This document shows, piece by piece, positions 1 to 64,000 of a DNA stretch of 64,000 nucleotides (the stretch's first letter is position 1; each line of letters opens with the position of its first letter). Source of the stretch: Acidobacteriaceae bacterium (GTDB lineage: Bacteria > Acidobacteriota > Terriglobia > Terriglobales > Acidobacteriaceae); the NCBI GenBank assembly GCA_031296355.1, contig JARLFX010000077.1, positions 62,001-126,000 of the forward strand, read 5' to 3'. A model generated the notes under the pieces. That model ran no database searches. It was not told the DNA's origin and was given only the letters and a program-made list of their open reading frames with translations. A program made the position numbers and the translations under genes.

Positions 1-217
1 GTAACCACAATGCCCACTTGAGTGGCTGGTACAGCGCTAGCTGACCAAGTACCAACAATGGCTTACCAAGTGCGGGTTGGTATCCGAAATAAGCAGCAAT
101 ATACTGAGTGGGGATTACGTTGCTCAGCAGTAACAGACCAGCGCCAATAATCGTGGATCTCCAGTTGTAGCCGCCCAGATATCCGGGCTTGTGCGGAAAG
201 CGATAGGCATTTGACAT
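1..217 (-). CDS. Type IV coupling protein (TraG/VirD4-like), N-terminal part
   Basis: The gene runs off the left edge of the window, so only 72 codons are visible. It starts at an ATG (217-215) two bases after the stop of the ArdC-like gene, so the two are co-transcribed. The visible protein begins MSNAYRFPHKPGYLGG, then has a hydrophobic stretch (about residues 22-34) and a second one near residues 50-72. This layout of two membrane segments before the missing ATPase domain is typical of TraG/VirD4 coupling proteins, which link the relaxosome to the secretion channel. Its position next to the relaxase operon, as traG is in RP4, supports the call. The NTPase motifs lie outside the window, so the family assignment is inference. 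Confidence 0.5.
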   Translation of the reverse strand, partial: MSNAYRFPHKPGYLGGYNWRSTIIGAGLLLLSNVIPTQYIAAYFGYQPALGKPLLVLGQLALYQPLKWALWL

Positions 218-219
218 TT

Positions 220-1833
220 CTACCGTCCGAGCTCTGTCGCAATCTCGCGTGTTGTGCGAGTTAGGCTTTTGCGGGTAGAAGTCCCTTGTTCATTGGTGTG
301 TGCGTGGCCATGGCCAATCGCATTGGCACGAACGCTGGCCTGGGCAGCGGCTGTTCTGAGCATCTGTGCCAATTCATGCTCGCGGCCTGGACGCGCGAGT
401 ATCTGGAAGCTCACGCTATTGTCGTAAGTCGATTTATTCACGGCAAGGTAAAAGACATTTTTAATGTTTTGTCCGCGATTTTCTCCCGGCTGGAGATTTT
501 CGGTTAAATCGTTGACGAGATCCTTGCCGGTTTGTGATGAGTGGGCCTCGAAGACGGATTCCATCAGGCTGGTGACGGTCGCTGCGTCTGTGATAGTGAT
601 GGGATCTGGAGAATTGCGAATGGGGTAGCTGGAATCATTCATGCTCTGAGTCAGGTGATTTGCGAACAACTTGAACTGGCGGGCATGAGACGCGTGTGCT
701 AAGCGTGGATCGCGTGTTTGAGCATCAAGAATGCTCCGGAATTCATCTGAGCCGAGGGGTGTTGTATGTATAAATTCTTCAGAATCGCCGCCATGTGTGA
801 TGAATTGAACGAGCGCGTTCTGTTCAGTAGAGTTCTCACGTGAAGAAGCAAGAAGAGCGGCCTCCGGCAGGTGTTGTTTCGCCTGTAGGATCCCTTCGGC
901 TGAATGGTTGTATTCTGCAAGCGTGTGGGCAATTGCCTGTGTCTGCTCGCGGGAACAGCTGACGGCATACTCCTGGATTATTTCGGCATCGCGTACGGCG
1001 CGGAATATTTCGTTCTTATCTTCCCGGAGAGATTTGAGCCACGAGGCTAGATATCCGGTATGCCGGCCAGGATCATGGGGAACCCCGATTGCATCAGAGA
1101 TGAGCCAACTTGCAATTTCTGCGCGCAGCTCCTCACGGGCGTATAACTCATCGCCAAATACTCCATACTGACGGTTCAACCGTGATTCGTGGCCCGTCCA
1201 ATGGGCCAACTCGTGCATTGCGGTACCGTAGTAGGCTCCCGCGTCATTGAATTGGTCTTTCTGTGGCAGGTGGATTTCATCGCGTAGGGGACTGTAAAAG
1301 GCCCGGTCGGCCTGATCGTGAAGGATGCGCGCACCGGAACCCCTGAGTATCTCTTCGGCTCGATCTTCGGGTTTCCATTCATAGACACGGGCTTTGCGTA
1401 CTAACGGAGGCAGGTTATCGATCTGTTCGGCATTGAAGACAGTGGCGAAGAAGACTCGAGGGCGTTCCAACTCAGCGCGAATCTTGAGAGTCTCGCCATT
1501 CAGTCCAGTAATCGGTTGACCATGTTCATCCGTTTTGACGTGTTCATCATAGAATTTCCAATATTCAATGGGAGTTCCCGTCGAGCCTTTACGAACCTGG
1601 AAGCCGTGTTCGTGAGCCTGTTTATAGGTCATCCAGCGTGGATCGCTGTAACCCTGCAGACCCAACCAGAAAGAGTTGACGCCCCGGTAATTCTTATCGG
1701 TGATTGGGTTATAGGGGCGGCGATCATTATTATTAGCGTCCCAGGGTTTTTGCCACGGAGCAGCTCCTTTTTCCAGCAGATTTATGATTGCGGCTGTAAC
1801 CTTGTCGCGGTGCTCGTCGCTTCTATTCGGCAT
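220..1833 (-). CDS. ardC: ArdC-type antirestriction protein with shared C-terminal tag domain
   Basis: A 537-residue protein. The N-terminal part (about residues 1-130) matches the ArdC ssDNA-binding domain (PWQKPW, NYRGVN, KGSTGTPIEYW). It is followed by a zincin-like metallopeptidase domain with the active-site signature HELAH at about residues 207-211. ArdC proteins shield incoming conjugative DNA from host restriction, and the pSa ArdC is known to enter the recipient with the DNA. The C-terminal 120 residues are not part of ArdC. They contain the domain shared with four other proteins of this element (motif PGENRGQNIKNVF), and the protein ends in ELGR. The ATG at 1833 was chosen because AGAGG lies 8 bases upstream; the frame stays open to 1965. 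The stop is 2 bases before the coupling-protein start. Confidence 0.85.
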   Translation of the reverse strand: MPNRSDEHRDKVTAAIINLLEKGAAPWQKPWDANNNDRRPYNPITDKNYRGVNSFWLGLQGYSDPRWMTYKQAHEHGFQVRKGSTGTPIEYWKFYDEHVKTDEHGQPITGLNGETLKIRAELERPRVFFATVFNAEQIDNLPPLVRKARVYEWKPEDRAEEILRGSGARILHDQADRAFYSPLRDEIHLPQKDQFNDAGAYYGTAMHELAHWTGHESRLNRQYGVFGDELYAREELRAEIASWLISDAIGVPHDPGRHTGYLASWLKSLREDKNEIFRAVRDAEIIQEYAVSCSREQTQAIAHTLAEYNHSAEGILQAKQHLPEAALLASSRENSTEQNALVQFITHGGDSEEFIHTTPLGSDEFRSILDAQTRDPRLAHASHARQFKLFANHLTQSMNDSSYPIRNSPDPITITDAATVTSLMESVFEAHSSQTGKDLVNDLTENLQPGENRGQNIKNVFYLAVNKSTYDNSVSFQILARPGREHELAQMLRTAAAQASVRANAIGHGHAHTNEQGTSTRKSLTRTTREIATELGR

Positions 1834-2050
1834 AGTGGGAAACCTCTTTGTATTCCGCGTAGTTGCCGAGGCTGTCAAGGGCGTCGGTTTCACTGATCGC
1901 TGGTTCAGCCATTGCCCCCATTCTGATTGCATCTTCGCAGCTAAACTCTTGCATGCGTTTGTCACTGTTGTTCATAGGTCACCCTTGTCGCATTTGTGAA
2001 ATGCGACCGGTAATTACCGGCCGCATTCTTGGCTAAAAGAAACAAGACAA

Positions 2051-3088
2051 CTAACGGCCTAGATCATTGCTGTGGTGACTGGGTTCACGTTGCTGAGTTC
2101 TGGGCTCAACCTTGCATCGGGAAAATGCCTGCCGGGCGGCTTTGTCAATTTCCCGCTTAACCTCGGCTTCCTTCCCGGGGAGAGGGTAGAGGGTTGTGCG
2201 CAGATAGCGATTGTCGGCGGAGCGTTCGACGTCAAGGGAGAACATGTTCTTGACGTTTTCGCTCCGCGACTGGCCTGGCTCAACGGAGGCCTGAAGATTT
2301 CTTAGCGCGTCACGGCCAGTCGATTTGCCTTCGTACATCGAAGTGAGGAATGCGTTCGTATGACGGTTGTCAGCGAACGAAACCGCGCCGCCATCTACAT
2401 AGTGATAAGCGCGACGGAGGCCCGAGCCGATGCCGAACTCCTCGGCACAACGATCCTGACGGAACGTAACGTATTTCTCGAAGCCATGTTCTTTAGCCGC
2501 AGCAGGATTCTTTTGCTCAAATTTTTGGAAGTCTGCCAGAGCCTGATTCTTCTGGTCTTCCGTGAGCTTCTCGATCCCGCCGTTCTGCCGTGTCCAGTGC
2601 TTTTCGTTGGGCGCTCCAGATTCGCTCGCGGTTCGCTCTACGTCCTGGTCGGCGGGAGCGGCACCCCTTTCGGCAGCCTTGGCTACGCGTTCTGCAGTAC
2701 GTTCCTGCCTCCAGGCACAGTATTGCTGCACGCTGACATCCTTCGCCCTGACCGGATACTTTGTGGTCCATTTTGCGTAGTCCGCATCACATAGGGCTTT
2801 ATGTTCAGGCGAGAGCGAGGAATATCCGCCGTTTTCATGAGTCCAGTAAGACTTCGCCGATGTGCCCTCCTGCTGGTTTGCGGGAGTTTGCTCTGCGACG
2901 CCGGGTTCCTGGGCAGCGTTTGGTGCCGGCTCCTCTGCTTGTATATCCTGCTGAACTTGCTTGCTGTTGCTTCTACCTTTGCCACGCGCTTTCGTCTTCG
3001 CGGGCACTTGTATGGGGCTGGCAGTGGTGGGTTCCTCTTGATACCTCTCTTCGACGATCGCTGATGTTGCCATAGTCCTGGCATCCAT
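2051..3088 (-). CDS. Unknown protein: two internal WT-NGG repeats plus shared C-terminal tag domain
   Basis: A 345-residue protein I do not recognise from any named family. The first 75 residues are low-complexity, rich in K, E, A and P. Two copies of a roughly 55-residue repeat follow, the first from about residue 80 (YWTHENGGYSSLSPEHK) and the second from about residue 165 (HWTRQNGGIEKLTEDQK). Each ends in a (Q/K)YxxxRQ(D/E)R element. Residues 244-320 are the C-terminal domain shared with the relaxase and the ArdC and DarB-like proteins (PGQSRSENVKNMF), and the tail ends DLGR. A start at 3073 (MATSAIVEE) is also possible, with AGGA close upstream. By company and tail it is probably another protein sent to the recipient; its activity is unknown. 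Confidence 0.75.
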   Translation of the reverse strand: MDARTMATSAIVEERYQEEPTTASPIQVPAKTKARGKGRSNSKQVQQDIQAEEPAPNAAQEPGVAEQTPANQQEGTSAKSYWTHENGGYSSLSPEHKALCDADYAKWTTKYPVRAKDVSVQQYCAWRQERTAERVAKAAERGAAPADQDVERTASESGAPNEKHWTRQNGGIEKLTEDQKNQALADFQKFEQKNPAAAKEHGFEKYVTFRQDRCAEEFGIGSGLRRAYHYVDGGAVSFADNRHTNAFLTSMYEGKSTGRDALRNLQASVEPGQSRSENVKNMFSLDVERSADNRYLRTTLYPLPGKEAEVKREIDKAARQAFSRCKVEPRTQQREPSHHSNDLGR

Positions 3089-3310
3089 TTCTGTGCGCGA
3101 TTCTTGCGCACCGTTAGGGTTGAGGTTTTACTCGCAGACATGCTGCGAGTGCGTGAGACAGCTCGTATACCTTTTGGCCATAGTGGCGGGCCTTTGTTCA
3201 GCGCGTGACTTCTTGCGTACCGAGATGTGGTGTATGCGAACCGAGGTAAGCAGCCGTCTTAGCTCCACGCACCGAAGGTACCACTGTTTCTGCGTATGAA
3301 GACATCGCAG

Positions 3311-3343
3311 ATGTCATAGACGTAATAGACGACTATATGACAT
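3311..3343. promoter_or_regulatory. Candidate operator upstream of the unknown repeat protein, TAATAGACGTA family
   Basis: The core at 3314-3333 (TCATAGACGTAATAGACGAC) aligns almost base for base with three other sites in this window, at 7535, 47628 and 52575. Here the core also sits inside an inverted repeat, ATGTCATA (3311-3318) against TATGACAT (3336-3343). It lies 220-255 bases before the start of the leftward gene at 3088. The 432-base gap between that gene and the next (3089-3520) shows nothing else I can support. Confidence 0.55.
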
Positions 3344-3520
3344 GGTAGATTGGAAATCAAGTGCCATTGGGGATGGAGGCCGCTGGCGCAGGGGCAGGGA
3401 AGCCTGGGGCTGTTCGCCGGGCTTCGCAGAAAGGCGGATAATGTGGGTTTAGGGCGCGAACCGTTGGCCTAGACGTGGAAGCTCAACCGCTCCTAGTACA
3501 GTTCCACGGCTCGCAATTTG

Positions 3521-4141
3521 TTACCTTTTCAGGGACAAACCCCTTTGGCGACCGCGGTCGTGATAGACATGGTGGGGAGTTTTGCTGATTTTCTCGGGTT
3601 TCCCGCTGCCGGCGACACGATAGAGTTGGGACAACTCATGAGTCCTGCCCGGAAGGGGCTCAACGCGGTAGATCAACATCCCGTCATGGTCTACCGTTAT
3701 GCGGATGACAAAGAGGTTCCGAATGGGTTCGGAGCGCTCTTCATCTGGTTTTATGTTGGCGCTGAGGAGCGAAATTTCATCTCTTCCGCGTGGCGATTTC
3801 AGGGCTGCGTCCATCAAACACGCTGCGTGTTCCCGGCTGGGCAGCCGGAGCGCCATGGCTATCCCTGTGTTTTCTGTGTTCTGGGCGGCATCCCTGAAGT
3901 ACTGTCTAGGTTCTTTTTGGTGATACTGGGCAATCCGTATCCAGCAAGTATCGTGTCCGAAGACGCGGCGTAGAACAAAAATCTCAGCATACTTCGCCCC
4001 GTTCGCAATGGCTGCTTTGACTTCCTTGCGAGCAAGCGTTTCGCCCGCCTTTCCACTTGGGATATTCGGAACCGTCACGCCATCGATGACCAGCCGAATG
4101 TCACTGACTCCCACTGATCTACTACTGAGCGGTTTTGCCAT
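3521..4141 (-). CDS. Unknown small protein with shared C-terminal tag domain
   Basis: A 206-residue protein with no recognised family over residues 1-105. That part begins MAKPLSSRSVGVSDIRLVI and contains an alpha/beta-looking stretch around KAAIANGAKYAEIFVLRR. Residues 106-179 are the domain shared with the relaxase, the ArdC and DarB-like proteins and the neighbouring repeat protein (PDEERSEPIRNLF, then PLPGRTHEL). The tail after it is strongly basic and ends SLKR rather than LGR. GGAG lies about 10 bases before the ATG. It is read leftward like its neighbours. If the shared domain is a secretion tag, this would be the smallest cargo carrying it. Confidence 0.75.
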   Translation of the reverse strand: MAKPLSSRSVGVSDIRLVIDGVTVPNIPSGKAGETLARKEVKAAIANGAKYAEIFVLRRVFGHDTCWIRIAQYHQKEPRQYFRDAAQNTENTGIAMALRLPSREHAACLMDAALKSPRGRDEISLLSANIKPDEERSEPIRNLFVIRITVDHDGMLIYRVEPLPGRTHELSQLYRVAGSGKPEKISKTPHHVYHDRGRQRGLSLKR

Positions 4142-4379
4142 AGCTCGGTACTCCGTGGCCGGCTAGCGCCGGTAGCTGTCTAGTATAGCTATAGAGAGTA
4201 CCTATCAGCACATCGATGAAGGTCTACCTCTTCGGTGGGTGGCATAAGCAGCCGCCTATATAGTAATTGCGAGTGTCAAGAAAACTGCGCAATCGCGGTA
4301 ATAGGGAAATACCTTCTTATAGGGATAAAATAAATAAGCAATTGTAGATAACTACGATAGTTAATTAGAGGGCATAAGA

Positions 4380-4667
4380 ATGAGTTTTGAAAACCTTATT
4401 GCAGAGATCGATTCTGAAATTTCCCGCCTGACACAGGCCAGGCAGCTGTTGACCGGAGGTGCGGTAGCAACTGCCAAGCGTGGTCCCGGAAGACCGCCAG
4501 CCGCCGTAGTCGCAGCTAAGCCGAAGAAGAAGCGCAAGATGAGCGTTGCGGGCAAAGCCCGAATCGCTGCTGCACAAAAGGCGCGCTGGGCAAAGGTTGC
4601 GGCTGCCAAAACAGCCAAGCCCGAAGCGAAGGCAGTTAAGAGCACGAAAACCGCCAAAGCAAAGTAA
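4380..4667 (+). CDS. Small basic AT-hook, histone H1-like protein
   Basis: A 95-residue protein made of two parts. The first 25 residues are acidic to neutral and helical (MSFENLIAEIDSEISRLTQ). The rest is a lysine- and alanine-rich tail with an AT-hook core (GPGRPP at about residues 39-44), a KPKKKRKM patch and repeated AK/KAA units resembling histone H1 tails. It most likely binds DNA in the minor groove, as a nucleoid-type or silencing protein. AGAGGG stands 8 bases before the ATG in an AT-rich leader. It is the only rightward gene among leftward transfer genes, is monocistronic, and is followed by a strong hairpin terminator. Confidence 0.75.
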   Translation: MSFENLIAEIDSEISRLTQARQLLTGGAVATAKRGPGRPPAAVVAAKPKKKRKMSVAGKARIAAAQKARWAKVAAAKTAKPEAKAVKSTKTAKAK

Positions 4668-4684
4668 AACGTTGTGAGTTATAT

Positions 4685-4716
4685 AAAGAGGCTGGAGAAA
4701 GCTCTCCAGCCTCTTT
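4685..4716 (+). terminator. Hairpin terminator between convergent genes
   Basis: A perfect 14-bp inverted repeat, AAAGAGGCTGGAGA (4685-4698) and TCTCCAGCCTCTTT (4703-4716), with a 4-base loop. Because the stem ends carry A and T runs on both sides, it can terminate the AT-hook gene on the plus strand and the relaxase operon on the minus strand. Confidence 0.8.
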
Positions 4717-4823
4717 ACGCGTTCTTTCTGGGCTTATATCGGGGCACATATACTCAGCCCAGTATTGGGATGCGTGCCGCATGCGAATGTTACTAGCGGC
4801 TACAAGAGCAACGCTTCCGGTAC

Positions 4824-7022
4824 TTATTCAAGACCCTTGTCTTTTTCGTGGATTCTCTCTCCCCTTTGGTTCCGCTCTCTTTCCTGTCCAACCTGACCCT
4901 TGGCCGGGCGCCGCACTGTAGCGCTCTTGCTCATCTGTTCTGCCGCTGCGCGGATCATCTCCGCCAACTCAGCTCCTTTCCCCGCCGTAGGCTTGACCAT
5001 ATAGATCGCTGTACCATCTCCGGCGCGGACTACCTCAAGATGAAAAATGTTTTTGATATTCGTGGTGCGGCTTTCACTAGGCTGCATATTGCCTTGTAGA
5101 TCGTTAACCAGACCACGTCCCCGCATAAGTCCATAGATGCCGCCCATCAGAACATAGGCCGCATCCCGATCTGCCAGCCGGAAAGGAGTATCCGGCTGGT
5201 TCGCAATCCGGTCATGAAGTTCCATAAGCTGCTTCGCCATCACGCCGAACCTGTCCACCTTCATCTGCTCGACAAAGACGATCTGCTGCATTCTGGTGTC
5301 GGTGAACCGAATATAGACACCATTTCGGGCGGCAGCACGGGCGATTTGCTCTTTCCACTGCTCAGTACCATCCGCACGGATGACGATCCCGTATTTCTTC
5401 ACCGCCATTTCGAGACCGAGAACGATGGCAGCCTCCTCGGTGGACAGAACGGAGATCGTCTTTCCGTGATCGACGAGTGCCATGGTTCCTCGGATCGTGT
5501 AATGCACATCGCCGCTACGCCGGTTGATCGTCCAGCGCGTCGCGGCAATGACCTTGGCTATCTCCTCATTTCGCTGGAGTTCGCGCAGACGGTCGTTGGT
5601 GAGTTCTGTCCACTCGGATTCATCCGACGGTCCGCCAGCGGATAGATACACTGCATCCTGTTCGGACTTGATTGTCTTATCCAGCGCATTGATATTGCGT
5701 TGATCCTGATACCGCCAGCCGCGAAGCTGTGCGGCGGCGGCTTTATCACCAGCCTCGGCTTTCCCCATGACCCACTGCTGATAGGTAAGACCCTGAAGCT
5801 TCAGCCGCTCCCGCATGGCTTCGACTTTGAGGAGCCGTTGCTGAACGACATGTTCGGCAACCGCCCGGGAGAGCTGTGCTCGCTTCTCCGGCCAGGGGAT
5901 CTCTTGTGCGCGTATCTGCTTCTTGGTCAACTGAAGCTGATCGGACAGTTCTGCCCGCCGCTTGCGAACATATCCCGTATACGCCTTTTGCTGTTCCCGG
6001 CAGCCAGCGCGGTAAGCGGCAAATGCCTGCTTGAGCGCCTGACGTGCCTGTTCGCGCTCCTCGCGGCGCTGTGTCCGTTTTTCAGGATCGCGCGCTGGGT
6101 GCTGCTCATACTTCGCTGACGGTTTGCCTGTTGGCCGATCTGCAGCATTCGCCTCCCGCCAGGGTCCCAGCTTTCTCTCCGTCTCCGCGCGGTTCAGCTT
6201 CCCTGCGAAGGCACGGCGAAAGACGTCGGATACCTTCACCCGGATATCTGAGCCGATGGCCTGAACAGTGTACCCACCCTGTTCTCCCCGATGCATTTCG
6301 AGACCATACCGATACAGCATGGTGTGAACCTCTGACCATGAGACGGTGTGCCGGGCAAGGAGCATCTGGAGGTCCGCGGCCGGTTTTCCTTTGGCGTACG
6401 CCTGAAGACTTTCCACGTCGCGGTAATATTCCAATTTTGCGGCTTTTCCATCCGCTTGTGCTCCATGGCGACTCAGGGCGCGCATCTCCTCCCGTGTATT
6501 CTTGACCGCCATCCCGCGTTCCTTATCCCAGCGATAATGCCCCACCGCTTCCGTCCAGCCTTGTTCATGCTCCAGCTCCCGCATCGCCTGGTCGAGCGTG
6601 AACATATCCCGGTAGGGAGTGTGAGCCCGATACGTCTCTGGATGGACCTTGTTGACCATGATGTGAATGTGGAAGTGCGCTTTGTCATCATGAGCGACGA
6701 TCAGGTACTGGTGCTCGGCGAAGCCGAGGTCTTGTAGTGTTCGTAGCGCCGCTGCCTTCCATTGGTCATGCGTGGGACGTTCAGCGGGATGCCAGGCTAT
6801 CTGATAGTGGTACACCGGGTCCTTGCAGAGCGGATTCATGGCTGCGACACCAAGCATTTCCCCATGCAGGGTTTCAAACGAGATCAGGTTGTCCGAGAGG
6901 ACCATCTCGCCACGAAGTACCTCCTGTCCGGTGTCAGGATCGCGTTCCTTGGTCAGGTAGTCCTTGAGTTTCTTGAAGTTTGTTCCTTTGTCGCGTCTGC
7001 CGTTGGAAATGGGTGCCAGCAT
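4824..7022 (-). CDS. MOBP-type conjugative relaxase with shared C-terminal tag domain
   Basis: A 732-residue relaxase that nicks oriT and stays bound to the 5' end of the transferred strand. The three-histidine metal site is HFHIH at residues 116-120, followed by MVNKVHPET. Tyr22 in LKDYLTKE is the likely nucleophile. The central part is charged and helical (about residues 260-480). A region around residues 495-590 (VHYTIRG..ALVDHGK..GTEQWKEQI) resembles the LPD7 domain found in RP4 TraI-like relaxases. Residues 621-696 are the shared C-terminal domain (PSESRTTNIKNIF, then GKGAEL), followed by a 36-residue basic tail. It starts directly after the MobC stop, so the two are translated together. 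The gene order matches RP4 traJ-traI. Confidence 0.9.
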   Translation of the reverse strand: MLAPISNGRRDKGTNFKKLKDYLTKERDPDTGQEVLRGEMVLSDNLISFETLHGEMLGVAAMNPLCKDPVYHYQIAWHPAERPTHDQWKAAALRTLQDLGFAEHQYLIVAHDDKAHFHIHIMVNKVHPETYRAHTPYRDMFTLDQAMRELEHEQGWTEAVGHYRWDKERGMAVKNTREEMRALSRHGAQADGKAAKLEYYRDVESLQAYAKGKPAADLQMLLARHTVSWSEVHTMLYRYGLEMHRGEQGGYTVQAIGSDIRVKVSDVFRRAFAGKLNRAETERKLGPWREANAADRPTGKPSAKYEQHPARDPEKRTQRREEREQARQALKQAFAAYRAGCREQQKAYTGYVRKRRAELSDQLQLTKKQIRAQEIPWPEKRAQLSRAVAEHVVQQRLLKVEAMRERLKLQGLTYQQWVMGKAEAGDKAAAAQLRGWRYQDQRNINALDKTIKSEQDAVYLSAGGPSDESEWTELTNDRLRELQRNEEIAKVIAATRWTINRRSGDVHYTIRGTMALVDHGKTISVLSTEEAAIVLGLEMAVKKYGIVIRADGTEQWKEQIARAAARNGVYIRFTDTRMQQIVFVEQMKVDRFGVMAKQLMELHDRIANQPDTPFRLADRDAAYVLMGGIYGLMRGRGLVNDLQGNMQPSESRTTNIKNIFHLEVVRAGDGTAIYMVKPTAGKGAELAEMIRAAAEQMSKSATVRRPAKGQVGQERERNQRGERIHEKDKGLE

Positions 7023-7352
7023 CTAGGCCTCCGGCTCCGATGATTGAAGCCGCTGAATCTCATCACGGATCTCATGGAGAACACGATTGAGCTGATGTCT
7101 GGTTTCCGGGAGCCCGGGCTCATCCTTGATCTGTTGCAGGCAATACTTCTGAAGTCCGCCAAGGCGTGCCAATTCTCCCATCGCCTTGAGGTTGATCTTG
7201 GAGTGGATACGCTTTTGAAGCGCGCACCGTCGCATGTATTCGCTCACCGTTAGGCCCGCGTAGTTGGCAAGGGTCTCAATCCTATCCAACTCCTCAGGAA
7301 GCAAACGGAGTGTATAGCGCTTCCGGTGTTCGACGATCCTGGGCCTGCTCAT
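7023..7352 (-). CDS. MobC/TraJ-like oriT-binding ribbon-helix-helix protein
   Basis: A 109-residue relaxosome accessory protein. A ribbon-helix-helix domain occupies the first half (KRYTLRLLPEELDRIE, then GLTVSEYMRRCAL). The C-terminal half (LARLGGLQKYCLQQI, then RHQLNRVLHEIRDEI) matches the MobC helix that works with MOBP relaxases. The ATG at 7352 is preferred because GAGGA stands 9 bases upstream. The frame stays open to 7679, but that part runs through the oriT region and is not protein-like. Its stop abuts the relaxase start, and the promoter must lie in the oriT gap. Confidence 0.85.
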   Translation of the reverse strand: MSRPRIVEHRKRYTLRLLPEELDRIETLANYAGLTVSEYMRRCALQKRIHSKINLKAMGELARLGGLQKYCLQQIKDEPGLPETRHQLNRVLHEIRDEIQRLQSSEPEA

Positions 7353-7403
7353 CGTCGACATTCCTCTGGGGTCTCGGGGCGGCGCCCTGAGCAAGTTGCG
7401 CAA

Positions 7404-7465
7404 GGTCCACACGAGTAGCCGAAGGCGGATTGGGTGGACCTGGTGGCAGGATGAAAACGACCGCA
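7404..7465. other. Candidate origin of transfer (oriT) with RP4-type nic site
   Basis: The gap between the leftward mobC-relaxase pair and the rightward traK-L-M genes is where RP4 keeps oriT. The minus strand of 7446-7452 reads ATCCTGC, the nic core of RP4-type MOBP relaxases, placing the cut between 7447 and 7446. Next to it is an inverted repeat, GGTCCAC (7404-7410) and GTGGACC (7434-7440), a likely MobC/TraJ or TraK site. The nic position is inferred from family consensus. Confidence 0.6.
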
Positions 7466-7534
7466 GGAAGGTTTTGTCATGACAGCGCCTGACTTGCCCT
7501 CCGCCGTAATGAATTGGTTGTGGTGTTGCATATC

Positions 7535-7554
7535 TAATAGACGTAGAATACATC
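7535..7554. promoter_or_regulatory. Candidate operator in the divergent mobC / traK gap, TAATAGACGTA family
   Basis: TAATAGACGTAGAATACATC matches the elements at 3314, 47628 and 52575. It lies about 180 bases before the mobC start and about 95 bases before the first traK-like start, in an AT-rich stretch, so it could control both directions. Confidence 0.55.
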
Positions 7555-7646
7555 AATAAGATGTGGTACACATATTTACGTGAACGCCACACAGAAACCG
7601 GCGGGGACGCTCGACAGAAGACGATGTGAATAGGGAGAACAACTCG

Positions 7647-8030
7647 ATGAACAGTGGACGCGCAGGAGAAATACGTCAAGAAACTGTTGAAGCAATCAGA
7701 GTGCGGCTCAGGAAGTTGTGCGAAATACAGGTGAAGCGTGAAGTCACACTGCAGAACACCGTTGGTTTGCTATCGAGAGAAATCAAGAGGTTGTTGAGAC
7801 GCGGCTTCACCATGAAGGGAATTGCAGAGCAGTTCAATCGGGGAGGAATACCGCTTGCTGCAGGACGTTACGGGCCTATAGATTGCGGCACGCATCGAAG
7901 CGCGGCAGCGCTGCTGTATGAGGGAGACAAAGTACGCATAGAGGCGCGGCGCCGGCGCAGTCAGTGCGCGGCAAAAAGTGCACTCAAGTATCTCGTGAGG
8001 AGTAATACGCCATGGCCAGGAAGCAAGTGA
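7647..8030 (+). CDS. TraK-like small DNA-binding protein, probably degenerate copy
   Basis: A 127-residue protein whose first 65 residues align with the next gene: KLCEIQVKRE against KLCERQPKRK, and the helix-turn-helix-like stretch RRGFTMKGIAEQFNRGGIPLAAG against a matching stretch there. After that the match is lost. Where the neighbour has GTLRSYLSRS this copy reads GRYGPIDCGT, as expected if an old frameshift replaced the end of the recognition region. The start at 7647 has AGGGAG upstream. It overlaps the next gene by 19 bases. By position (oriT then traK) and size it corresponds to RP4 traK, the oriT-wrapping protein. Confidence 0.55.
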   Translation: MNSGRAGEIRQETVEAIRVRLRKLCEIQVKREVTLQNTVGLLSREIKRLLRRGFTMKGIAEQFNRGGIPLAAGRYGPIDCGTHRSAAALLYEGDKVRIEARRRRSQCAAKSALKYLVRSNTPWPGSK

Positions 8031-8551
8031 AAGAAGTAAAAGATGAAACCCTCAATGCCATTAGAGCGCGGCTGGAAAAGCTATGCGAAAGACAGCCGAA
8101 GCGAAAGCGTACGCGAAAGAGCGCAATCGAGCAGTTATCTCCTCAAATCAATGTGTTGTTAGGGCGCGGTTTTACGATTCCAGAGATTGCAGATCAGTTC
8201 AAACAGGAAGGGCTGTTGCTCTCTGCCGGGACGCTGCGTTCTTACCTATCCCGGAGTAGGTCGGGGCGCAAGCAAGCGGCGGCACAGAAGGGAATTGAAA
8301 CGCAACGCGACGTGGAAGATGCCGTGTCTATCGGGGCTGGGGTGACGAACATCCATGCGTCTGAACCGGAACGAGAGAGTTGCGGGAAACAAGGTGGCTC
8401 TGAGGTAAAGAGCGGCACTGGCACGATACAGCCAGTACCCGCAAGCGGCGTGGCCGATGCGGTAGCGCTGCTCCGGTCGAAGAAAAGCGCAATGCAGGCG
8501 CTGCCCAAAAGGGGATCATTTTTTGTTGTAGCGGATACAGAAGAGATTTAA
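8012..8551 (+). CDS. TraK-like oriT-binding protein
   Basis: A 179-residue protein with a basic N-terminal DNA-binding part (residues 1-90). The helical unit LLGRGFTIPEIADQF, followed by GTLRSYLSR, has the layout of the RP4 TraK core (GYALVTIWEHM, then SYETFRSHARR). The C-terminal half is low-complexity linker. GAGGAG lies 9 bases upstream of the ATG. It precedes a TraL-like ATPase by 16 bases, so traK-L-M form one rightward operon starting at oriT. The intact paralogue of the preceding gene is probably the functional one. Confidence 0.65.
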   Translation: MARKQVKEVKDETLNAIRARLEKLCERQPKRKRTRKSAIEQLSPQINVLLGRGFTIPEIADQFKQEGLLLSAGTLRSYLSRSRSGRKQAAAQKGIETQRDVEDAVSIGAGVTNIHASEPERESCGKQGGSEVKSGTGTIQPVPASGVADAVALLRSKKSAMQALPKRGSFFVVADTEEI

Positions 8552-8567
8552 CGGAAGAGGAGAATCA

Positions 8568-9254
8568 ATGGCAGAGCCAATATATTTTGTCAGTGGAAGC
8601 AAAGGCGGAGTGGGGAAAAGCATGGTGAGCATGGCGCTGATCGACCACTTATGCATGGAAGGCAACAGTCCGCTTCTAGTGGAGGCCGACACCACGAACC
8701 CGGATGTATGGAAGGCATACAGCGAAGAAATTGAAACAGAGTGTTGCGACCTGGATGATGCGGACGGCTGGATTGAACTACTGAACCTGCTGGATGGGAA
8801 ACCGGACAAGACGGTGGTCATCAATACTCCTGCTCGGAACAATCAGGCAGTGAAAGCCTATGGCGAGACGCTGAGTACGACCTTGAAGACGCTTAATCGA
8901 AAGATGGTGACGCTTTGGGTCATCAATCGGCAGCGAGACAGCCTGGAGCTGTTGAGTCAATATCTGGAGACGATGCAGAACAGCGAGATTGCGGTGGTTT
9001 GCAATTTGCATCACGGCTCGGAGGCGAAGTTTGAGCTATATAACAGCTCCAAGATTCGCGAGTTGGTGGAAACGGAACGTCACGGTAAATCGTTGACGTT
9101 TCCTGATCTGGCCGACCGGGTAGCGGATGATCTGAACGGCAAACGGCTATCCATTGCGAAGGGCGTTGCTACTTTGCCGCTCGGGAATCGAGTGGAGTTG
9201 GAGCGCTGGCGGCGGGAGTGCAGGAAGATGTTTCTGGAAGTCGTACATGACTGA
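8568..9254 (+). CDS. traL: TraL-like P-loop ATPase (MinD/ParA superfamily)
   Basis: A 228-residue ATPase with a deviant Walker A motif near the N-terminus (SKGGVGKSM, about residues 10-18), an acidic motif after strand 2 (VEADTTNPD) and a Walker B-like VINTPA. These are features of the MinD/ParA/CobQ group, and the overall length and sequence style match RP4 TraL. The exact role of TraL in conjugation is poorly defined; mobilisation or partition-like placement of the relaxosome is usually suggested. AGAGGAG precedes the ATG. Its end overlaps the next gene by 8 bases, showing translational coupling. No separate ParA gene occurs near the ParB-like gene in this window. Confidence 0.75.
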   Translation: MAEPIYFVSGSKGGVGKSMVSMALIDHLCMEGNSPLLVEADTTNPDVWKAYSEEIETECCDLDDADGWIELLNLLDGKPDKTVVINTPARNNQAVKAYGETLSTTLKTLNRKMVTLWVINRQRDSLELLSQYLETMQNSEIAVVCNLHHGSEAKFELYNSSKIRELVETERHGKSLTFPDLADRVADDLNGKRLSIAKGVATLPLGNRVELERWRRECRKMFLEVVHD

Positions 9255-9870
9255 CTCCAAAAGCAGCCTGGAGAGGGTGCTTGAAGGCATGAGCGACGCG
9301 GAGCGGGCTCAACTGCGGCACGTCGCTCAGGATTTGGGTATCGAGCCCACCGATGCACTTTGGAGCGTGTTGGCTGCGCTGGACTACTATAAGCGTCTTT
9401 ATGACGCCATTCCCGCAGAAATACGGAAAGCCGCGGACGCGGCGCTGGAGAAAATTCGGGAAGCAGCAGATGCAGAGTGGCAAGCATCCAGAAGACGGGT
9501 TGAAGAGTCACTGATATCGGCGGTAGTAAGCGCAGCTCAGAAAGTAGCTGGTACGACGGCTCGGCGGCGGTTGGTGCAGTGGGTTGCAGGCGGAGTGTTG
9601 GGTAGCATCGTAATCTGTGGATCGATGTTCTGGATTGGTTATTCGGCTGGGGGATCAGCGGGATATAGCCATGGCCGGACGGATGCGATTGAGGTGAACG
9701 CGGCGGCGAACTGGGCAGTCACACCAGCCGGCATGAACGCTTTCAGGCTATGGCAGGCAGGGGATTTGGAGCATTTGTCCAACTGTGATCGCCCTGGATG
9801 GCAAGCTAAGGATGAGGTTTGTTACCCGCAGCCGGACCGTGGCCGTGTCTATGGTTGGAGTCTGAAGTAG
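9247..9870 (+). CDS. traM: TraM-like membrane protein
   Basis: A 207-residue protein with an acidic helical first part (SSLERVLEGMSDAERAQL, then residues to about 115). One transmembrane segment lies around residues 119-140 (GGVLGSIVICGSMFWIGY), with a short C-terminal domain holding two cysteines. Size, topology and position after traL match RP4 TraM. The ATG at 9247 lies inside the end of traL; a longer upstream reading frame exists but duplicates the traL region. The gene is the last of the oriT-proximal rightward operon, and 199 AT-rich bases separate it from the Fic gene. Confidence 0.65.
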   Translation: MTDSKSSLERVLEGMSDAERAQLRHVAQDLGIEPTDALWSVLAALDYYKRLYDAIPAEIRKAADAALEKIREAADAEWQASRRRVEESLISAVVSAAQKVAGTTARRRLVQWVAGGVLGSIVICGSMFWIGYSAGGSAGYSHGRTDAIEVNAAANWAVTPAGMNAFRLWQAGDLEHLSNCDRPGWQAKDEVCYPQPDRGRVYGWSLK

Positions 9871-10069
9871 TGAAACGGTAACGCAAGCCATGGCTTGGAA
9901 TTAGGTCTTGCCCAGAACGTCCTAACTGCGCTTCAGGCGATGAGAAATATATACAGAATTCAATTTTAAATGATAAATTAGTGAGGCCGATGAAGATTTT
10001 GTGCTCTAATCGAGATATTAGTGTTGATGAGATTTATTGAGATATTTTGCTTGAAAATGAGGTTTTGCA

Positions 10070-11623
10070 ATGGTCGATAACATTTCCATACGCTCATTCC
10101 CAATGACTATTGGTATTTGCTGGTTGATTGAAGACCTTCAGCTTCAGGTTCCCCAGCCGGCGACACGTTCTGAAATTGTCGCTGGAGCCAGAAGAACCAT
10201 CGCGGTGGATGGCAAAATATTGGAACAGTATCCAAAGAACTATGCGCCAAAGGGGCTGTTCGGCAATCTCCGCTTTGCTTTACGCTATGAACCCATCGCT
10301 TTGGATGTATACCTGGCTATCTTCCAGGCTGTCGATACTCGTCAACTGGAGGAGTGGATTCGATCCGAACCTACCAGTATTTTCGTGCGCCGCGCCTGGT
10401 ACCTTTATGAACTCCTGATGGGACGGCGGCTCGATATTCCCGATGTAATCCCCTCCGGCTACATCGATCTTCTTGACCCCAAAATCCATCTCACCGGACC
10501 GCGCCGGTTGGTGCGCCGTCAAAGGATCAATGACAATCTCCTCGGCTCCGGTGGATATTCGCCGCTGGTACGCAGGACCGGAACGCTGACGATCTATATG
10601 GGAAAGAGGCTGGCCCAAGAGGCAAGCACTATTGTCAAAAGCTGCGATCCGGCCATTCTTGCTCGCGCCGTCCACTATCTGTTTACCAAGGAGACCAAAT
10701 CCTCTTTTGCGATTGAAGGAGAGGCTCCAAGCAAGGACCGCACCGAGCGATTTGTTGCCGCGCTCATGAAGGCATCGGGCTTTGATGCCACGAGCAAGGA
10801 TGCCTTCGTTCAACTGCAGAATGCGATCGTCGATCCTCGATATGCGCAAAAGAGTTGGCGAGCAACTCAGAACTTCGTATCCCAAACGCTTCCGGATTAC
10901 AGCGAAGACGTGCACTTTGTCTGCCCGAAACCGGAAGACGTGCTCAGCTTGATGGACTCATGGATGGAGATGGTTCGCCGGCTAAAACTACCGGAGGGCA
11001 TTGATCCTGTCGTTGCTGCCACCGTCGCCGCGTTCGGGTTCGTCTTTATCCATCCATTTGATGATGGCAATGGCCGCATTCACCGATTTCTTGTCCACCA
11101 CATTCTGTCGAAACTTGGATTTACCCCGCCCGGGATTTTGTTTCCCGTCTCGGCTGCCATGCTGCGTGACCGGCTCGCTTACGATCAGGTCCTCGAACGC
11201 TTCTCCGGTTCAATCATGCCGTTCATTCACTATGATCTTGACCCGGAACATGGGATGACCGTGCAGAATGATACCGCTCGTCTCTATCGCTATTTCGACG
11301 CCACGGCACAAGCGGAATACCTCTATCGATGTATCGAAGAAACCGTCCACCGCGATTTGCGAGATGAGATTGGATTTCTTGCGGTATTCGATGCTGCCCT
11401 TCGTGCGATTCTCAATATTGTCGATATGCCGGATCGCCGGGCATCGCTGCTTGTGAGGTTGATCCTGCAAAACAAAGGCAAACTTTCCAAGGGGAAACGA
11501 ACTGCTTTTTCTGAGATAACCGACCAGGAGATTGACCGGATTGAAAAAGCCGTGTGGGGAGCCTGGCAGGAAAGCCGACAAGATCAGCTCCCTGAGGATA
11601 GCTGGTCTAAGAACCCGCTATGA
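10070..11623 (+). CDS. Fic-domain protein with built-in inhibitory motif
   Basis: A 517-residue protein of the Fic family, which usually transfers AMP from ATP to Ser, Thr or Tyr of target proteins. The catalytic motif HPFDDGNGRIHR lies at about residues 328-339. An N-terminal inhibitory helix motif (S/T)xxxE(G/N) is present as SFAIEG at residues 212-217, which places it in the self-inhibited class II. A winged-helix-like tail follows the Fic core (KRTAFSEITDQEIDRI). The first 200 residues are not recognised. GAGG stands about 8 bases before the ATG in an AT-rich leader, suggesting its own promoter. It has no shared C-terminal tag domain. It may be a toxin or regulator carried by the element. 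Confidence 0.85.
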   Translation: MVDNISIRSFPMTIGICWLIEDLQLQVPQPATRSEIVAGARRTIAVDGKILEQYPKNYAPKGLFGNLRFALRYEPIALDVYLAIFQAVDTRQLEEWIRSEPTSIFVRRAWYLYELLMGRRLDIPDVIPSGYIDLLDPKIHLTGPRRLVRRQRINDNLLGSGGYSPLVRRTGTLTIYMGKRLAQEASTIVKSCDPAILARAVHYLFTKETKSSFAIEGEAPSKDRTERFVAALMKASGFDATSKDAFVQLQNAIVDPRYAQKSWRATQNFVSQTLPDYSEDVHFVCPKPEDVLSLMDSWMEMVRRLKLPEGIDPVVAATVAAFGFVFIHPFDDGNGRIHRFLVHHILSKLGFTPPGILFPVSAAMLRDRLAYDQVLERFSGSIMPFIHYDLDPEHGMTVQNDTARLYRYFDATAQAEYLYRCIEETVHRDLRDEIGFLAVFDAALRAILNIVDMPDRRASLLVRLILQNKGKLSKGKRTAFSEITDQEIDRIEKAVWGAWQESRQDQLPEDSWSKNPL

Positions 11624-12010
11624 ACGGCAATTGAAACAGGGGAGGGAGCCTGTTGCCGAGTGCAGTCCAGTGATGTGATTTAGCCAAAGTTCCGCAATCT
11701 TTCATCGAAGCCTCAATCTGGCTGAAGCCCTGCAGCAGTTTCGCGGGCAGCGCAGGCTCTCAAGGCCTGACTACGAGTTAAGTGTACCGCTTGGCCTTCG
11801 TCGAGCGCGCCGTCTCTGGGTCCGGCGAAGAGGGAACAAATACTACCTCTTCATGCTTGCTGGCGGTGGTGGCTGAGGGAGAGAAAGCTGACTCTAGGGG
11901 GAAAGTATCGTCCTGCGTTCACTGCTATCTACAGCGTAGTTCCCAACAATAAGATCGGCGGGGGGGACCCCTCTTAACCACGCTGATGACATTTTGACGA
12001 GGCACAGGAA
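11624..12010. other. Intergenic stretch without a recognisable gene
   Basis: 387 bases between the Fic gene and the IS66 remnant. I see no start-to-stop frame with protein-like content and no clear terminator hairpin. A G-run at about 11959-11965 lies near the remnant. Probably eroded mobile-element flank. Confidence 0.4.
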
Positions 12011-12392
12011 TCAGCCTCGCAAGCTCTCCAACACGGCACGAATCACGACTGGATCGGCACTGCCACCCACGCTCACAAATGCATGATCGGGAAACTCGAT
12101 ATGAACTGCTGCCGCCGCCGCCTCTTCTTCATGTGCAGGCGCATCGTGGACCACCACCGGCAACAGACGCACGTCGTTGGAGGCAGCCGTGCTCGGCCGC
12201 ATCCAAAAGTCCTGCATGATATAGCTTGCGCCAATGAAAGACCTGATTGACGTTCACGCCATGCGCACGCGCCACCATCGCCACCGAGACACCGGATGAT
12301 TGAGTCTCCTCAACAATCCGTCGGCGCTCTGCCTGTGTGCGGTACCGCCATGTCGTTTTCGTGCCAGCAATATCCTGTGCGCTCGTACCCAT
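12011..12392 (-). pseudogene. IS66-family orfA (TnpA) remnant, frameshifted
   Basis: The N-terminal helix-turn-helix part lies in one frame (from ATG 12392 with GGGAG upstream): RRRIVEETQSSGVSVAMVAR, then GVNVNQVFHWRKLY. The typical orfA C-terminus lies in another frame ending at 12011 (VHIEFPDHAFVSVGG, then ADPVVIRAVLESLRG). The switch occurs near 12180-12220. No orfB or orfC of IS66 follows within the window, so this is a lone decayed fragment marking past insertion at the left edge of the cargo block. Confidence 0.75.
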
Positions 12393-12567
12393 GGACTCCC
12401 TTTCGCCGGAACAGCTTCTGCTGCCCCGCAATCAAGAATCCCATCCGGTTCCGCCTCGTCCAGACGGCTATACGTCGACGCTTACGGACATAGGGATGGT
12501 CCAGTAATGACTTTGAAGAGTCAAGGCCTCATCGTCTGCCTGTGGTGAGCTTTGTCTTCCCTTGCTT

Positions 12568-13584
12568 CTACTGTCGGGTATGCGGCGAACCACCACGCAG
12601 ACGATAGGTCGTCGGCTGACCTGAATTCTGAGGAGTGACTTTCAGCACGCGATTGTTGCCCGTGTCTGCGATATAGATATTTCCTCTGGCATCGACCGTG
12701 ACACTCTTAGGGTTTGACAGGTCGCTGAGCAGAGGTTTTGGCGTGCCATACGCCGCTATGACCCGAACCCAGGGAACCTCGGTGACTTCGTTGCTGTTCG
12801 TTTGGGTAATGTAAATACTTCCAGAGGCGTCCACCGCTACGCTATTGGGACTCGCCGACTCGTTCGCTGTCGTCTGCGTCGTACAAGGTGGGTCGGAAGC
12901 CGCATTGCACCCTGCGGGAATCTGAATCACGGTTCCATTGCCCATGTTGGCGATGTAAACGCGACCCTGGAGATCGAACGCCACGCTTGCCGGGGTGTAC
13001 AAGGTATTGCCCACGGTCGTTTGTATCGTGCATGCCGGTTGCGACGCGGCGTTGCATCCCGGTGGAACCTCAATCACGCGATTGCCAGCGGTATCGGCGA
13101 TATAGACATTTCCTTTGGCATCCACGGCTACGCTTTGGGGACCCTGCAAACCATTGCCAACCGTCGTCGGAACCCCATAGCTGCCGGTGCTCTGGTTCCA
13201 TGGCACTTCAACGACCAGAGAGCTATTCGTCTGCGCGATATAAATGTCTCCCTTGGCGTTGACCGCGATACCAAGAGGACCATTCAACCCGCTCACAACC
13301 GTCTTCTGAGCACCATAGCTTCCAGTCTTTGCATCCCAAGGTTCCTCGACAATGCGATTGTTGCCTGTATCAGCGATGTAGACATTTCCGCGGACATCCA
13401 CCGCAACGCCGCTCGGAAGGCTCAACCCGTTGTTGGCACTGTTGGCCACCACCGTAAGAGAGCTACCAAAGGGAGCGCTTTGAGCGTAAATTGTTGCGGC
13501 CCAGCTCGCGACACAGAGCAGAAACACCCTGACGGGAAGTCGGGAAGAAGGAAACCGAACAGCAAAGCAGAGAAGCGATCGCAT
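12568..13584 (-). CDS. Secreted NHL-repeat beta-propeller protein
   Basis: A 338-residue exported protein. A signal peptide covers about residues 1-35 (VFLLCVASWAATIYAQS). The rest is six NHL-type repeats of the pattern PxGVAVDxxGNVYIADTGNNRxxxV, forming a six-bladed propeller. Four cysteines occur in pairs within two blades (PPGCNAASQPACT, PAGCNAASDPPCT). Such proteins are abundant in Acidobacteria and are thought to bind proteins or sugars outside the cell; no catalytic residues are visible. A TGTGACAAAT-type repeat at 13749-13768 lies upstream and may control it. Confidence 0.85.
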   Translation of the reverse strand: MRSLLCFAVRFPSSRLPVRVFLLCVASWAATIYAQSAPFGSSLTVVANSANNGLSLPSGVAVDVRGNVYIADTGNNRIVEEPWDAKTGSYGAQKTVVSGLNGPLGIAVNAKGDIYIAQTNSSLVVEVPWNQSTGSYGVPTTVGNGLQGPQSVAVDAKGNVYIADTAGNRVIEVPPGCNAASQPACTIQTTVGNTLYTPASVAFDLQGRVYIANMGNGTVIQIPAGCNAASDPPCTTQTTANESASPNSVAVDASGSIYITQTNSNEVTEVPWVRVIAAYGTPKPLLSDLSNPKSVTVDARGNIYIADTGNNRVLKVTPQNSGQPTTYRLRGGSPHTRQ

Positions 13585-13748
13585 AACAGATCCTGGATTT
13601 CAGACACAGACTGCGAGAAGCCCTCGTGCACTTGGGCTCAAGAGAAGCTGCTTGATAATTCTGTTTGTATATCCGTGCGCTCCTCCAATCTTATGGGGAG
13701 CACTAGCTGGATGTTACGCTGATGTGCGGCTTCTGGCATGGAAAGAAA

Positions 13749-13768
13749 TGTAACAAATTGTCATAAAG
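13749..13768. promoter_or_regulatory. Candidate response-regulator site, two 10-bp direct repeats
   Basis: TGTAACAAAT followed by TGTCATAAAG, a head-to-tail repeat with 10-base spacing as used by OmpR/PhoB/CpxR-type regulators. It lies between the divergent NHL (start 13584) and Spy-like (start 13984) genes. The rest of this 399-base gap shows no gene. Confidence 0.5.
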
Positions 13769-13983
13769 CCGCAGCACTTTGCTACACAGGTTCACCCATT
13801 TCTGACGGTTCGCTGCTGCGAAAGGAGCTCGTTGAATAGGGGTGCCAAAGGAGCGGCCGAGTCCTTAAGCGCGGATACGTGCATGCAAGGCTTGTGACAA
13901 ATCGCTACGTTTCCGACGCCAATCGTGACATACGCAGACCGGCTTACCGCATTAGGATTCTTTCTTATTAGGAGTCCTCACAT

Positions 13984-14436
13984 ATGTATAGAAGTCTTTT
14001 GTTGACCGCCGTCATTCTGAGCGTGCTGGCCGTTCCGGTACGTCTTGTGGCACAGTCGATGCCGCAGGAACCCATGGGTGGCCCACCTCCCATGGGGGAT
14101 CGCAGTAGCCCCGAGCAGGAACTCAAACGCCTTGATAAGTCGTTAAAACTTTCTGAGGAGCAGAAGGCACAGGTCCTTCCTCTGCTCAAAGAGCGCGCGG
14201 ACGCCATCGAGAAGCTGATAGCGGATCAGGAGACATCGATGCTCGATAAGTTTCCCAAAATGCTAGCCATCCGTGACCGTGCCAATGAGAAGATTAGCGT
14301 CCTCCTCACCGCCCCTCAGAAGAAGAAGTTTGCTCGTATGCTGGCGGATGAAAAGAGACAGCGAGAGTCGGGACCAGACGATGGGCCAATGGACGGGCTA
14401 CCGCCGGGTGATGCACCTCCCCCTCCCCCGCAATAA
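13984..14436 (+). CDS. Spy/CpxP-like periplasmic protein
   Basis: A 150-residue exported protein. A signal peptide is visible (LLLTAVILSVLAVPVRLVAQ). A helical middle part follows with the element LDKSLKLSEEQKAQVLPLLK and later TAPQKKKFARML, which resembles the LTxxQ repeats of Spy/CpxP chaperones. The C-terminus is a proline-rich tail (GDAPPPPPQ). AGGAG precedes the ATG. Spy and CpxP are classic outputs of CpxRA-type systems, and a CpxRA-like pair follows about 370 bases downstream on the opposite strand. Chaperone or stress-sensor function is inferred from that context. Confidence 0.65.
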   Translation: MYRSLLLTAVILSVLAVPVRLVAQSMPQEPMGGPPPMGDRSSPEQELKRLDKSLKLSEEQKAQVLPLLKERADAIEKLIADQETSMLDKFPKMLAIRDRANEKISVLLTAPQKKKFARMLADEKRQRESGPDDGPMDGLPPGDAPPPPPQ

Positions 14437-14650
14437 GTACTCGGAACTATTGGGTGCTGCGATGGATGAGGCGGGCGGGATCTTTGCGAGGGTGAGCGTG
14501 TGAAGGCTCCGCTTGGCCTCATTGTCCTCCCGGCAACGTAATTAGAGTGGGACGCTGACAACCTTCTTCTGTGACGCATTACTGCCTAATGTGACGGCAC
14601 AACACTGAGAAGCAATGTCTTCTATAGGTGCCTGCTCTCATCCTTTGCAA

Positions 14651-14670
14651 TGTCACAATTTGTCACAGCG
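14651..14670. promoter_or_regulatory. Candidate response-regulator site, 10-bp direct repeats
   Basis: TGTCACAATT then TGTCACAGCG, with a weaker third unit TGTAGCGAAA. It belongs to the same family as the sites at 13749, 16999, 21799 and 26833. It sits in the 372-base gap (14437-14808) between the ends of the Spy-like and kinase genes. No start codon of a clear gene lies next to it, so its target is unknown. Confidence 0.4.
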
Positions 14671-14808
14671 TGTAGCGAAATGACTTGGAACTCTTCTCCG
14701 GAGCAGAATCGGAACTATGGAGCCTGTGCCGACCCCATGGGGATCGAGGAGCGCTGACGGAGCCTCGCAACGCCTCATCGGTAAGCGGATCTACTGACTC
14801 AATCCTGC

Positions 14809-16191
14809 TTAGTTTGTTGGCTTCGGGAAATCGATGGGAAGGAAGATGATTATTTCCAAGCCTCCGGTGGGGCGATTCACCGCCGTGATCCGGCCGGAAT
14901 GAATCTGAATGGCCCGCTCCGCGATTGCTAGACCGAGGCCGAAGCCGCCAGTGGAATATTCTTGAGAGGTATTTCCCCGATAAAACGGACGGAATATCTG
15001 GGAGAGACTGGACTCCGGAACCCCCGGCCCTTCATCCCGGACGGCAATCTCCATATAAGCCGTCGAATCGGAATACCCCTTGTCGCTGTCCGAAGCAGGT
15101 TTGCGGCCCACCTCCACTTCAACGACGCTCCCTGCCGGGGCATAACGGATTCCATTTCTGATTATATTTTCGAGCGCTCGCCGCAATAGCTCCTGTCGCC
15201 CCGCTATCCGGCTCTCTTCGTTCGTGCCTTCAAAGACCAAGCCACAGCCGCGGGCCTGTGCTTCCAAGTTCATGTCGGGAATCAGATCGTCGAAGAGCTC
15301 ACCAATCGTAAAGCTCTCTTTGCGAGAAACCGTCCTCGTGCTTTCCATCAAAGACAAAGTCAACATCTCCCCGATCAGATCATTTACCCGATCCACCTGC
15401 CGTTCGATATCGTCCATCCATGGGAGGGGGTCGATAGCGTCCTCGCGAGCCAGTTCGACAACAACGCGGAGCCGCGCCAATGGCGACCGGAGTTCGTGGG
15501 AGATATCGCGCATCAACAGTTTTTGCGCTTCCAGCAGCACATGGATACGATCCGCCATATGGTTGAAGTCGAGCATCAAGGTTCGCACATCCGCACCGCC
15601 AACGTCGCCCCAACGACGCGGTGAGATAGTAAGTCGAGTATCCAGGTCGCCGGCAGTAAATCTTCGAAAGGCACGGGAGAGAGCTCGAATCGGACGCGTG
15701 ATGAGGTAGGCAAAGAGAAGCGTCACGAGGATCGAAATCGGTATGGCACTCAGAGGAAACGGCGGCCATGCACGTCGGCTCATGTATGGAGTTCGTTGAA
15801 CCAGGAACCACCGGCCTTTGCCACCTTCCGAAAAGGCTCGGACCTGTATCCAATCCGCGCCGACACGCCGCCCGAGATTGGGTGTCGTGCCTGCATCGGC
15901 AAGCATTTTCTGCACCGTTGGCTCCAAGGAGGAAGAAGAGGAGCAGAGAGGGCGAGTGCGTTCGTCTACCAACGTGAATTGTGGTGACAGAAATCCGATA
16001 CCGGAGCATCCTTGCGTGCTGTACCGCTGCAGCGCGTCCATGGTGAGCTTCTCCATAGAAACGTCCGACGCGAGGTGCATCGTTTCGGGAGATCCAGGAT
16101 CTCCTCCTGGAAAAAAGAGCGTGGCCCCAATGAAAATGCCAATCGTCGCGATCCAGAAGGCGAGGAAGAGTTGAATGAAGAAGGTACGCAT
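14809..16191 (-). CDS. CpxA-like sensor histidine kinase
   Basis: A 460-residue membrane kinase. The first transmembrane segment is at residues 4-26 (FIQLFLAFWIATIGIFIGAT), then a periplasmic sensor domain, a second segment near residue 155 (FPLSAIPISILVTLLFAYL) and a HAMP domain. The phosphoacceptor is in RDISHELRSPLARL. The N box is RALENIIRNGIRYAP and the ATP-lid motifs are DEGPGVP and GFGLGLAIAERA. The start at 16191 follows the response-regulator stop by one base. The combination of HELRSPLARL with a Spy-like gene nearby recalls CpxA. Confidence 0.9.
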   Translation of the reverse strand: MRTFFIQLFLAFWIATIGIFIGATLFFPGGDPGSPETMHLASDVSMEKLTMDALQRYSTQGCSGIGFLSPQFTLVDERTRPLCSSSSSLEPTVQKMLADAGTTPNLGRRVGADWIQVRAFSEGGKGRWFLVQRTPYMSRRAWPPFPLSAIPISILVTLLFAYLITRPIRALSRAFRRFTAGDLDTRLTISPRRWGDVGGADVRTLMLDFNHMADRIHVLLEAQKLLMRDISHELRSPLARLRVVVELAREDAIDPLPWMDDIERQVDRVNDLIGEMLTLSLMESTRTVSRKESFTIGELFDDLIPDMNLEAQARGCGLVFEGTNEESRIAGRQELLRRALENIIRNGIRYAPAGSVVEVEVGRKPASDSDKGYSDSTAYMEIAVRDEGPGVPESSLSQIFRPFYRGNTSQEYSTGGFGLGLAIAERAIQIHSGRITAVNRPTGGLEIIIFLPIDFPKPTN

Positions 16192-16192
16192 A

Positions 16193-17041
16193 TCAGGACT
16201 TTCCCTTTTCCAGAAGAGGGTCAAGCACCAGCATGTATCCACCGCTGCGCACTGTCTTGATCGTTCCGCAGAACCCACGGAGTGCACCCAGCTTCCTTCG
16301 CAAACGCAGAATATGCATATCGAGACTGCGGTCGAGTGGCCGAAATGGGCGCTCAAACACTTGTTTCACCAGGTTTTCACGGCTCAGCACTTCATGGGGT
16401 CGCGCGAGCAACAGGCGAAGTAAACCAAATTCAATACCGGTCAGATCCAGGGGCTTGTTTGCGAAAATGATCTCTCGGGTGGAGACATCCACGACGAAGT
16501 TCCCCGACTTGAACCGCAGTTCGATCTCTTGTGGGTCGCGTGGAACAGAACGGCGCACCACCGCACGCATCCGGGCCAACAGTTCCCGCGGACTAAACGG
16601 CTTCGCCATATAGTCGTCTGCTCCCATTTCCAGACCGACAATGCGATCCACCTCCTCACCCCGAGCTGTCAGCATCAGCACGCGGACAGCCATCTCGCGC
16701 TGTAGCCGACACAGCACCTCTAAACCGTCGATATCAGGCAACATGATATCGAGCACGATCAGATCAGCGGCACACCGGCGGGCTGCTTCGATCCCTGCGT
16801 TCCCGGTATGAGCAACATGCACCGTCCAGCCGTGCCGTCCGAGGTAATTCTGCAGCATGCGGCATAGCTCGAAATCATCATCGATGAGGAGGACTTCTTC
16901 GGCTTTTAACGGTGCTGGTTGTTTCTCTTGCATCTTGCGATTGTGCACAGAAATCGTTCGCTCCAATTCAATAGAAACGTTCTTCGAAGTCGCCATTTTG
17001 TGACCAATTGTGACAGATTGTAACGAACTATGACGCTTCAT
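16193..17041 (-). CDS. OmpR-family response regulator (CpxR-like)
   Basis: A 282-residue two-domain regulator. The receiver starts near residue 48 (VLLIDDDFELC), with the phosphorylatable Asp in LIVLDIMLPD and the switch Lys in MAKPF. The C-terminal winged helix carries RPLDRSLDMHILRLRRKLG. A 45-residue N-terminal extension is unusual for the family. The ATG at 17041 was kept because GAGAGGA lies 8 bases upstream, but starts at 16996 or 16933 are possible. Four 10-bp TGTGAC repeats overlap the first codons, so the protein may repress its own gene. Confidence 0.9.
   Translation of the reverse strand: MKRHSSLQSVTIGHKMATSKNVSIELERTISVHNRKMQEKQPAPLKAEEVLLIDDDFELCRMLQNYLGRHGWTVHVAHTGNAGIEAARRCAADLIVLDIMLPDIDGLEVLCRLQREMAVRVLMLTARGEEVDRIVGLEMGADDYMAKPFSPRELLARMRAVVRRSVPRDPQEIELRFKSGNFVVDVSTREIIFANKPLDLTGIEFGLLRLLLARPHEVLSRENLVKQVFERPFRPLDRSLDMHILRLRRKLGALRGFCGTIKTVRSGGYMLVLDPLLEKGKS
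16999..17038. promoter_or_regulatory. Four tandem 10-bp repeats at the regulator start codon
   Basis: TGTGACCAAT, TGTGACAGAT, TGTAACGAAC and TATGACGCTT run head to tail at exact 10-base spacing, the best copy of this family in the window. They overlap codons 2-15 of the response regulator if translation starts at 17041. The position suggests autoregulation, or control of the divergent peptidase gene at 17324. Confidence 0.6.
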
Positions 17042-17323
17042 TGACTTAATCCTCTCGTCTAATAGAAGGCGAAGTGATGGACGCCTCCGAGAAAATATGA
17101 ATCTGCATTACTTTCGACTCGCTCAACACGTCAGGGACCTTCCAGTCCATCAGGATCGCACGGGTTGTGCTTTAGATCCGGTTGCCGGCGTACAGAGCTA
17201 CAGCGTTCCGTCCCGCCTTGTTTTTGACGTAATTGGATGGCGATTCTGTTACATGGCCCAACAGTTAAGTGTCTAAGTGCCGGTAAGGGTTTCTTCACAA
17301 CAGGTAGTTCAAGGACACGCTCA

Positions 17324-20155
17324 TTGAAGATCGTTTCTCCCAAACTGTACGGATATGCTGGCCTGCTGGTGATCATTTCGGCTCTTCTCGTGGGAGCGTC
17401 ATTTGCCCAGACTGCTTCATCGCGCATTACGGCTCAAATCGAGAACTCGCAAAGGGCCACTATTGCGGGATCGCATTCCCCGATGGCCAGAGTGGACAAT
17501 GATGTTGGTAGAGTTCCGTCCGCGACAAAACTCCCCGGAATGACCCTTATCTTCAGCCGTACCACCGCGCAGGAGAGCGACCTTCAAACGTTACTCGCTG
17601 CCCAGCAAAACCCTTCCTCGCCGCATTACCATCAATGGCTGACTCCGGATGAGTACGCCATGCGGTTCGGTGTGTCGGACAGCGATATCACGAAGACCCA
17701 GGCATGGCTTCAGCAGCAGGGCTTTTCTATCGAGAGTGTAGCCCGCAGTAAGAACCGTATCGTTTTTTCAGGAACAGTGGGACAGGCAGAATCTGCCTTC
17801 GGTACGGAGTTGCATTATTACAAGTCAGGCTCTGTGACGAACTATGCGCCTTCCGCCGATGTCACGATCCCTGCAGCGCTCTCCTCCGTCGTCCAAGGCG
17901 TTTCCAACCTTTCGAGCTTCCGGCCCAAGCCGCTCGTTAAGTTCAAAGCGGGACAACGGGCCCCTAGCGCAAACTTCACTTCCAGCCAATCCGGAGATCA
18001 TTACCTGACTCCGAAGGACGTTGCCACCATCTACGATATCAATGCCGCATACAACTCGTCCTACACTGGGAGTGGCCAATCCATTGCCATTGTCGGCCAG
18101 TCCGCGGTGACCCTTGCTGACATCGAGAACTTTCAGAAGGCTGCCGGCCAGACCGTCAAGGACCCTACTTTAGTCCTCGTACCCAGTTCGGGAACGTCGA
18201 CGACCTCTACTGGCGATGAGGCAGAGTCCGATCTTGATCTGGAATATTCGGGCGCCATTGCCAAAGGAGCTACGATCTATTTCGTTTATGTGGGTAGCAA
18301 CCAGAACTACAGTGTTTGGGATTCGATTCAATACGCGGTCGATACTAAACTTGCCCCGATCATTAGCGTCAGCTATGGGACTTGTGAAACCGAGCTGAGT
18401 GCGAGCGACTATTCGACCTTGAATAGTATTTTGGCGCAGGCCGCGACGCAAGGCCAAACGGTTGTTGCTGCATCTGGCGATAGCGGTTCAACTGATTGCT
18501 ATGAGGATACGAGTTTGACCGCATCGCAACGGGAGGCGCTGGCAGTCGACTTTCCCGCCGACAGCCAATATGTGACCGGGATGGGAGGAACAGAGTTTCC
18601 ATCAGCCGACGTGTCCTCTTCGAACACCACGTATTGGCAGTCGGCCAGCGGAAGCGATGTAACCGGCTCGGCGCTGTCGTACATTCCGGAACAGGTCTGG
18701 AATGACGATTCGTCTAGCTCCGGCCTGGCTGCCGGTGGCGGAGGCACCAGCACCTTGACGGCGCGACCCAGTTGGCAGGCGGGAGTGACCGGCATTCCAT
18801 CGGGCAACTATCGCCTGGTTCCGGACATCTCTCTCGATTCCTCTGCTGACAATGCGGGTTATCTCTATTGCTCAAGTGATTCACAATCCACGGGCATTTC
18901 CGGAAGTTGTGCGAATGGATTTCGAGATAGTAACGGCACCTATCTCACCGTGGCCGGTGGAACGAGTTTCGCGGCTCCCATCTTTTCCGGTATGCTCGCG
19001 CTCATCAACCAAAAGCTGAATTCGACAGGACAGGGCGTCATTAACTCAACCTTGTACACGTTGGCTGCAAACTCGACAACCTACGCATCAGCATTCCACG
19101 ACATCACGAGCGGAGGCAATCAATGCACTGCCGACTCAAGTTATTGCTCCAGCGCAGGTAGCGCGCAGTATGCTGCCACAACCGGATATGACGAGGCTTC
19201 GGGGCTCGGCTCCATCGACCTCTATAATCTGCTCTCAGCCTGGCCGGTGAGCACTTCTGGGTCCACATTGGCAGGCTCTGCCACCACGCTTTCGGCGGCG
19301 ACTACGTCTCCGTCTTCGGGCGCAAGCGATCTCATCACGATCAAGGTAGCATCGGCTTCCAGTTCCGTCACCACGACACCCACTGGAACGCTGGCAATCA
19401 TGGTCGATGGCAACACTGTAAATTCATCGCTCGCGCTGTCGAACGGATCCGTCACCTATACCTTTTCATCCACCACCTCCGGTTCCCATGTGATTATAGC
19501 CACATATTCAGGAGACTCGACGTTTTCGAGTTCCACGGGAACCGCCACGGTTACCATCGGCTCAACCACCGGCACAGGTTCCGGTGGATCGAACTCGACG
19601 ACCGTCACCGTAACGCCCTCTGGTGGCTATACCGGGACAGTGGACCTCTCCCTCTCCACCTCCAGCACCTATCTCCAGGACTATGCCTGCTATTCCATCT
19701 CGAACGCTACGATCACCAGCACCAGTCCAGTGAGCGAAACGCTGACTCTTTATACTGGAGCGGCGAGCTGTTCTGGCGCGCAGGTACAAGGCGGCAAGGT
19801 TCACGCCTTCCACGACGTCGTGAAACTATCCTCCGATTCGACGCCGTCCATCAGCGCGGCAGCCTTCAGCATCTTTGGGTTACTGCTGGCGGTATTTGTC
19901 GACCGTCGCTCGCGCCAGCTTCGCAATCTCTGGTGCGCACTGGTTCTTGCAGCTATAGGCGTTGGACTCTCGGGTTGCGGAAGTTCAGAATCTTCTTCAA
20001 AGAGCTTTTCGGTATCAGTTTCTCCACCCACTGTGACCGTTTCCGCTGGCACATCGGGCATTCCTACCGGAAGCTATAGCATCACGATCACCGGTACGGA
20101 TAGTTCGTCTTCCTCGAAGACGGCTTCAACCACGATGACACTCACAATCAACTGA
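17324..20155 (+). CDS. Sedolisin (S53) peptidase with Ig-like domain and C-terminal membrane anchor
   Basis: An exported acid-type serine peptidase of about 943 residues. TTG at 17324 is taken as start because AAGGA lies 7 bases upstream and a signal peptide follows directly (LLVIISALLVGASFAQ); the frame is open from 17237. A pro-kumamolisin propeptide follows (SSPHYHQWLTPDEY), then the S53 core with Glu/Asp in EAESDLDLEYSG, Ser in GGTSFAAPIFSG and the calcium site near GYDEASGLGSIDL. An Ig-like domain (VTTTPTGTLAIMVDG) and a predicted membrane helix (LWCALVLAAIGVGLSGCG) close the protein. Such multi-domain S53 enzymes are frequent in Acidobacteria. Confidence 0.88.
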   Translation: MKIVSPKLYGYAGLLVIISALLVGASFAQTASSRITAQIENSQRATIAGSHSPMARVDNDVGRVPSATKLPGMTLIFSRTTAQESDLQTLLAAQQNPSSPHYHQWLTPDEYAMRFGVSDSDITKTQAWLQQQGFSIESVARSKNRIVFSGTVGQAESAFGTELHYYKSGSVTNYAPSADVTIPAALSSVVQGVSNLSSFRPKPLVKFKAGQRAPSANFTSSQSGDHYLTPKDVATIYDINAAYNSSYTGSGQSIAIVGQSAVTLADIENFQKAAGQTVKDPTLVLVPSSGTSTTSTGDEAESDLDLEYSGAIAKGATIYFVYVGSNQNYSVWDSIQYAVDTKLAPIISVSYGTCETELSASDYSTLNSILAQAATQGQTVVAASGDSGSTDCYEDTSLTASQREALAVDFPADSQYVTGMGGTEFPSADVSSSNTTYWQSASGSDVTGSALSYIPEQVWNDDSSSSGLAAGGGGTSTLTARPSWQAGVTGIPSGNYRLVPDISLDSSADNAGYLYCSSDSQSTGISGSCANGFRDSNGTYLTVAGGTSFAAPIFSGMLALINQKLNSTGQGVINSTLYTLAANSTTYASAFHDITSGGNQCTADSSYCSSAGSAQYAATTGYDEASGLGSIDLYNLLSAWPVSTSGSTLAGSATTLSAATTSPSSGASDLITIKVASASSSVTTTPTGTLAIMVDGNTVNSSLALSNGSVTYTFSSTTSGSHVIIATYSGDSTFSSSTGTATVTIGSTTGTGSGGSNSTTVTVTPSGGYTGTVDLSLSTSSTYLQDYACYSISNATITSTSPVSETLTLYTGAASCSGAQVQGGKVHAFHDVVKLSSDSTPSISAAAFSIFGLLLAVFVDRRSRQLRNLWCALVLAAIGVGLSGCGSSESSSKSFSVSVSPPTVTVSAGTSGIPTGSYSITITGTDSSSSSKTASTTMTLTIN

Positions 20156-20287
20156 GCCGACCTGAAGGCTTTTATGCAAACGCAGCCAGGCGACTGGTAA
20201 TCGACGGAAAGGCAGCACGAAATACCGAGACGCCTCATTGGCATTTTCCCCGCTAATAACAACTCCGTAGAGGCCAGTGTTGCCGGA

Positions 20288-21578
20288 CTAGGGTGATAGA
20301 GGCACCTTTTGCTTGTCAGCAAGTAATGGCAAGCAAAAGACTTGGTTGCGGCCATTTTCCTTAGCGCGATATAGGGCTTGGTCTGCTGCGTTGAGCAGCA
20401 TATCTGGATTGAGCTCTAGAGTAGGTTTTACCGTGACACATCCTATGCTCAGGGTGCAATGGTTTTCTGAGAGCTCCATCTGGACCCGCGCCCTCTCGGC
20501 CAAACCCCGGACACTATGTGCATCGATCCCTGTTATTAGGACAACGAATTCATCGCCACCCACGCGGGCAACCAGATCTTCCTCGCGTCGGAATATCTCT
20601 TTCAAGATCAAAGCAAGCATTTTGAGACATGCGTCACCTGCAGGGTGTCCGTAGGTGTCATTAAGCATCTTGAAACGATCGACGTCAATCGCCAGAAGAG
20701 AAATAGTGTCATGCACGCTGCGCATCACCCTTCGCCATTCGACGGCGAGATGTCTTTTTAGGAAACGACGATTCGCCACATTCGTCAGAGGATCAATCCC
20801 TGTAAGATGGTCCAATTCGAGATTGGCCGCTCTTAGCTGTTCCATGGTCTGATCGAGGCTCTGCAGAACCTGTTGGTGTTTATGGACGACGAGCTTCGCC
20901 ATTCCGAGGATAATCAATCCGGAGGTAACGGACTGAAGGATCAGAATCGAGAGATATACCGCCGTTTGGGGACTAAGCGCGACCGGCAGGGCACCGCTAT
21001 GCAATGCAAGTTGTCCTCCTAGAAATAGTCTTGGCGTTACGCTTAAGAACTTCAATCCGCAACCGATCGCTAGAATCCTACTGGCTTTTCCCCTGAAGCC
21101 AACGATTGCAATATAGAGGCCGACGCTTACGATTGCCAGATCATTAAAGAGAAATAAGCCAGGAAGTTGAACATGCTCACTCGGGAGGGTCTTGTTCATC
21201 AGAAGAATCCCACCACCCAGGAAGACAAGAGAAACGTAAGAAAAACTTTGAAAGGATAGCGGCCGGCCAATAGCCTCCCGGAATCCTTGAAGCAGAAAGA
21301 GCGGTCCGAGCCCCCCCTATGAGGAAAGTGGCTATAGCTGTTCCTGTCTGAATGACGTGTGGGACCGCAGGGATTGGTTCGTGAAACAACAGGAAGAGGG
21401 TTCCAGACAGAAAGGCCGTCTGGGAGAACTCGAAGATCATCCAGGAACGCAAAAATCGTTCGTCGCGGAGGCCGCGATAAAAAACGAGGAGCAGCAAAGC
21501 GCCGAGGGCCGATAATGGGAGCTCAGCCCCTAGCAAACCCACGATTTGGGAAAGGTTTAGCATTGAGGTCTCAACCAT
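20288..21578 (-). pseudogene. Membrane diguanylate cyclase (GGDEF), split by one frameshift in a G7 run
   Basis: Two overlapping frames make one gene. The N-terminal frame (from ATG 21578) encodes membrane segments up to FLIGG. The second frame carries more membrane segments, a coiled coil and a GGDEF domain with the active-site motif RVGGDEFVVL and a downstream ALYRAKENGRN. Dropping one base from the seven-base C run at 21311-21317 (G run on the coding strand) joins them cleanly as FLIGGLGPLFLLQGF with no stop. The joined protein would be about 430 residues with six or more membrane helices, making cyclic di-GMP. It could be a true pseudogene, a phase-variable gene or a sequencing error. Confidence 0.8.
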
Positions 21579-21798
21579 ACTCGTTTACGTTTGCGGCCGT
21601 CCATCTCGGTGCGATGAGAGACGGGCGATAGATAGCTCCTGCAGACAGATGGCTGCTTACCAAAATTTCCAGAAACATTACAGTCGGTCCAGCGGCGTTC
21701 ACTCCGCTTTTCTCTCAGTAGGACCGGGATGTCCCTCATTGTCCAACGGTTGGAAAGCGCTTCATCCAATTAGCCAGAGGAGGTTTCGTATCTGTTCC

Positions 21799-21828
21799 AA
21801 TGACCAATTGTGACAATCTGTGGCCGCA
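21799..21828. promoter_or_regulatory. Candidate response-regulator site, three 10-bp repeats
   Basis: AATGACCAAT, TGTGACAATC and TGTGGCCGCA stand head to tail. The site is about 110-140 bases before the GTG of the exported protein at 21939 and about 220 bases before the divergent cyclase gene. The rest of the 360-base gap shows nothing else. Confidence 0.5.
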
Positions 21829-21938
21829 CACGGACAATCCAATCCAGAAGCTGTAATGCAAGAGTGCGGTGATGCGTCAACCGTTGTTAGTCCAAGAGAA
21901 TTCTGGCTTGAACCGTACCCCAGTTTGGAGATGGATGC

Positions 21939-22412
21939 GTGTCAATTTCGGAGAGAAGGATAGAGTGTACGTTTTCCTCTATGGGTCTCGCGCTTGCGAG
22001 TGCGCTGATCTTCTTGGGCATCTCAGCTTATGCTCAAGCGGGGCCACCTCCGAGCGGCAATCGTGTGGCAACCGTCGTATTCGGCGGTGCGTATAACGGC
22101 GACCGGGTTGCTCCTCACCGTACCATCTTGGGTGAAGTAAAGGACGGAAAACCAGTCGATCGGGCGATGGTTTATCTCAAGGACGTGAATAATTCTTCAC
22201 TGCGCGTCCAGCGGGCGGACGAGAATGGCGCTTATCGCTTCGGTCCACTTCCCCTGTCGGACGATTATGAGCTCTGGGCAGAGATCGATGATCGTAGGAC
22301 GCCAAAGAAGCCTGTTAGTTCCTTCATTACCACCAACCCAATCACCGTGCCTCTACGATTCTTGACCGCTTCCCCCCACACAGACGGCAGGCGCGTCACG
22401 CTGAGAAACTAG
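21939..22412 (+). CDS. Exported protein with carboxypeptidase-regulatory-like fold
   Basis: A 157-residue protein. GTG at 21939 has GGAG 9 bases upstream; an internal ATG at 21981 is also possible. A signal peptide is present (MGLALASALIFLGISAYAQ). The mature part contains TILGEVKDGKPVDRAMVYL, then ENGAYRFGPLPLSDDYEL, which is the pattern of a small beta-sandwich CarboxypepD_reg-like domain. Such domains mediate adhesion or stabilise outer-surface proteins. Its stop overlaps the end of the convergent secretin gene by four bases. Confidence 0.6.
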   Translation: MSISERRIECTFSSMGLALASALIFLGISAYAQAGPPPSGNRVATVVFGGAYNGDRVAPHRTILGEVKDGKPVDRAMVYLKDVNNSSLRVQRADENGAYRFGPLPLSDDYELWAEIDDRRTPKKPVSSFITTNPITVPLRFLTASPHTDGRRVTLRN

Positions 22413-24382
22413 CGTGCGTCCGGCGATACGGTGTCGCCTGTCCCTGAATGGGGCGTGGCTAGCCGATGGTCGGTTACGTGCATCAAACCGGTATGCACGA
22501 TATGAGGAGTGACAGTAATGAGTAACTCGTTTTTGCTACCGTCAGTGCTGCGGTCAGTACCCTGAAAGCCGGGCAGATCGTTGAGATCAGGTACGCCGTC
22601 GAGCAATTTCGTTTCGTTGGTGCTGACCAGCGTTGCCAGCATCGTAGTTTCGCCGGCAAGAACAGTTACTGTGGAAGCCAAGGCACGGCTGTTCAGGATA
22701 GGAATATCGTCGACACCTGTCCCTCCGATGGCCTCGATTTTGAAATCGAGGGCTAAGCGCACTTTGTTATCATCCGCAATCGTCGGCGTTACCTTAAGTG
22801 TAAGTCCCAGATCCTCAAATTGAATCTGTGGCACGGTAGTGGTGCTTGTCGAGCCGCCGTATTTGGCGATGGCTGCACTGCTCACGCCGGCTGCCGCAAG
22901 CTCAGTCGCAACCGCATCACTTGTCGAAGATGTTGACAGTGAGGTGAGGATCGGGTAGCGAGAGCCGGCACGGAATATTGCAGGCTCACCGCTGCTAACC
23001 CGAATCTGAAGGGCATTCAGAGTTCGGACATCGGTGGAACTGAGGATGAGATTGACTGCGGTGGATCCGACCGATATCCCGGCTAGAGGGACGCCTTGGT
23101 AGCTCCCCAGGGTGCCCAGCAGATTGGTAAATGTGCTGCTGCCGGAAACGCCGGCTGCGACCAAGAACTCAACTTCTTCCAGCTCTTGTGCATAAGTGCT
23201 TCCCGAGAGTGTAAGAGCACCATTGGCGATGGACTCATTAAGTAGGGTTTGGTTTGAGCTGATCAGGTTTTGTGCAGCATTGGAAACATCAATCGCGGTC
23301 GCCGAAGTGGGTGGTGCAAAGCCGATGTTTCGTGTATTTGTCCTGTCAATTTCATAGAGAGTCAGATCGAGGAGAATATCGGATTGGCTGTCGATTAGGT
23401 CGGCGTATATGTCGCTGATAAGTTTGACTGCGTCCTCTTCGCCGCGGAGCACCACAGAACTCGTGTTAGGACTTGCGACCACCTCCTTTATGTCGAACAT
23501 GTTACGCGCGAGAGTTGCGAATTCGAGCAACTGCTGTTGGCCCTGACCTGGAAGGTAAATAGTTTCTTCGACTAATGGCATCAAAGCATCGCGACGTTCC
23601 TGCGTGTCTTTTGCAATGAGCGCTGTTATCGGCTGCAAGGGAATGGCGAAAGTCCGGCTCATTTTGGCCAGAATTCGAGCGGCTTGATAGAAATCGACGT
23701 CGTCCACATCGAACTGAATTGGCGTTCCTGTGACGATAGATGGATCAAAAATTACGGCAATCCCAAAAACATTGTAGACATTACGAATAATGTCTTGGAG
23801 GCTGCCACGCAGGTGAAAGCTTCGTTTATCGGCATCGGGCTCAAATTCGATTGGCCCTGCCAGGGTGGAGACAGTATCCGGCAACTTATGGTTGCCGGTC
23901 GTTATGGGTACGCGGCTTTGTTCAAGGTACTGCATGACGATAGGATTCGTTGGATCAAGGATACGGCCTTCGGCCAATAGCGCATTCGATCTGGCGGTTT
24001 CACCGAGCATCCGCGCTCTCGCGGCTTCCTGCACAAGTCCCGTGATACGGGTTTCGCGAGTAAGAAGCAATGCGAGTGTGTAGTTATGGTTGTCAGGGTT
24101 CAATTGCGTGGCGCGTTCAAAGCTGCTCTGAGCTGCATCAAAGCTCTTATGAGCAAACTGTTTTGCGCCCATAAGATATGCATCGTCAGCATCCCGGATC
24201 TGTTTGGGAGAGGGGTGCCGTGGTTTTGGAGCGGAGTTGGACTTATCTGCAATTGACGCGGGCAAGGAAGCGCCGGTATCGAACTGCACTGGATGACCGG
24301 AGGTATCCTGCGCCTTCATAGCGGGGGAGTAAAACATAAATATTACCCCCAACGCAGAAGCTCTGACCCTCCTATTTGACAT
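22409..24382 (-). CDS. Secretin-family outer membrane pore (second of a tandem pair)
   Basis: A 657-residue exported protein. An N-terminal signal (ALGVIFMFYSPAMKAQ) is followed by one or two TPR-like helices (FDAAQSSFERATQLNPDNH), an STN-type domain (FHLRGSLQDIIRNVYNVFGI) and ring-forming secretin N domains. The secretin domain ends with LLDGVPDLNDLPGF and NELLITVTPHIV. Secretins form the outer-membrane channel of type II, type III and type IV pilus systems. The start overlaps the upstream secretin gene by 11 bases, so both are translated together. No GspE, GspF or pilin gene is nearby, so the partner machinery must be encoded elsewhere. Confidence 0.85.
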   Translation of the reverse strand: MSNRRVRASALGVIFMFYSPAMKAQDTSGHPVQFDTGASLPASIADKSNSAPKPRHPSPKQIRDADDAYLMGAKQFAHKSFDAAQSSFERATQLNPDNHNYTLALLLTRETRITGLVQEAARARMLGETARSNALLAEGRILDPTNPIVMQYLEQSRVPITTGNHKLPDTVSTLAGPIEFEPDADKRSFHLRGSLQDIIRNVYNVFGIAVIFDPSIVTGTPIQFDVDDVDFYQAARILAKMSRTFAIPLQPITALIAKDTQERRDALMPLVEETIYLPGQGQQQLLEFATLARNMFDIKEVVASPNTSSVVLRGEEDAVKLISDIYADLIDSQSDILLDLTLYEIDRTNTRNIGFAPPTSATAIDVSNAAQNLISSNQTLLNESIANGALTLSGSTYAQELEEVEFLVAAGVSGSSTFTNLLGTLGSYQGVPLAGISVGSTAVNLILSSTDVRTLNALQIRVSSGEPAIFRAGSRYPILTSLSTSSTSDAVATELAAAGVSSAAIAKYGGSTSTTTVPQIQFEDLGLTLKVTPTIADDNKVRLALDFKIEAIGGTGVDDIPILNSRALASTVTVLAGETTMLATLVSTNETKLLDGVPDLNDLPGFQGTDRSTDGSKNELLITVTPHIVHTGLMHVTDHRLATPHSGTGDTVSPDAR

Positions 24383-26762
24383 GCACCACCGCTTGGGTTC
24401 CGACCGCAGGCAAACTGATTTGCTTGCTGTTCGTCGCGTCGATTTTGGCCAGTGTCAGTGGGGAACTCCCAGGGATGAGCGCCTTGAAGGTCAGTATGCA
24501 TAGCGTGCCCTGGCCATTCACGCCAACCGTATGCGGTGGACGGGTTTCGGAAATCGTTACCAGGCCGTTCCCCTCATCACGATGCACTAAGGCAGCCGCC
24601 TGGCCGTCGCGGCCGAGGAGTTCCCCTGAATCCACATTGACCAGCGAAAGCACCTTTGGATCGAACTGTAGTTGAAAAGGAACACTGTAAAGGTCGCGTG
24701 CATCCGAAGCTGTGACAGCAACTTGGAAGGTCGAACCCACGCTCTGCTCCGCCATTGCCGGCATGATAGCGAGGTTGATTGGTGGCAAAGAATCTCCAGG
24801 CGTACCTCCGGCGGGAGTAATTGGATGAGCTTGTGCGGCCATCTGGCCGATCATCGCCGAGGCGGCATTAGCCGCAGAGGTGGGTTGCAAGTTCGGAGAA
24901 ACCCCAGAGGTGTCCCCGATTGACATGTCATCGTCCTCGCTTTGTCTCTTCTTATCTGGATCACTGCGGCGTAGCTCGATTTCTTGGCTTGTGCCGCTGT
25001 CGATCACTCGGGTGTTCGCTTCGGTAAGGAGCGATTCACGCACGATGTGCGGAATCAGCAGAAAGACAATCTCGTCGGTCTGCTGAACCTTATCCTGGCT
25101 GCTAAAAAAATACTTCAGGAAGGGCAGCTCCCCCAGCCCGGGTGTACCACTGACACTCTTTGTATCCTGCTGCTGCAGTAGACCTGCGAGGATCGACGGT
25201 TCGCCGTCCTTCAGTTGAATCACCTGCTGCACAACCCGTTGCGAAATGATGGGCTCTGCCACGCCGTCGATCGTGCTCGTGCCCGTCTGCGATGAAATCT
25301 CTATCTTCATCTTCATAGAGACCTGGCCGTCATTATGAACGGTAGGAGTCATATCGATGTTCACGCCGATATCTATGTACTGGAACTGCGTAGTTGAAGT
25401 GGCCGTTGAAGTCAGTGTAGACGTAGTCGATCCAGTAGCCACAGGGATCTTCGATCCGATCTTCAGCGTTGCCTGTTGCCCGTCAGTAGCCCGCACCCGC
25501 GGGTTCTGCAGGACACGCGTATCCGAGTCCGATAGCAGGGCATTGACCGTTGCACTTCCCACTGTGACCGCGAAGTTGGTGGCGTTCATATTGGCAAGAG
25601 TATTCAATGTGATGCCGGACGTACTGGAACTGCTAGAACTGCTCGAACTCGAAGAACTTGATTCGTTGGCATTACTGCTCTGCGCTGTCAGACTAAAGCT
25701 TGTTGGGAGGGTAATGCCGAGGTTGCGCTCCAGGTCCCGACTCACCTCCAGTACGGCTACATCCACTACAACTTCTGAACGAGTGCGGTCGAGATCGTTG
25801 ATTAGTTTTTCCGTCAGGATCAATTCCGGCGGCGTCCCGCGTATCACGATTGCGTTCTGGCTGGGGACCAGGTACAACTTGGTGCTTGGGTCGAGCAGAT
25901 TACGCAATGCGGTCAGAACTTCGTTAGCGTCGTTTTGCTGCGAAGCATTCGTGAGATAAAACGTTTCAATCGCGAGATCATCGAGGTCTGTATGTTTAGT
26001 GCGGGTGTTTTGAGCGACGAAAATCGTATTGCTTGTCACCGGGGACCAGAAAGAACCTGAGATCTTTCCGACGATACGAAGCGCGTCGGGGAGAGAAACG
26101 CCAGTTAGATCCACGGGAATGCGTTTGGAGGTATAGTCGGTATCAAAGATGACATTCAGCCCAGCCGTTTTGCCGATGGCCTGATAGATGATCTTGGTGT
26201 CTTCCACCATGTGGAGGGTAATGGGATCGTCTGACACAGGCTTCAATTCAACCGGAGGGTCCAGAGAGTCGATGTCGCGTTTTACTCGCCTCTGGTGCTT
26301 GGTCTGTACTCCAATGCCCGGCAGAACGACACTGCCAATTGTCCCCTTCAAGTTAGGTCCCGTCGAGAAATCCTTAACCGCTGACGGCATTTCAGTAACG
26401 AGCAGCTCTTGTGCGGCGGATTGATTACCCTTGTCGATTTGAAGCGCGCGGGAAAACTCCGTTATTGCTCCTCCCAAGTCGCCTGATTGCCTTAGCACCC
26501 GGCCGCGATCAAGGTGAGCATTGGAATCTTGGAAGCGCATCCGCTCATAACGTGTCTGGTAGCGTAGGTCCTTAGGTTTCAGGAGGTGTGCTTGGCGATA
26601 AGCCTCGAATGCCGCATCAAAGTCCGCGCGGATTTCTGCTTCGCGCCCCTTTTTGTCCCATTTAGCCGCTGATTGAGCATGGGCGGACAATGCCGATAAC
26701 CCGATTACTCCGAGCGCAGTTCTAAGCAATAAAGTTCTAGAAAAATTCACGAAGGTGTCCAA
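24372..26762 (-). CDS. Secretin-family pore with TPR and C-terminal cohesin-like domain
   Basis: A 796-residue exported protein of the GspD/PilQ type. A signal peptide (LGVIGLSALSAHAQ) is followed by TPR helices (AFEAYRQAHLLKPKDLRY, then GAITEFSRALQIDKG), an STN domain (LHMVEDTKIIYQAIGKTAGL), N domains (FYLTNA.QNDANEVLTALR) and the secretin core (SGTPGLGELPFLKYFF; DEIVFLLIPHIV). A serine run of about 12 residues lies in a loop. The last 130 residues form a cohesin-like beta-sandwich (FQVAVTASDARDLYSVPFQL), an uncommon addition to a pore protein. A TGTGACAAAT-type site lies 71-90 bases before the ATG. Confidence 0.88.
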   Translation of the reverse strand: MDTFVNFSRTLLLRTALGVIGLSALSAHAQSAAKWDKKGREAEIRADFDAAFEAYRQAHLLKPKDLRYQTRYERMRFQDSNAHLDRGRVLRQSGDLGGAITEFSRALQIDKGNQSAAQELLVTEMPSAVKDFSTGPNLKGTIGSVVLPGIGVQTKHQRRVKRDIDSLDPPVELKPVSDDPITLHMVEDTKIIYQAIGKTAGLNVIFDTDYTSKRIPVDLTGVSLPDALRIVGKISGSFWSPVTSNTIFVAQNTRTKHTDLDDLAIETFYLTNASQQNDANEVLTALRNLLDPSTKLYLVPSQNAIVIRGTPPELILTEKLINDLDRTRSEVVVDVAVLEVSRDLERNLGITLPTSFSLTAQSSNANESSSSSSSSSSSSSTSGITLNTLANMNATNFAVTVGSATVNALLSDSDTRVLQNPRVRATDGQQATLKIGSKIPVATGSTTSTLTSTATSTTQFQYIDIGVNIDMTPTVHNDGQVSMKMKIEISSQTGTSTIDGVAEPIISQRVVQQVIQLKDGEPSILAGLLQQQDTKSVSGTPGLGELPFLKYFFSSQDKVQQTDEIVFLLIPHIVRESLLTEANTRVIDSGTSQEIELRRSDPDKKRQSEDDDMSIGDTSGVSPNLQPTSAANAASAMIGQMAAQAHPITPAGGTPGDSLPPINLAIMPAMAEQSVGSTFQVAVTASDARDLYSVPFQLQFDPKVLSLVNVDSGELLGRDGQAAALVHRDEGNGLVTISETRPPHTVGVNGQGTLCILTFKALIPGSSPLTLAKIDATNSKQISLPAVGTQAVVHVK

Positions 26763-26832
26763 TCAAGAAGCGCACTTAGTGCACGCGTTATATGGATAGA
26801 CGTTTACGGTTTGTGCCTGTGGCATCGCGCTT

Positions 26833-26852
26833 CGTAACAAATTGTCACAAAG
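26833..26852. promoter_or_regulatory. Candidate response-regulator site upstream of the secretin pair
   Basis: CGTAACAAAT followed by TGTCACAAAG, nearly the same as the site at 13749. It lies 71-90 bases before the secretin ATG at 26762, a good distance for an activator or repressor. The remaining part of the 436-base gap (26763-27198) contains no gene I can support. Confidence 0.55.
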
Positions 26853-27198
26853 GCACGGAAGTGGCATTGCATTATCCGGCCATCGTCTAAATACTTGCAT
26901 CCCAGTTAGCTTCGGATGCGGAGTGAAGTCGCTCCCTTGGAGTGAACATGCAAATTCATTCGCATTGGGTACAGGAGCATCAAGCGACATCGGTATTTTG
27001 CTGGCTAAAGAGTTGGCGGGATGAGGTTTGACCTGATCGTTTGCTCAGCTGGACCCAGGCTCGGCGATGTAACGATGGAGTTGCATCGTTCGGAGTCGCG
27101 GTTGAATAGATCGGTACCTGCCTCGCTACGACGAATGGTATCGATGAGCTCTGCGCAGGCCAGTCTTTATTGTTGTCCGCAAAAATCGGTATTGGCGT

Positions 27199-28500
27199 CT
27201 ATCGAACCTCGGGATGCAACGGCAACGTCATTGTCAGTAAAGCACCTGGAGATGCATCTACCGCCGTAATATCTCCGTGGTGAACGCGCGCAGCTCTTCG
27301 CGCTATAGCCAGGCCAAGGCCCAGCCCACCAGTACGTTCGTCGCGTGAAGCGTCCGCACGGAAAAACGGGTCGAAAATTCGCTCTCTCAATTGCTCAGGG
27401 ATTCCTGGCCCGTAGTCGCGAATGGTAATCCGCGCGCAGTTGGCCTCGCGCTCTAGCCTCACCTCGACAGCCGACTCAGGTGGTGTGTAGCGAATTGCGT
27501 TGCGTAAAATGTTTTCGATTGCACGACGCAGTAGTTCGGCATTTCCCTGAAGATTAATCTCCTGTGGAGCCTCTACCACCACTCTGCACCCGGCTGCCTG
27601 TGCTTCAATCTCAGAGTCTTCTGCCGTGATCAGCAAAAGATCATTCAGGCAAAGCGTCTCCATCTCAACATCTCCGGGCTCTCCCTCGGCCCGAGCCATA
27701 TCGATGAGTGTTCCCACCAGTTCTGACAGCCGCTCAACATCGCGGCGTAGTCTCGTAGCGGCCGCGTCTCGATCCGTAGTCGAGCGAACCATTTCCGCTT
27801 CGAAAGTCAATCGGGCCAGAGGGGACCGGAGTTCGTGCGACACATCCTGCAGCAGTTGCCGCTCAGTCATCAGCAGCGTTTGAATGCGTTGGGCCATCGC
27901 ATTGAACGACGTTCCGAGGTTGCCGACTTCGTCCTTAGATTTCGGAGCTGCGCGTGCCGTCAACTCGCCGACTCCAAATCGGTCAACCACATTAGCAAGT
28001 TGCCGGACTGGGCGCGTGATGTACATCGTAACCAGCCAATACAACACTACGACCGTCACCAGTAGCAGGAGATAGAACGGGGCAAACAGGATAGCAGACG
28101 GCCCAACGGAGGTCATAAGCCAGAAATAGTGGCCATTTTCCGAACGCGATCCCAGCGTTATCCTGTTGTGGTCTTTGAAAAACAGACGACCGCTCTCAAT
28201 GGTTCGCCGAATTATATCTGAGTTATCTTCCCCGGTCACAAGGTCATGCCCGGAAGCATCCGATATACGAAATCGAATCCCTGGGGAGCGATTCAAGTCG
28301 TGCATGTAGTTACCGAGTTTTGTTGATCCACCTGTTTGGTACGCTTCGATTGCCTGCCGAAAGAGAACTTGATTCACCTGATTAAAGTTTTCGACAGCGG
28401 ACTTGGCCATTATGCTGTCGCCTATGGAAAAAAATACAGCCAGAGAGATCGCCAGTGCAGCAACCGACCATATAGTGATTTTCAGCGATATCGATTTCAT
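27199..28500 (-). CDS. Sensor histidine kinase of the efflux-linked two-component system
   Basis: A 433-residue membrane kinase. Transmembrane segments lie at residues 7-28 (TIWSVAALAISLAVFFSIG) and about 136-160 (FAPFYLLLLVTVVVLYWLV). A HAMP domain follows, then the phosphoacceptor in QDVSHELRSPLARL. The N box is RAIENILRNAIRYTP, with DYGPGIP and GLGLGLAIARRA after it. It overlaps the regulator stop by four bases (ATGA). The two lie divergent to the export operon that starts at 29377, which suggests that the pair controls export genes. It is related to the kinase at 14809, so the two systems may be old duplicates. Confidence 0.9.
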   Translation of the reverse strand: MKSISLKITIWSVAALAISLAVFFSIGDSIMAKSAVENFNQVNQVLFRQAIEAYQTGGSTKLGNYMHDLNRSPGIRFRISDASGHDLVTGEDNSDIIRRTIESGRLFFKDHNRITLGSRSENGHYFWLMTSVGPSAILFAPFYLLLLVTVVVLYWLVTMYITRPVRQLANVVDRFGVGELTARAAPKSKDEVGNLGTSFNAMAQRIQTLLMTERQLLQDVSHELRSPLARLTFEAEMVRSTTDRDAAATRLRRDVERLSELVGTLIDMARAEGEPGDVEMETLCLNDLLLITAEDSEIEAQAAGCRVVVEAPQEINLQGNAELLRRAIENILRNAIRYTPPESAVEVRLEREANCARITIRDYGPGIPEQLRERIFDPFFRADASRDERTGGLGLGLAIARRAARVHHGDITAVDASPGALLTMTLPLHPEVR

Positions 28501-29198
28501 TCCTCGTCTCCCGCCAGAACGTAGCCGACCCCGCGAATAGAACGAATTGTGACACTTGCCTTCTGGGTCTTCCGTCGCAGGCGGCTAATGTGTACCTCAA
28601 GGGATCGTTCGAACGGCGTGGCCCGCCGTTGGTACAGGATGCCACACACCTGGTCGCGCGTGACCACCTTGCCTCCAGCCCGAGCTAGAAGATCGAGAAT
28701 ATCGAACTCGGTCGACGTAATCTCAATCGGCTCCTCTTCAATCCAAGCGCTTCGCATCGCCGCGTTGAGCCGCAGTCGTCCGAAGGAGATGGTCTCGACT
28801 TTCGCAGTCTGGGTATTTCGTGACCTGCGCAGTACCGCCGCAATGCGCGCGGCCAGTTCCTCCGGTCCGAACGGCTTGGCCAGATAATCGTCGGCACCTG
28901 TGTTCAGGCCTTGCACGCAGTCTTCTCGCGCACCGCGCGCCGTGAGCATAATCACAGGTACTGAAGAGCGCCTGCGCAGTTGCGTAAGCACCTCAAATCC
29001 GTCCAGCCCGGGTAGCATAATGTCGAGAAGAATGAGATCAAACCTCTCATCTAGCGCACGTGCCAGGCCGGTTGCACCATTATGGACGGCTTGGATCGCG
29101 TAGTCGGACTTGGAGAAGAATTCATCAATCAGACGGCACAGGCGCACGTCATCATCAATGATGAGGATATTGCTTCGCCCATGGTTCGCATTATCCAC
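28497..29198 (-). CDS. OmpR-family response regulator of the efflux-linked system
   Basis: A 233-residue regulator. The receiver has ILIIDDDVRLCRL, the phosphorylated Asp in DLILLDIMLPG and the switch Lys in LAKPF. The C-terminal winged helix has RATPFERSLEVHISRLRRK. The ATG is at 29198 with AAAAGGAG about 6 bases upstream. Only 178 bases separate it from the divergent outer-membrane channel gene, so one intergenic region can serve both directions. I see no TGTGAC repeats there, so its recognition sites differ from those near the other system. Confidence 0.92.
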   Translation of the reverse strand: MDNANHGRSNILIIDDDVRLCRLIDEFFSKSDYAIQAVHNGATGLARALDERFDLILLDIMLPGLDGFEVLTQLRRRSSVPVIMLTARGAREDCVQGLNTGADDYLAKPFGPEELAARIAAVLRRSRNTQTAKVETISFGRLRLNAAMRSAWIEEEPIEITSTEFDILDLLARAGGKVVTRDQVCGILYQRRATPFERSLEVHISRLRRKTQKASVTIRSIRGVGYVLAGDEE

Positions 29199-29376
29199 GC
29201 TGCATCTCCTTTTACCACACTTCCGAGAGGGTTGATCGGCCGACTCCGGAACCTTAACAATTCTTGAGACTCTGCGCCAGCTCGGCCAGGCAGCTTACCT
29301 GTATTTGTAAATCTTGAGGTTCAAGCAACGGAATTGGTTGTTCAATGAGGTTAAGAAGCCGACATTGAAAGGCAAG

Positions 29377-30822
29377 ATGCAGCAACAAACCAATCACACC
29401 TCGAGAGCCGTTGTTCTTGGCACGATTCTGGGGCTTGCCTTCATTGCCACGTCGGCCTACTGCCAGTCCGTTCAAGCACAACTGGCAGCGCAGCAGCACT
29501 GGAAGACCATTCCTGCAGGAGGAGAAGTAGCCCGGCCCTCTGATAATGCCGCGCTTGCTCACTGGTGGACTGTCTTTAATGATCCGGTTCTCACTTCTCT
29601 TGAAGAACGCGCGCAGAAGTCGAATTTCGACCTCCGCACTGCGCTATCGAGCATTGAGCAGGCGCGTGCCAATCGCTTTTCTGCCAGCGGATCTCTCTTG
29701 CCCAGCGTAACCGTAACCGGAACCGCATCGGGAAGTCGAGCCAGTTCACGTTCAGGTGTGGTGGCCGGCACGACGAGTGCGTCGTCGGGGCAGGCTTCCC
29801 ACAGCAATAGCGCCGAGTTCGACGCCAGTTGGGAACCGGACTTCTTCGGAGCGGTGCGCAAAAATATCGCTGCCTACGATGCAGACATTCAAACTGCGCA
29901 GGAGAATCTTCACGACACCATGGTTACCCTGACAGCCGAGGTAGCGCTCGATTACGTGAATCTTCGTTCGTACCAGGCACAGCTTGCTGTCACGCAGTCA
30001 AATCTTGCCAAGTACCGCGAGACGTATGAAATGACACTGGCCAAGCGGGAGAGTGGACTGAGCTCAGATCTCGATGTGGCGCAGGCTCTTGAAACTGTGC
30101 AGTCCACCGAGGCAACGATCCCTACGCTTGAAATCAATCTGCAGCAGACGAAGAATGCGCTCGCGATTCTCCTTGCCCAAAGGCCCGGTTCGCTCGATTC
30201 GGAACTATCCGAAGTAAAGCCCATCCCCGTTATTCCAGCTGAGGTTGCTATTGGTATTCCGGGAGATCTCGTTCGCCGGCGTCCTGATGTGAGAAGCGTC
30301 GAGCGCCAGGTTATAGCGCAATCGCTCCGTGTCGGTGTTGCCAAGGCGAACCTGTATCCGACCTTTACGCTCTCAGGGACATTCCTCTTTAGTGCGCAGA
30401 ATATTCTCAACGTATTCACTCCAGCCTCTCTCGCTTCCTCGGTTACCGGTTCCGTCAGTCAAACGATCTTGAACCGGCGGAGTCTCAAGGGAAATCTCAA
30501 GTTACAGAACGCGCTGCTCGACGAATACGAGGTCTCCTACGACAGTACGCTGCTCAGCGCGGTCAAAGACGTTGAGAATTCTCTTTTGGCATTCGGGAAG
30601 GACCAGATAAGAAGAAATTCACTTGCGTCCGCAGCCCAGTCAGCTGAGCAGACGGCAGAGATGTCACATGAGTTGTACGCTTCCGGCTTGAAGGATTTTC
30701 TGACCGTACTTGATTCTGAACGCACTGTGCTCACTGTGCAAAACAATCTGGTGCAATCTGGCGCAACAGTGGATACCGATTTGGTTCAGCTCTACAAGGC
30801 GCTGGGTGGCGGATGGAATTAG
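29377..30822 (+). CDS. TolC-like outer membrane efflux channel
   Basis: A 481-residue outer membrane factor (OMF). The start at 29377 (MQQQTNHTSRAV) has AAAGG upstream; the frame is open from 29314. An export signal follows (VLGTILGLAFIATSAYCQS). The body has the duplicated helical OMF pattern: WWTVFNDPVLTSLEERA, AEVALDYVNLRSYQAQLAV, then GDLVRRRPDVRSVERQV and KDVENSLLAF. It is first in a rightward run with a MacA-like adaptor, ABC ATPase and permease, which together form a complete cell-envelope exporter. Confidence 0.88.
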   Translation: MQQQTNHTSRAVVLGTILGLAFIATSAYCQSVQAQLAAQQHWKTIPAGGEVARPSDNAALAHWWTVFNDPVLTSLEERAQKSNFDLRTALSSIEQARANRFSASGSLLPSVTVTGTASGSRASSRSGVVAGTTSASSGQASHSNSAEFDASWEPDFFGAVRKNIAAYDADIQTAQENLHDTMVTLTAEVALDYVNLRSYQAQLAVTQSNLAKYRETYEMTLAKRESGLSSDLDVAQALETVQSTEATIPTLEINLQQTKNALAILLAQRPGSLDSELSEVKPIPVIPAEVAIGIPGDLVRRRPDVRSVERQVIAQSLRVGVAKANLYPTFTLSGTFLFSAQNILNVFTPASLASSVTGSVSQTILNRRSLKGNLKLQNALLDEYEVSYDSTLLSAVKDVENSLLAFGKDQIRRNSLASAAQSAEQTAEMSHELYASGLKDFLTVLDSERTVLTVQNNLVQSGATVDTDLVQLYKALGGGWN

Positions 30823-30865
30823 CCGGACAGCAGCGGAAGATGCAAAGCATGAAGGGAATGGGTTC

Positions 30866-32134
30866 ATGACCAAGGATGTTGATCTGGATAAGACTCTCGG
30901 AATTACTCCGGAAGAGGGCAAATGGAAGCGGCGCGCTTACTGGAGCTTGCCTGCGATACTGTTTGTTGGCGGAGTAGTGATATGGAGCGTCCAACACAGG
31001 AACGCTACGGCAAAAAATGCACAGCACTTTCGTACGGAAGAGGCTCGGATCGGAGATTTGACGGTCACCGTCACCGCCACCGGCCAACTGAAGCCGACCC
31101 ACACTGTTGATGTAGGCAGCCAGGTTTCGGGAATCATGGATTCGGTTCTCGTCAACTACAACGACCATGTGAAGGCCGGCCAGGTGCTGGCAAAGATCGA
31201 CACGGTAAAGCTTGACGCCCAGGTACTGCAGGACAAAGCTTCGTTGCAGAGCGCGCACGCCAAGGTGAACGATGCGAAGGTTACTGTGACGGAGACCGAG
31301 GCTGAGTACAAGCGAATGCTCGATTCTCGCCAGCGCTCAAAGTTTCAGATCGTCTCCCAGCATGATGTCGATACCGCTAAGGCTAGCTACGATCGTGCTG
31401 TTGTAGCCGTCACTACAGCTGAGGCCACAGTGACCCAGGCTGAAGCCACTCTCAAGATCGACGAGACGAATGTCGCCTTCGCCGTTCTCAAATCGCCCGT
31501 GGAGGGTATGGTGCTCTCGCGGAGTGTGGAGCCCGGTCAGACCATCGCGGCATCTTTTCAGGTCACCACGTTGTTCGAAATCGCGGAAGATCTCCGCAAG
31601 ATGATCCTGCAGGTCAATGTCGATGAAGCCGATGTCGGCAAGGTTAAGATTGGTCAACACGTGCTCTTCACGGTGGATGCGTACCCAGGCAGGCAGTTTC
31701 CTGGCACCATCACGACCGTTCGATACAACTCCACCACTACCAACAACGTGGTCACTTACCTTGCAGAGATAGCGGTCAACAATGACGAGCTGCTGCTTCG
31801 CCCGGGTATGACCGCGACGGCCACCATCACCGTCCAGTCCATCCCACACGCACTGCTGGTCTCGAACCATGCGCTTCGATTCCTGCCCTCGGCGAGCGAC
31901 AAAAACAGCAGTTCCAGCTCATTCATTCCTGCGCCACCCGGCTCGAATCAAAATGCGAGCACGGAATCCTCTGCAGCTCTGAACAACCCGCGAGTCTGGG
32001 TGGTACGCGACGGAAAGCCATCGCCGATCTCCGTGGCTACCGGATCCACGGATGGCAGACTGACCGAGATTCTTTCCGGTCAGGTTACGCCTGGCACGCC
32101 CTTGATCGTAGAAGTATTGAAGGAAGGGAAATGA
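30866..32134 (+). CDS. macA: MacA/HlyD-type periplasmic adaptor
   Basis: A 422-residue membrane-fusion protein anchored by an N-terminal transmembrane segment (WSLPAILFVGGVVIWSV). The lipoyl-like domain starts with DVGSQVSGIMDSVLVNYND and ends with VLSRSVEPGQTIAAS, with a long coiled-coil hairpin between. The beta-barrel part has DEADVGKVKIGQHVLFTVD. It bridges the ABC permease and the TolC-like channel. The ATG at 30866 has AAGGGAA upstream. Its stop overlaps the ATPase start (ATGA), showing tight coupling. Confidence 0.88.
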   Translation: MTKDVDLDKTLGITPEEGKWKRRAYWSLPAILFVGGVVIWSVQHRNATAKNAQHFRTEEARIGDLTVTVTATGQLKPTHTVDVGSQVSGIMDSVLVNYNDHVKAGQVLAKIDTVKLDAQVLQDKASLQSAHAKVNDAKVTVTETEAEYKRMLDSRQRSKFQIVSQHDVDTAKASYDRAVVAVTTAEATVTQAEATLKIDETNVAFAVLKSPVEGMVLSRSVEPGQTIAASFQVTTLFEIAEDLRKMILQVNVDEADVGKVKIGQHVLFTVDAYPGRQFPGTITTVRYNSTTTNNVVTYLAEIAVNNDELLLRPGMTATATITVQSIPHALLVSNHALRFLPSASDKNSSSSSFIPAPPGSNQNASTESSAALNNPRVWVVRDGKPSPISVATGSTDGRLTEILSGQVTPGTPLIVEVLKEGK

Positions 32135-32922
32135 GCACGCTGGATCAAACACCGGCAACTGACCCATCTGCCGAGTCGTTGCTTGAGTTTCGCAGCGTGA
32201 TGAAGATCTACGGCGCGGGGGAAGGAGAGGTCCGTGCGCTGGCAGGAGTCAGCTTCCAGATCCGCGCCGGGGAATTTGTTGCGATGATGGGCCCCAGCGG
32301 CTCGGGCAAGTCAACCACCATGAATATACTTGGCTGCCTTGACACGCCCTCTAGTGGCTCTTATCTCTTCCGTGGTCGCGATGTGGGAGCGCTCAGTGCA
32401 AAACAACGGGCTCGTCTGCGCCGCTACTACCTGGGATTTGTCTTCCAGGGATTCAATCTTTTGGCTCGCACCAATGCCGTCGAGAATGTGGAGTTGCCGC
32501 TCATCTATCGGGGCACAAAGCGCGCGGAACGGCGGGAACGTGCGCTCCAGGCATTGGAGACCGTAGGTTTGTCCAAGTGGTGGGATCACACTCCCGCTGA
32601 GCTTTCAGGCGGCCAGCAGCAGCGCGTGGCCATCGCGCGCGCCATGGTCGCCGAGCCCTCGGTTCTGCTTGCCGATGAGCCCACTGGCAACCTGGATAGT
32701 GCGCGAAGCGAAGAGGTCATGGAACTGCTCTGCCGCCTCAACCGGGAGCGCCATCTCACGATTGCCATGGTCACGCACGAGCCCGACATGGCTGCCTACG
32801 CAAGCCGTACAATCCACTTCCGCGACGGCCTCGTTCATTCCGACTCGAACCATGACACCAACTTGCCGGCTGGGAAAACGCTCCCTGTATCCGTGCCGAC
32901 GGAAGCAGGGAGAGACGCATGA
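32131..32922 (+). CDS. MacB-type ABC transporter ATPase
   Basis: A 263-residue ATPase of the MacB/LolD type. Walker A is GPSGSGKST (about residues 54-62), the signature is LSGGQQQRVAIARA and Walker B is VLLADEPTGNLD, followed by the H-loop in VTHEPDMA. In E. coli MacB the ATPase and permease are one chain; here they are separate genes, as in the YknYZ or LolDE layout. Coupled to both neighbours by ATGA overlaps. Confidence 0.93.
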   Translation: MSTLDQTPATDPSAESLLEFRSVMKIYGAGEGEVRALAGVSFQIRAGEFVAMMGPSGSGKSTTMNILGCLDTPSSGSYLFRGRDVGALSAKQRARLRRYYLGFVFQGFNLLARTNAVENVELPLIYRGTKRAERRERALQALETVGLSKWWDHTPAELSGGQQQRVAIARAMVAEPSVLLADEPTGNLDSARSEEVMELLCRLNRERHLTIAMVTHEPDMAAYASRTIHFRDGLVHSDSNHDTNLPAGKTLPVSVPTEAGRDA

Positions 32923-34130
32923 TCTGGAACGCAATCCTGCTCGCTCTCTCGGCCATTCGCCGTAATGTCCTGCGTTCGGTGCTGACCGTGCTGGGTGTCA
33001 TCATCGGTGTCGCCGCGGTCATCGCGATGGTCACGATTGGCAACGGAGCCACCGCAAGCGTTGCCGCGCAGATTAATACCTTAGGCGAGAATGTCCTTAC
33101 CCTCACGCCCGGCCAGCAGCGTGGATCTACGACCGGGCTTCGCGCCGAAGCAAAGCTTTTCGAAGAATCCGACGTGGAGGCGGTCAACACTGATATCTCT
33201 GGCGCGCGCTCCGTGGCGCCAACCGCCTCAAAATCCATGCAGGCCATCTATGCCAACGCGAACTGGTCGACGACCGTCTACGGCGTCGACAACGCCTACT
33301 TCGATGTTCGCAATTGGACTGTTCAGTCTGGCCGCGAGTTTACGGACGCAGAGATTCAAAACGGTGGGGCCGTCTGCATTATAGGCACCAAAGTTAGTAA
33401 GCAGCTCTTTGCCGATCAGGATCCTGTCGGCGCAAACATCCGTCTGCAGGCTATTTCATGCCAGGTCATCGGCTTGCTCGCGACCAAAGGCCAGGGTGGG
33501 ATGGGAATGGATCAGGATGACCTCGTGCTAGTTCCGCTGCATACTTTCCAGCGCAGGATATCCGGAGATCGCAAGGTTTCCACCATCCAAATTGGGGTTC
33601 GCAGCGATTCCGACACTAAGCTCGTCCAGAACGAAGTCGTTACTCTGATGCGCCAGCGCCGGGGTATCCAGCCTGGCCAGGAAGACGACTTCACGGTGAT
33701 AAATTCGCAGGAGTTCCTCACCACCCTGACTTCGACGATGCAGATTCTGACTGCACTGCTTGGCGCGATTGCAGCCATTAGCCTGCTCGTCGGTGGCATC
33801 GGCATCATGAACATCATGCTGGTATCTGTTACCGAAAGAACGCGGGAGATTGGCATACGGCTCGCTATCGGCGCGTTCGACAACGACGTCATGGTCCAGT
33901 TTCTCGTCGAGGCGATAGTACTTGCTTCCCTGGGCGGAATTATTGGAATCGGCCTGGGCTTGGGAGCTTCGTTTGTTGGCTGTCTTCTGATGAAACTTAC
34001 TTTTTTACCCGACCTGAAGATTGCAGCTATAGCATTCGTCTTCTCGGCCCTGGTCGGCGTCATTTTCGGCTTCTACCCGGCGCAGAAGGCTGCCCGGCTC
34101 GATCCTATAGAAGCGTTGAGACATGAGTGA
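32919..34130 (+). CDS. MacB/FtsX-type ABC permease
   Basis: A 403-residue permease with one N-terminal membrane helix (LTVLGVIIGVAAVIAMVTIG), a MacB-type periplasmic core domain (residues about 45-270) and three C-terminal helices. The characteristic stretch is MNIMLVSVTERTREIGIRLAIG, which contacts the ATPase. With the preceding ATPase, adaptor and TolC-like channel it should form a mechanotransmission exporter for peptides, lipids or macrolide-like compounds. The next gene begins 136 bases later. Confidence 0.92.
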   Translation: MIWNAILLALSAIRRNVLRSVLTVLGVIIGVAAVIAMVTIGNGATASVAAQINTLGENVLTLTPGQQRGSTTGLRAEAKLFEESDVEAVNTDISGARSVAPTASKSMQAIYANANWSTTVYGVDNAYFDVRNWTVQSGREFTDAEIQNGGAVCIIGTKVSKQLFADQDPVGANIRLQAISCQVIGLLATKGQGGMGMDQDDLVLVPLHTFQRRISGDRKVSTIQIGVRSDSDTKLVQNEVVTLMRQRRGIQPGQEDDFTVINSQEFLTTLTSTMQILTALLGAIAAISLLVGGIGIMNIMLVSVTERTREIGIRLAIGAFDNDVMVQFLVEAIVLASLGGIIGIGLGLGASFVGCLLMKLTFLPDLKIAAIAFVFSALVGVIFGFYPAQKAARLDPIEALRHE

Positions 34131-34266
34131 TAACAGAGCTAGCGCATTGCACCGGATGAAACTCAATCTCCAACTTCTGGAGCTTCAAAATCCATGTAGT
34201 TGTGGGGCACACCCGGCGCGACAACCGGGACGTACTGTCTCGATTCATCGTTGAAGCAAAGGAGTA

Positions 34267-35469
34267 ATGAACGTGATATCCATCCAAAGATGGTTGCAGA
34301 TGTCCATGGCTAGCAGTCTTGCCTTAGCTTGTTTATTCACCTCTGGCTGCAAATCAAAACCCGCGGGGCCACCCATGGGATCGGTGCAGGTGTCGGTGAT
34401 CAAACTGCAGCCTCAGCCGCTGCAATTGACCACTGAGTTGCCGGGAAGGATAACGGCATATCTGACGGCGGAGATCCGTCCGCAAGTGAATGGCATCATC
34501 CAGAAGCGACTATTCGAGGAAGGCGCGATGGTCCATAAGGGCCAGGTGCTTTACCAGATCGATCCGGCATCCTATCAAGCGTCCTTGTCGCAGGCTAAGG
34601 CAAATCTCGCTTCCGCCGAGGCGAATCTTCCCTCGCTGCAGGCCAAGGCAGAGCGCTACCGCGACTTGGCAGCGATCCACGCTGTCGGCCAGCAGGATTC
34701 CGACGACGCTGTCGCCTCGTTCAAGCAGGCTCAGGCAACTGTGGAGTCCGACAAGGCGGCCGTAGAGAGCGCCCGCATCAATCTGGCCTACACGCCAATC
34801 ACTTCGCCGATTACCGGGCGCATAGGCAAATCGAGTGTGACGGTAGGCGGACTGGTGAGTTCTTACCAGGCCACGGTGCTGGCGACTGTGCAGCAGCTTG
34901 AGCCGGTGTATGTGGATGTGGTGCAGGCCAACGCTGACCTGTTGCGGTTGCGCGCACGCCTGGAGAACGGCCAGTTGAAATCTTCCGGGGCTCAAGGCAA
35001 CAAAGTGAAGCTTTATCTGGAGGATGGCTCGCTCTATCCGATCGAAGGCACACTTAAATTTCGCGACGTGACCGTGGATACGACCACCGGTTCGGTGATC
35101 GTGCGCATGACGTTCGCGAATCCGAAGCAGATTCTTCTACCTGGCATGTACGTGCGCGCAGTAGTGGATGAAGGCGTCCGGCCCGATGCACTGCTACTTC
35201 CGCAGCAGGCCGTGAGCCGCGATCCTAAGGGATTGCCATTCGTTTGGATCATCAACGCGGACGGTAAGGCCGAACGGCGCATGATCGAGATAGATCGCGC
35301 CATCGGTAACGAGTGGTTTGTGAATAAGGGCGTATCGGCTTCTGAGCAGGTAGTGATGGAAGGCGGCGATCAGTTAAAGGTGGGCATACAGGTGCAGGCC
35401 GTTTCCTACAAGGTTGACGCAACAGCGCCAGAAACAGCAGCGTCGCCGCAAGCGGCGTCAGGGAAGTAG
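34267..35469 (+). CDS. RND-type periplasmic adaptor lipoprotein (AcrA-like)
   Basis: A 400-residue membrane-fusion lipoprotein. The signal peptide ends in a lipobox (LFTSGC, Cys at about residue 28). The lipoyl domain has YLTAEIRPQVNGIIQKRLF and GAMVHKGQVLYQIDPA. A helical hairpin, then NLAYTPITSPITGRIGKS and the barrel domain follow (PGMYVRAVVDEG). AAAGGAG is upstream. Eight bases before the pump gene begins, so the two form an operon. It links the inner-membrane pump to the outer-membrane channel. Confidence 0.93.
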   Translation: MNVISIQRWLQMSMASSLALACLFTSGCKSKPAGPPMGSVQVSVIKLQPQPLQLTTELPGRITAYLTAEIRPQVNGIIQKRLFEEGAMVHKGQVLYQIDPASYQASLSQAKANLASAEANLPSLQAKAERYRDLAAIHAVGQQDSDDAVASFKQAQATVESDKAAVESARINLAYTPITSPITGRIGKSSVTVGGLVSSYQATVLATVQQLEPVYVDVVQANADLLRLRARLENGQLKSSGAQGNKVKLYLEDGSLYPIEGTLKFRDVTVDTTTGSVIVRMTFANPKQILLPGMYVRAVVDEGVRPDALLLPQQAVSRDPKGLPFVWIINADGKAERRMIEIDRAIGNEWFVNKGVSASEQVVMEGGDQLKVGIQVQAVSYKVDATAPETAASPQAASGK

Positions 35470-35476
35470 GCCGGCT

Positions 35477-38400
35477 ATGTCTAAATTCTTTTTAGAGCGT
35501 CCCGTCTTTGCGTGGGTCATCGCCATCGGCATTATGGTTATAGGCTGCCTGGCCATTTACACCCTGCCCATTTCGCAGTATCCGCCCATCGCACCGCCAT
35601 CGATCGCCATTACCGCATCCTATGCGGGCGCTTCGGCGGAGACCGTAGAAAATACTGTTACCCAGATCATTGAGCAGCAGATGACAGGGTTCGACAACCT
35701 GCTGTACATGGCTTCGACCAGCGATTCGTCCGGACAGGCCCGTATCGAGTTGACCTTTCGGCCTGGAACGGACCCCGATCTGGCTTGGGCGCAGGTGCAA
35801 AATAAACTCCAGTTGGCGACCGCCAGCTTGCCGACGACCGTGCAGACCTACGGCATCACGGTTAGCAAGTCGACGCGCAATTATCTGATCTTTGTCTCCC
35901 TCATTTCGGAAGATGGCAGTATGGACGGAGCCGACCTGCGCGACTACGCCCAGTCGAATCTGGAGCAGGAGCTTGCGCGTGTTCAGGGGGTTGGCGAAGT
36001 AAGCACTTTTGGAAGCCAGTATGCGATGCGCATCTGGCTGAATCCCGACAAGCTGAACCAATACCAGTTGACCATCGCCGACGCGACGACGGCGCTGAAA
36101 AGCTACAACGTGGAAGTATCGGCTGGCCAGCTGGGAGGAACGCCCGCCGTACCAGGGCAGCGGCTGAACTCTGCCATTATCGTACAGAACATGCTGCAAA
36201 CGCCGGAAGAATTCGGCTCCATTCCGGTGCGTACGAACACCAGTGGCTCCATTGTTCGCATCCGTGATATTGCGCGGACGGAGATGGGTACCGAATCGTA
36301 CGACATGGATGCCTTCTATAACGGAAAACCCACAGCAGTACTGGCGATTCGCCAGGTAACCGGTGCAAATGCGCTCGACACGGCCAAGGGGATCCGCGCC
36401 AAGATCGACGAAATGAGCCGCTATTTTCCTCATGGCATGAAGGTTGTCTATCCGGTCGATACCACGCCATTCACGCGGGCAGCTATTCGAGAAGTGGTAA
36501 AGACTCTCCTTGAAGCGATTGTCCTGGTCTTCCTGATTATGTGGCTGTTCATGGGTAACATCCGGGCCACATTGATTCCTACCATCGCCGTACCGGTGGT
36601 ACTGCTGGGTACTTTCGCCGTGTTGAGCGCTTTCGACTATTCGATCAACATGCTCACAATGTTCGCCATGGTGCTGGCTATCGGCCTGCTTGTCGACGAC
36701 GCGATCGTCGTGGTCGAAAATGTCGAACGCGTGATGAGTGAAGAAGGCTTGTCGCCACGCGAAGCGACGGCCAAATCGATGGAGCAAATCACCAGCGCGC
36801 TGGTTGGGATTGCGTTGGTGTTGTCGGCAGTGTTCGGACCGATGGCTTTCTTCTCCGGCTCAACAGGCATCATCTACCGGCAGTTTTCCGTTACCATCAT
36901 TGCCTCCATGCTGCTGTCGGTGATCGTGGCTCTGATCCTGACGCCCGTGTTGTGCGCTACGTTTCTGAAGCCAGTGGAGAAAGGTGAGCCCGTACGCGCG
37001 AGGCGGTGGTCGCCGCTGCGCTCCTTTCTGAGCTGGTTCAACCGCCTCTTCGAGAAGATTCGCGAATTTTATCTGCGGGTCGTGCAACATTCACTCCACT
37101 GGAAGCTGTTCTACGCCGTCGGTTACGGATTGATTCTGTGCCTGGTTGGCTTCCTGTACCACCGGATGCCGACCGGCTTTCTTCCGGAGGAGGATCAGGG
37201 GTCAGCGATTGCCTCGGTCACTCTGCCGGCAGGATCAACAAAAGAACAAACACAAGCCGTCGTCGATCAGGTGTCCCAGTATATCCAGGAGAAAGAAGGC
37301 GCATGCGTGGAGGGTGCGATGTCGATAGTCGGCATGGGCATGGGGGGACAGGCACAGAACCAGGGCATGCTCTATATACGCATGAAGGATTGGGACCAAC
37401 GCAGGAGCCCTGCGCTGTCGGCACAGGCTCTGACGGGCCGCATCATTATGCGCTTCGCCGGACTTAGAAATGCGCATGTTCTTGCATTTCCGCCACCCGC
37501 TGTTATCGAACTGGGAACGGCGACGGGGTTTGACTCCGAACTGGTGGACTTTGGCAACCTGGGGCATAGCGACCTGATGGCGGCGGGCGAACAGCTCCTG
37601 GCCTTGTCAAACAAGGACTCACGGGTGGTGCACGTACGGCATAACGGACTTGACGATGTAGCTCAGTTTCGCGTCGATGTGGATTGGGATAAGGCGGGTA
37701 CCCTGGGAGTTTCGATTTCCGACATCCACGATGCAATCTCGACAGCTTTCGGTGGAGCGTATGTGAACAACTTCGTAAAGGGCGGACGCGCGAAGCGCGT
37801 ATATGAGCAATCCGATGCGCAATTTCGCATGCTGCCGGAGGATCTTAATCGGATCTACGTAAAGAGCAGTTCCGGCCAGATGGTGCCTTTCTCCGCCTTT
37901 GCTACGACCCGGTGGTCCTATGGATCGCCGAGTCTGGAGCGGTTCAACGGCTTCCCCTCACTCAACATTACGGGAGAGCCGGCACAGGGCCAAAGCTCGG
38001 GCCAGGCGATGCAAGCCATGGAAGATTTGGTCACCAAGTTGCCAAAGGGGCTGCGCCTGGACTGGAATGCTCTCTCATACCAGGAGCGGATGGCGACCAA
38101 TCAAGGACCGATGCTCTACGCGTTCTCAGTTCTCGTGATCTTTCTTTGTGTGGCCGCACTCTATGAAAGTTGGACGATCCCTTTCGTGAACATGCTGATG
38201 CTGCCTCTCGGAGTCTTTGGCGCTCTGTTGGCAACGACATTGCGTGATATGCCGAATAACGTCTACTTCCAGATCGGATTTCTGACAACGCTAGGGCTCT
38301 CAACCAAGAATGCGATTCTGATCATTCAGTTCATCAAACAACAGTTAGGGCAAGGGAAAGAACTGACCGAAGCCACCCTGGCTGCGGTTCGCATACGCTT

Positions 38401-38656
38401 CCGTCCGGTCATCATGACCTCACTGGCCTTCTTCTTCGGCACCCTGCCATTGGCATTGGCTAGTGGAGCTGGAGCAGGCGCGATGAAAGCAATCGGCACA
38501 GCGGTAACCGGTGGCATGATTTCTGCCACATTTATAGACCTGATCTTCATCCCGCTGTTCTTTGTCGTGATCACGCAGTGGTTTGCCAAGGAAAAGAAAG
38601 CGCCAGAGCTGCCTTCCAGTGGTTCTGCCTCAGTCAATATGCAGGAGGCGATATGA
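35477..38656 (+). CDS. RND multidrug efflux pump (AcrB/HAE1 family)
   Basis: A 1059-residue inner-membrane proton-driven pump of full family length. The start ([20 protein letters not shown]) is the conserved HAE1 beginning and follows the adaptor stop by 7 bases. Twelve membrane helices are expected. Proton-relay Asp residues lie in [20 protein letters not shown] (helix 4), and [19 protein letters not shown] marks helix 10. Large periplasmic loops carry the binding pocket. It exports drugs, dyes or other amphiphiles. Confidence 0.95.
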   Translation: [1059 protein letters not shown]

Positions 38657-40092
38657 CGAAGAAAATTCAAGCCGCACTCTGTGCCTCAATCAGTACAGTC
38701 CTTTGTCTGACTGGGTGTGCTCCGCACAAGCAGATATATCAACAGCCGCAGATGCCCATAGCGCCCACTTGGCACTCCGGCTTGCCTGTAGCGCAAACGC
38801 CAGCCTCGGCTGCTGTAGCGGCTTCGGCTCCCGCGGCAACCGAAGTCAAATGGCGGGACTACTATACGGACGATACGTTGCGCCAGGTGATCAGTCTGGC
38901 GCTCAAAAACAATCGCGACCTCCGGATTGCCGTTCTCAACGTGGAAAAGGCAATGGAGCAGTACCGGTTGCAGCGGGCGAGTCAATTTCCGGAGTTGGAT
39001 GCGACCGCCAGCAGTGATCTTTACCGTGTGCCGGGCACGATGAATCAGTCGGGCAATGGCGGCTACACTTCAGAGACCAATCAAATCGGCGTGCAGGTAT
39101 CCTCCTGGGAATTGGATTTCTTCAGCCGTTTGAAGAATCTATCTCGTCAGCAAATGGAGCTGTATCTGGCGAGCGATCAAGGGCGCATCAGCACACAGAT
39201 TTCTCTGATTGCTTCGGTGGCAAGCCAATACCTGACAGTGGGCAGCGATCAGGAGAACCTGCGTCTGGCCCAGGCGACACTGGAGTCGCAGAAAGCGAGC
39301 TACGGGCTTGCCCGGCAGAGCCGCGACCACGGAGTGGATTCGGGCCTCGATGTGAGTGAATCATTGAGCCAGGTGCAGGCGGCGCAGGTAGACGTCGTGA
39401 AATATACGCGTCAACTGAACGTCGATCAGAATGAACTGGAAGTTCTGGTTGGTGCTCCAATACCGGCGGAACTCTTGCCCAGCGGGCTCTTGCCGGACAA
39501 AGCGCTCAAAGATATCTCAGCAGGGATGCCTTCGGAGGTTCTGCTACGCAGGCCGGATATTATTGAGGCCGAGCATAATCTCAAGTCGTCCTATGCCAAT
39601 CTGGCGGCAGCCAGAGCTGCGTATTTTCCCACCATCACGCTGACTGCAGGCGCGGGCGTAACGAGTGGCTCGCTGGCTGACCTATTCAAAGGCGGGCCAG
39701 GTACCTGGGAATTTGCTCCCCAGGTCACTTTGCCGATCTTCGATGGGGGCGCACGGAACGCTAACTATAAAACCGCGAAGGTTGAACGCGACACCTACAT
39801 CGCTAACTACGAGAAGACGATCCAGATTGCCTTTCAGGAGGTCAGCGATGCGCTCAATGGTCGCGAGCGCCTATTGGAACAAGAAGAGGCACAGCGGGCC
39901 GAAGTGGAGACTCTGGCCGAGACCTACCGTCTCACCGACGCACGCTATAAAGCTGGCATCGATAGCTACCTGAGTGTGCTGGTTGCACAACGGTCGCTCT
40001 ACAGCGGACAGCAATCGCTAATTAGCACACAACTCGCTCGTCTGACGAATCTGGTGACGCTCTACAAGGTGTTGGCTGGCGGCGCACAGTAA
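38653..40092 (+). CDS. OprM/NodT-type outer membrane efflux lipoprotein
   Basis: A 479-residue outer membrane factor with a lipoprotein signal (STVLCLTGC, Cys at about residue 22). The first repeat has WRDYYTDDTLRQVISLAL. The second repeat has LLPDKALKDISAGMPSEVLL, then RRPDIIEAEHNLKSSYANLA. The ATG overlaps the pump stop (ATGA) and GGAGG lies close upstream. It completes an AcrA-AcrB-OprM set and is the second channel protein in this region, so each export system has its own. Confidence 0.94.
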   Translation: MTKKIQAALCASISTVLCLTGCAPHKQIYQQPQMPIAPTWHSGLPVAQTPASAAVAASAPAATEVKWRDYYTDDTLRQVISLALKNNRDLRIAVLNVEKAMEQYRLQRASQFPELDATASSDLYRVPGTMNQSGNGGYTSETNQIGVQVSSWELDFFSRLKNLSRQQMELYLASDQGRISTQISLIASVASQYLTVGSDQENLRLAQATLESQKASYGLARQSRDHGVDSGLDVSESLSQVQAAQVDVVKYTRQLNVDQNELEVLVGAPIPAELLPSGLLPDKALKDISAGMPSEVLLRRPDIIEAEHNLKSSYANLAAARAAYFPTITLTAGAGVTSGSLADLFKGGPGTWEFAPQVTLPIFDGGARNANYKTAKVERDTYIANYEKTIQIAFQEVSDALNGRERLLEQEEAQRAEVETLAETYRLTDARYKAGIDSYLSVLVAQRSLYSGQQSLISTQLARLTNLVTLYKVLAGGAQ

Positions 40093-40236
40093 ATACATTG
40101 CGAAGGTGAAATACATGCAAGAGGTCAGACATCATTTTCTGGAATGATCATCGAAGGTCCATGCTCATGAATTGTAAAAATTCATCCTGCAATCCAACTG
40201 ACACAAAAAGTCTGGCAAACAGATTGAGTGAAAGGT

Positions 40237-41064
40237 ATGAGACATATGAAATTTAGCTTCATTCTTGTTGCATTTCTTCTCCTTAGCGCCTCCGCGATAG
40301 CGCAACATACAACGGATTCCCCCTCAACAGAGGCTTCTCTCACCGCGGCTCTGCCAGATGCTCCTTCATTTCTGGTTGCACAGAATTCTGCCCCTCAAAA
40401 AGAAGAGGCCCAGGGCCCTCCAAATGCTCCGGGCGCTATGGGACCAATGGGCCCCATAGGCCCTGTACCTCCGCCGATGACGAATGCGCGGTTGACTCTG
40501 GACGATAAGTTCAATATCTACACACACCAGACATTTGGGCCTCCAGCATTCGTCTTTTCTGCTCTGGGAGCCGCTCTTCGCATGTCCAATCCTCCAAAGA
40601 ACTACCCCCACGAGTGGACCGACGGCGGCGGGGCTTTTGGAAGACTGTACGGAAGTACCATTGCAACGCAGACATCTAAGCGGACTGCTCAGTTCCTCAC
40701 GGAGGCGGTATTGCACGAAGATCCGCGGTATCTGCCTGCTCGCCCAGGCACCAATGTAGGCGGAAGAGTCTTCCATGCTATTTCCTACACTTTTGTCGAC
40801 AGGACCGATTCGGGCGCGCACACGATTGCATTTTCCAACTTCGCAGCTTCTGCTGCCGGAGGTTTCGTCGGTATGGCTTATCTACCAGATGGATTCAATG
40901 ACCCTACACACGCGGGACAACGCGCTCTCTCAGAATTGCTGGGAATCGGGATTTCAAATATAGCTGGGGAATTTGCACCTCAACTAGCTCCAATCATTCG
41001 CAAGCTCCATATACCCAAAATAGTGCCCGTCTGGTGGGTGCCGGAACATCCGCAACACCCTTAG
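40237..41064 (+). CDS. Exported protein of unknown function
   Basis: A protein of about 275 residues that I cannot assign. A signal peptide is clear (FSFILVAFLLLSASAIAQ), then a proline- and glycine-rich linker (GPMGPMGPIGPVPPPM). The folded part contains FGPPAFVFSALGAAL, RTAQFLTEAVLHEDPRYLP, SYTFVDRTDSGAHTIAFSNF and a hydrophobic SAAGGFVGMAYLP, which may insert in the outer membrane. ATG at 40237 or 40246 could be the start. It follows the efflux operon after 144 bases and is read in the same direction. Confidence 0.6.
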   Translation: MRHMKFSFILVAFLLLSASAIAQHTTDSPSTEASLTAALPDAPSFLVAQNSAPQKEEAQGPPNAPGAMGPMGPIGPVPPPMTNARLTLDDKFNIYTHQTFGPPAFVFSALGAALRMSNPPKNYPHEWTDGGGAFGRLYGSTIATQTSKRTAQFLTEAVLHEDPRYLPARPGTNVGGRVFHAISYTFVDRTDSGAHTIAFSNFAASAAGGFVGMAYLPDGFNDPTHAGQRALSELLGIGISNIAGEFAPQLAPIIRKLHIPKIVPVWWVPEHPQHP

Positions 41065-41269
41065 CCAGAATTGAGTGGGCGATTCTCTGTGGATCCTCGT
41101 GACGTAACGTACATGTGCAAGGAAGGGGCGCACGATTATGGGGAACTAGTAGTGAGCGAGACGAACGGCAGTGGAATGTGGCGGGGTGAGGTCTACGCCG
41201 GGGAGCAACACATCGCGACGTCTGGGAGGCCAGTAAACGTACGGCCAGTGTTTATCCGGGCCTCTGTCT

Positions 41270-41440
41270 CGCCAGGCCGCCGAACTCACCGACTGCTGGC
41301 ACGACAATCGGCACATGCTCATCACCGAACTGGCAGAGAACGGCGCAAGCGACCAGGCCATCAGAATATTGCCGGACACATCTTGAACCGAAGGGTGGCA
41401 CGGCTGAAGGGTTTCAGATACAGCCGCATCGTTCCAATTA
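41270..41440 (+). pseudogene. Decayed tyrosine recombinase (phage-type integrase) C-terminus
   Basis: One frame reads CWHDNRHMLITELAENGASD, the R-box region of acidobacterial tyrosine recombinases (normally HDxRHTLITELAE). Just after it the frame shifts to NIAGHILNR (normally IAGHVSxxML), and a later piece reads GFRYSRI where the catalytic Tyr motif HYSHIR is expected. The gene is broken by at least one frameshift and lacks its N-terminal half. It marks an old integration event at the right edge of the cargo block. Confidence 0.65.
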
Positions 41441-41754
41441 CTAGAGGAACAAATTCAAGTCATGGTGCTCTGAATGAAGGATGGAGCGTTGAATATCATG
41501 CGTCGCCAGGCATGATGGAGAAAACAGATTATCGAAAGCCTCTGTGCAATACGCTGATACCTGTGACATTACGAAAATGCTCGATATCGAAGGTGGCGGC
41601 TGCTCCTATATGGACAACGTGAACGCCGCGCAGAAACTGGTAGACCTGCCAGGCAAAACGGTGTGCGAAGACTATTGGCAGAGGCTTCATATGCACACAC
41701 GTCGATGCTTTCAGGACGTCTGCCTGGGAAATGTATTTATCGGCAGTGTCTTTA
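41441..41754. other. Intergenic stretch without a recognisable gene
   Basis: 314 bases between the recombinase remnant and the end of the large methyltransferase-helicase gene. Short open frames exist but none looks protein-like or has a start signal. No terminator hairpin was found. Confidence 0.4.
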
Positions 41755-44700
41755 CTAGCGGCCCATATCCTTGGCCTTCTCATGGCCTGGATGTGCCTGT
41801 ATACGACGCCGCGCGGCGGGCTGTCTTTGAGCGGCATTCTTAAGGAGGTCGGATACCGCAGACGCCTTGCCGGGGAAGGGGGCAATTGTGTAGGTCAAGC
41901 GGTCTGCTTGCGCGCAGGATACGGTGAAGGCGAGGAGGTTCTTTACGTTCGGTTCCTTGCGAACATCCCCCGGCCGCATTTTCTCGCTGAGGGTCTTTAC
42001 CAGCAACTTGCCGCGCGGCTCCTGAAAAATAGAGTCCATAAGACGTTCTGCATCGCCCTGTTCGGTGAGGGCCACAGTGTCTTTGCCGCCGCCGATTTCC
42101 TTGGCTGCGGCAAGAAGCCTTTTTGTATGCGGGTGTACCTGGGGTTCGTTGCCCGTCTCTTCGCCTTCTTCTTCGGCTTGTACATCGCCTAGGTCTTCGG
42201 ACTCTTTGACGTTCTTCATTAATTCGGTCTGGACTTCCTCCAGGCGACGTTCGTACGCGGCTAATTTATCAGCGTATGGGCTCTTCTTTTCAAGCTCGCC
42301 CTGGAGTTTCGCAATGAGCTGTTCGTTTTCCTCAAGCCGTCGCTGTGTGTCCATGATGCCGCGGCCAAGCTCACGGCTGCGTGCGAGAATCGAGGCCAAG
42401 AGTGATTGCGAGGTCGTTATGCCGCTGCCGTCGCCGCGCGGGGCTTCATGCCATTCGCCGGCGAACTGGTATTTTACGACGGGAATGCGGCGAAAGAGAT
42501 CGCCATCACACGCCATCTTTTCGCTGAGTGCGACTGGAATATCTACTCCGTTCACTTGCAGGTTCGTTTTGTCGTTCAGCAGGGGATGTGTCTTAAGATA
42601 ATCGTTGGCATTTTTGAGTTTGGTGAATTCAGTCCCATTGAATTTAAGCTTCATGCTCAAAAGCTTGCCTTCCGCATCGCGCTGTTCGTTCTGCTCGAAG
42701 AGTTTAAGGGTGTGTGTCATCTTGGGAAGAAGTGCCTGGAGATAGGCGCGGCGCATCTCCGCATGGTCCAGTTCCTGGCGATTGTGGTGGTGGGTCAGTT
42801 TATGGGAACGGTCCAGCAAGGAAATCTGCTGGAGTTCATGTTCCAGCTTGATCTTTTCCATCGCCAAGGGGTTGCCGGTGGCCTGCGCCTTGGCGAGAGC
42901 AAATATCTGGGGATTGAGGCGAACATCCCCGGCTACATCCTCAATGCGCCGTCCAAGGCGATTGCCTGAGCGGAATTGCGTGAGGAAGGTCTGCTTGCGT
43001 TCCAGTAACTGGGCGCGCTGCAGGTCATGTGCTTTGGGGGAGTTTACGTCGCGCGGCTCCGAGATGACGCGATATATTTCAACCTCACCGAACGTGTTGC
43101 CATTGCGAACAATGCGGCCCTCGCGCTGTTCCACCTGGTCCGGGCGTTGAGGGAGATCCATGTGAATCTCGGCTTTAAGGCGTGTCTGGACGTTTACACC
43201 GATACCAAACTTTTCGGTGGTGCCGAGAGCGACGCGGACACGGCCAGCGCACATCGCTTGCTGCAGTCCATAGAATGCCTCCCGGTTGTCATAATCGTGA
43301 ACGATAGCGATTTGTGCAGCTGGGACGCCTTGATGAACGAGCTTTTCCTTGATATCGGCAAAGATGTTGAATCGACCGTCCGATGTAGCGTAACGGTCGG
43401 CGAATAGGAGGACCGTGCCGCGCTGTTCTACAGTGCGATCCAATACATTTTTGATGATTTTGACGACAGCATTCGCTTTACTGTCCGGGTGGTCCTTGGC
43501 TGCCGGATCGTAAAATCGTGCGTCGAGGGAAATATCGCGCGCATCGCTATCGAGTTTTAACCAGTTGTCTTCTGTTGGGTCCGGATGATCGGGATCGCCC
43601 ATGGGCAACATAAGCCGTTCGCCGCGTTCGACGATCTCGCGCAGCAGGGGTTCCTGGGCAGGTGTGACCTTAACCAGAACATCAGTGCGTTGCGGATGTG
43701 GAACTTTGAGGTAGCCTGCTTTAACGGCTTCATCCTGAGTCATGACATCGGCAAACTGCGACCACAGCAGTTGCAACTCGGGAACATTCACAAACGATGC
43801 AAGTGCGGTCTTTGGCCGAATGGTCATGCCGTCCGTGGCGTACTCCATGCGGGTAACAGATTCGGCGAAATTAGCGGCCCAGTCATCAAAGTTGCGAATG
43901 CCCGCCTTCTCAAGCAGGTCGGGGGCTATATAGCGGTTCATGATGTAGCTTTCGCCGAGTGTGTTGGTAATAGAGGTGCCGGTGGCAAACACGACGCCAC
44001 GCCCGTTGTGGGTATCGAACATGTATTCGATCTTGGCGAGGATATTTTGTGCCCGCTGGGAGCGTCTGGTGCTGAGACCCGCGACCTGATTCATCTTCGT
44101 GACAAGAGCAAGGGCCTTATATTTGTGCGCCTCATCGACAAAAAGCATATCTACGCCCAGGTCGTCGAAGTAGATGGTGTTATCTTTACGTCCGCCCGAT
44201 AGCTCTTTCAGGCGTTCCTGATACTTCTGCCTAGCACTCTCTATCTGGCGAAGGCTGCGTTTCTCAGCTTTGCTGTCAGGGCTCTCATGGCCTTCGAGCA
44301 GATCGGTCAGCTCTGCAATTTGCCGTTGGATGGTGAGCGCTTCGCGCTCCGGGGAGATCGGCAGGATATCGAATTGGGATTGCGGGATAATCGCCGCGTC
44401 CCATTCGTTGGTTGCAATGCGGGCGAAGAGACGCTGCCTGTTTCTGGCGCTCTGAAAGTCTCTGTCGGTAACGGCGAGGACATTTGCGGCGGGGTAGGCT
44501 TTCTTAAAATCTTCCCGCCATTGTGGGACCATGTTGTTGGGGACCACATACATATTCTTGCGGGAGAGTCCGGTACGGCGGCATTCCATACCGGCGCATA
44601 CCATCGTGAGCGTTTTGCCGGAGCCGACAAAATGATCGGTGAGGTCTCGGCCTTCCTGCATGATGCGCCAGACGGCTGCGCCCTGATAGTGGCGCGGTGT

Positions 44701-47577
44701 GAATTCCGGGTTGAGGCCGGGGAATTCGAGATGGCTGCCGTTGTATTCACGTAAACGAATGGAGTTGAAGCATTCGTTGTACGTTCGCTCCAGTTCGGAA
44801 TGCTCTTTGCTGAGTTCGTCGCTTTTGATCCATGCAGAGAACGCGTCTTTAATGACTTGGAGTTTGGCGCGTGCAGCAGCAGTGTTGACGATGTCGATCT
44901 GGCGTTTGCCGTCTGCATCGGGAGGGAAGTAGATGCTGGGGAGTTGCTGATTCAGTCCATACTCAACCAGTTTGTGGCCGGGTATCCCGCCGCCCGACCA
45001 TTCATGGTCCAGGGAAAAGCGGTAGTAATCTCTTGGGAGTGTTACTCCCCAGCGGCCCTCCAGATCACGTGAAACGGTTGGTTTATCGCGATAGGGCTTA
45101 CCGGCAAGGTGGGTATGAATAAAATCCGCATAATACTTTACCGGTATCCAGGTCTGGCCGAGACGGCATTCGATATCGACGATGGACACAGGCTCGGGCT
45201 GCACTTGAGTGAGCGCATCGACGTTGCGTTGAAAGCCGGGGTCCAGTGCGGTGGCGTGGGTGGCCTGCATGAGTTTCTGGCGCACATTGCCGGAAAGGTA
45301 TTCATCGGACGTAATGTATTCGCCCTGTACAGGGTCACGAAAAATGAGATTCGCGTCCGTCAAGGATTGGATGACCGCACTCTCATCCTGATGGAGCAGT
45401 TCGGCCATCAACCCGGTATCGAGCCGGCCTTTGTGGGCGAGAACCTTGAGCATCGCTGCCTTGGGATCATTGGGGAGATCGTGTAGCGGTTGATAGGGCC
45501 GGGCGGTGCGCTTGGTGAATATGTCGGCGTGAGATACGGCCAGTGTCTCGGGATCAATATTTTCAAGAGCGGCTAATAATGGGTATTCGGGATCATCCTC
45601 GAAGACGCGCGCGGTCTTTGGACCGGTAAGCGGCCCGAAATTTTCACGATAGGCGTTGTAGCGCCGGGTAAGAACCGCCTGGGCTCCCTGCAGTTCATCA
45701 TCGTCTGTGCTGTCAAGTTGTATCCGGATCGTATCTTTGAGTGCGTCGCGCAGGGAGATTAAGGACTTGAGCTGAAAAATCCGAACCGACGTATTGAGAA
45801 CAGCCGGCAGGGGATTGCGCCCGCCGTTGTGTTTAATCCATACTTTGCCGTTCTCGACAAAGTATGCGTTCTCTTTTACGTGACCTGGGGCGAGCTCAAG
45901 CATCATCCCGGACGATGTTTGGGAGTTGGGGCTCCCTTCGCGGGAGTTGACCTTATAAGACGCAATATTCTCCGGCAGGCGCCCAATTGCCGCAGCAAGC
46001 TGATCCCGTAGTTCGCCATTTGGCCTTAAGGTGTACTGCAAAGTTCCATATTGGGCGTGACGTACTGCATGTTCTCCCAAGGCCATTTCAGGATGCTCTA
46101 AGAAATACTCATTGACGCGCTCCGATTGATTGCCGCTTTCGTGGGTAATTTGAATCGGTGTACTGTTGATCCATCGCTCGTTGAACTGTGGTGCCGCCTC
46201 ATCTGAGAGGCGCTTTCTGAAGAAGAGGATGTCGGTTGTTACCTCGGTGCCGGCATTCTGTTTAAACGTTGTATCCGGCAGGCGAATCGCGGCCACGAGG
46301 TCGGCCCGCCTGAACATCTCTTCGCGGGCACGAATGCTTTGGCTGTCAAGCGTGTAGTGCGATGTAATGATGGCGGCGATCCCGCCCGGCTTAAGCTTAT
46401 CCAGAGACTTAACGATGAAATAGTTGTGAATCGATAGCTTGGGATTTCTGTACTCGGGGTCGGCAATCTTGATGTCCCCGAATGGTGGATTGCCGATAAT
46501 CAGGTCTATCGAATTGTTGGGGAACTGGACCTGCTCGAAAGGCCGGACAAGAATTTTGACATCGGGGTAGAGTATCTGGGCCATGCGCCCGCTGACGATG
46601 TTCTTTTCGATGCCGATGAGGCTTGACGCTTCCGAAAGCTTTTCCGGCATACGTCCAAAGAAGTTCCCTACGCCCATCCCCGGCTCTAAAACGGTTCCTC
46701 CGTCAAAACCGAGAATGCCCGCAGCCTTCCACATTGCATCGACAACCGGAATAGCGGTGTAGTGAGTATTGAGTGATGTTTCCTTGATGGCGTCGATCTC
46801 CTGCGGGCTCAGGAGGGACTCCATGCGTTTCTGCTCTTCGTGGTATCGCCAACTCTGGTCCCAAAGCTGGCGAAGCCCGCCGAAATCGACGTACCGGGCC
46901 AATAGCGCCTGTTCCTGCGGAGTTGCCACGCGCTGTTTTTTGTCGAGTGTTTTGAGCAGCGCAATCGCGTCGAGATTGAGCTTGAGCTTGGTAATTTCTC
47001 CGCCATTGCCGATTGCGTTGGCATCTTCGTCTCGCAGACGGTAGTTATTCAGGTTCTTCGGTGGCTCGGGATCGGGCAGGTGTTCGATCGTGCTGGTGGC
47101 CGATTCGTCCAGGCTGGCAGCGTCGCCGGAAACACCGTCACCGGAGGTTTCTTTCGGACGGGCAGCAACTAGCTGCGATCTTCGCTCTCGTCCGGCAGAA
47201 GGATCATCGGAAAGGCCACTTCCTGGGCCTCCAGCATATTTATCCCTTGTTGCCGCGCTGCCTTCAGGCTCTCCCAGCAAGCCTGAGTCCGTTCCTGAAG
47301 CACCGTCGCCAAACGGCCTTCTCTCTCCAGCCTGACTGTTTCTTTTGGCCGGGATTGCCGCTGGTGCGTCTCCGCCTTCGCCAGAAGGTTCTGGAATCTC
47401 GGGTCGGACAGCAAGGAGGGAAGTAGGGGAGTCCGCAACTGGTCGGCGGGGGTGGGCAATTGACGTTCCATCATGGGAAGCCTCCTCGTCTATAGTTTCA
47501 CCCTCGACGCTGAGATTTTCAATCTCAGCGTCACCCCAAAGGCTGCCTTGCAGCTCGTTGGTTCTGCGTTTGGCCAT
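41755..47577 (-). CDS. Giant DarB-like DNA methyltransferase-helicase with shared C-terminal tag domain
   Basis: A 1940-residue polyvalent protein. Residues 1-175 are a disordered linker. The N6-adenine methyltransferase domain has a SAM motif, VLEPGMGVG (296-304), and the catalytic NPPF (363-366). A SNF2/DEAH-type helicase follows: Walker A VGSGKT (984-989), DEAH (1148-1151), and motif VI QREGRIVR (about 1484-1491). A charged coiled-coil region precedes residues 1843-1917, the domain shared with the relaxase and ArdC (PGDVRKEPNVKNLL). The tail ends DMGR. Phage P1 DarB has the same methylase-helicase build and protects injected DNA from type I restriction, so an antirestriction role in the recipient is inferred. 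AGGGG lies 8 bases before the ATG. Confidence 0.88.
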   Translation of the reverse strand: MAKRRTNELQGSLWGDAEIENLSVEGETIDEEASHDGTSIAHPRRPVADSPTSLLAVRPEIPEPSGEGGDAPAAIPAKRNSQAGERRPFGDGASGTDSGLLGEPEGSAATRDKYAGGPGSGLSDDPSAGRERRSQLVAARPKETSGDGVSGDAASLDESATSTIEHLPDPEPPKNLNNYRLRDEDANAIGNGGEITKLKLNLDAIALLKTLDKKQRVATPQEQALLARYVDFGGLRQLWDQSWRYHEEQKRMESLLSPQEIDAIKETSLNTHYTAIPVVDAMWKAAGILGFDGGTVLEPGMGVGNFFGRMPEKLSEASSLIGIEKNIVSGRMAQILYPDVKILVRPFEQVQFPNNSIDLIIGNPPFGDIKIADPEYRNPKLSIHNYFIVKSLDKLKPGGIAAIITSHYTLDSQSIRAREEMFRRADLVAAIRLPDTTFKQNAGTEVTTDILFFRKRLSDEAAPQFNERWINSTPIQITHESGNQSERVNEYFLEHPEMALGEHAVRHAQYGTLQYTLRPNGELRDQLAAAIGRLPENIASYKVNSREGSPNSQTSSGMMLELAPGHVKENAYFVENGKVWIKHNGGRNPLPAVLNTSVRIFQLKSLISLRDALKDTIRIQLDSTDDDELQGAQAVLTRRYNAYRENFGPLTGPKTARVFEDDPEYPLLAALENIDPETLAVSHADIFTKRTARPYQPLHDLPNDPKAAMLKVLAHKGRLDTGLMAELLHQDESAVIQSLTDANLIFRDPVQGEYITSDEYLSGNVRQKLMQATHATALDPGFQRNVDALTQVQPEPVSIVDIECRLGQTWIPVKYYADFIHTHLAGKPYRDKPTVSRDLEGRWGVTLPRDYYRFSLDHEWSGGGIPGHKLVEYGLNQQLPSIYFPPDADGKRQIDIVNTAAARAKLQVIKDAFSAWIKSDELSKEHSELERTYNECFNSIRLREYNGSHLEFPGLNPEFTPRHYQGAAVWRIMQEGRDLTDHFVGSGKTLTMVCAGMECRRTGLSRKNMYVVPNNMVPQWREDFKKAYPAANVLAVTDRDFQSARNRQRLFARIATNEWDAAIIPQSQFDILPISPEREALTIQRQIAELTDLLEGHESPDSKAEKRSLRQIESARQKYQERLKELSGGRKDNTIYFDDLGVDMLFVDEAHKYKALALVTKMNQVAGLSTRRSQRAQNILAKIEYMFDTHNGRGVVFATGTSITNTLGESYIMNRYIAPDLLEKAGIRNFDDWAANFAESVTRMEYATDGMTIRPKTALASFVNVPELQLLWSQFADVMTQDEAVKAGYLKVPHPQRTDVLVKVTPAQEPLLREIVERGERLMLPMGDPDHPDPTEDNWLKLDSDARDISLDARFYDPAAKDHPDSKANAVVKIIKNVLDRTVEQRGTVLLFADRYATSDGRFNIFADIKEKLVHQGVPAAQIAIVHDYDNREAFYGLQQAMCAGRVRVALGTTEKFGIGVNVQTRLKAEIHMDLPQRPDQVEQREGRIVRNGNTFGEVEIYRVISEPRDVNSPKAHDLQRAQLLERKQTFLTQFRSGNRLGRRIEDVAGDVRLNPQIFALAKAQATGNPLAMEKIKLEHELQQISLLDRSHKLTHHHNRQELDHAEMRRAYLQALLPKMTHTLKLFEQNEQRDAEGKLLSMKLKFNGTEFTKLKNANDYLKTHPLLNDKTNLQVNGVDIPVALSEKMACDGDLFRRIPVVKYQFAGEWHEAPRGDGSGITTSQSLLASILARSRELGRGIMDTQRRLEENEQLIAKLQGELEKKSPYADKLAAYERRLEEVQTELMKNVKESEDLGDVQAEEEGEETGNEPQVHPHTKRLLAAAKEIGGGKDTVALTEQGDAERLMDSIFQEPRGKLLVKTLSEKMRPGDVRKEPNVKNLLAFTVSCAQADRLTYTIAPFPGKASAVSDLLKNAAQRQPAARRRIQAHPGHEKAKDMGR

Positions 47578-47627
47578 GCGTCAACCCCTGCGCGGAGGTT
47601 GATTCGTCACACCTCCGTATAGAGATA

Positions 47628-47647
47628 TAATAGACGTAATAGACATA
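47628..47647. promoter_or_regulatory. Candidate operator upstream of the DarB-like gene, TAATAGACGTA family
   Basis: TAATAGACGTAATAGACATA, the cleanest copy, contains ATAGACGTA followed by ATAGACATA as a 9-base direct repeat. It lies 50-70 bases before the leftward ATG at 47577, an ideal promoter/operator position. Confidence 0.6.
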
Positions 47648-47703
47648 TACTGATGATGGATTACATAATCCATGGCACAGTGTCTAAAAACGGGAACAAA
47701 AAA

Positions 47704-47727
47704 GGAGCCTGCCGGGTGGCAGGCTCC
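47704..47727 (-). terminator. Rho-independent terminator of the ParB-like gene
   Basis: GGAGCCTGCC (47704-47713) and GGCAGGCTCC (47718-47727) form a perfect 10-bp stem with a GGGT loop. On the minus strand the stem is followed by a run of six T, right after the ParB-like stop at 47746. It separates that gene from the downstream methyltransferase-helicase promoter. Confidence 0.88.
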
Positions 47728-47745
47728 GAAGAAAACAGTATGTGA

Positions 47746-49341
47746 TCAGGCAGCCTTGGAAGCGGGCTTAGCCTTCGCCTTGACTACGGCCTTCTTTGCT
47801 TTGTGTGCTTTTTCTTTCGCGGCGAACTTCTGCTTAACCTTCAAGCCAATGGCCTCCACATCCACCTTATAGACGGCTGCGGCATCGCGAAGCGCCTGAG
47901 TGGCACTCCCCCGCGTCGTGGTGTGGAGAATGGTGACTTCTACCAGCAGACTGCCGAGGGTGCTTTCCGGGGTACGGCGCAGGTAGGCGGCAAACAGCTT
48001 CCCGAGCGTGTCGCTGTCCTTGGTCTTTTTGATGCCATGCTGACGGGCGACGACTGCAAGCTGATCTTCGTTCAGCAGGGACGCCAGACGCTCGACTACA
48101 AATAACAGGTCCCGTTTCATCAGCCGCACCGGAACGGCGGCGGCGATGGCGGCAAGGACATGAATGCCGGTGGTGTTGGCAATCGCCTGTTCCCTGTGTT
48201 GCTTTTTCTGCTCCGCCTTCCACTTGGCATCATCGCGGCTGGTTTGTTTTTGGGGATGATGCACCGGGCAGGCGGGATTTGCGCAAACCTTATGGAAGGT
48301 GCCTTTGTCATTGCCTTCCGTAATGATGGCCTGGGTGGTGTACTTGCAGGTCTTGTACTCCGGCCACTGCTCTGCTTGCTTGCTCTTTGGTTTGTCGTTC
48401 CGAATGACGATGTATTGATTCCGGGGAATGACGGAACTGCCCTCCTGCTGCTGGCCGTAGGCCGTGCTGATCTGCACGAGCTTGGGTTTTGCCACGATGA
48501 TCTTGGCAACATGCTCATCTGCCTTTGCAGAGAAGCAACTTGGGTCGGTACAGGCGTCCAGCTTGCCGAGGTCGGAAAAGAGCAACTTGTTGTGTCCTGT
48601 CCGTTTGGCGCAGTCCGTGCAACTCCCCGCGATGGCGACAAGATGCGCGTCCTGCTTGTTGAACGGCGCATTCTTCAGCATGAGCAGGATATTGCTTTCA
48701 ATCCAGGACTGGAGATTGCGGACGGGAAGCAACATGCGCTTCGCCTTGCGGTCGCCGCTGCCCCAATCCTCACGGAAGCAAGCTTTGAGCGCCTGTTCCT
48801 GACGGTCGGCTGGCAGTTTCGCCAGCAAGAGTGCATGTCCGACGCCAATCTCGTCATGGTAGAAGGCATCGACGGCAGCAGGAACGAGGTCCACCAATTT
48901 TAAACGAGAGGCCACGAACACGGCAGACTTGCCCGTCCTGGCGGCAATCTGCTCGATGCTGTACTTTGGCTCGTCCAGATCGAGAAGTGCTTTGAAGCCC
49001 TGCGCTTCCTCCATCGGATGCACATCGCGGCGCAATAGATTTTCGACCAACTGTGCTTCTAAAGTTTCTGCGTCGGTAAGGTTGACGATACGGACAGGGA
49101 CGGTGGCGGCCTCGGCCATCTGCGCGGCCCGGAAACGCTGCGCACCGAAGACAATTTCGAAGCTGCGTTCATTCTTGGGCCGTACCAGCAGGGGCGAGAG
49201 AACACCCTTGCTGCGGATACTCCCGGCCAGTTCTTTCAGAAAGTTCTCGTCAAAGGCACGGCGCGGATTGGTGGTGGATTCGGTGAGCAACGCAAGCGGC
49301 AGGTTGCGGTATTCGGTGGCATTGATGATGGAGGTATCCAT
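47746..49341 (-). CDS. ParB/Spo0J-family protein with cysteine-rich insert
   Basis: A 531-residue protein. The N-terminal ParB/sulfiredoxin-like CTPase domain has NPRRAFDENFLKELAGSI, then GAQRFRAAQMA and ENLLRRDVHPMEEAQGF. A helix-turn-helix follows (YSIEQIAARTGKSAVFVASR). Two possible zinc clusters come next (CTDCAKR..CTDPSCF and CANPACPVHH), and a lysine-rich tail (AKEKAHKAKKAVVKAKAKP). ATG 49341 fits the family start and has AAGGAG about 12 bases upstream. No parA lies beside it. It may act in partition, or as a global plasmid regulator like KorB. Confidence 0.85.
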   Translation of the reverse strand: MDTSIINATEYRNLPLALLTESTTNPRRAFDENFLKELAGSIRSKGVLSPLLVRPKNERSFEIVFGAQRFRAAQMAEAATVPVRIVNLTDAETLEAQLVENLLRRDVHPMEEAQGFKALLDLDEPKYSIEQIAARTGKSAVFVASRLKLVDLVPAAVDAFYHDEIGVGHALLLAKLPADRQEQALKACFREDWGSGDRKAKRMLLPVRNLQSWIESNILLMLKNAPFNKQDAHLVAIAGSCTDCAKRTGHNKLLFSDLGKLDACTDPSCFSAKADEHVAKIIVAKPKLVQISTAYGQQQEGSSVIPRNQYIVIRNDKPKSKQAEQWPEYKTCKYTTQAIITEGNDKGTFHKVCANPACPVHHPQKQTSRDDAKWKAEQKKQHREQAIANTTGIHVLAAIAAAVPVRLMKRDLLFVVERLASLLNEDQLAVVARQHGIKKTKDSDTLGKLFAAYLRRTPESTLGSLLVEVTILHTTTRGSATQALRDAAAVYKVDVEAIGLKVKQKFAAKEKAHKAKKAVVKAKAKPASKAA

Positions 49342-49425
49342 AAAGCATTTGCTCCTTTCGAGCGGTTGAGGGTGAATAGAAACGAAGCGGAGACGCACTG
49401 GCGGTATCCGCTCCAAGAGAGCGAA

Positions 49426-49626
49426 CTAACCGCGCAGGGCAGTGTCCGTAAAGATTTCCGCAAAACACGGCAACCCGCCCATCGCGTTGCGGCAGGCGGC
49501 AGACATATCCCCGCATCCAAATCCTGACTGCTGAAGGAGGCTTTGCAGGTTAGCGGCGATTCTTTCTGTCGCCGTCCGGGGTTGCGGTTTGTGGTTGCGA
49601 GGGTTGGTGGCGACGATGCTGTTCAT
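49426..49626 (-). CDS. Small unknown protein upstream of the ParB-like gene
   Basis: A 66-residue frame starting at ATG 49626 with AAAGGA 8 bases upstream. It begins MNSIVATNPRNHKPQPRTA, has a helical middle (RIAANLQSLLQQSGF) and ends TDTALRG. It is unrecognised but the start signal and its location as first gene of the ParB transcript make it likely real. A perfect hairpin (49661-49684) stands just upstream. Confidence 0.5.
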   Translation of the reverse strand: MNSIVATNPRNHKPQPRTATERIAANLQSLLQQSGFGCGDMSAACRNAMGGLPCFAEIFTDTALRG

Positions 49627-49660
49627 GATGTTTTGTCCTTTGCTTTTGCTTTTCGTGCCC

Positions 49661-49684
49661 TGCGGCATGTAACCACATGCCGCA
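49661..49684. promoter_or_regulatory. Perfect inverted repeat upstream of the small gene and parB
   Basis: TGCGGCATGT and ACATGCCGCA are exact complements with a 4-base loop. The site lies 35 bases before the leftward ATG at 49626. It could be an operator for the ParB-like protein or an RNA hairpin in the leader. No T-run follows, so it is not a simple terminator. Confidence 0.5.
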
Positions 49685-49890
49685 ATGAGAGGAAGCGAGT
49701 AAGGAGGGCGGCAAGGCGCAAGGGAGGGGGATCTCCCATCCTTGGAGCGGAAGCAAAGCTGGAGCGGAAAGGACGAAGCGTAGCGAAGATCTGCACAAGC
49801 GTATCGGGGTCCCGGCAGGCGTTCTTTGCCGATGGGGTGAGGAGCGCGGAAGATTGGGGAAACCCTTGCGCCGCGCCAGGGCGAAGCCCT

Positions 49891-51420
49891 GTGAGTGTAC
49901 TGAGGAGATGCTTTACAGATCAGACCGGAGACATGGTTTACACCATGTCGGAGATCGATTGGCTTTTCAGCTTTTGGCTTTACGCACGATCATGCGTTTA
50001 TGCCTTGGAAAGAGATACGAACCGTGGACCAACGCCTGCAGTTTCTGTCGAGCTATCAGAAGGAGGAGATGTCAGTGACCGATCTGTGCCACGAATACGG
50101 CATCTCACGTCCGACTGCCTACAAGTGGATCAACCGCTATGAGGAAATCGGCCCAGAGGGTTTGCTGGACCTGTCACGTAAGCCACACGGCTGCGCCCAT
50201 GCGACGCCTGCTGAGATTGAGAACGAAGTTCTTGCCCTGCGGAAGCGGTTCCCCTCCTGGGGAGCACGGAAGCTCAAGGCCAGATTGGAGCGGTTGAACC
50301 CGAACGTCCTGTGGCCCGCTGCGAGCACTATGGGACAGATACTTAGCCGTGCCGGTCTCACCAACCCGAAGAGGAAGAAGCGGCGCACGACGCCATACTC
50401 CCAGCCATTCTCGATGGTCACCGCACCGAACCAGCTCTGGTGCATGGACTTCAAGGGCTACTTCCTGACGGGAGACGGTTATCGCTGCGATCCATTCACC
50501 ATCACCGATGCCCACAGTCGTTATCTGATTCGCTGTCAGGCCGTGGGGCGCATGGATTTGGCCCAGGTCAGTGCTGTTTGCGACGCTGCGATGCGCGAGT
50601 ATGGTGTGCCGGAACGTATCCGCACAGACAACGGCACACCGTTCGCTGGAACGGGACTACTGGGCCTGTCGAAACTATCGCTCGGCTGGACCAAGCTCGG
50701 TATAGTGCATGAGCGCATCCAGCCAGGCAAGCCGCAGCAGAACGGTCGGCACGAACGGATGCACCGCACGCTGAAGGAAGACACGACGAAGCCGCCAGCA
50801 CGGACCCTTAAGGCACAGCAAAAGAGGTTCGACAGCTTCCGCGCGATCTTTAACCATGAGCGTCCACACGAGGCCCTCGGCAACGAGACGCCGGGGAGCA
50901 TTTACATCCCCAGCACCCGGATGATGCCGAGCCGCGTGGTGCCCTTCGTATACCCGAAGACATTCGAAACCCGCCGGGTCAACAGCAGTGGCGATGTGAG
51001 TTGGCATAAGGGCAGAGTCTTTATCAGCGAGGTCTTTCGCAACGAAGAGATCGGCTTCGAGCAGATCGAGGAAGACCTCTATCGAGTAGTCTTTTACAGT
51101 ACCGAACTTGGCGAGTTCAACAGCTCGGAGATGCGCTTCCGTCCGGCATTGCGAGCATGAACCGAATGCAGCTAAAAACAAGCCATGGAAATGACGGGAT
51201 GTGGAAAGCATGGAAAGCCATGAAGCCGGCTTCCCACCCTTCCCACATCCCTTGGAAATCCCTGCGGGATTCCCACATTCCCACAGCTTCGGCTACGGCT
51301 GATATCTCTCTTAAGACCGGCTATCCCAGCCGCAAACCCTCAACCAGAGCCACTTTCACCGCAAGGGGGTTGTAAACCATGTACCCGGTTCAGAATGTAA
51401 ACCATGTTCCGGTACACTCA
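49891..51420 (+). mobile_element. Complete IS481-family insertion sequence with 5-bp target duplication
   Basis: The ends carry inverted TGAGTGTAC (49892-49900) and GTACACTCA (51412-51420). Inner copies of ACATGGTTTACA follow at 49931-49942 on the left, and as TGTAAACCATGT at 51371-51382 and 51396-51407 on the right, likely transposase-binding sites. The 5 bases GCCCT occur directly outside both ends (49886-49890 and 51421-51425), a target duplication. The exact outer base of the left end is uncertain by one. The transposase is intact, so insertion is recent. It interrupts the noncoding leader between the parB transcript and the toxin-antitoxin pair. Confidence 0.85.
50000..51160 (+). CDS. 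IS481-family transposase
   Basis: A 386-residue intact DDE transposase. A helix-turn-helix part comes first (SVTDLCHEYGISRPTAYKWI). The catalytic triad is the Asp in LWCMDFKG, the Asp in RIRTDNGTPF and the Glu in NGRHERMHRTLK, as in IS481. The integrase core ends with NHERPHEALGNETPG. No frameshift or internal stop is seen. It lies wholly within the element bounded by inverted repeats at 49891 and 51420. Confidence 0.95.
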   Translation: MPWKEIRTVDQRLQFLSSYQKEEMSVTDLCHEYGISRPTAYKWINRYEEIGPEGLLDLSRKPHGCAHATPAEIENEVLALRKRFPSWGARKLKARLERLNPNVLWPAASTMGQILSRAGLTNPKRKKRRTTPYSQPFSMVTAPNQLWCMDFKGYFLTGDGYRCDPFTITDAHSRYLIRCQAVGRMDLAQVSAVCDAAMREYGVPERIRTDNGTPFAGTGLLGLSKLSLGWTKLGIVHERIQPGKPQQNGRHERMHRTLKEDTTKPPARTLKAQQKRFDSFRAIFNHERPHEALGNETPGSIYIPSTRMMPSRVVPFVYPKTFETRRVNSSGDVSWHKGRVFISEVFRNEEIGFEQIEEDLYRVVFYSTELGEFNSSEMRFRPALRA

Positions 51421-51447
51421 GCCCTCAGCGGCTTGTCTTCCATAGAC

Positions 51448-51463
51448 GTGCGCGTTCGCGCAC
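51448..51463. repeat. 16-bp palindrome in the IS-interrupted noncoding region
   Basis: GTGCGCGTTCGCGCAC is a perfect 7-bp inverted repeat with a TT centre. It is preceded directly by CATAGAC, reminiscent of the TAATAGACGTA family. It lies in G-rich DNA without genes (51426-51682). Could be a ParB or regulator binding site; no second copy was noticed. Confidence 0.4.
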
Positions 51464-51682
51464 AGGATTTTCGGGGTGGGCGTTGCGGGGCAGGAACGGG
51501 CCCCGCTGAGGAGGGTGGCGGAGGACGCAACGCGTCCGCAGACAGGGAGGAACCTTCTTCCCCTCTTTCGCGGTGCCTATTCCTTCGCAAAAAGAATGCG
51601 ATGCTCTTTTACCGGGTGGATTGAGGCATCGTGCGATGATTCGTCAAATTGTGATCAGGTTTTGAGCAGAAAAGGAAGGCGT

Positions 51683-52126
51683 TCAGTCTTCTTCTGATTC
51701 AAGCAATTTGACCTGAGCCTTCAAGAAAATCTCGATACGGCTGGAAGTCCATACGGCAACACCAGTTCCAAAGAAGTCGGTATCTTCTGTCCAGACCACG
51801 CAATTCAAAGCCAACGCTGCGGCGAGCACTGGCCAATCGTCCTCATCCCGGCCGCGCAGACGCTCTCTGGCGTCGTCCTCAGAGATGCCATAGGATTCGG
51901 TATCGACCGGCTCTACCAGACCTTGCAGGTAGAGAAGGGTCGCGGCAACGTCGGTAGTAGGCTTCCCCTTTTTGGCGAGCAAGGGTGGCAGATACTTTTC
52001 TGCGTCGGCATAGGCGACATCGGGCGCGTAAAACCGAATCCCGCGCCCCGCATACTCTTCGAGAAGCTGGCGTACACGCCGTCCCAGGACAGCGCGAATC
52101 AGGATATTAGCATCCAGAACGATCAT
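51683..52126 (-). CDS. PIN-domain toxin (VapC-like ribonuclease)
   Basis: A 147-residue PIN-fold protein. The first conserved Asp is in MIVLDANILIRAV and the later acidic residues are in DDWPVLAAALALNCVVWTED and TDFFG. PIN toxins cleave tRNA or mRNA under metal-dependent catalysis. It starts one base after the antitoxin stop, the usual coupling for toxin-antitoxin operons. In this transfer block the pair most likely stabilises the element. Confidence 0.88.
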   Translation of the reverse strand: MIVLDANILIRAVLGRRVRQLLEEYAGRGIRFYAPDVAYADAEKYLPPLLAKKGKPTTDVAATLLYLQGLVEPVDTESYGISEDDARERLRGRDEDDWPVLAAALALNCVVWTEDTDFFGTGVAVWTSSRIEIFLKAQVKLLESEED

Positions 52127-52127
52127 C

Positions 52128-52394
52128 TCAGCGGGCGGTGACCTTTCCGCGGCGACGCGCCTGTTTAAACTCCGTCACGATCTCTTCCTCGTCGATGTCG
52201 GCAAGAGCGATCGCAAGCCGGTCGGCAGCAGCCTGCAGTTCGGCAAGGTCCGCCGATTTCACGGGCTTGCGGGGTGTGGGAACATAGACGCCGAGCGTCA
52301 GGCCGCGGCGGGTGACGGCGACGGGCGTATCGGATTCGAGAAAGCGGGTCATCTGTTCCCGGAACTCGCGCACTCCAACTTTGATTGCAGGCAT
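52128..52394 (-). CDS. Phd/YefM-like antitoxin
   Basis: An 88-residue protein with the Phd-fold DNA-binding start (VGVREFREQMTRFLESD, then TPVAVTRRGLTLGVYVP). An acidic helical tail for toxin binding follows (LAELQAAADRLAIALADIDE). The start at 52394 has GGAGGAG 5 bases upstream; an upstream ATG at 52406 would overlap that signal. A GTGTAC repeat stands directly before it as probable autoregulatory operator. Confidence 0.85.
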   Translation of the reverse strand: MPAIKVGVREFREQMTRFLESDTPVAVTRRGLTLGVYVPTPRKPVKSADLAELQAAADRLAIALADIDEEEIVTEFKQARRRGKVTAR

Positions 52395-52406
52395 AGGCTC
52401 CTCCAT

Positions 52407-52424
52407 GTGTACACATAAGTGTAC
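52407..52424. promoter_or_regulatory. Probable antitoxin operator
   Basis: GTGTACACATAAGTGTAC holds two GTGTAC units 12 bases apart start to start, the first within the palindrome GTGTACAC. It lies within 30 bases upstream of the antitoxin start, as expected for a Phd-type autorepressor. Confidence 0.5.
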
Positions 52425-52574
52425 GCAATATCGGCAGGCCGATGCAAGTCCATTCGCCTACGGTGGCAAAGTGGTGGATGTCTTCTCCTCCCGCCCCAGT
52501 TCCTGGGCAGCATGGCGAGCACTTTGAGGCTGCAATCCCCGTTGCTGGCCGTCCTACGCGATATTAAATATATT

Positions 52575-52594
52575 CAATAGACATAGTAGATGTA
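52575..52594. promoter_or_regulatory. Candidate operator upstream of trbB, TAATAGACGTA family
   Basis: CAATAGACATAGTAGATGTA matches the sites at 3314, 7535 and 47628. It is 70-90 bases before the trbB start at 52665, at the head of the nine-gene secretion operon, in an AT-rich stretch. Confidence 0.58.
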
Positions 52595-52664
52595 CATAAC
52601 AGCAATCTTGCGCTATGATGAACGTCAAGCTCCACACCGCGCAGCGGTGCCGAAGGTTAGGGCG

Positions 52665-53630
52665 ATGATCAAGACACAAAAACCGGCAGCAGAAGAAGTA
52701 GCTTCGCGATCAGAGGATAAGCTCCGCCGTGAGTTGGGATCGGTGATGGATGAATTGGAGAAGGAGGGAACAGAGGACATCCTTCTGAATCCGGACGGCA
52801 TTCTCTGGGCGAAGCGCCGTGGCCAGCCATTCGTAAAACTGGGAGCTTTTCCCGCCGAGCGTGCGATGGCGGCCATGGCGAGCATTGCGCATTATCGCGG
52901 CACGGAAATCAACCATGACAATCCGATCCTGGAGACCGAGCTGCCGTTCAATGGCAGCCGCTTTGAAGGCCTGGTGCCGCCGATTGTCAAGCGGCCATGC
53001 TTTGCGATTCGGCCCCGCCCCAAGACCGTTTTCACGCTTGAAGAATACGTGCAATCCGGAGTATTGACGGAGGTGCACGCAGGTCTTCTTCGGGATGCGA
53101 TACGCGACCGCAAGAATGTTCTGGTAGTGGGATCTACAGGGTCGGGCAAGACGACATTGGTAAATGCGGTGCTCGACTCCATAGCCAGGATTACCCCGGA
53201 TCACAGAGTTTTATTGATCGAGGACACGCCGGAGCTGCAATGCAATGTGGATAATTTTCTCCCCCTATTGGCGGCGGGAAATATTTCGATGAGCGATTGT
53301 CTCAAAGCGTGTATGCGCCTGACGCCGGACCGGATCATCGTGGGCGAAGTTCGCGGTGGAGAGGCGCTGACGCTGCTCAAGTCCTGGAACACCGGACATC
53401 CGGGCGGGGTAACGACAGTTCATGCGAATGATGCGGTTTCAGGTTTGCTGCGGCTGGAAAGTTTAGCGGCGGAAGCGACGGCCGCGCCGCAACAGAAGTT
53501 CATTGGCGAAGTGATCAATATCGTCGTTTTTATCTCAAAAGACAGGAGTGTGAAAGCTGGCCGCAAGGTCAGAGAGGTTTGCACCGTTACCGGATACAAC
53601 GGCCATACCTATGAAGTTGAGTACCTGTAG
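52665..53630 (+). CDS. trbB: TrbB, VirB11-type secretion ATPase
   Basis: A 321-residue hexameric ATPase that powers pilus assembly and DNA transfer. Walker A is GSTGSGKTT (about residues 154-162), followed by LIEDTPELQC, the Walker B region MRLTPDRIIVGEVRGGE and the His box TGHPGGVTTVHAN. ATG 52665 is preferred over the upstream open frame from 52590. It is first in the trb operon and 55 bases before trbC. No membrane segment is present, as expected for a peripheral inner-membrane protein. Confidence 0.93.
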   Translation: MIKTQKPAAEEVASRSEDKLRRELGSVMDELEKEGTEDILLNPDGILWAKRRGQPFVKLGAFPAERAMAAMASIAHYRGTEINHDNPILETELPFNGSRFEGLVPPIVKRPCFAIRPRPKTVFTLEEYVQSGVLTEVHAGLLRDAIRDRKNVLVVGSTGSGKTTLVNAVLDSIARITPDHRVLLIEDTPELQCNVDNFLPLLAAGNISMSDCLKACMRLTPDRIIVGEVRGGEALTLLKSWNTGHPGGVTTVHANDAVSGLLRLESLAAEATAAPQQKFIGEVINIVVFISKDRSVKAGRKVREVCTVTGYNGHTYEVEYL

Positions 53631-53685
53631 GTATGGCTTTTGTGTTGTGACCACGTGTTGTTCCAACCGAACGAGGAGTGAACGT

Positions 53686-54093
53686 ATGAAGCAGAATCGT
53701 GTGGTTTGTTCATTGATGAAGCACAAACAATTGGTACTTGTGCCGGTTATGCTGGCCATTTCAGCAACGCCTTCTTTCGCCTCTACGGGCGGAGGCCTTC
53801 CGTGGGAGGCCCCACTGACGACGGTAAAGAACTCATTGACAGGTCCGGTTGCCCTGGCCGTCAGTACATGCGCCCTGTTCGCCTGCGGGGCGGTTCTGGT
53901 GTTCGGCGGTGAGATGACCGAATTCGTTAAGCGCGCCTTGTACGCGGTGATTGCTATTTCGTTCATTGTCGGCGGCGCGAGTTTTATCACTACTGTTTTC
54001 GGTTTCAGCGGAGCCACCATTGCGCTTCTCCATATCGTGCAACCGCTGGCGGTGCACCTTGCACACGCATCAACCGCAGGAAGAGTGAGCTAA
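53686..54093 (+). CDS. trbC: TrbC, VirB2-type pilin precursor
   Basis: A 135-residue pilin precursor. A long signal peptide (LVLVPVMLAISATPSFAS) is followed by two hydrophobic helices (GPVALAVSTCALFACGAVLV and ALYAVIAISFIVGGASFI), the VirB2/TrbC pattern. GAGGAG stands before the ATG. The stop abuts the trbD start. In RP4 the mature pilin is cyclised; no maturation peptidase (TraF) was found in this window. Confidence 0.88.
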   Translation: MKQNRVVCSLMKHKQLVLVPVMLAISATPSFASTGGGLPWEAPLTTVKNSLTGPVALAVSTCALFACGAVLVFGGEMTEFVKRALYAVIAISFIVGGASFITTVFGFSGATIALLHIVQPLAVHLAHASTAGRVS

Positions 54094-54405
54094 ATGGATC
54101 GACCGCGTGAGGCCGTTTTTCACCAGTCGATCAACCGGCCAAACCTGTTGATGGGTGGCGACCGGGAATTAGTTCTGTTCGCCGCCCTCATCGCGGGAAT
54201 ATTGGCCTTCTCGTTGATGACCTGGTGGGGGGTACTGATCGCCATGGTTCTGTGGCCGAGCGCGATCTGGTCGTTATCCCGCATGGCGAAGGAAGATCCG
54301 CTGATGCGTCAGGTTTATGTGCGTCACATCCACTACGCGATGTATTACCCGGCGAAATCACAGACGCGGCTCGGTGGCGTTTCAACACCCGCGAGTTGGA
54401 GGTAG
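54094..54405 (+). CDS. trbD: TrbD, VirB3-type inner-membrane protein
   Basis: A 103-residue protein of the VirB3/TrbD family. It starts with the typical MDRPREAVFHQSINRPNLLM, then two membrane segments around residues 28-60 (LVLFAALIAGILAFSLM, GVLIAMVLWPSAI) and the family end pattern MAKEDPLMRQVYVRHI. It follows trbC without a gap and precedes trbE by 4 bases. Confidence 0.9.
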   Translation: MDRPREAVFHQSINRPNLLMGGDRELVLFAALIAGILAFSLMTWWGVLIAMVLWPSAIWSLSRMAKEDPLMRQVYVRHIHYAMYYPAKSQTRLGGVSTPASWR

Positions 54406-54409
54406 GCAA

Positions 54410-56914
54410 ATGCAGATTACGGAAAATCGTCGTTACGCACGTGGCTTGCCGGATCTTCTGCTCTACGCCTCGTTGGTGGAGGATGGCGTATTACTGTTGC
54501 AGGACGGCGCCCTGATGGCGTCCTGGTCGTTCACCGGGCCAGATCTGGCGTCAGCGACCTTTGATGAAATGGCCGTGCTGACCGCACGGCTCAACAGCAT
54601 ATTGCGCCTCGGTTCGGGCTGGATGGTACATTGCGACACCATCCGCACAGAAAGTCCAGAGTATCCCAGGAGCGGCGCTTTCCCGGACCCTATAACGCGA
54701 TTGATTGATGAAGAGCGCCGCGCCCAGTTTCTCCGGGAGGGAAGTCACTTCGAAAGCGAATATTTCTTGACGCTCACGTACCTTCCTCCGGCGCAGACAG
54801 AGGAGAAGCTGCGGGGGTTCATGTATGAGAACGGAGACGAAGTATCGCGGCCGGTCGCGCAACGGGCGCTGGAGTATTTTGGCACACGCATTGCCTCGTT
54901 TCATGAAGTCTTCAGTTCGCAGTTCAAAGTGAAGCGATTAAAGGCGCGGAAGGCCGTGGACAACTACGGTTTTACCGTGGTCTATGACGAACTTCTGCGG
55001 TACGTGCGGCGATGTGTGACGGGTGAGGATTTCCCGTTCGTGCAGCCGGAGATACCCGTGTTCTTACACGATCTGATTGGCTGCCGGGATTTCAGCGGCG
55101 GGGTCTCCCCCAAGATTGGGGATGCAAATATCCGTATCGTTGCGGTCGACGGATTTCCCCATACGAGTTATCCGGGGGTAATGGCTGCGCTCGATACATT
55201 GCCGTTTGAGTACCGGTGGAATACACGCGCCATTTTGTTGGATGCCGAACATGCGAAAGGGATGATCGACAAGCACTTGAAGAAATGGCGCGCAAAGACG
55301 CGCGGTTTCATGGACCAATTGATGGGGCGAGCACCGAAGAACATTGATTTGTTCGCAGTGGAGATGGTGAATGACGCGAACAGCGCTCTTGGAGAGGCGT
55401 CAGCGGGGGATGTGCAGTTTGCGCTCTATAGCGCGAACATTCTCGTTCTCGATAAGAATGCGGATGCTGCTGACGGAAAAGCCGGTCAGGTTGCAAAGAC
55501 ACTGCAAAACCTCGGTTTCGCAGCTCGTATCGAGACGATCAATGCGGTGGAAGCGTGGCGGGGGAGTCTTCCTGGAGACGGATACCGGAATGTCCGTCGC
55601 ATCCTACTGAATACGATCAATCTGGCTGATTGCCTGCCGATTGCGGCAGTGTGGGCGGGAGCGCGTGTCAATCCGTCTCCCCTGATGCCAGCAGACAGCC
55701 CGGCTTTGATGTATGCCACCAGCATTGGCTCGACCGTATTCCGCGTGAACCTGCATGTACAGGACATTGCCCACACCCTAGTGCTTGGGCCATCTGGCGC
55801 AGGCAAATCCACATTACTGGCCATGCTGGCCGCACAGTATTTCCGTTACCCGAAGGCCCAGGTCTTTTGTTTCGACAAAGGATACTCGATGTTTGTGTTG
55901 AATCAGGCGGCTGGTGGAGATTTCTACGATCTGGGCGGCCCGAACGCACCGTTGAACTTCTGCCCGCTTGGCGAACTGGATGACCCTTCCGATGTGGCCT
56001 GGGCGGTGGACTATGTGGAGAGTCTGTGTCTGTTAGCTGGGCAGCCGATTAGTCCGCAGCAGCGTAACGAGATTCTAGCCGGGGTGCAGATGTTGTCTGA
56101 GTCGCCGGAACGGACCCTGACGGAGTTGGTCATCAATATTCAGGACAATGACATTAAAGACGCGTTGAAGCACTACACCCTGTCCGGCTCGCTCGGCGGG
56201 TTGCTCGAAGCCAAAAGGGACGAAAACGCGCTTGGTTCGTCGTGCTTTATGACATTCGAGATGGAGCACCTGATGAACTACGGCGACAAGGATAAAGCCG
56301 TAGTCGCGGTGCTTCTATATTTGTTCCGGCAGATCGAAAAGCGGCTGGATGGATCGCCATCGCTGATTGTGCTTGATGAAGCCTGGGTATACCTGCAGAA
56401 CGAGATGTTTAAGGACAAGATCCGGGACTGGCTGAAGACATTTCGGAAGAAGAATGCCGCTGTTGTTCTGGCCACGCAGAGCATCTCGGATGTCATCAAC
56501 TCGCCCATCCGCGATGTAATTCTGGAGTCCTGTCCGACGAAGATCCTGCTTCCCAATGCAGAGGCAGGAAACGATAACTCTCGCCAGTTTTACATGCAGC
56601 TCGGCCTGAACCCGCGTGAGATTGCCATGCTTCAGGCTGCAATACCGAAGCGTCAGTACTACTTCTTCTCTCCGGTCGGGCGGCGGCTTGTCTCGCTGGG
56701 TCTTGGCCCGGTAGTGCTTGCTTTTGTCGGCGTGAGCGATACCGAGTCGCGGCAGGAGGTGCAGCGGCTGATAGCACGGAATCCGCGGACGTGGCAGGAA
56801 CTGTGGCTTCGCCAGCGAGGCCTAAACTCCTGGGCCGACTACTACGCGACGCAATGTGTACCACGTGGCGAAGTGGGGCAAGAGCTGGTACATGCAACCG
56901 GAGGTGTTCGATGA
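54410..56914 (+). CDS. trbE: TrbE, VirB4-type secretion ATPase
   Basis: An 834-residue ATPase, the largest channel component. The N-terminal CagE/VirB4 domain begins ARGLPDLLLYASLVEDGVLL. Walker A is GPSGAGKSTLL (about residues 461-471), Walker B lies in SLIVLDEAWVYL, and TRK-type helicase-like motif follows in VVLATQSISDVINS. The start at 54410 has GGAGG upstream. It overlaps trbJ by four bases (ATGA). Confidence 0.94.
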   Translation: MQITENRRYARGLPDLLLYASLVEDGVLLLQDGALMASWSFTGPDLASATFDEMAVLTARLNSILRLGSGWMVHCDTIRTESPEYPRSGAFPDPITRLIDEERRAQFLREGSHFESEYFLTLTYLPPAQTEEKLRGFMYENGDEVSRPVAQRALEYFGTRIASFHEVFSSQFKVKRLKARKAVDNYGFTVVYDELLRYVRRCVTGEDFPFVQPEIPVFLHDLIGCRDFSGGVSPKIGDANIRIVAVDGFPHTSYPGVMAALDTLPFEYRWNTRAILLDAEHAKGMIDKHLKKWRAKTRGFMDQLMGRAPKNIDLFAVEMVNDANSALGEASAGDVQFALYSANILVLDKNADAADGKAGQVAKTLQNLGFAARIETINAVEAWRGSLPGDGYRNVRRILLNTINLADCLPIAAVWAGARVNPSPLMPADSPALMYATSIGSTVFRVNLHVQDIAHTLVLGPSGAGKSTLLAMLAAQYFRYPKAQVFCFDKGYSMFVLNQAAGGDFYDLGGPNAPLNFCPLGELDDPSDVAWAVDYVESLCLLAGQPISPQQRNEILAGVQMLSESPERTLTELVINIQDNDIKDALKHYTLSGSLGGLLEAKRDENALGSSCFMTFEMEHLMNYGDKDKAVVAVLLYLFRQIEKRLDGSPSLIVLDEAWVYLQNEMFKDKIRDWLKTFRKKNAAVVLATQSISDVINSPIRDVILESCPTKILLPNAEAGNDNSRQFYMQLGLNPREIAMLQAAIPKRQYYFFSPVGRRLVSLGLGPVVLAFVGVSDTESRQEVQRLIARNPRTWQELWLRQRGLNSWADYYATQCVPRGEVGQELVHATGGVR

Positions 56915-57690
56915 GATATGTGAAACAAGTACTCTGCGTTTCGGTTGTATTCACCTTGGCGATGTCCGAATCGATTCAGCCTGCGCAAGCGGGCGGAATC
57001 AGCGGCGTTGCGACCGAGTGGACACAAATTCTCAACAACATTCAGTTGACGGAAGAGAACTCGACTACGTTGCAGCAGTTGGAGAATCAATTTCAGCAAC
57101 TCCAGCACGAGTTGACCATGATTCAACATGCGGAACTGCAAACGCAATCCATGACGAATATTCAACAGAACCCGATATTCGGTTCAGCCATGCAAGACAT
57201 GATGCAGCTGTCAAACATTGTGCAACAAGGCAACGCGTTGGCGTATTCCATGGCAAACCTTGATCAGGAGTTCAGCAATCGGTATCGCGGATTCGGCTAT
57301 ACGACGTCAACCAATTATCCGCTGCAGTACAAGAAGTGGCTGCAAACGTCGCTCGATACTTCACATGGGGCACTGGACGCGCTCAACATTCAAGGCTCCC
57401 AACTTAATAATGACACTCAGCTCTTAACCCGCTTGGAACAGCAATCGCAGTCGTCAACCGGGCTGCTTCAGGCTATTCAAACGGCTAACCAGCTCGCTGC
57501 GCAGGAAATTGTCGAGTTGCAAAAGCTGCGGCAACTGATGATGGTCGATATCCAGTCGAAGCAGGTTTTCCAGGCACAGCAACTGAGCGATAGCATGGCA
57601 ACCTCGGATATGAACCAGATGTTTTTCAGCTTGCCGCCAAGCTCTAACAGTGATTCACGCACGTTCGCGCCGGTCGCATCGGACTATTAG
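56911..57690 (+). CDS. trbJ: TrbJ, VirB5-type pilus-tip protein
   Basis: A 259-residue periplasmic protein. A signal peptide (VLCVSVVFTLAMSESIQPAQA) is followed by a glutamine-rich coiled coil (TLQQLENQFQQLQHELTMIQ, and later LLTRLEQQSQSSTGLLQAI), the pattern of TrbJ/VirB5 proteins at pilus tips. It follows trbE by overlap. The Ti-type order has trbK between trbJ and trbL; no such gene is present here. Confidence 0.85.
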   Translation: MRYVKQVLCVSVVFTLAMSESIQPAQAGGISGVATEWTQILNNIQLTEENSTTLQQLENQFQQLQHELTMIQHAELQTQSMTNIQQNPIFGSAMQDMMQLSNIVQQGNALAYSMANLDQEFSNRYRGFGYTTSTNYPLQYKKWLQTSLDTSHGALDALNIQGSQLNNDTQLLTRLEQQSQSSTGLLQAIQTANQLAAQEIVELQKLRQLMMVDIQSKQVFQAQQLSDSMATSDMNQMFFSLPPSSNSDSRTFAPVASDY

Positions 57691-57713
57691 CAGGGGTGTG
57701 GAGACTTAGCTTG

Positions 57714-59189
57714 ATGCAACGCAAATCAGTATGCCGAATGATCACGAGCTTGGGCGCCGTCGTGCTACTTACAGCGGTGACGGTCCATGCGCAGACAACG
57801 TCTCCGCAGTCAGCCCCTTCAGATTTATTGAGCCGGTATCAGGCAGCGGCAGGGAATTGGGGAAGGATTGGATATCAGTATGCGGTTACGCTCTTTGGTC
57901 TATTGGCGGCGATTGAAGTGGCATGGATGGCGTCGATCCTGGCGTTGGAGAAGGACAGTCTTGAAAGCTGGCTGGCTCCGGTGCTAAAGAAGATCATGAC
58001 GATTGGCTTTTTCTGGATGTTATTGAGCGGCTATCACCTTTGGCTGCCGGCAATTATCAACAGCTTTACCCAGATCGGGCAAAACGCAGGCGGAATCTCG
58101 GGAAATCTGAATCCCAGCGACATCATGCTTCTGGGCCTGAAAATCTCTGGAAACATGCTGGCGTCGGCAATACCAAGCGGCGGAGTCGCCGTCGGAGGAG
58201 TTGTTGCGTCGTTGATCCCCGGCGTTGGGCAGGCGCTTACGGCAGCAGCGCTTGTGCCAGCGCTGATCGTTTTGCTCGGCGCGCTTATGGTTTTCATCTC
58301 GTATGTAGTCATCACGATTGCATTCATCATGGCGAACGTTGAGAGCTATATCGCGCTTGGTGCTGGGGTGATCTTTTTAGGGTTTGGCGCGTCGCGGTGG
58401 ACAGTCCCTTATGTGGAGCGATATCTGTCGCTCGTCGTGTCTACGGGAGTGCGTCTGATGGTGCTTTACATGATCATCGGCCTTGGGCAAACCCTCGGGG
58501 CGCAGTGGGCTACGGACGCATCGAGCCTCCCGCTGACCCCTGCCGGGTGCCAATCGATTCTGGGCATTGCTGCGGGCACCTTGACGTTTATGGCGGTTGC
58601 GTGGTCGGTGCCGAAGATGGTTGCGAGCGTGTTGGGTGGGTCGCTATCGGCAGGTGCGGGCGACATGCTTGGACCGGCAACAGCAATTGGTGTCGGTGCA
58701 ATGACGGCGGGCGCGGCGGTTGCATCGGGCGGCGCGGCGGTTGCGGCGATGAGTGCGTCAGCGGCAGCGAGTGCCGGAACCCTCTCTGCTGGGTCGGCGG
58801 CTGGAGCATCATCAGTCGCGAATGGCGTAATGGCCACCGATGCAGCCGCTTCACCGGCGGTAGATCCATTGGTTGCCGGGTCGAGCTCAATGATGGATAC
58901 GAATGGAAGCGTGGTTGCAAGTCCTCCGGGGAGTGGTACGGACGCAGCGGGCGGTAGTGCTGGTACTGCTTCCAGTGCGCCGCAGGCCAACGAATCTTCT
59001 GCCGGAAAATCGACGAATGCCGAACCTCCGCAGGGAGTAAAAGCCACAGGCGGAGCGGGTGAAGGCAAGGCAAGTATTGCAGAGCAACTTCGTATGGTCC
59101 GCGATGAAGCGCAGACACTTGCCCAGCATGCGCCGCAGGACTCTACCCCGGCATCAGCGGCGCAACTCAACATTCAACACGGAGAGTAA
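57714..59189 (+). CDS. trbL: TrbL, VirB6-type polytopic membrane protein
   Basis: A 491-residue inner-membrane channel protein. A signal-like first helix (SLGAVVLLTAVTVHAQ) and about six membrane helices follow (LFGLLAAIEVAWMASILAL, ALVPALIVLLGALMVFISYV, YIALGAGVIFLGFGASRW). After the membrane part comes a 180-residue Ala/Gly/Ser-rich tail, common in TrbL. ATG 57714 has GGAGA upstream. The family name rests on order and topology. Confidence 0.9.
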   Translation: MQRKSVCRMITSLGAVVLLTAVTVHAQTTSPQSAPSDLLSRYQAAAGNWGRIGYQYAVTLFGLLAAIEVAWMASILALEKDSLESWLAPVLKKIMTIGFFWMLLSGYHLWLPAIINSFTQIGQNAGGISGNLNPSDIMLLGLKISGNMLASAIPSGGVAVGGVVASLIPGVGQALTAAALVPALIVLLGALMVFISYVVITIAFIMANVESYIALGAGVIFLGFGASRWTVPYVERYLSLVVSTGVRLMVLYMIIGLGQTLGAQWATDASSLPLTPAGCQSILGIAAGTLTFMAVAWSVPKMVASVLGGSLSAGAGDMLGPATAIGVGAMTAGAAVASGGAAVAAMSASAAASAGTLSAGSAAGASSVANGVMATDAAASPAVDPLVAGSSSMMDTNGSVVASPPGSGTDAAGGSAGTASSAPQANESSAGKSTNAEPPQGVKATGGAGEGKASIAEQLRMVRDEAQTLAQHAPQDSTPASAAQLNIQHGE

Positions 59190-59195
59190 TCGACT

Positions 59196-59897
59196 ATGAA
59201 GCGGTATGCGGTGAAGAGAAGCGCAGCGAGCGCTACAGAGGCGGTAATGGAGCACGAGAGCCCATACCTGGCGGCGAGGCGGGAGTGGGATGAGCGGTAT
59301 GGGTCGGTCATTACCCGTGCGAGGAATTGGCGGGCAGCGGCTTACATTGCCCTTTTCGTTGCTGTTCTGGCGGTGGCCGGCCTGATTGTAGTTTCCATGC
59401 GGTCGCGGGTTGTGCCCTACATTGTGGCAGTCGATTCAATGGGTAGAGTCGTTTCGCAAGGGCCTGCGGCGGAGGCGTCCGTTGCAGATGATCGTTTGAA
59501 GCGAGCTGCTCTCGTGGATTGGGTAGAGCAGTTTCGTATGGTCTCATCCGATGCGGTCGTCGAGCGTGCTGCGATTGAGAAGGTGTACGCCATGATCGCG
59601 AACAACTCCCCGGCAGCGGTGAAGGTGAGTGAAATATATAAATCCTCGTCGCCGCTGGATCGGGCTCAGACGGGAGTTGTCACCGTGGAAATACACACGG
59701 TTTATGCGACGAGTGCCCAGACGTATGAGGTTGAGTGGACTGAGACGGCAATGGACTTACAGGGTACGGTGACGGCCACACAGAACTATAAGGGGGCCTT
59801 CAGTATTTCTGTCCATCCGCCACAGGATGAGGGGCTCGCGCGTGTCAATCCTCTGGGTATTTACGTAACGGATGTCAATGTATCGAAGGTTCTCTAA
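59196..59897 (+). CDS. trbF: TrbF, VirB8-type assembly protein
   Basis: A 233-residue bitopic protein. One membrane helix lies at about residues 49-70 (AAYIALFVAVLAVAGLIVV), followed by the VirB8/NTF2-like periplasmic domain (VVPYIVAVDSMGRVVSQGPA, then RTAQ-like VEIHTVYATSAQTYEVEWTE). The N-terminal part (ESPYLAARREWDERYGSVI) is the TrbF signature. It nucleates channel assembly by contacting VirB9- and VirB10-type subunits, which follow. Confidence 0.92.
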   Translation: MKRYAVKRSAASATEAVMEHESPYLAARREWDERYGSVITRARNWRAAAYIALFVAVLAVAGLIVVSMRSRVVPYIVAVDSMGRVVSQGPAAEASVADDRLKRAALVDWVEQFRMVSSDAVVERAAIEKVYAMIANNSPAAVKVSEIYKSSSPLDRAQTGVVTVEIHTVYATSAQTYEVEWTETAMDLQGTVTATQNYKGAFSISVHPPQDEGLARVNPLGIYVTDVNVSKVL

Positions 59898-59911
59898 GAG
59901 AGGGGTTGGGA

Positions 59912-61000
59912 ATGAAACGAAATGCGCTCTTGTTCGTGTTGGTGTTGTCTGCCGGGAGCATGCTTGCTCAAAGCACGCTCTCTTCGGTCGCATCGAGGCG
60001 CGGTGCGGTGGTTTTGAAGCGGACTCGGGTTCCGGCTGCAGCAGTGCCGTCGCCTGAGGCGTATCCCTTCGACACCATTCAGCAGAAACTGCAAACAGGT
60101 ACACACACTGATTCTCCGCAAGCAGCGCAGCCGCTGGCGGTTGCCGGGGCAACAGACGATGAAGTGCCAGCATCGTTCGTGCCCAGGACGGATGTGTCGC
60201 TGACGCCTACAGCGTCAGACGCAGTCGCGCTGGCGAAAAAACTAGTGAACGAGCGAAACACCCCAGCCCCCTCTTCCGATGGCCGTGTGGTTTACACCTA
60301 TGGCGTCGGTCTTCCAACCGTTGTGTGTGCTCCGCTGCGGGTTTGCTCGTTGGAACTACAGGCGGGTGAAAAGATCGCCGGAGAGCCACAGATCGGCGAT
60401 ACCGTGCGTTGGGAAGTGACGCCAGCGACAGCGGGTACAGATGACAATATGGTACCCATTCTGGTCATAAAGCCGAAGATGTCTGGGCTTGACACTACGA
60501 TGATTGTAACCACGGACAAGCGGACGTATTACGTGCGGCTGATGTCGAAGCCGGAGGAGTTTATCGCCCGCACGTCATTTACATATAGCGATGACGAGCA
60601 TGTTCAGTGGAAAGTGTTCCTGGCAGAGCAGGATAAGCAGCGAGAGGAACACCGGGCAGCGTCACGGATTGCGCCGACTGCAACGGGAGCGATCGACAAA
60701 CTGTACTTCGGTTATGAGATCAAAGCAGGGAAGGGAGCGACAGGAATTCGTCCTGACCGGGTAATGGATGATGGCGAAAAGACCTATATCCAGATGCCCG
60801 AGACGGCACTGCACCGGGAATTACCCGCTCTGGTTATTCAAGGGCCGACCGGGAATGAAATGGTCAACTACAGAGTGAAGGACCGGACCTATGTGGTGGA
60901 TCGCCTCTTTGACCGTGCCGCGTTGCTGATGGGAAGCGGCAAAAAACAGGAGATAGTGCGGCTCGTTCGGCAACAGCCTATCTCTGAGGAGAAGAAATAA
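59912..61000 (+). CDS. trbG: TrbG, VirB9-type outer core protein
   Basis: A 362-residue periplasmic protein. Signal peptide FVLVLSAGSMLAQS, a proline/alanine-rich spacer, then the CagX/VirB9 domain (YTYGVGLPTVVCAPLRVCSL, TTDKRTYYVRLMSKPEEFI, ending in KDRTYVVDRLFDRAALLMG). The two cysteines in VVCAPLRVC may form a disulfide. GAGAGG precedes ATG 59912. Its TAA overlaps the trbI ATG by one base. Confidence 0.92.
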   Translation: MKRNALLFVLVLSAGSMLAQSTLSSVASRRGAVVLKRTRVPAAAVPSPEAYPFDTIQQKLQTGTHTDSPQAAQPLAVAGATDDEVPASFVPRTDVSLTPTASDAVALAKKLVNERNTPAPSSDGRVVYTYGVGLPTVVCAPLRVCSLELQAGEKIAGEPQIGDTVRWEVTPATAGTDDNMVPILVIKPKMSGLDTTMIVTTDKRTYYVRLMSKPEEFIARTSFTYSDDEHVQWKVFLAEQDKQREEHRAASRIAPTATGAIDKLYFGYEIKAGKGATGIRPDRVMDDGEKTYIQMPETALHRELPALVIQGPTGNEMVNYRVKDRTYVVDRLFDRAALLMGSGKKQEIVRLVRQQPISEEKK

Positions 61001-62454
61001 TGGAGGATCGAACGACGGAGACGAAGCAACCGGCGGACGTGCCTGTAGCGGTTGAACTGGAAGCTGCTGAGAATCTCCAGGGACCTGCCGGGTTGGATCT
61101 GAATCCCGAGCCCGCGAATGGCAGGCGATTGAGCAAGAAGGTCGGGCTATTGGGGGTTTTCTTCATGGTGGCGATTGTCTTGTTGATCGTGGTCGGAATC
61201 TGGTCACGCGGTCAGAAGAATAAGGCGGTGGTTGGTGGAGGGGGCGAAGACAACAAAAGCGTAACCGCGGCGACGACCATGGGGAAGGAGTTGGAGCAAA
61301 ATCTCGAAGAGCAGCACAGCGCGGCGGTGAAATCGCTACAGGATGATGGTGTGGAAGCTGCAGGCCCAGGCCCATCGATGCCAGCTAACGGCCAACTTGT
61401 TCCACCGTTGAGGCTGAAATCCACAGAAATCAATGTTCCGAAACTCCCGGAACAGGGTCCAGGTGGCAGGGGACGTGACGATGGGTCTGATCGCAATAGG
61501 ACCGAAATCATGGGTGGCCGTTCAAAAACGGCCGAAGAGAAGAGACGGGAAGACCTGTACAAAATGGAGCAGGAAGCTCTCGTGGCTCCAACCGGGACTG
61601 GTAGCAAAAAGGCCAGCATCGGTTCTGGTTCGGGTCTGTTAGGACAAGTGTCGTCAGCTATGACAGACCCGCTGAGCAACCTGGTAAGTCAGGCACGTTC
61701 GATGCTAAGTGGCAGTAGCGGAACTGCTGCACTGCCAGTTGCCATGTCAGCGAAGCAGGACACCGACCCGAACATGCAGGATCGCAAAGAGTCGTTCGTG
61801 TCGAGTGCTCGGACCTCTGCCCCAAAGAACTACCTTGATGCGGTCAGAACGCAGGCAGTGACGCGGTACGAAGTAAAAGCGGGCTGGGATATTCCAGCGA
61901 CACTGGAGCAGGCGGTGAACTCCGACCTGCCGGGCGAACTCAAGGCCCTCGTCCGGGAAAATGTATATGACACGGCGACGGGCCGTTATCTATTGATTCC
62001 ACAAGGTTCACGGGTAGTGGGCACCTATGATGCTCACGTGGCATATGGCCAGAGCCGTGTGCAAGTCATTTGGAATCATTTGATCTTCCCCGATGGGTCC
62101 AGTATCAATCTCTCCGGCATGGTCGGACAGGACGCGCAAGGTGCATCCGGGTTTCACGACAAAGTAGATCATCACTATGCCCGAATGTTTGGCATGGCCT
62201 TGCTGACGAGCGCATTTTCAGCCGGAATTCAGATGACACAGGGGAACCAATCGTCCGGCTCTTATGGATATCCAACCAATCAACAGATAGCGACGCAGGC
62301 GCTCGGACAGCAGATGGGTGAGCTGGGTATGGAAATTGCTCGGCGAAACATGGATGTGCAGCCGACGATCAAGGTGCCGGTTGGATATAGGTTCAACATC
62401 CGCGTCAACCGGGATATTGCGTTTTCTGAACCTTATGGAGCTATGGCTCGGTAG
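61000..62454 (+). CDS. trbI: TrbI, VirB10-type core protein
   Basis: A 484-residue bitopic protein spanning both membranes. One membrane helix lies at residues 47-68 (KVGLLGVFFMVAIVLLIVVG), then a long disordered periplasmic stretch and a VirB10/TrbI beta-barrel domain (VKAGWDIPATLEQAVNSDLP, IPQGSRVVGTYDAHVAYGQ, HLIFPDGSSINLSGMVGQD). It is last in the trb operon. A TrbH-like lipoprotein is not seen between trbG and trbI. Confidence 0.93.
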   Translation: MEDRTTETKQPADVPVAVELEAAENLQGPAGLDLNPEPANGRRLSKKVGLLGVFFMVAIVLLIVVGIWSRGQKNKAVVGGGGEDNKSVTAATTMGKELEQNLEEQHSAAVKSLQDDGVEAAGPGPSMPANGQLVPPLRLKSTEINVPKLPEQGPGGRGRDDGSDRNRTEIMGGRSKTAEEKRREDLYKMEQEALVAPTGTGSKKASIGSGSGLLGQVSSAMTDPLSNLVSQARSMLSGSSGTAALPVAMSAKQDTDPNMQDRKESFVSSARTSAPKNYLDAVRTQAVTRYEVKAGWDIPATLEQAVNSDLPGELKALVRENVYDTATGRYLLIPQGSRVVGTYDAHVAYGQSRVQVIWNHLIFPDGSSINLSGMVGQDAQGASGFHDKVDHHYARMFGMALLTSAFSAGIQMTQGNQSSGSYGYPTNQQIATQALGQQMGELGMEIARRNMDVQPTIKVPVGYRFNIRVNRDIAFSEPYGAMAR

Positions 62455-62535
62455 AGAGGGGCAGGCGGAGAAATCTCTAGTCTCGAACGCTTTGAAAACG
62501 CATTTGACTCTTCTGATAGAGAGTTCCAATCTCAG

Positions 62536-62889
62536 AGGTCATGTGTCTATTGCCGAACCCCAATCACGATCACCTCTACGTTTAGCGAACGTGAGCGCTG
62601 GCCGGAGTATTCCGTTACGTTGAAATTGTGTGAGAACTGTCGAGCTTGAGCAGCGCGGTCAAATTGCATCCAAGTGCCACATTTCAAAATCTGGTGCAAT
62701 ACTGCCTTGATGTCAAAGGCCAGAGCTTTCCCGGCTGCCTTGCCAATGCCGTGTGCCGAAGAGATTTGGCAGTTCCTCACGAGGAAACCGGACTATTTCC
62801 AAGACATTGCCCCAAAGCTTCTTGCGCGATTCGTTACCGACGTGTTCAAGGTAAATTACAGGGATTGTAAAGCAAAGAGAAGAGATTAA
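62536..62889 (+). pseudogene. Zinc-ribbon plus restriction-endonuclease-like gene, interrupted by a stop codon
   Basis: One reading frame shows a zinc-ribbon-like pattern SCVYCRTPITITSTFSE, then LKLCENCRA (CxxC..CxxC), then TGA, then continues in the same frame to a segment EEIWQFLTRKPDYFQDIAPK, LLARFVTDVFKVNY. The last segment recalls the first helices of Mrr-type endonucleases. No good start codon is visible for the first half. The whole looks like a decayed gene after the trb operon. The endonuclease call is weak. Confidence 0.35.
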
Positions 62890-63054
62890 GACTTTCGAGT
62901 TTCCCCGATTCGCGTGAAAGGCTCTTCATAGCGTTTATTCTGCAATCCTTCCCGGCCAGATCGATAGCCAGATTGGCACTAGAGCTTGGTATACGAATGC
63001 GCGCAAGCAGTACCACTTGGCTTTTGTCATTCATCCGGTCAACAATGGCTGTAT

Positions 63055-64000
63055 ATGAATGGCTGCACTTTTGATGCGCAACTGGAAAATATCGATAATG
63101 AATTGACTTCCGCAGGGGTTCCTTTGCGGTATCGCCCTTTGGATTGCTTCAAGAAGCTCTACGGTTCAGTTCCCGACGGTCCGCAGCGCGAGAAGCTGTT
63201 CGACCCGGTAACCGAATGGTATCTGAAGAGATATGGTGAAGCCATTCGCTGGGATGGCGCGATCGCGCGCTTTCCTATATTGATCAGGGGTGTTGTGTTC
63301 CTCGGACAGGCCCGCTTTGTGGCCGAACAGGAGATCTTGGCACCCTTCGAAGAGGGGATTGAGGGCTTATCAAAGGACCTCGCACAATCACTGACTCCTG
63401 AAGAAAAAAGGCCCATCATGGAGAAGCTGATTTTCGGGAGTCGAAGTTTCTATAGCCTCCATAATCTACTTATCGACGACGATTGGCTCGCCGAAACTGA
63501 GCGGAACCTGGCCCGGCGTGCTTTGTACGATCTCGAGAATGCAGCAGTGACGCTGAAGCATACGGGTGATACGCAGGCGGCAATCGTTCAAGCCCACGAA
63601 GCAGCGGAAAAGTATCTGAAAGCTGCTTTGAGCAAGAGTGGGAATACCAAGCCCTTGAAAGCATACGGTCACGATATTCCCAAGCTGTTCAAAGATTTAT
63701 TGAAGACAGAAAGCCGTTACTTCTGCTTGTCCTTGCCCGTCGAAAATCTTCAAAAGCTATCGCCAAGCATGGAATTGCGATATAGCAATGTTCCACGATC
63801 CTTGGAAATGGCAACGGAGGCTTACCACGGGGCTCTCTATGTTTGCGGAATGATCGCGCAAATGTGGTTGTTCGATAAGGCGAGAGGCACAACCAGGCCG
63901 CGCTTCAAAGAATGCTCGTTTTATCTCGACGGAGCCAATACGACTTTCTACTGTAAGAAGGTTCAGGGAGACTCTGCGGTCTTGACCCTTTTCCGTTCGA
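63055..64000 (+). CDS. HEPN-domain protein, C-terminus outside the window
   Basis: An open frame of 315 codons from ATG 63055 that runs past the right edge. The first 150 residues are unrecognised (RYRPLDCFKKLYGSVPDG, EWYLKRYGEAIRWDGAIA). Around residues 165-230 lies a HEPN-like helical unit (NLARRALYDLENAAV, AIVQAHEAAEKYLKAAL, then GHDIPKLFKDLL). HEPN proteins are often RNases in defence or toxin systems, or act as RNA-binding partners; the classic Rx4-6H site is not evident in the visible part. It follows an interrupted zinc-ribbon gene, so a defence-type locus may continue to the right. Confidence 0.65.
   Translation, partial: MNGCTFDAQLENIDNELTSAGVPLRYRPLDCFKKLYGSVPDGPQREKLFDPVTEWYLKRYGEAIRWDGAIARFPILIRGVVFLGQARFVAEQEILAPFEEGIEGLSKDLAQSLTPEEKRPIMEKLIFGSRSFYSLHNLLIDDDWLAETERNLARRALYDLENAAVTLKHTGDTQAAIVQAHEAAEKYLKAALSKSGNTKPLKAYGHDIPKLFKDLLKTESRYFCLSLPVENLQKLSPSMELRYSNVPRSLEMATEAYHGALYVCGMIAQMWLFDKARGTTRPRFKECSFYLDGANTTFYCKKVQGDSAVLTLFRS

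What the first reader, a model, noticed from the sequence alone, without database searches (positions are those of the whole stretch)
220..7022. One C-terminal domain is shared by the relaxase, the ArdC protein and two unknown proteins: a candidate conjugative translocation tag
Four leftward genes end in the same domain of 74-78 residues. In nucleotides these are 340-573 (ArdC), 2129-2359 and 3605-3826 (the unknown proteins) and 4935-5162 (relaxase). A fifth copy is on the DarB-like protein. The common core is P-x-(E/Q/D)-x-R-x3-(I/V)-(K/R)-N-(V/M/L/I)-(F/L), preceded by L-M or L-x-x-M and followed by PxxG(R/K)xxE and usually an alanine-rich helix. The N-terminal parts are unrelated to each other. 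After the domain come short, mostly basic tails; three of five end in (L/M)GR. A relaxase must pass through the type IV channel, pSa ArdC is known to be delivered with the DNA, and in Bartonella a relaxase-derived BID domain became an effector tag. By analogy this may be the tag that routes antirestriction proteins to the recipient. I know of no named domain that matches.
Basis: partly seen in the sequence, partly recalled or inferred. Interest (0 to 1): 0.95.

Follow-up and report, generated by a model that had tools for sequence, protein, structure and literature searches.

The report
Shared delivery tag on plasmid proteins
Five different proteins encoded on what is probably a self-transmissible plasmid of soil bacteria, among them the enzyme predicted to start DNA transfer and two predicted shields against the recipient's DNA-cutting enzymes, end in the same small unnamed domain, which is likely a shipping tag that would send them into the recipient cell along with the DNA.

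Summary
Five proteins (TraI relaxase, ArdC, DarB-like, two unknowns) end in one homologous domain of about 85 residues; each copy is found by a profile of the other four at E 9e-15 to 3e-21, and no sixth copy is in the window. No match in Pfam, NCBIfam or PHROGs covers it. AlphaFold gives a confident beta-alpha-alpha-beta-beta-beta-alpha fold without a clear PDB match. Some related Acidobacteriaceae relaxases carry a distant version in the same place with the same predicted fold; in those genomes it was found only on relaxases, so the relaxase is the likely source. Tails are basic; four of five end in Arg. A parallel: the unrelated domain KfrB ends the relaxase and the VirD4/TraG coupling protein of three proteobacterial plasmids, and DarB-like proteins in two of them; KfrB proteins also usually end in Arg. 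With Bartonella BID as precedent, a type IV docking tag is the best explanation (0.6). Translocation is untested, the window's own coupling protein was not seen, and some related relaxases lack the domain. Verdict: a new variant of a known kind (relaxase-shared T4SS tag) with a new domain family.

The parts
4824..7022 (-). TraI/MobA(P)-family relaxase, 732 aa (Relaxase, TraI_middle, LPD7, then the shared C-terminal domain)
   Evidence: Pfam; NCBIfam NF041893 308 bits over cut-off 250
4938..5192 (-). shared domain, relaxase copy (85-residue segment)
   Evidence: fold predicted
4827..4937 (-). basic C-terminal tail of the relaxase (net +4), ends KDKGLE
220..1965 (-). ArdC-type antirestriction protein, 581 aa (ArdcN + MPTase-PolyVal + shared domain)
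   Evidence: Pfam; phrog_7245
346..600 (-). shared domain, ArdC copy
223..345 (-). tail of ArdC (net +3), ends ELGR
2051..3088 (-). unknown protein U345: two W-x5-GG repeats plus shared domain
   Evidence: no family over cut-off; repeats match the linker of an Acidisoma MobQ relaxase
2135..2389 (-). shared domain, U345 copy
2054..2134 (-). tail of U345 (net +3), ends NDLGR
   Evidence: its homologue P0005 ends NDVGR
3521..4141 (-). unknown protein U206 with shared domain
   Evidence: no family over cut-off
3605..3859 (-). shared domain, U206 copy
3524..3604 (-). tail of U206 (net +6), ends SLKR
41755..47577 (-). DarB-like antirestriction protein, 1940 aa (methylase-helicase; family match ends at residue 1815), plus shared domain
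   Evidence: phrog_10089 E 0 over residues 73-1815; Pfam
41827..42081 (-). shared domain, DarB copy
41758..41826 (-). tail of the DarB-like protein (net +5), ends KDMGR
7023..7679 (-). NikA-like relaxosome protein upstream of the relaxase; no shared domain
   Evidence: Pfam PF21983
52590..62454 (+). Trb-type mating channel genes (T2SSE ATPase/TrbB, TrbC, VirB3, TrbE, TrbL, VirB8, CagX/TrbG, TrbI); none carries the shared domain
   Evidence: Pfam; profile

Best explanation
The relaxase, an ArdC, a DarB-like protein and two unknown proteins of this probable Acidobacteriaceae conjugative plasmid end in one homologous domain of about 85 residues, which is likely a relaxase-derived docking tag that would recruit all five to the coupling protein or relaxosome for co-delivery through the Trb type IV channel. 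Shown here: homology of the five copies; no known family; a confident predicted fold; the same predicted fold at the same place in some related relaxases; basic tails, four of five ending in Arg; and the parallel KfrB architecture in other plasmids. Inferred: in the donor the domain docks on the TraG/VirD4 coupling protein or a partner on it; the basic C-terminal tail is part of the signal; the relaxase enters covalently bound to DNA while ArdC, DarB and the unknowns follow as passengers that act in the recipient before its restriction systems can. The passenger copies probably arose by fusion of the relaxase's C-terminus to other genes, as reported for BID and the VbhT toxin.
For: (1) Leave-one-out homology and no other copy in the window. 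(2) The domain lies beyond the family core in each characterised host: TraI model ends at 545 of 732 and LPD7 at 581, DarB match at 1815 of 1940, ArdC match at 342 of 581. (3) Fold beta-alpha-alpha-beta-beta-beta-alpha, pLDDT 87. The C-terminal segment of related Acidobacteriaceae relaxases gives the same element order at nearly the same positions from a separate four-row alignment (best model pLDDT 80, the five models 56-80), and a colinear profile match scoring 25.1 (E 5e-4, though probability only 32 percent) against a best of 19.2 in 60 column-shuffled decoys. (4) In the six genomes that hold the seven relaxase loci, the distant version was found on 5 relaxase ORFs and otherwise only at chance level (one match, E 0.09). 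(5) Two plasmid lineages share the system: relaxase copies of the window and P0003 are 60 percent identical, U345 and P0005 copies 60 percent, against 17-36 percent for all other pairs of the seven. (6) Tails carry net +3 to +6; 4 of 5 domain proteins end in Arg, against 5 of 35 other likely window genes. (7) Parallel: KfrB matches 8 of 19 plasmid records and 0 of 14 control genomes. It ends the relaxase ORF in 4 of the 19, and in three of these the VirD4/TraG coupling protein too; DarB-like proteins carry it in 2. Six PLSDB records match a coupling-protein KfrB query and all six also have a relaxase KfrB. KfrB proteins end in Arg in 24 of 31 cases against 67 of 647 ORFs of 250 aa or more; the three coupling proteins do not. 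(8) Precedent: BID, a C-terminal signal shared by relaxases and translocated VbhT (PMC5675462, passages).
Against: No transport experiment. The coupling protein is not among the window genes scanned, so its prediction is untested. The window relaxase, the obligate substrate, does not end in Arg. Four related relaxases (L003, L004, L005, L023) end soon after LPD7 without the domain, so it is dispensable for some relaxases. pSa ArdC is reported transferred (PMC5512222, passage), probably without this domain. The KfrB parallel has gaps: 11 of 19 plasmids have no KfrB; the ArdC of pMsip01 and the relaxase and coupling protein of the Diaphorobacter plasmid lack it; a TrfB-like DNA-binding protein of pMsip01, which need not be delivered, carries it; and the kfrA-kfrB-kfrC operon of IncP plasmids is linked to plasmid maintenance and partition (PMC7783346, passages). 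For six plasmids with known relaxase position (W02, W07, W08, W11, W13, W14) one search printed no pair of shared C-termini that involves the relaxase. KfrB and the window domain show no homology, so the parallel is of placement only. The close family is tiny: outside the window only P0002 (a near-identical relaxase fragment), P0003 and P0005.
Confidence: 0.6

Rival explanations
1. The domain is a relaxosome-assembly or homotypic oligomerisation module: it gathers ArdC, DarB and the unknown proteins onto the relaxase or the transferring strand in the donor (or tethers them to plasmid DNA or partition complexes), without being the signal that the channel reads.
For: In KfrB plasmids the coupling protein itself carries the same domain as the cargo, which suggests like-with-like pairing; KfrB also sits on a TrfB-like protein. 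Domain cores of the window copies are nearly neutral (-3 to +1), as for a protein-protein surface.
Against: Does not by itself explain the recurring basic tails and terminal Arg in two unrelated domain families.
Confidence: 0.22
2. The domain binds single-stranded DNA or a DNA end (a KH-like module), so that the proteins ride on the transferred strand or protect it.
Confidence: 0.1
3. The shared C-terminus is only a gene-fusion relic or a processing tag (for instance a substrate for the zincin peptidase of ArdC), without a role in delivery.
For: ArdC here carries a zincin-like peptidase, and PMC5512222 proposes that such peptidases process polyvalent proteins (passages).
Against: Copies at 23-36 percent identity keep the motif, and orthologous copies persist in two lineages, which points to selection. 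Cleavage sites were not looked for.
Confidence: 0.08

Closest known systems
BID domain of Bartonella and rhizobial relaxases (VbhT, Beps)
   Same: C-terminal domain shared between the relaxase and other proteins of the same conjugative element, core of a type IV secretion signal, fused to a toxin reported to be delivered to recipients (PMC5675462, passages)
   Different: BID is, from recall, a helical bundle; this domain is predicted alpha+beta, matches no family in the libraries scanned, and sits on antirestriction proteins. No transport data here.
KfrB domain (Pfam PF18790) of MOBP/Trb plasmids
   Same: At the C-terminus of relaxase, DarB-like, ArdC and unknown proteins; tails usually end in Arg
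   Different: About 54 residues, no profile match to the window domain; found on coupling proteins, which cannot be checked here.
LPD domains of polyvalent proteins (LPD7) and the ArdC-N 'header' idea
   Same: Accessory domains spread over relaxases and injected proteins; PMC5512222 suggests that ArdC-N couples proteins to delivery (passage)
   Different: LPD7 is a separate domain, upstream of this one in the relaxase, and was not found on the other four proteins. The present domain is C-terminal and not in Pfam.
XVIPCD of Xanthomonas-type antibacterial T4SS effectors
   Same: A C-terminal domain recognised by VirD4 on otherwise unrelated effectors (recall; only a search listing seen)
   Different: XVIPCD effectors belong, from recall, to a killing T4SS rather than to a relaxase-bearing plasmid; no sequence comparison was made.
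TraI-like_C (PF22287), C-terminus of IncP-type TraI
   Same: Same position, similar length (85 residues) in an Acidovorax IncP-like TraI
   Different: No profile match to the window domain, and no second C-terminal copy found in that plasmid.

Membership tests
BID-type relaxase-shared T4SS signal | C-terminal domain present on both the relaxase and non-relaxase proteins of the same element | tested here: met
BID-type relaxase-shared T4SS signal | sequence or fold homology to BID | tested here: inconclusive
   Pfam scan of all seven domain rows found nothing better than E 0.06, but whether that library holds a BID model was not checked; the predicted fold has three core strands, BID is recalled as helical
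BID-type relaxase-shared T4SS signal | domain drives delivery into recipient cells | not testable with these tools
   needs a recipient reporter assay
KfrB (PF18790) | profile match to KfrB | tested here: not met
   no KfrB match; hhalign of A3 against 14 KfrB C-termini aligned 3 columns, E 0.45
KfrB (PF18790) | placement at the C-terminus of relaxase and DarB-like protein of one plasmid | tested here: met
   for the window; 103, 106 for two KfrB plasmids
KfrB (PF18790) | coupling protein of the same plasmid carries the domain (seen in three KfrB plasmids) | not testable with these tools
   no coupling protein among the scanned window genes; no genome held for the window
TraI/MobA(P) relaxase | NF041893 above curated cut-off | tested here: met
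   308.3 bits, cut-off 250
ArdC antirestriction protein | ArdcN plus MPTase-PolyVal domains | tested here: met
   1e-33 and 2.7e-42
DarB-like antirestriction protein | match to the DarB-like methylase-helicase family | tested here: met
   phrog_10089, 1329 bits, residues 73-1815
KH domain | type I KH fold with GxxG loop | tested here: inconclusive
XVIPCD | XVIPCD sequence motifs | not tested
   no model at hand; not compared

The most novel reading that the evidence does not exclude
Conjugative plasmids run an address-label system. Each lineage has its own C-terminal coupling domain (KfrB in proteobacterial MOBP plasmids; this new domain in Acidobacteriaceae; BID in rhizobial plasmids), born on the relaxase, matched on the coupling protein in at least the KfrB case, and copied onto a suite of antirestriction proteins, methylases and nucleotidyltransferase toxins, which then travel with the DNA as an advance party. 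A C-terminal Arg usually marks the substrates but not the receptor.
Probability: 0.4. Interest if true: 0.88.

Novelty: new variant of a known kind. Interest (0 to 1): 0.74.

Why it matters
How conjugation machines choose protein passengers is poorly understood, and most T4SS signals are described as very short and notoriously difficult to predict (PMC5675462, passage). A recognisable domain shared by relaxase and cargo would let one read a plasmid's delivered protein set from sequence, marks two unknown proteins (U206, U345) as likely delivered factors, and makes the question testable with one tag deletion. The KfrB observation extends it to a domain already in Pfam; I found no paper that describes it as shared by relaxase, coupling protein and cargo (two searches of an open-licence library), and it points to the coupling protein as a possible receptor.

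Tried and rejected
Domain relatives by protein search: the relaxase region found only P0002 and P0003 (113 candidates), the U345 region only P0004 (U345 itself) and P0005 (47 candidates), the DarB region nothing among 426 candidates. These searches need shared exact 5-residue words, so remote relatives are not excluded.

Plasmid collection: no match for the relaxase and DarB copies, none for U206, and for U345 only its N-terminal repeats. The ArdC copy was not used as a protein query. Viral contigs: no relative of the relaxase, U206 or DarB; ArdC and U345 were not tried there.

Genome samples: the seven-row profile in 398 family genomes gave two hits, L008 and L009, rejected as chance because they lie inside unrelated-looking frames and not at a C-terminus. 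A nine-row profile with the distant relaxase version gave only G002, itself a source of that profile, in 399 class and in 250 family genomes. The seven-row profile alone finds nothing in the six genomes with the relaxase loci, so its blanks are weak evidence.

Homology to KfrB and to TraI-like_C: tested and not found. An impression by eye that IncP TraI-like_C resembles KfrB was not supported.

PADLOC lists 34 families for the DarB-like protein, of which 25 were shown; none of those reaches the shared domain.

DarB homologues in 300 Acidobacteriaceae genomes: 3 at E below 1e-100, matched to residue 1605 at most; their C-termini were not examined.
Full report
What is there. The left end of the window carries a leftward set NikA (7023-7679), TraI relaxase (4824-7022), U206 (3521-4141), U345 (2051-3088) and ArdC (220-1965); a DarB-like gene lies at 41755-47577 and a ParB gene at 47746-49416, and Trb-type channel genes run rightward at 52590-62454. 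The element is therefore very probably a conjugative plasmid. The closest full-length relaxase, P0003 (76 percent identical), is from an Acidobacteriaceae MAG, and the seven loci found in the species-genome collection are all Acidobacteria MAGs. Relaxases of proteobacterial plasmids reach 44 percent, so the host family is likely, not certain.

The domain is real. A profile of any four copies finds the fifth at 51 to 72 bits, against 8.7 bits for the best shuffled sequence, and no sixth copy exists in the window. The five copies are 23-36 percent identical to each other; invariant positions are G25, L32, P38, R42, N48, G71 and A83 in the five and G25, L32, N48, G71 in seven rows. Pfam gives only two single-row hits at E 0.06-0.07 for seven rows; NCBIfam and PHROGs give none on that region, and PADLOC none among the families shown. 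In the 40 plasmid records listed for the relaxase (of 4500 with a match) the alignments stop at residue 611 or before, so the domain is not part of the common TraI.

Source of the domain. A pattern scan of the 84,980-species collection with two relaxases gave seven loci. Four of these relaxases (L001, L002, L006, L007) continue past LPD7 into a segment that aligns colinearly with the domain: hhalign score 25.1, E 5e-4, probability 32 percent, against a best of 19.2 in 60 column-shuffled decoys. Its own prediction gives the same order of elements, E3-6, H9-19, H22-34, E41-44, E48-54, E60-66, H68-93, best model pLDDT 80 (five models 56-80). Four others (L003, L004, L005, L023) end soon after LPD7 without it. 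In the six genomes behind the seven loci the distant version was found on five relaxase ORFs, apart from one chance-level match. The simplest history is that the domain belonged to the relaxase and was copied to other genes on the window's lineage before that lineage split from its P0003/P0005 relatives, because orthologous copies are 60 percent identical while all other pairs are 17-36 percent.

Tails. Each domain is followed by a basic tail (net +3 to +6) while the cores are nearly neutral (-3 to +1). ArdC, U345, DarB and U206 end in Arg; the relaxase ends GLE. Of 35 other likely window genes 5 end in Arg. Of 13 distinct related relaxase ORFs whose match reaches residue 575 and that end in a stop, 10 end in Gly-Arg (L001-L007, L016, L022, L023) and three do not (L021, L025, L029).

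A parallel in other plasmids. I examined 19 plasmid records, chosen because they matched the window's relaxase, DarB, ArdC or U345, so not a random sample. KfrB (PF18790) matched 8 of the 19 and 0 of 14 control genomes, on 31 proteins, in each within 28 residues of the C-terminus (some with further internal copies). In Methylovorus pMsip01, Paraburkholderia pl3WSM5005 and Cupriavidus pRK1-3 it ends 11, 8 and 5 proteins: the relaxase and the VirD4/TraG coupling protein in all three, DarB-like proteins in the first two, AbiEii-type nucleotidyltransferases in the last two, and an annotated cytosine methylase and a TrfB-like protein in the first. VirD4 is the substrate-recruiting part of type IV systems (abstract of PMC5916273, listing). 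A phmmer search found six coupling-protein ORFs in the 14 plasmids analysed, three of them with KfrB. The relaxase of PLAsvaD also ends in KfrB, and in pHLHK22 the LPD7 ORF directly downstream of the relaxase ORF does. Among 72,556 plasmids, six records match the coupling-protein KfrB query; the relaxase KfrB query matches ten records, on the relaxase in seven, and these include all six. Four of the six are Burkholderia, and the coupling-protein query missed pMsip01, so the count is a lower bound from related plasmids. KfrB proteins end in Arg in 24 of 31 cases, against 233 of 1767, 67 of 647 and 32 of 271 background ORFs of at least 150, 250 and 400 aa; the three coupling proteins do not. The P values in that call overstate significance because the proteins are related. 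KfrB has no profile match to the window domain. So two unrelated domains occupy the same place on the same kinds of proteins. PMC5675462 (passages) reports the third case, BID, where delivery into recipients was shown.

Mechanism. The most economical reading is a docking tag that brings relaxase and passengers to the coupling protein (inferred). ArdC and DarB-like proteins are antirestriction factors by family (PMC5512222, passages), useful at once in a recipient. U345 is built from two repeats also present in the linker of an Acidisoma MobQ relaxase plus this domain, so it looks assembled from relaxase parts.

Limits. No transport data exist. The window's coupling protein was not seen. The relaxase lacks the terminal Arg. 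Some related relaxases lack the domain. pSa ArdC is reported as transferred, probably without it. KfrB is absent from 11 of 19 plasmids; the Diaphorobacter relaxase and coupling protein and the pMsip01 ArdC lack it; and kfrB of IncP plasmids lies in an operon linked to maintenance and partition (PMC7783346, passages), which fits an assembly role as well. For six plasmids with known relaxase position (W02, W07, W08, W11, W13, W14) one search printed no pair of shared C-termini that involves the relaxase. I found no paper that describes KfrB as shared by relaxase, coupling protein and cargo; that rests on two searches (listings) of an open-licence library.

Noticed in passing
L010:8631-10754 and window 2051-3088: Residues 73-148 and 157-215 of U345 are two repeats (W-x5-GG...FRQ/YVQ) homologous to one module in the linker of the MobQ relaxase of an Acidisoma plasmid (37 and 34 percent identity).
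   Followed up: partly
NC_012970.1, NZ_CP017564.2, NZ_CP062807.1 (L037/L038, L055/L056, L059/L063): The VirD4/TraG coupling protein carries a C-terminal KfrB domain together with the relaxase and many cargo-like proteins, including AbiEii-type nucleotidyltransferases in two of the three.
   Followed up: partly
window 4380-4667 (+): A 95-aa ORF, AT-hook-like and rich in lysine and alanine (GRPP ... KKKRK), on the opposite strand in the gap between the relaxase and U206.
   Followed up: no
window 10070-11623 (+): A Fic-domain protein that matches the PADLOC candidate defence family PDC-S24 at 3.5e-174; it has no shared C-terminal domain.
   Followed up: no
window 62986-63999 (+): An ORF open at the window end with a HEPN domain, after the Trb genes.
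   Followed up: no
window 14809-41622: Cargo block between the two tra regions: two two-component systems, a kumamolisin-like protease, two secretin-domain proteins (one with a cohesin match), MacB-type and RND-type efflux genes.
   Followed up: no
L003, L004, L005, L023: Relaxases without the C-terminal domain still end in ERGGR, so the Gly-Arg end is kept independently of the globular domain.
   Followed up: partly
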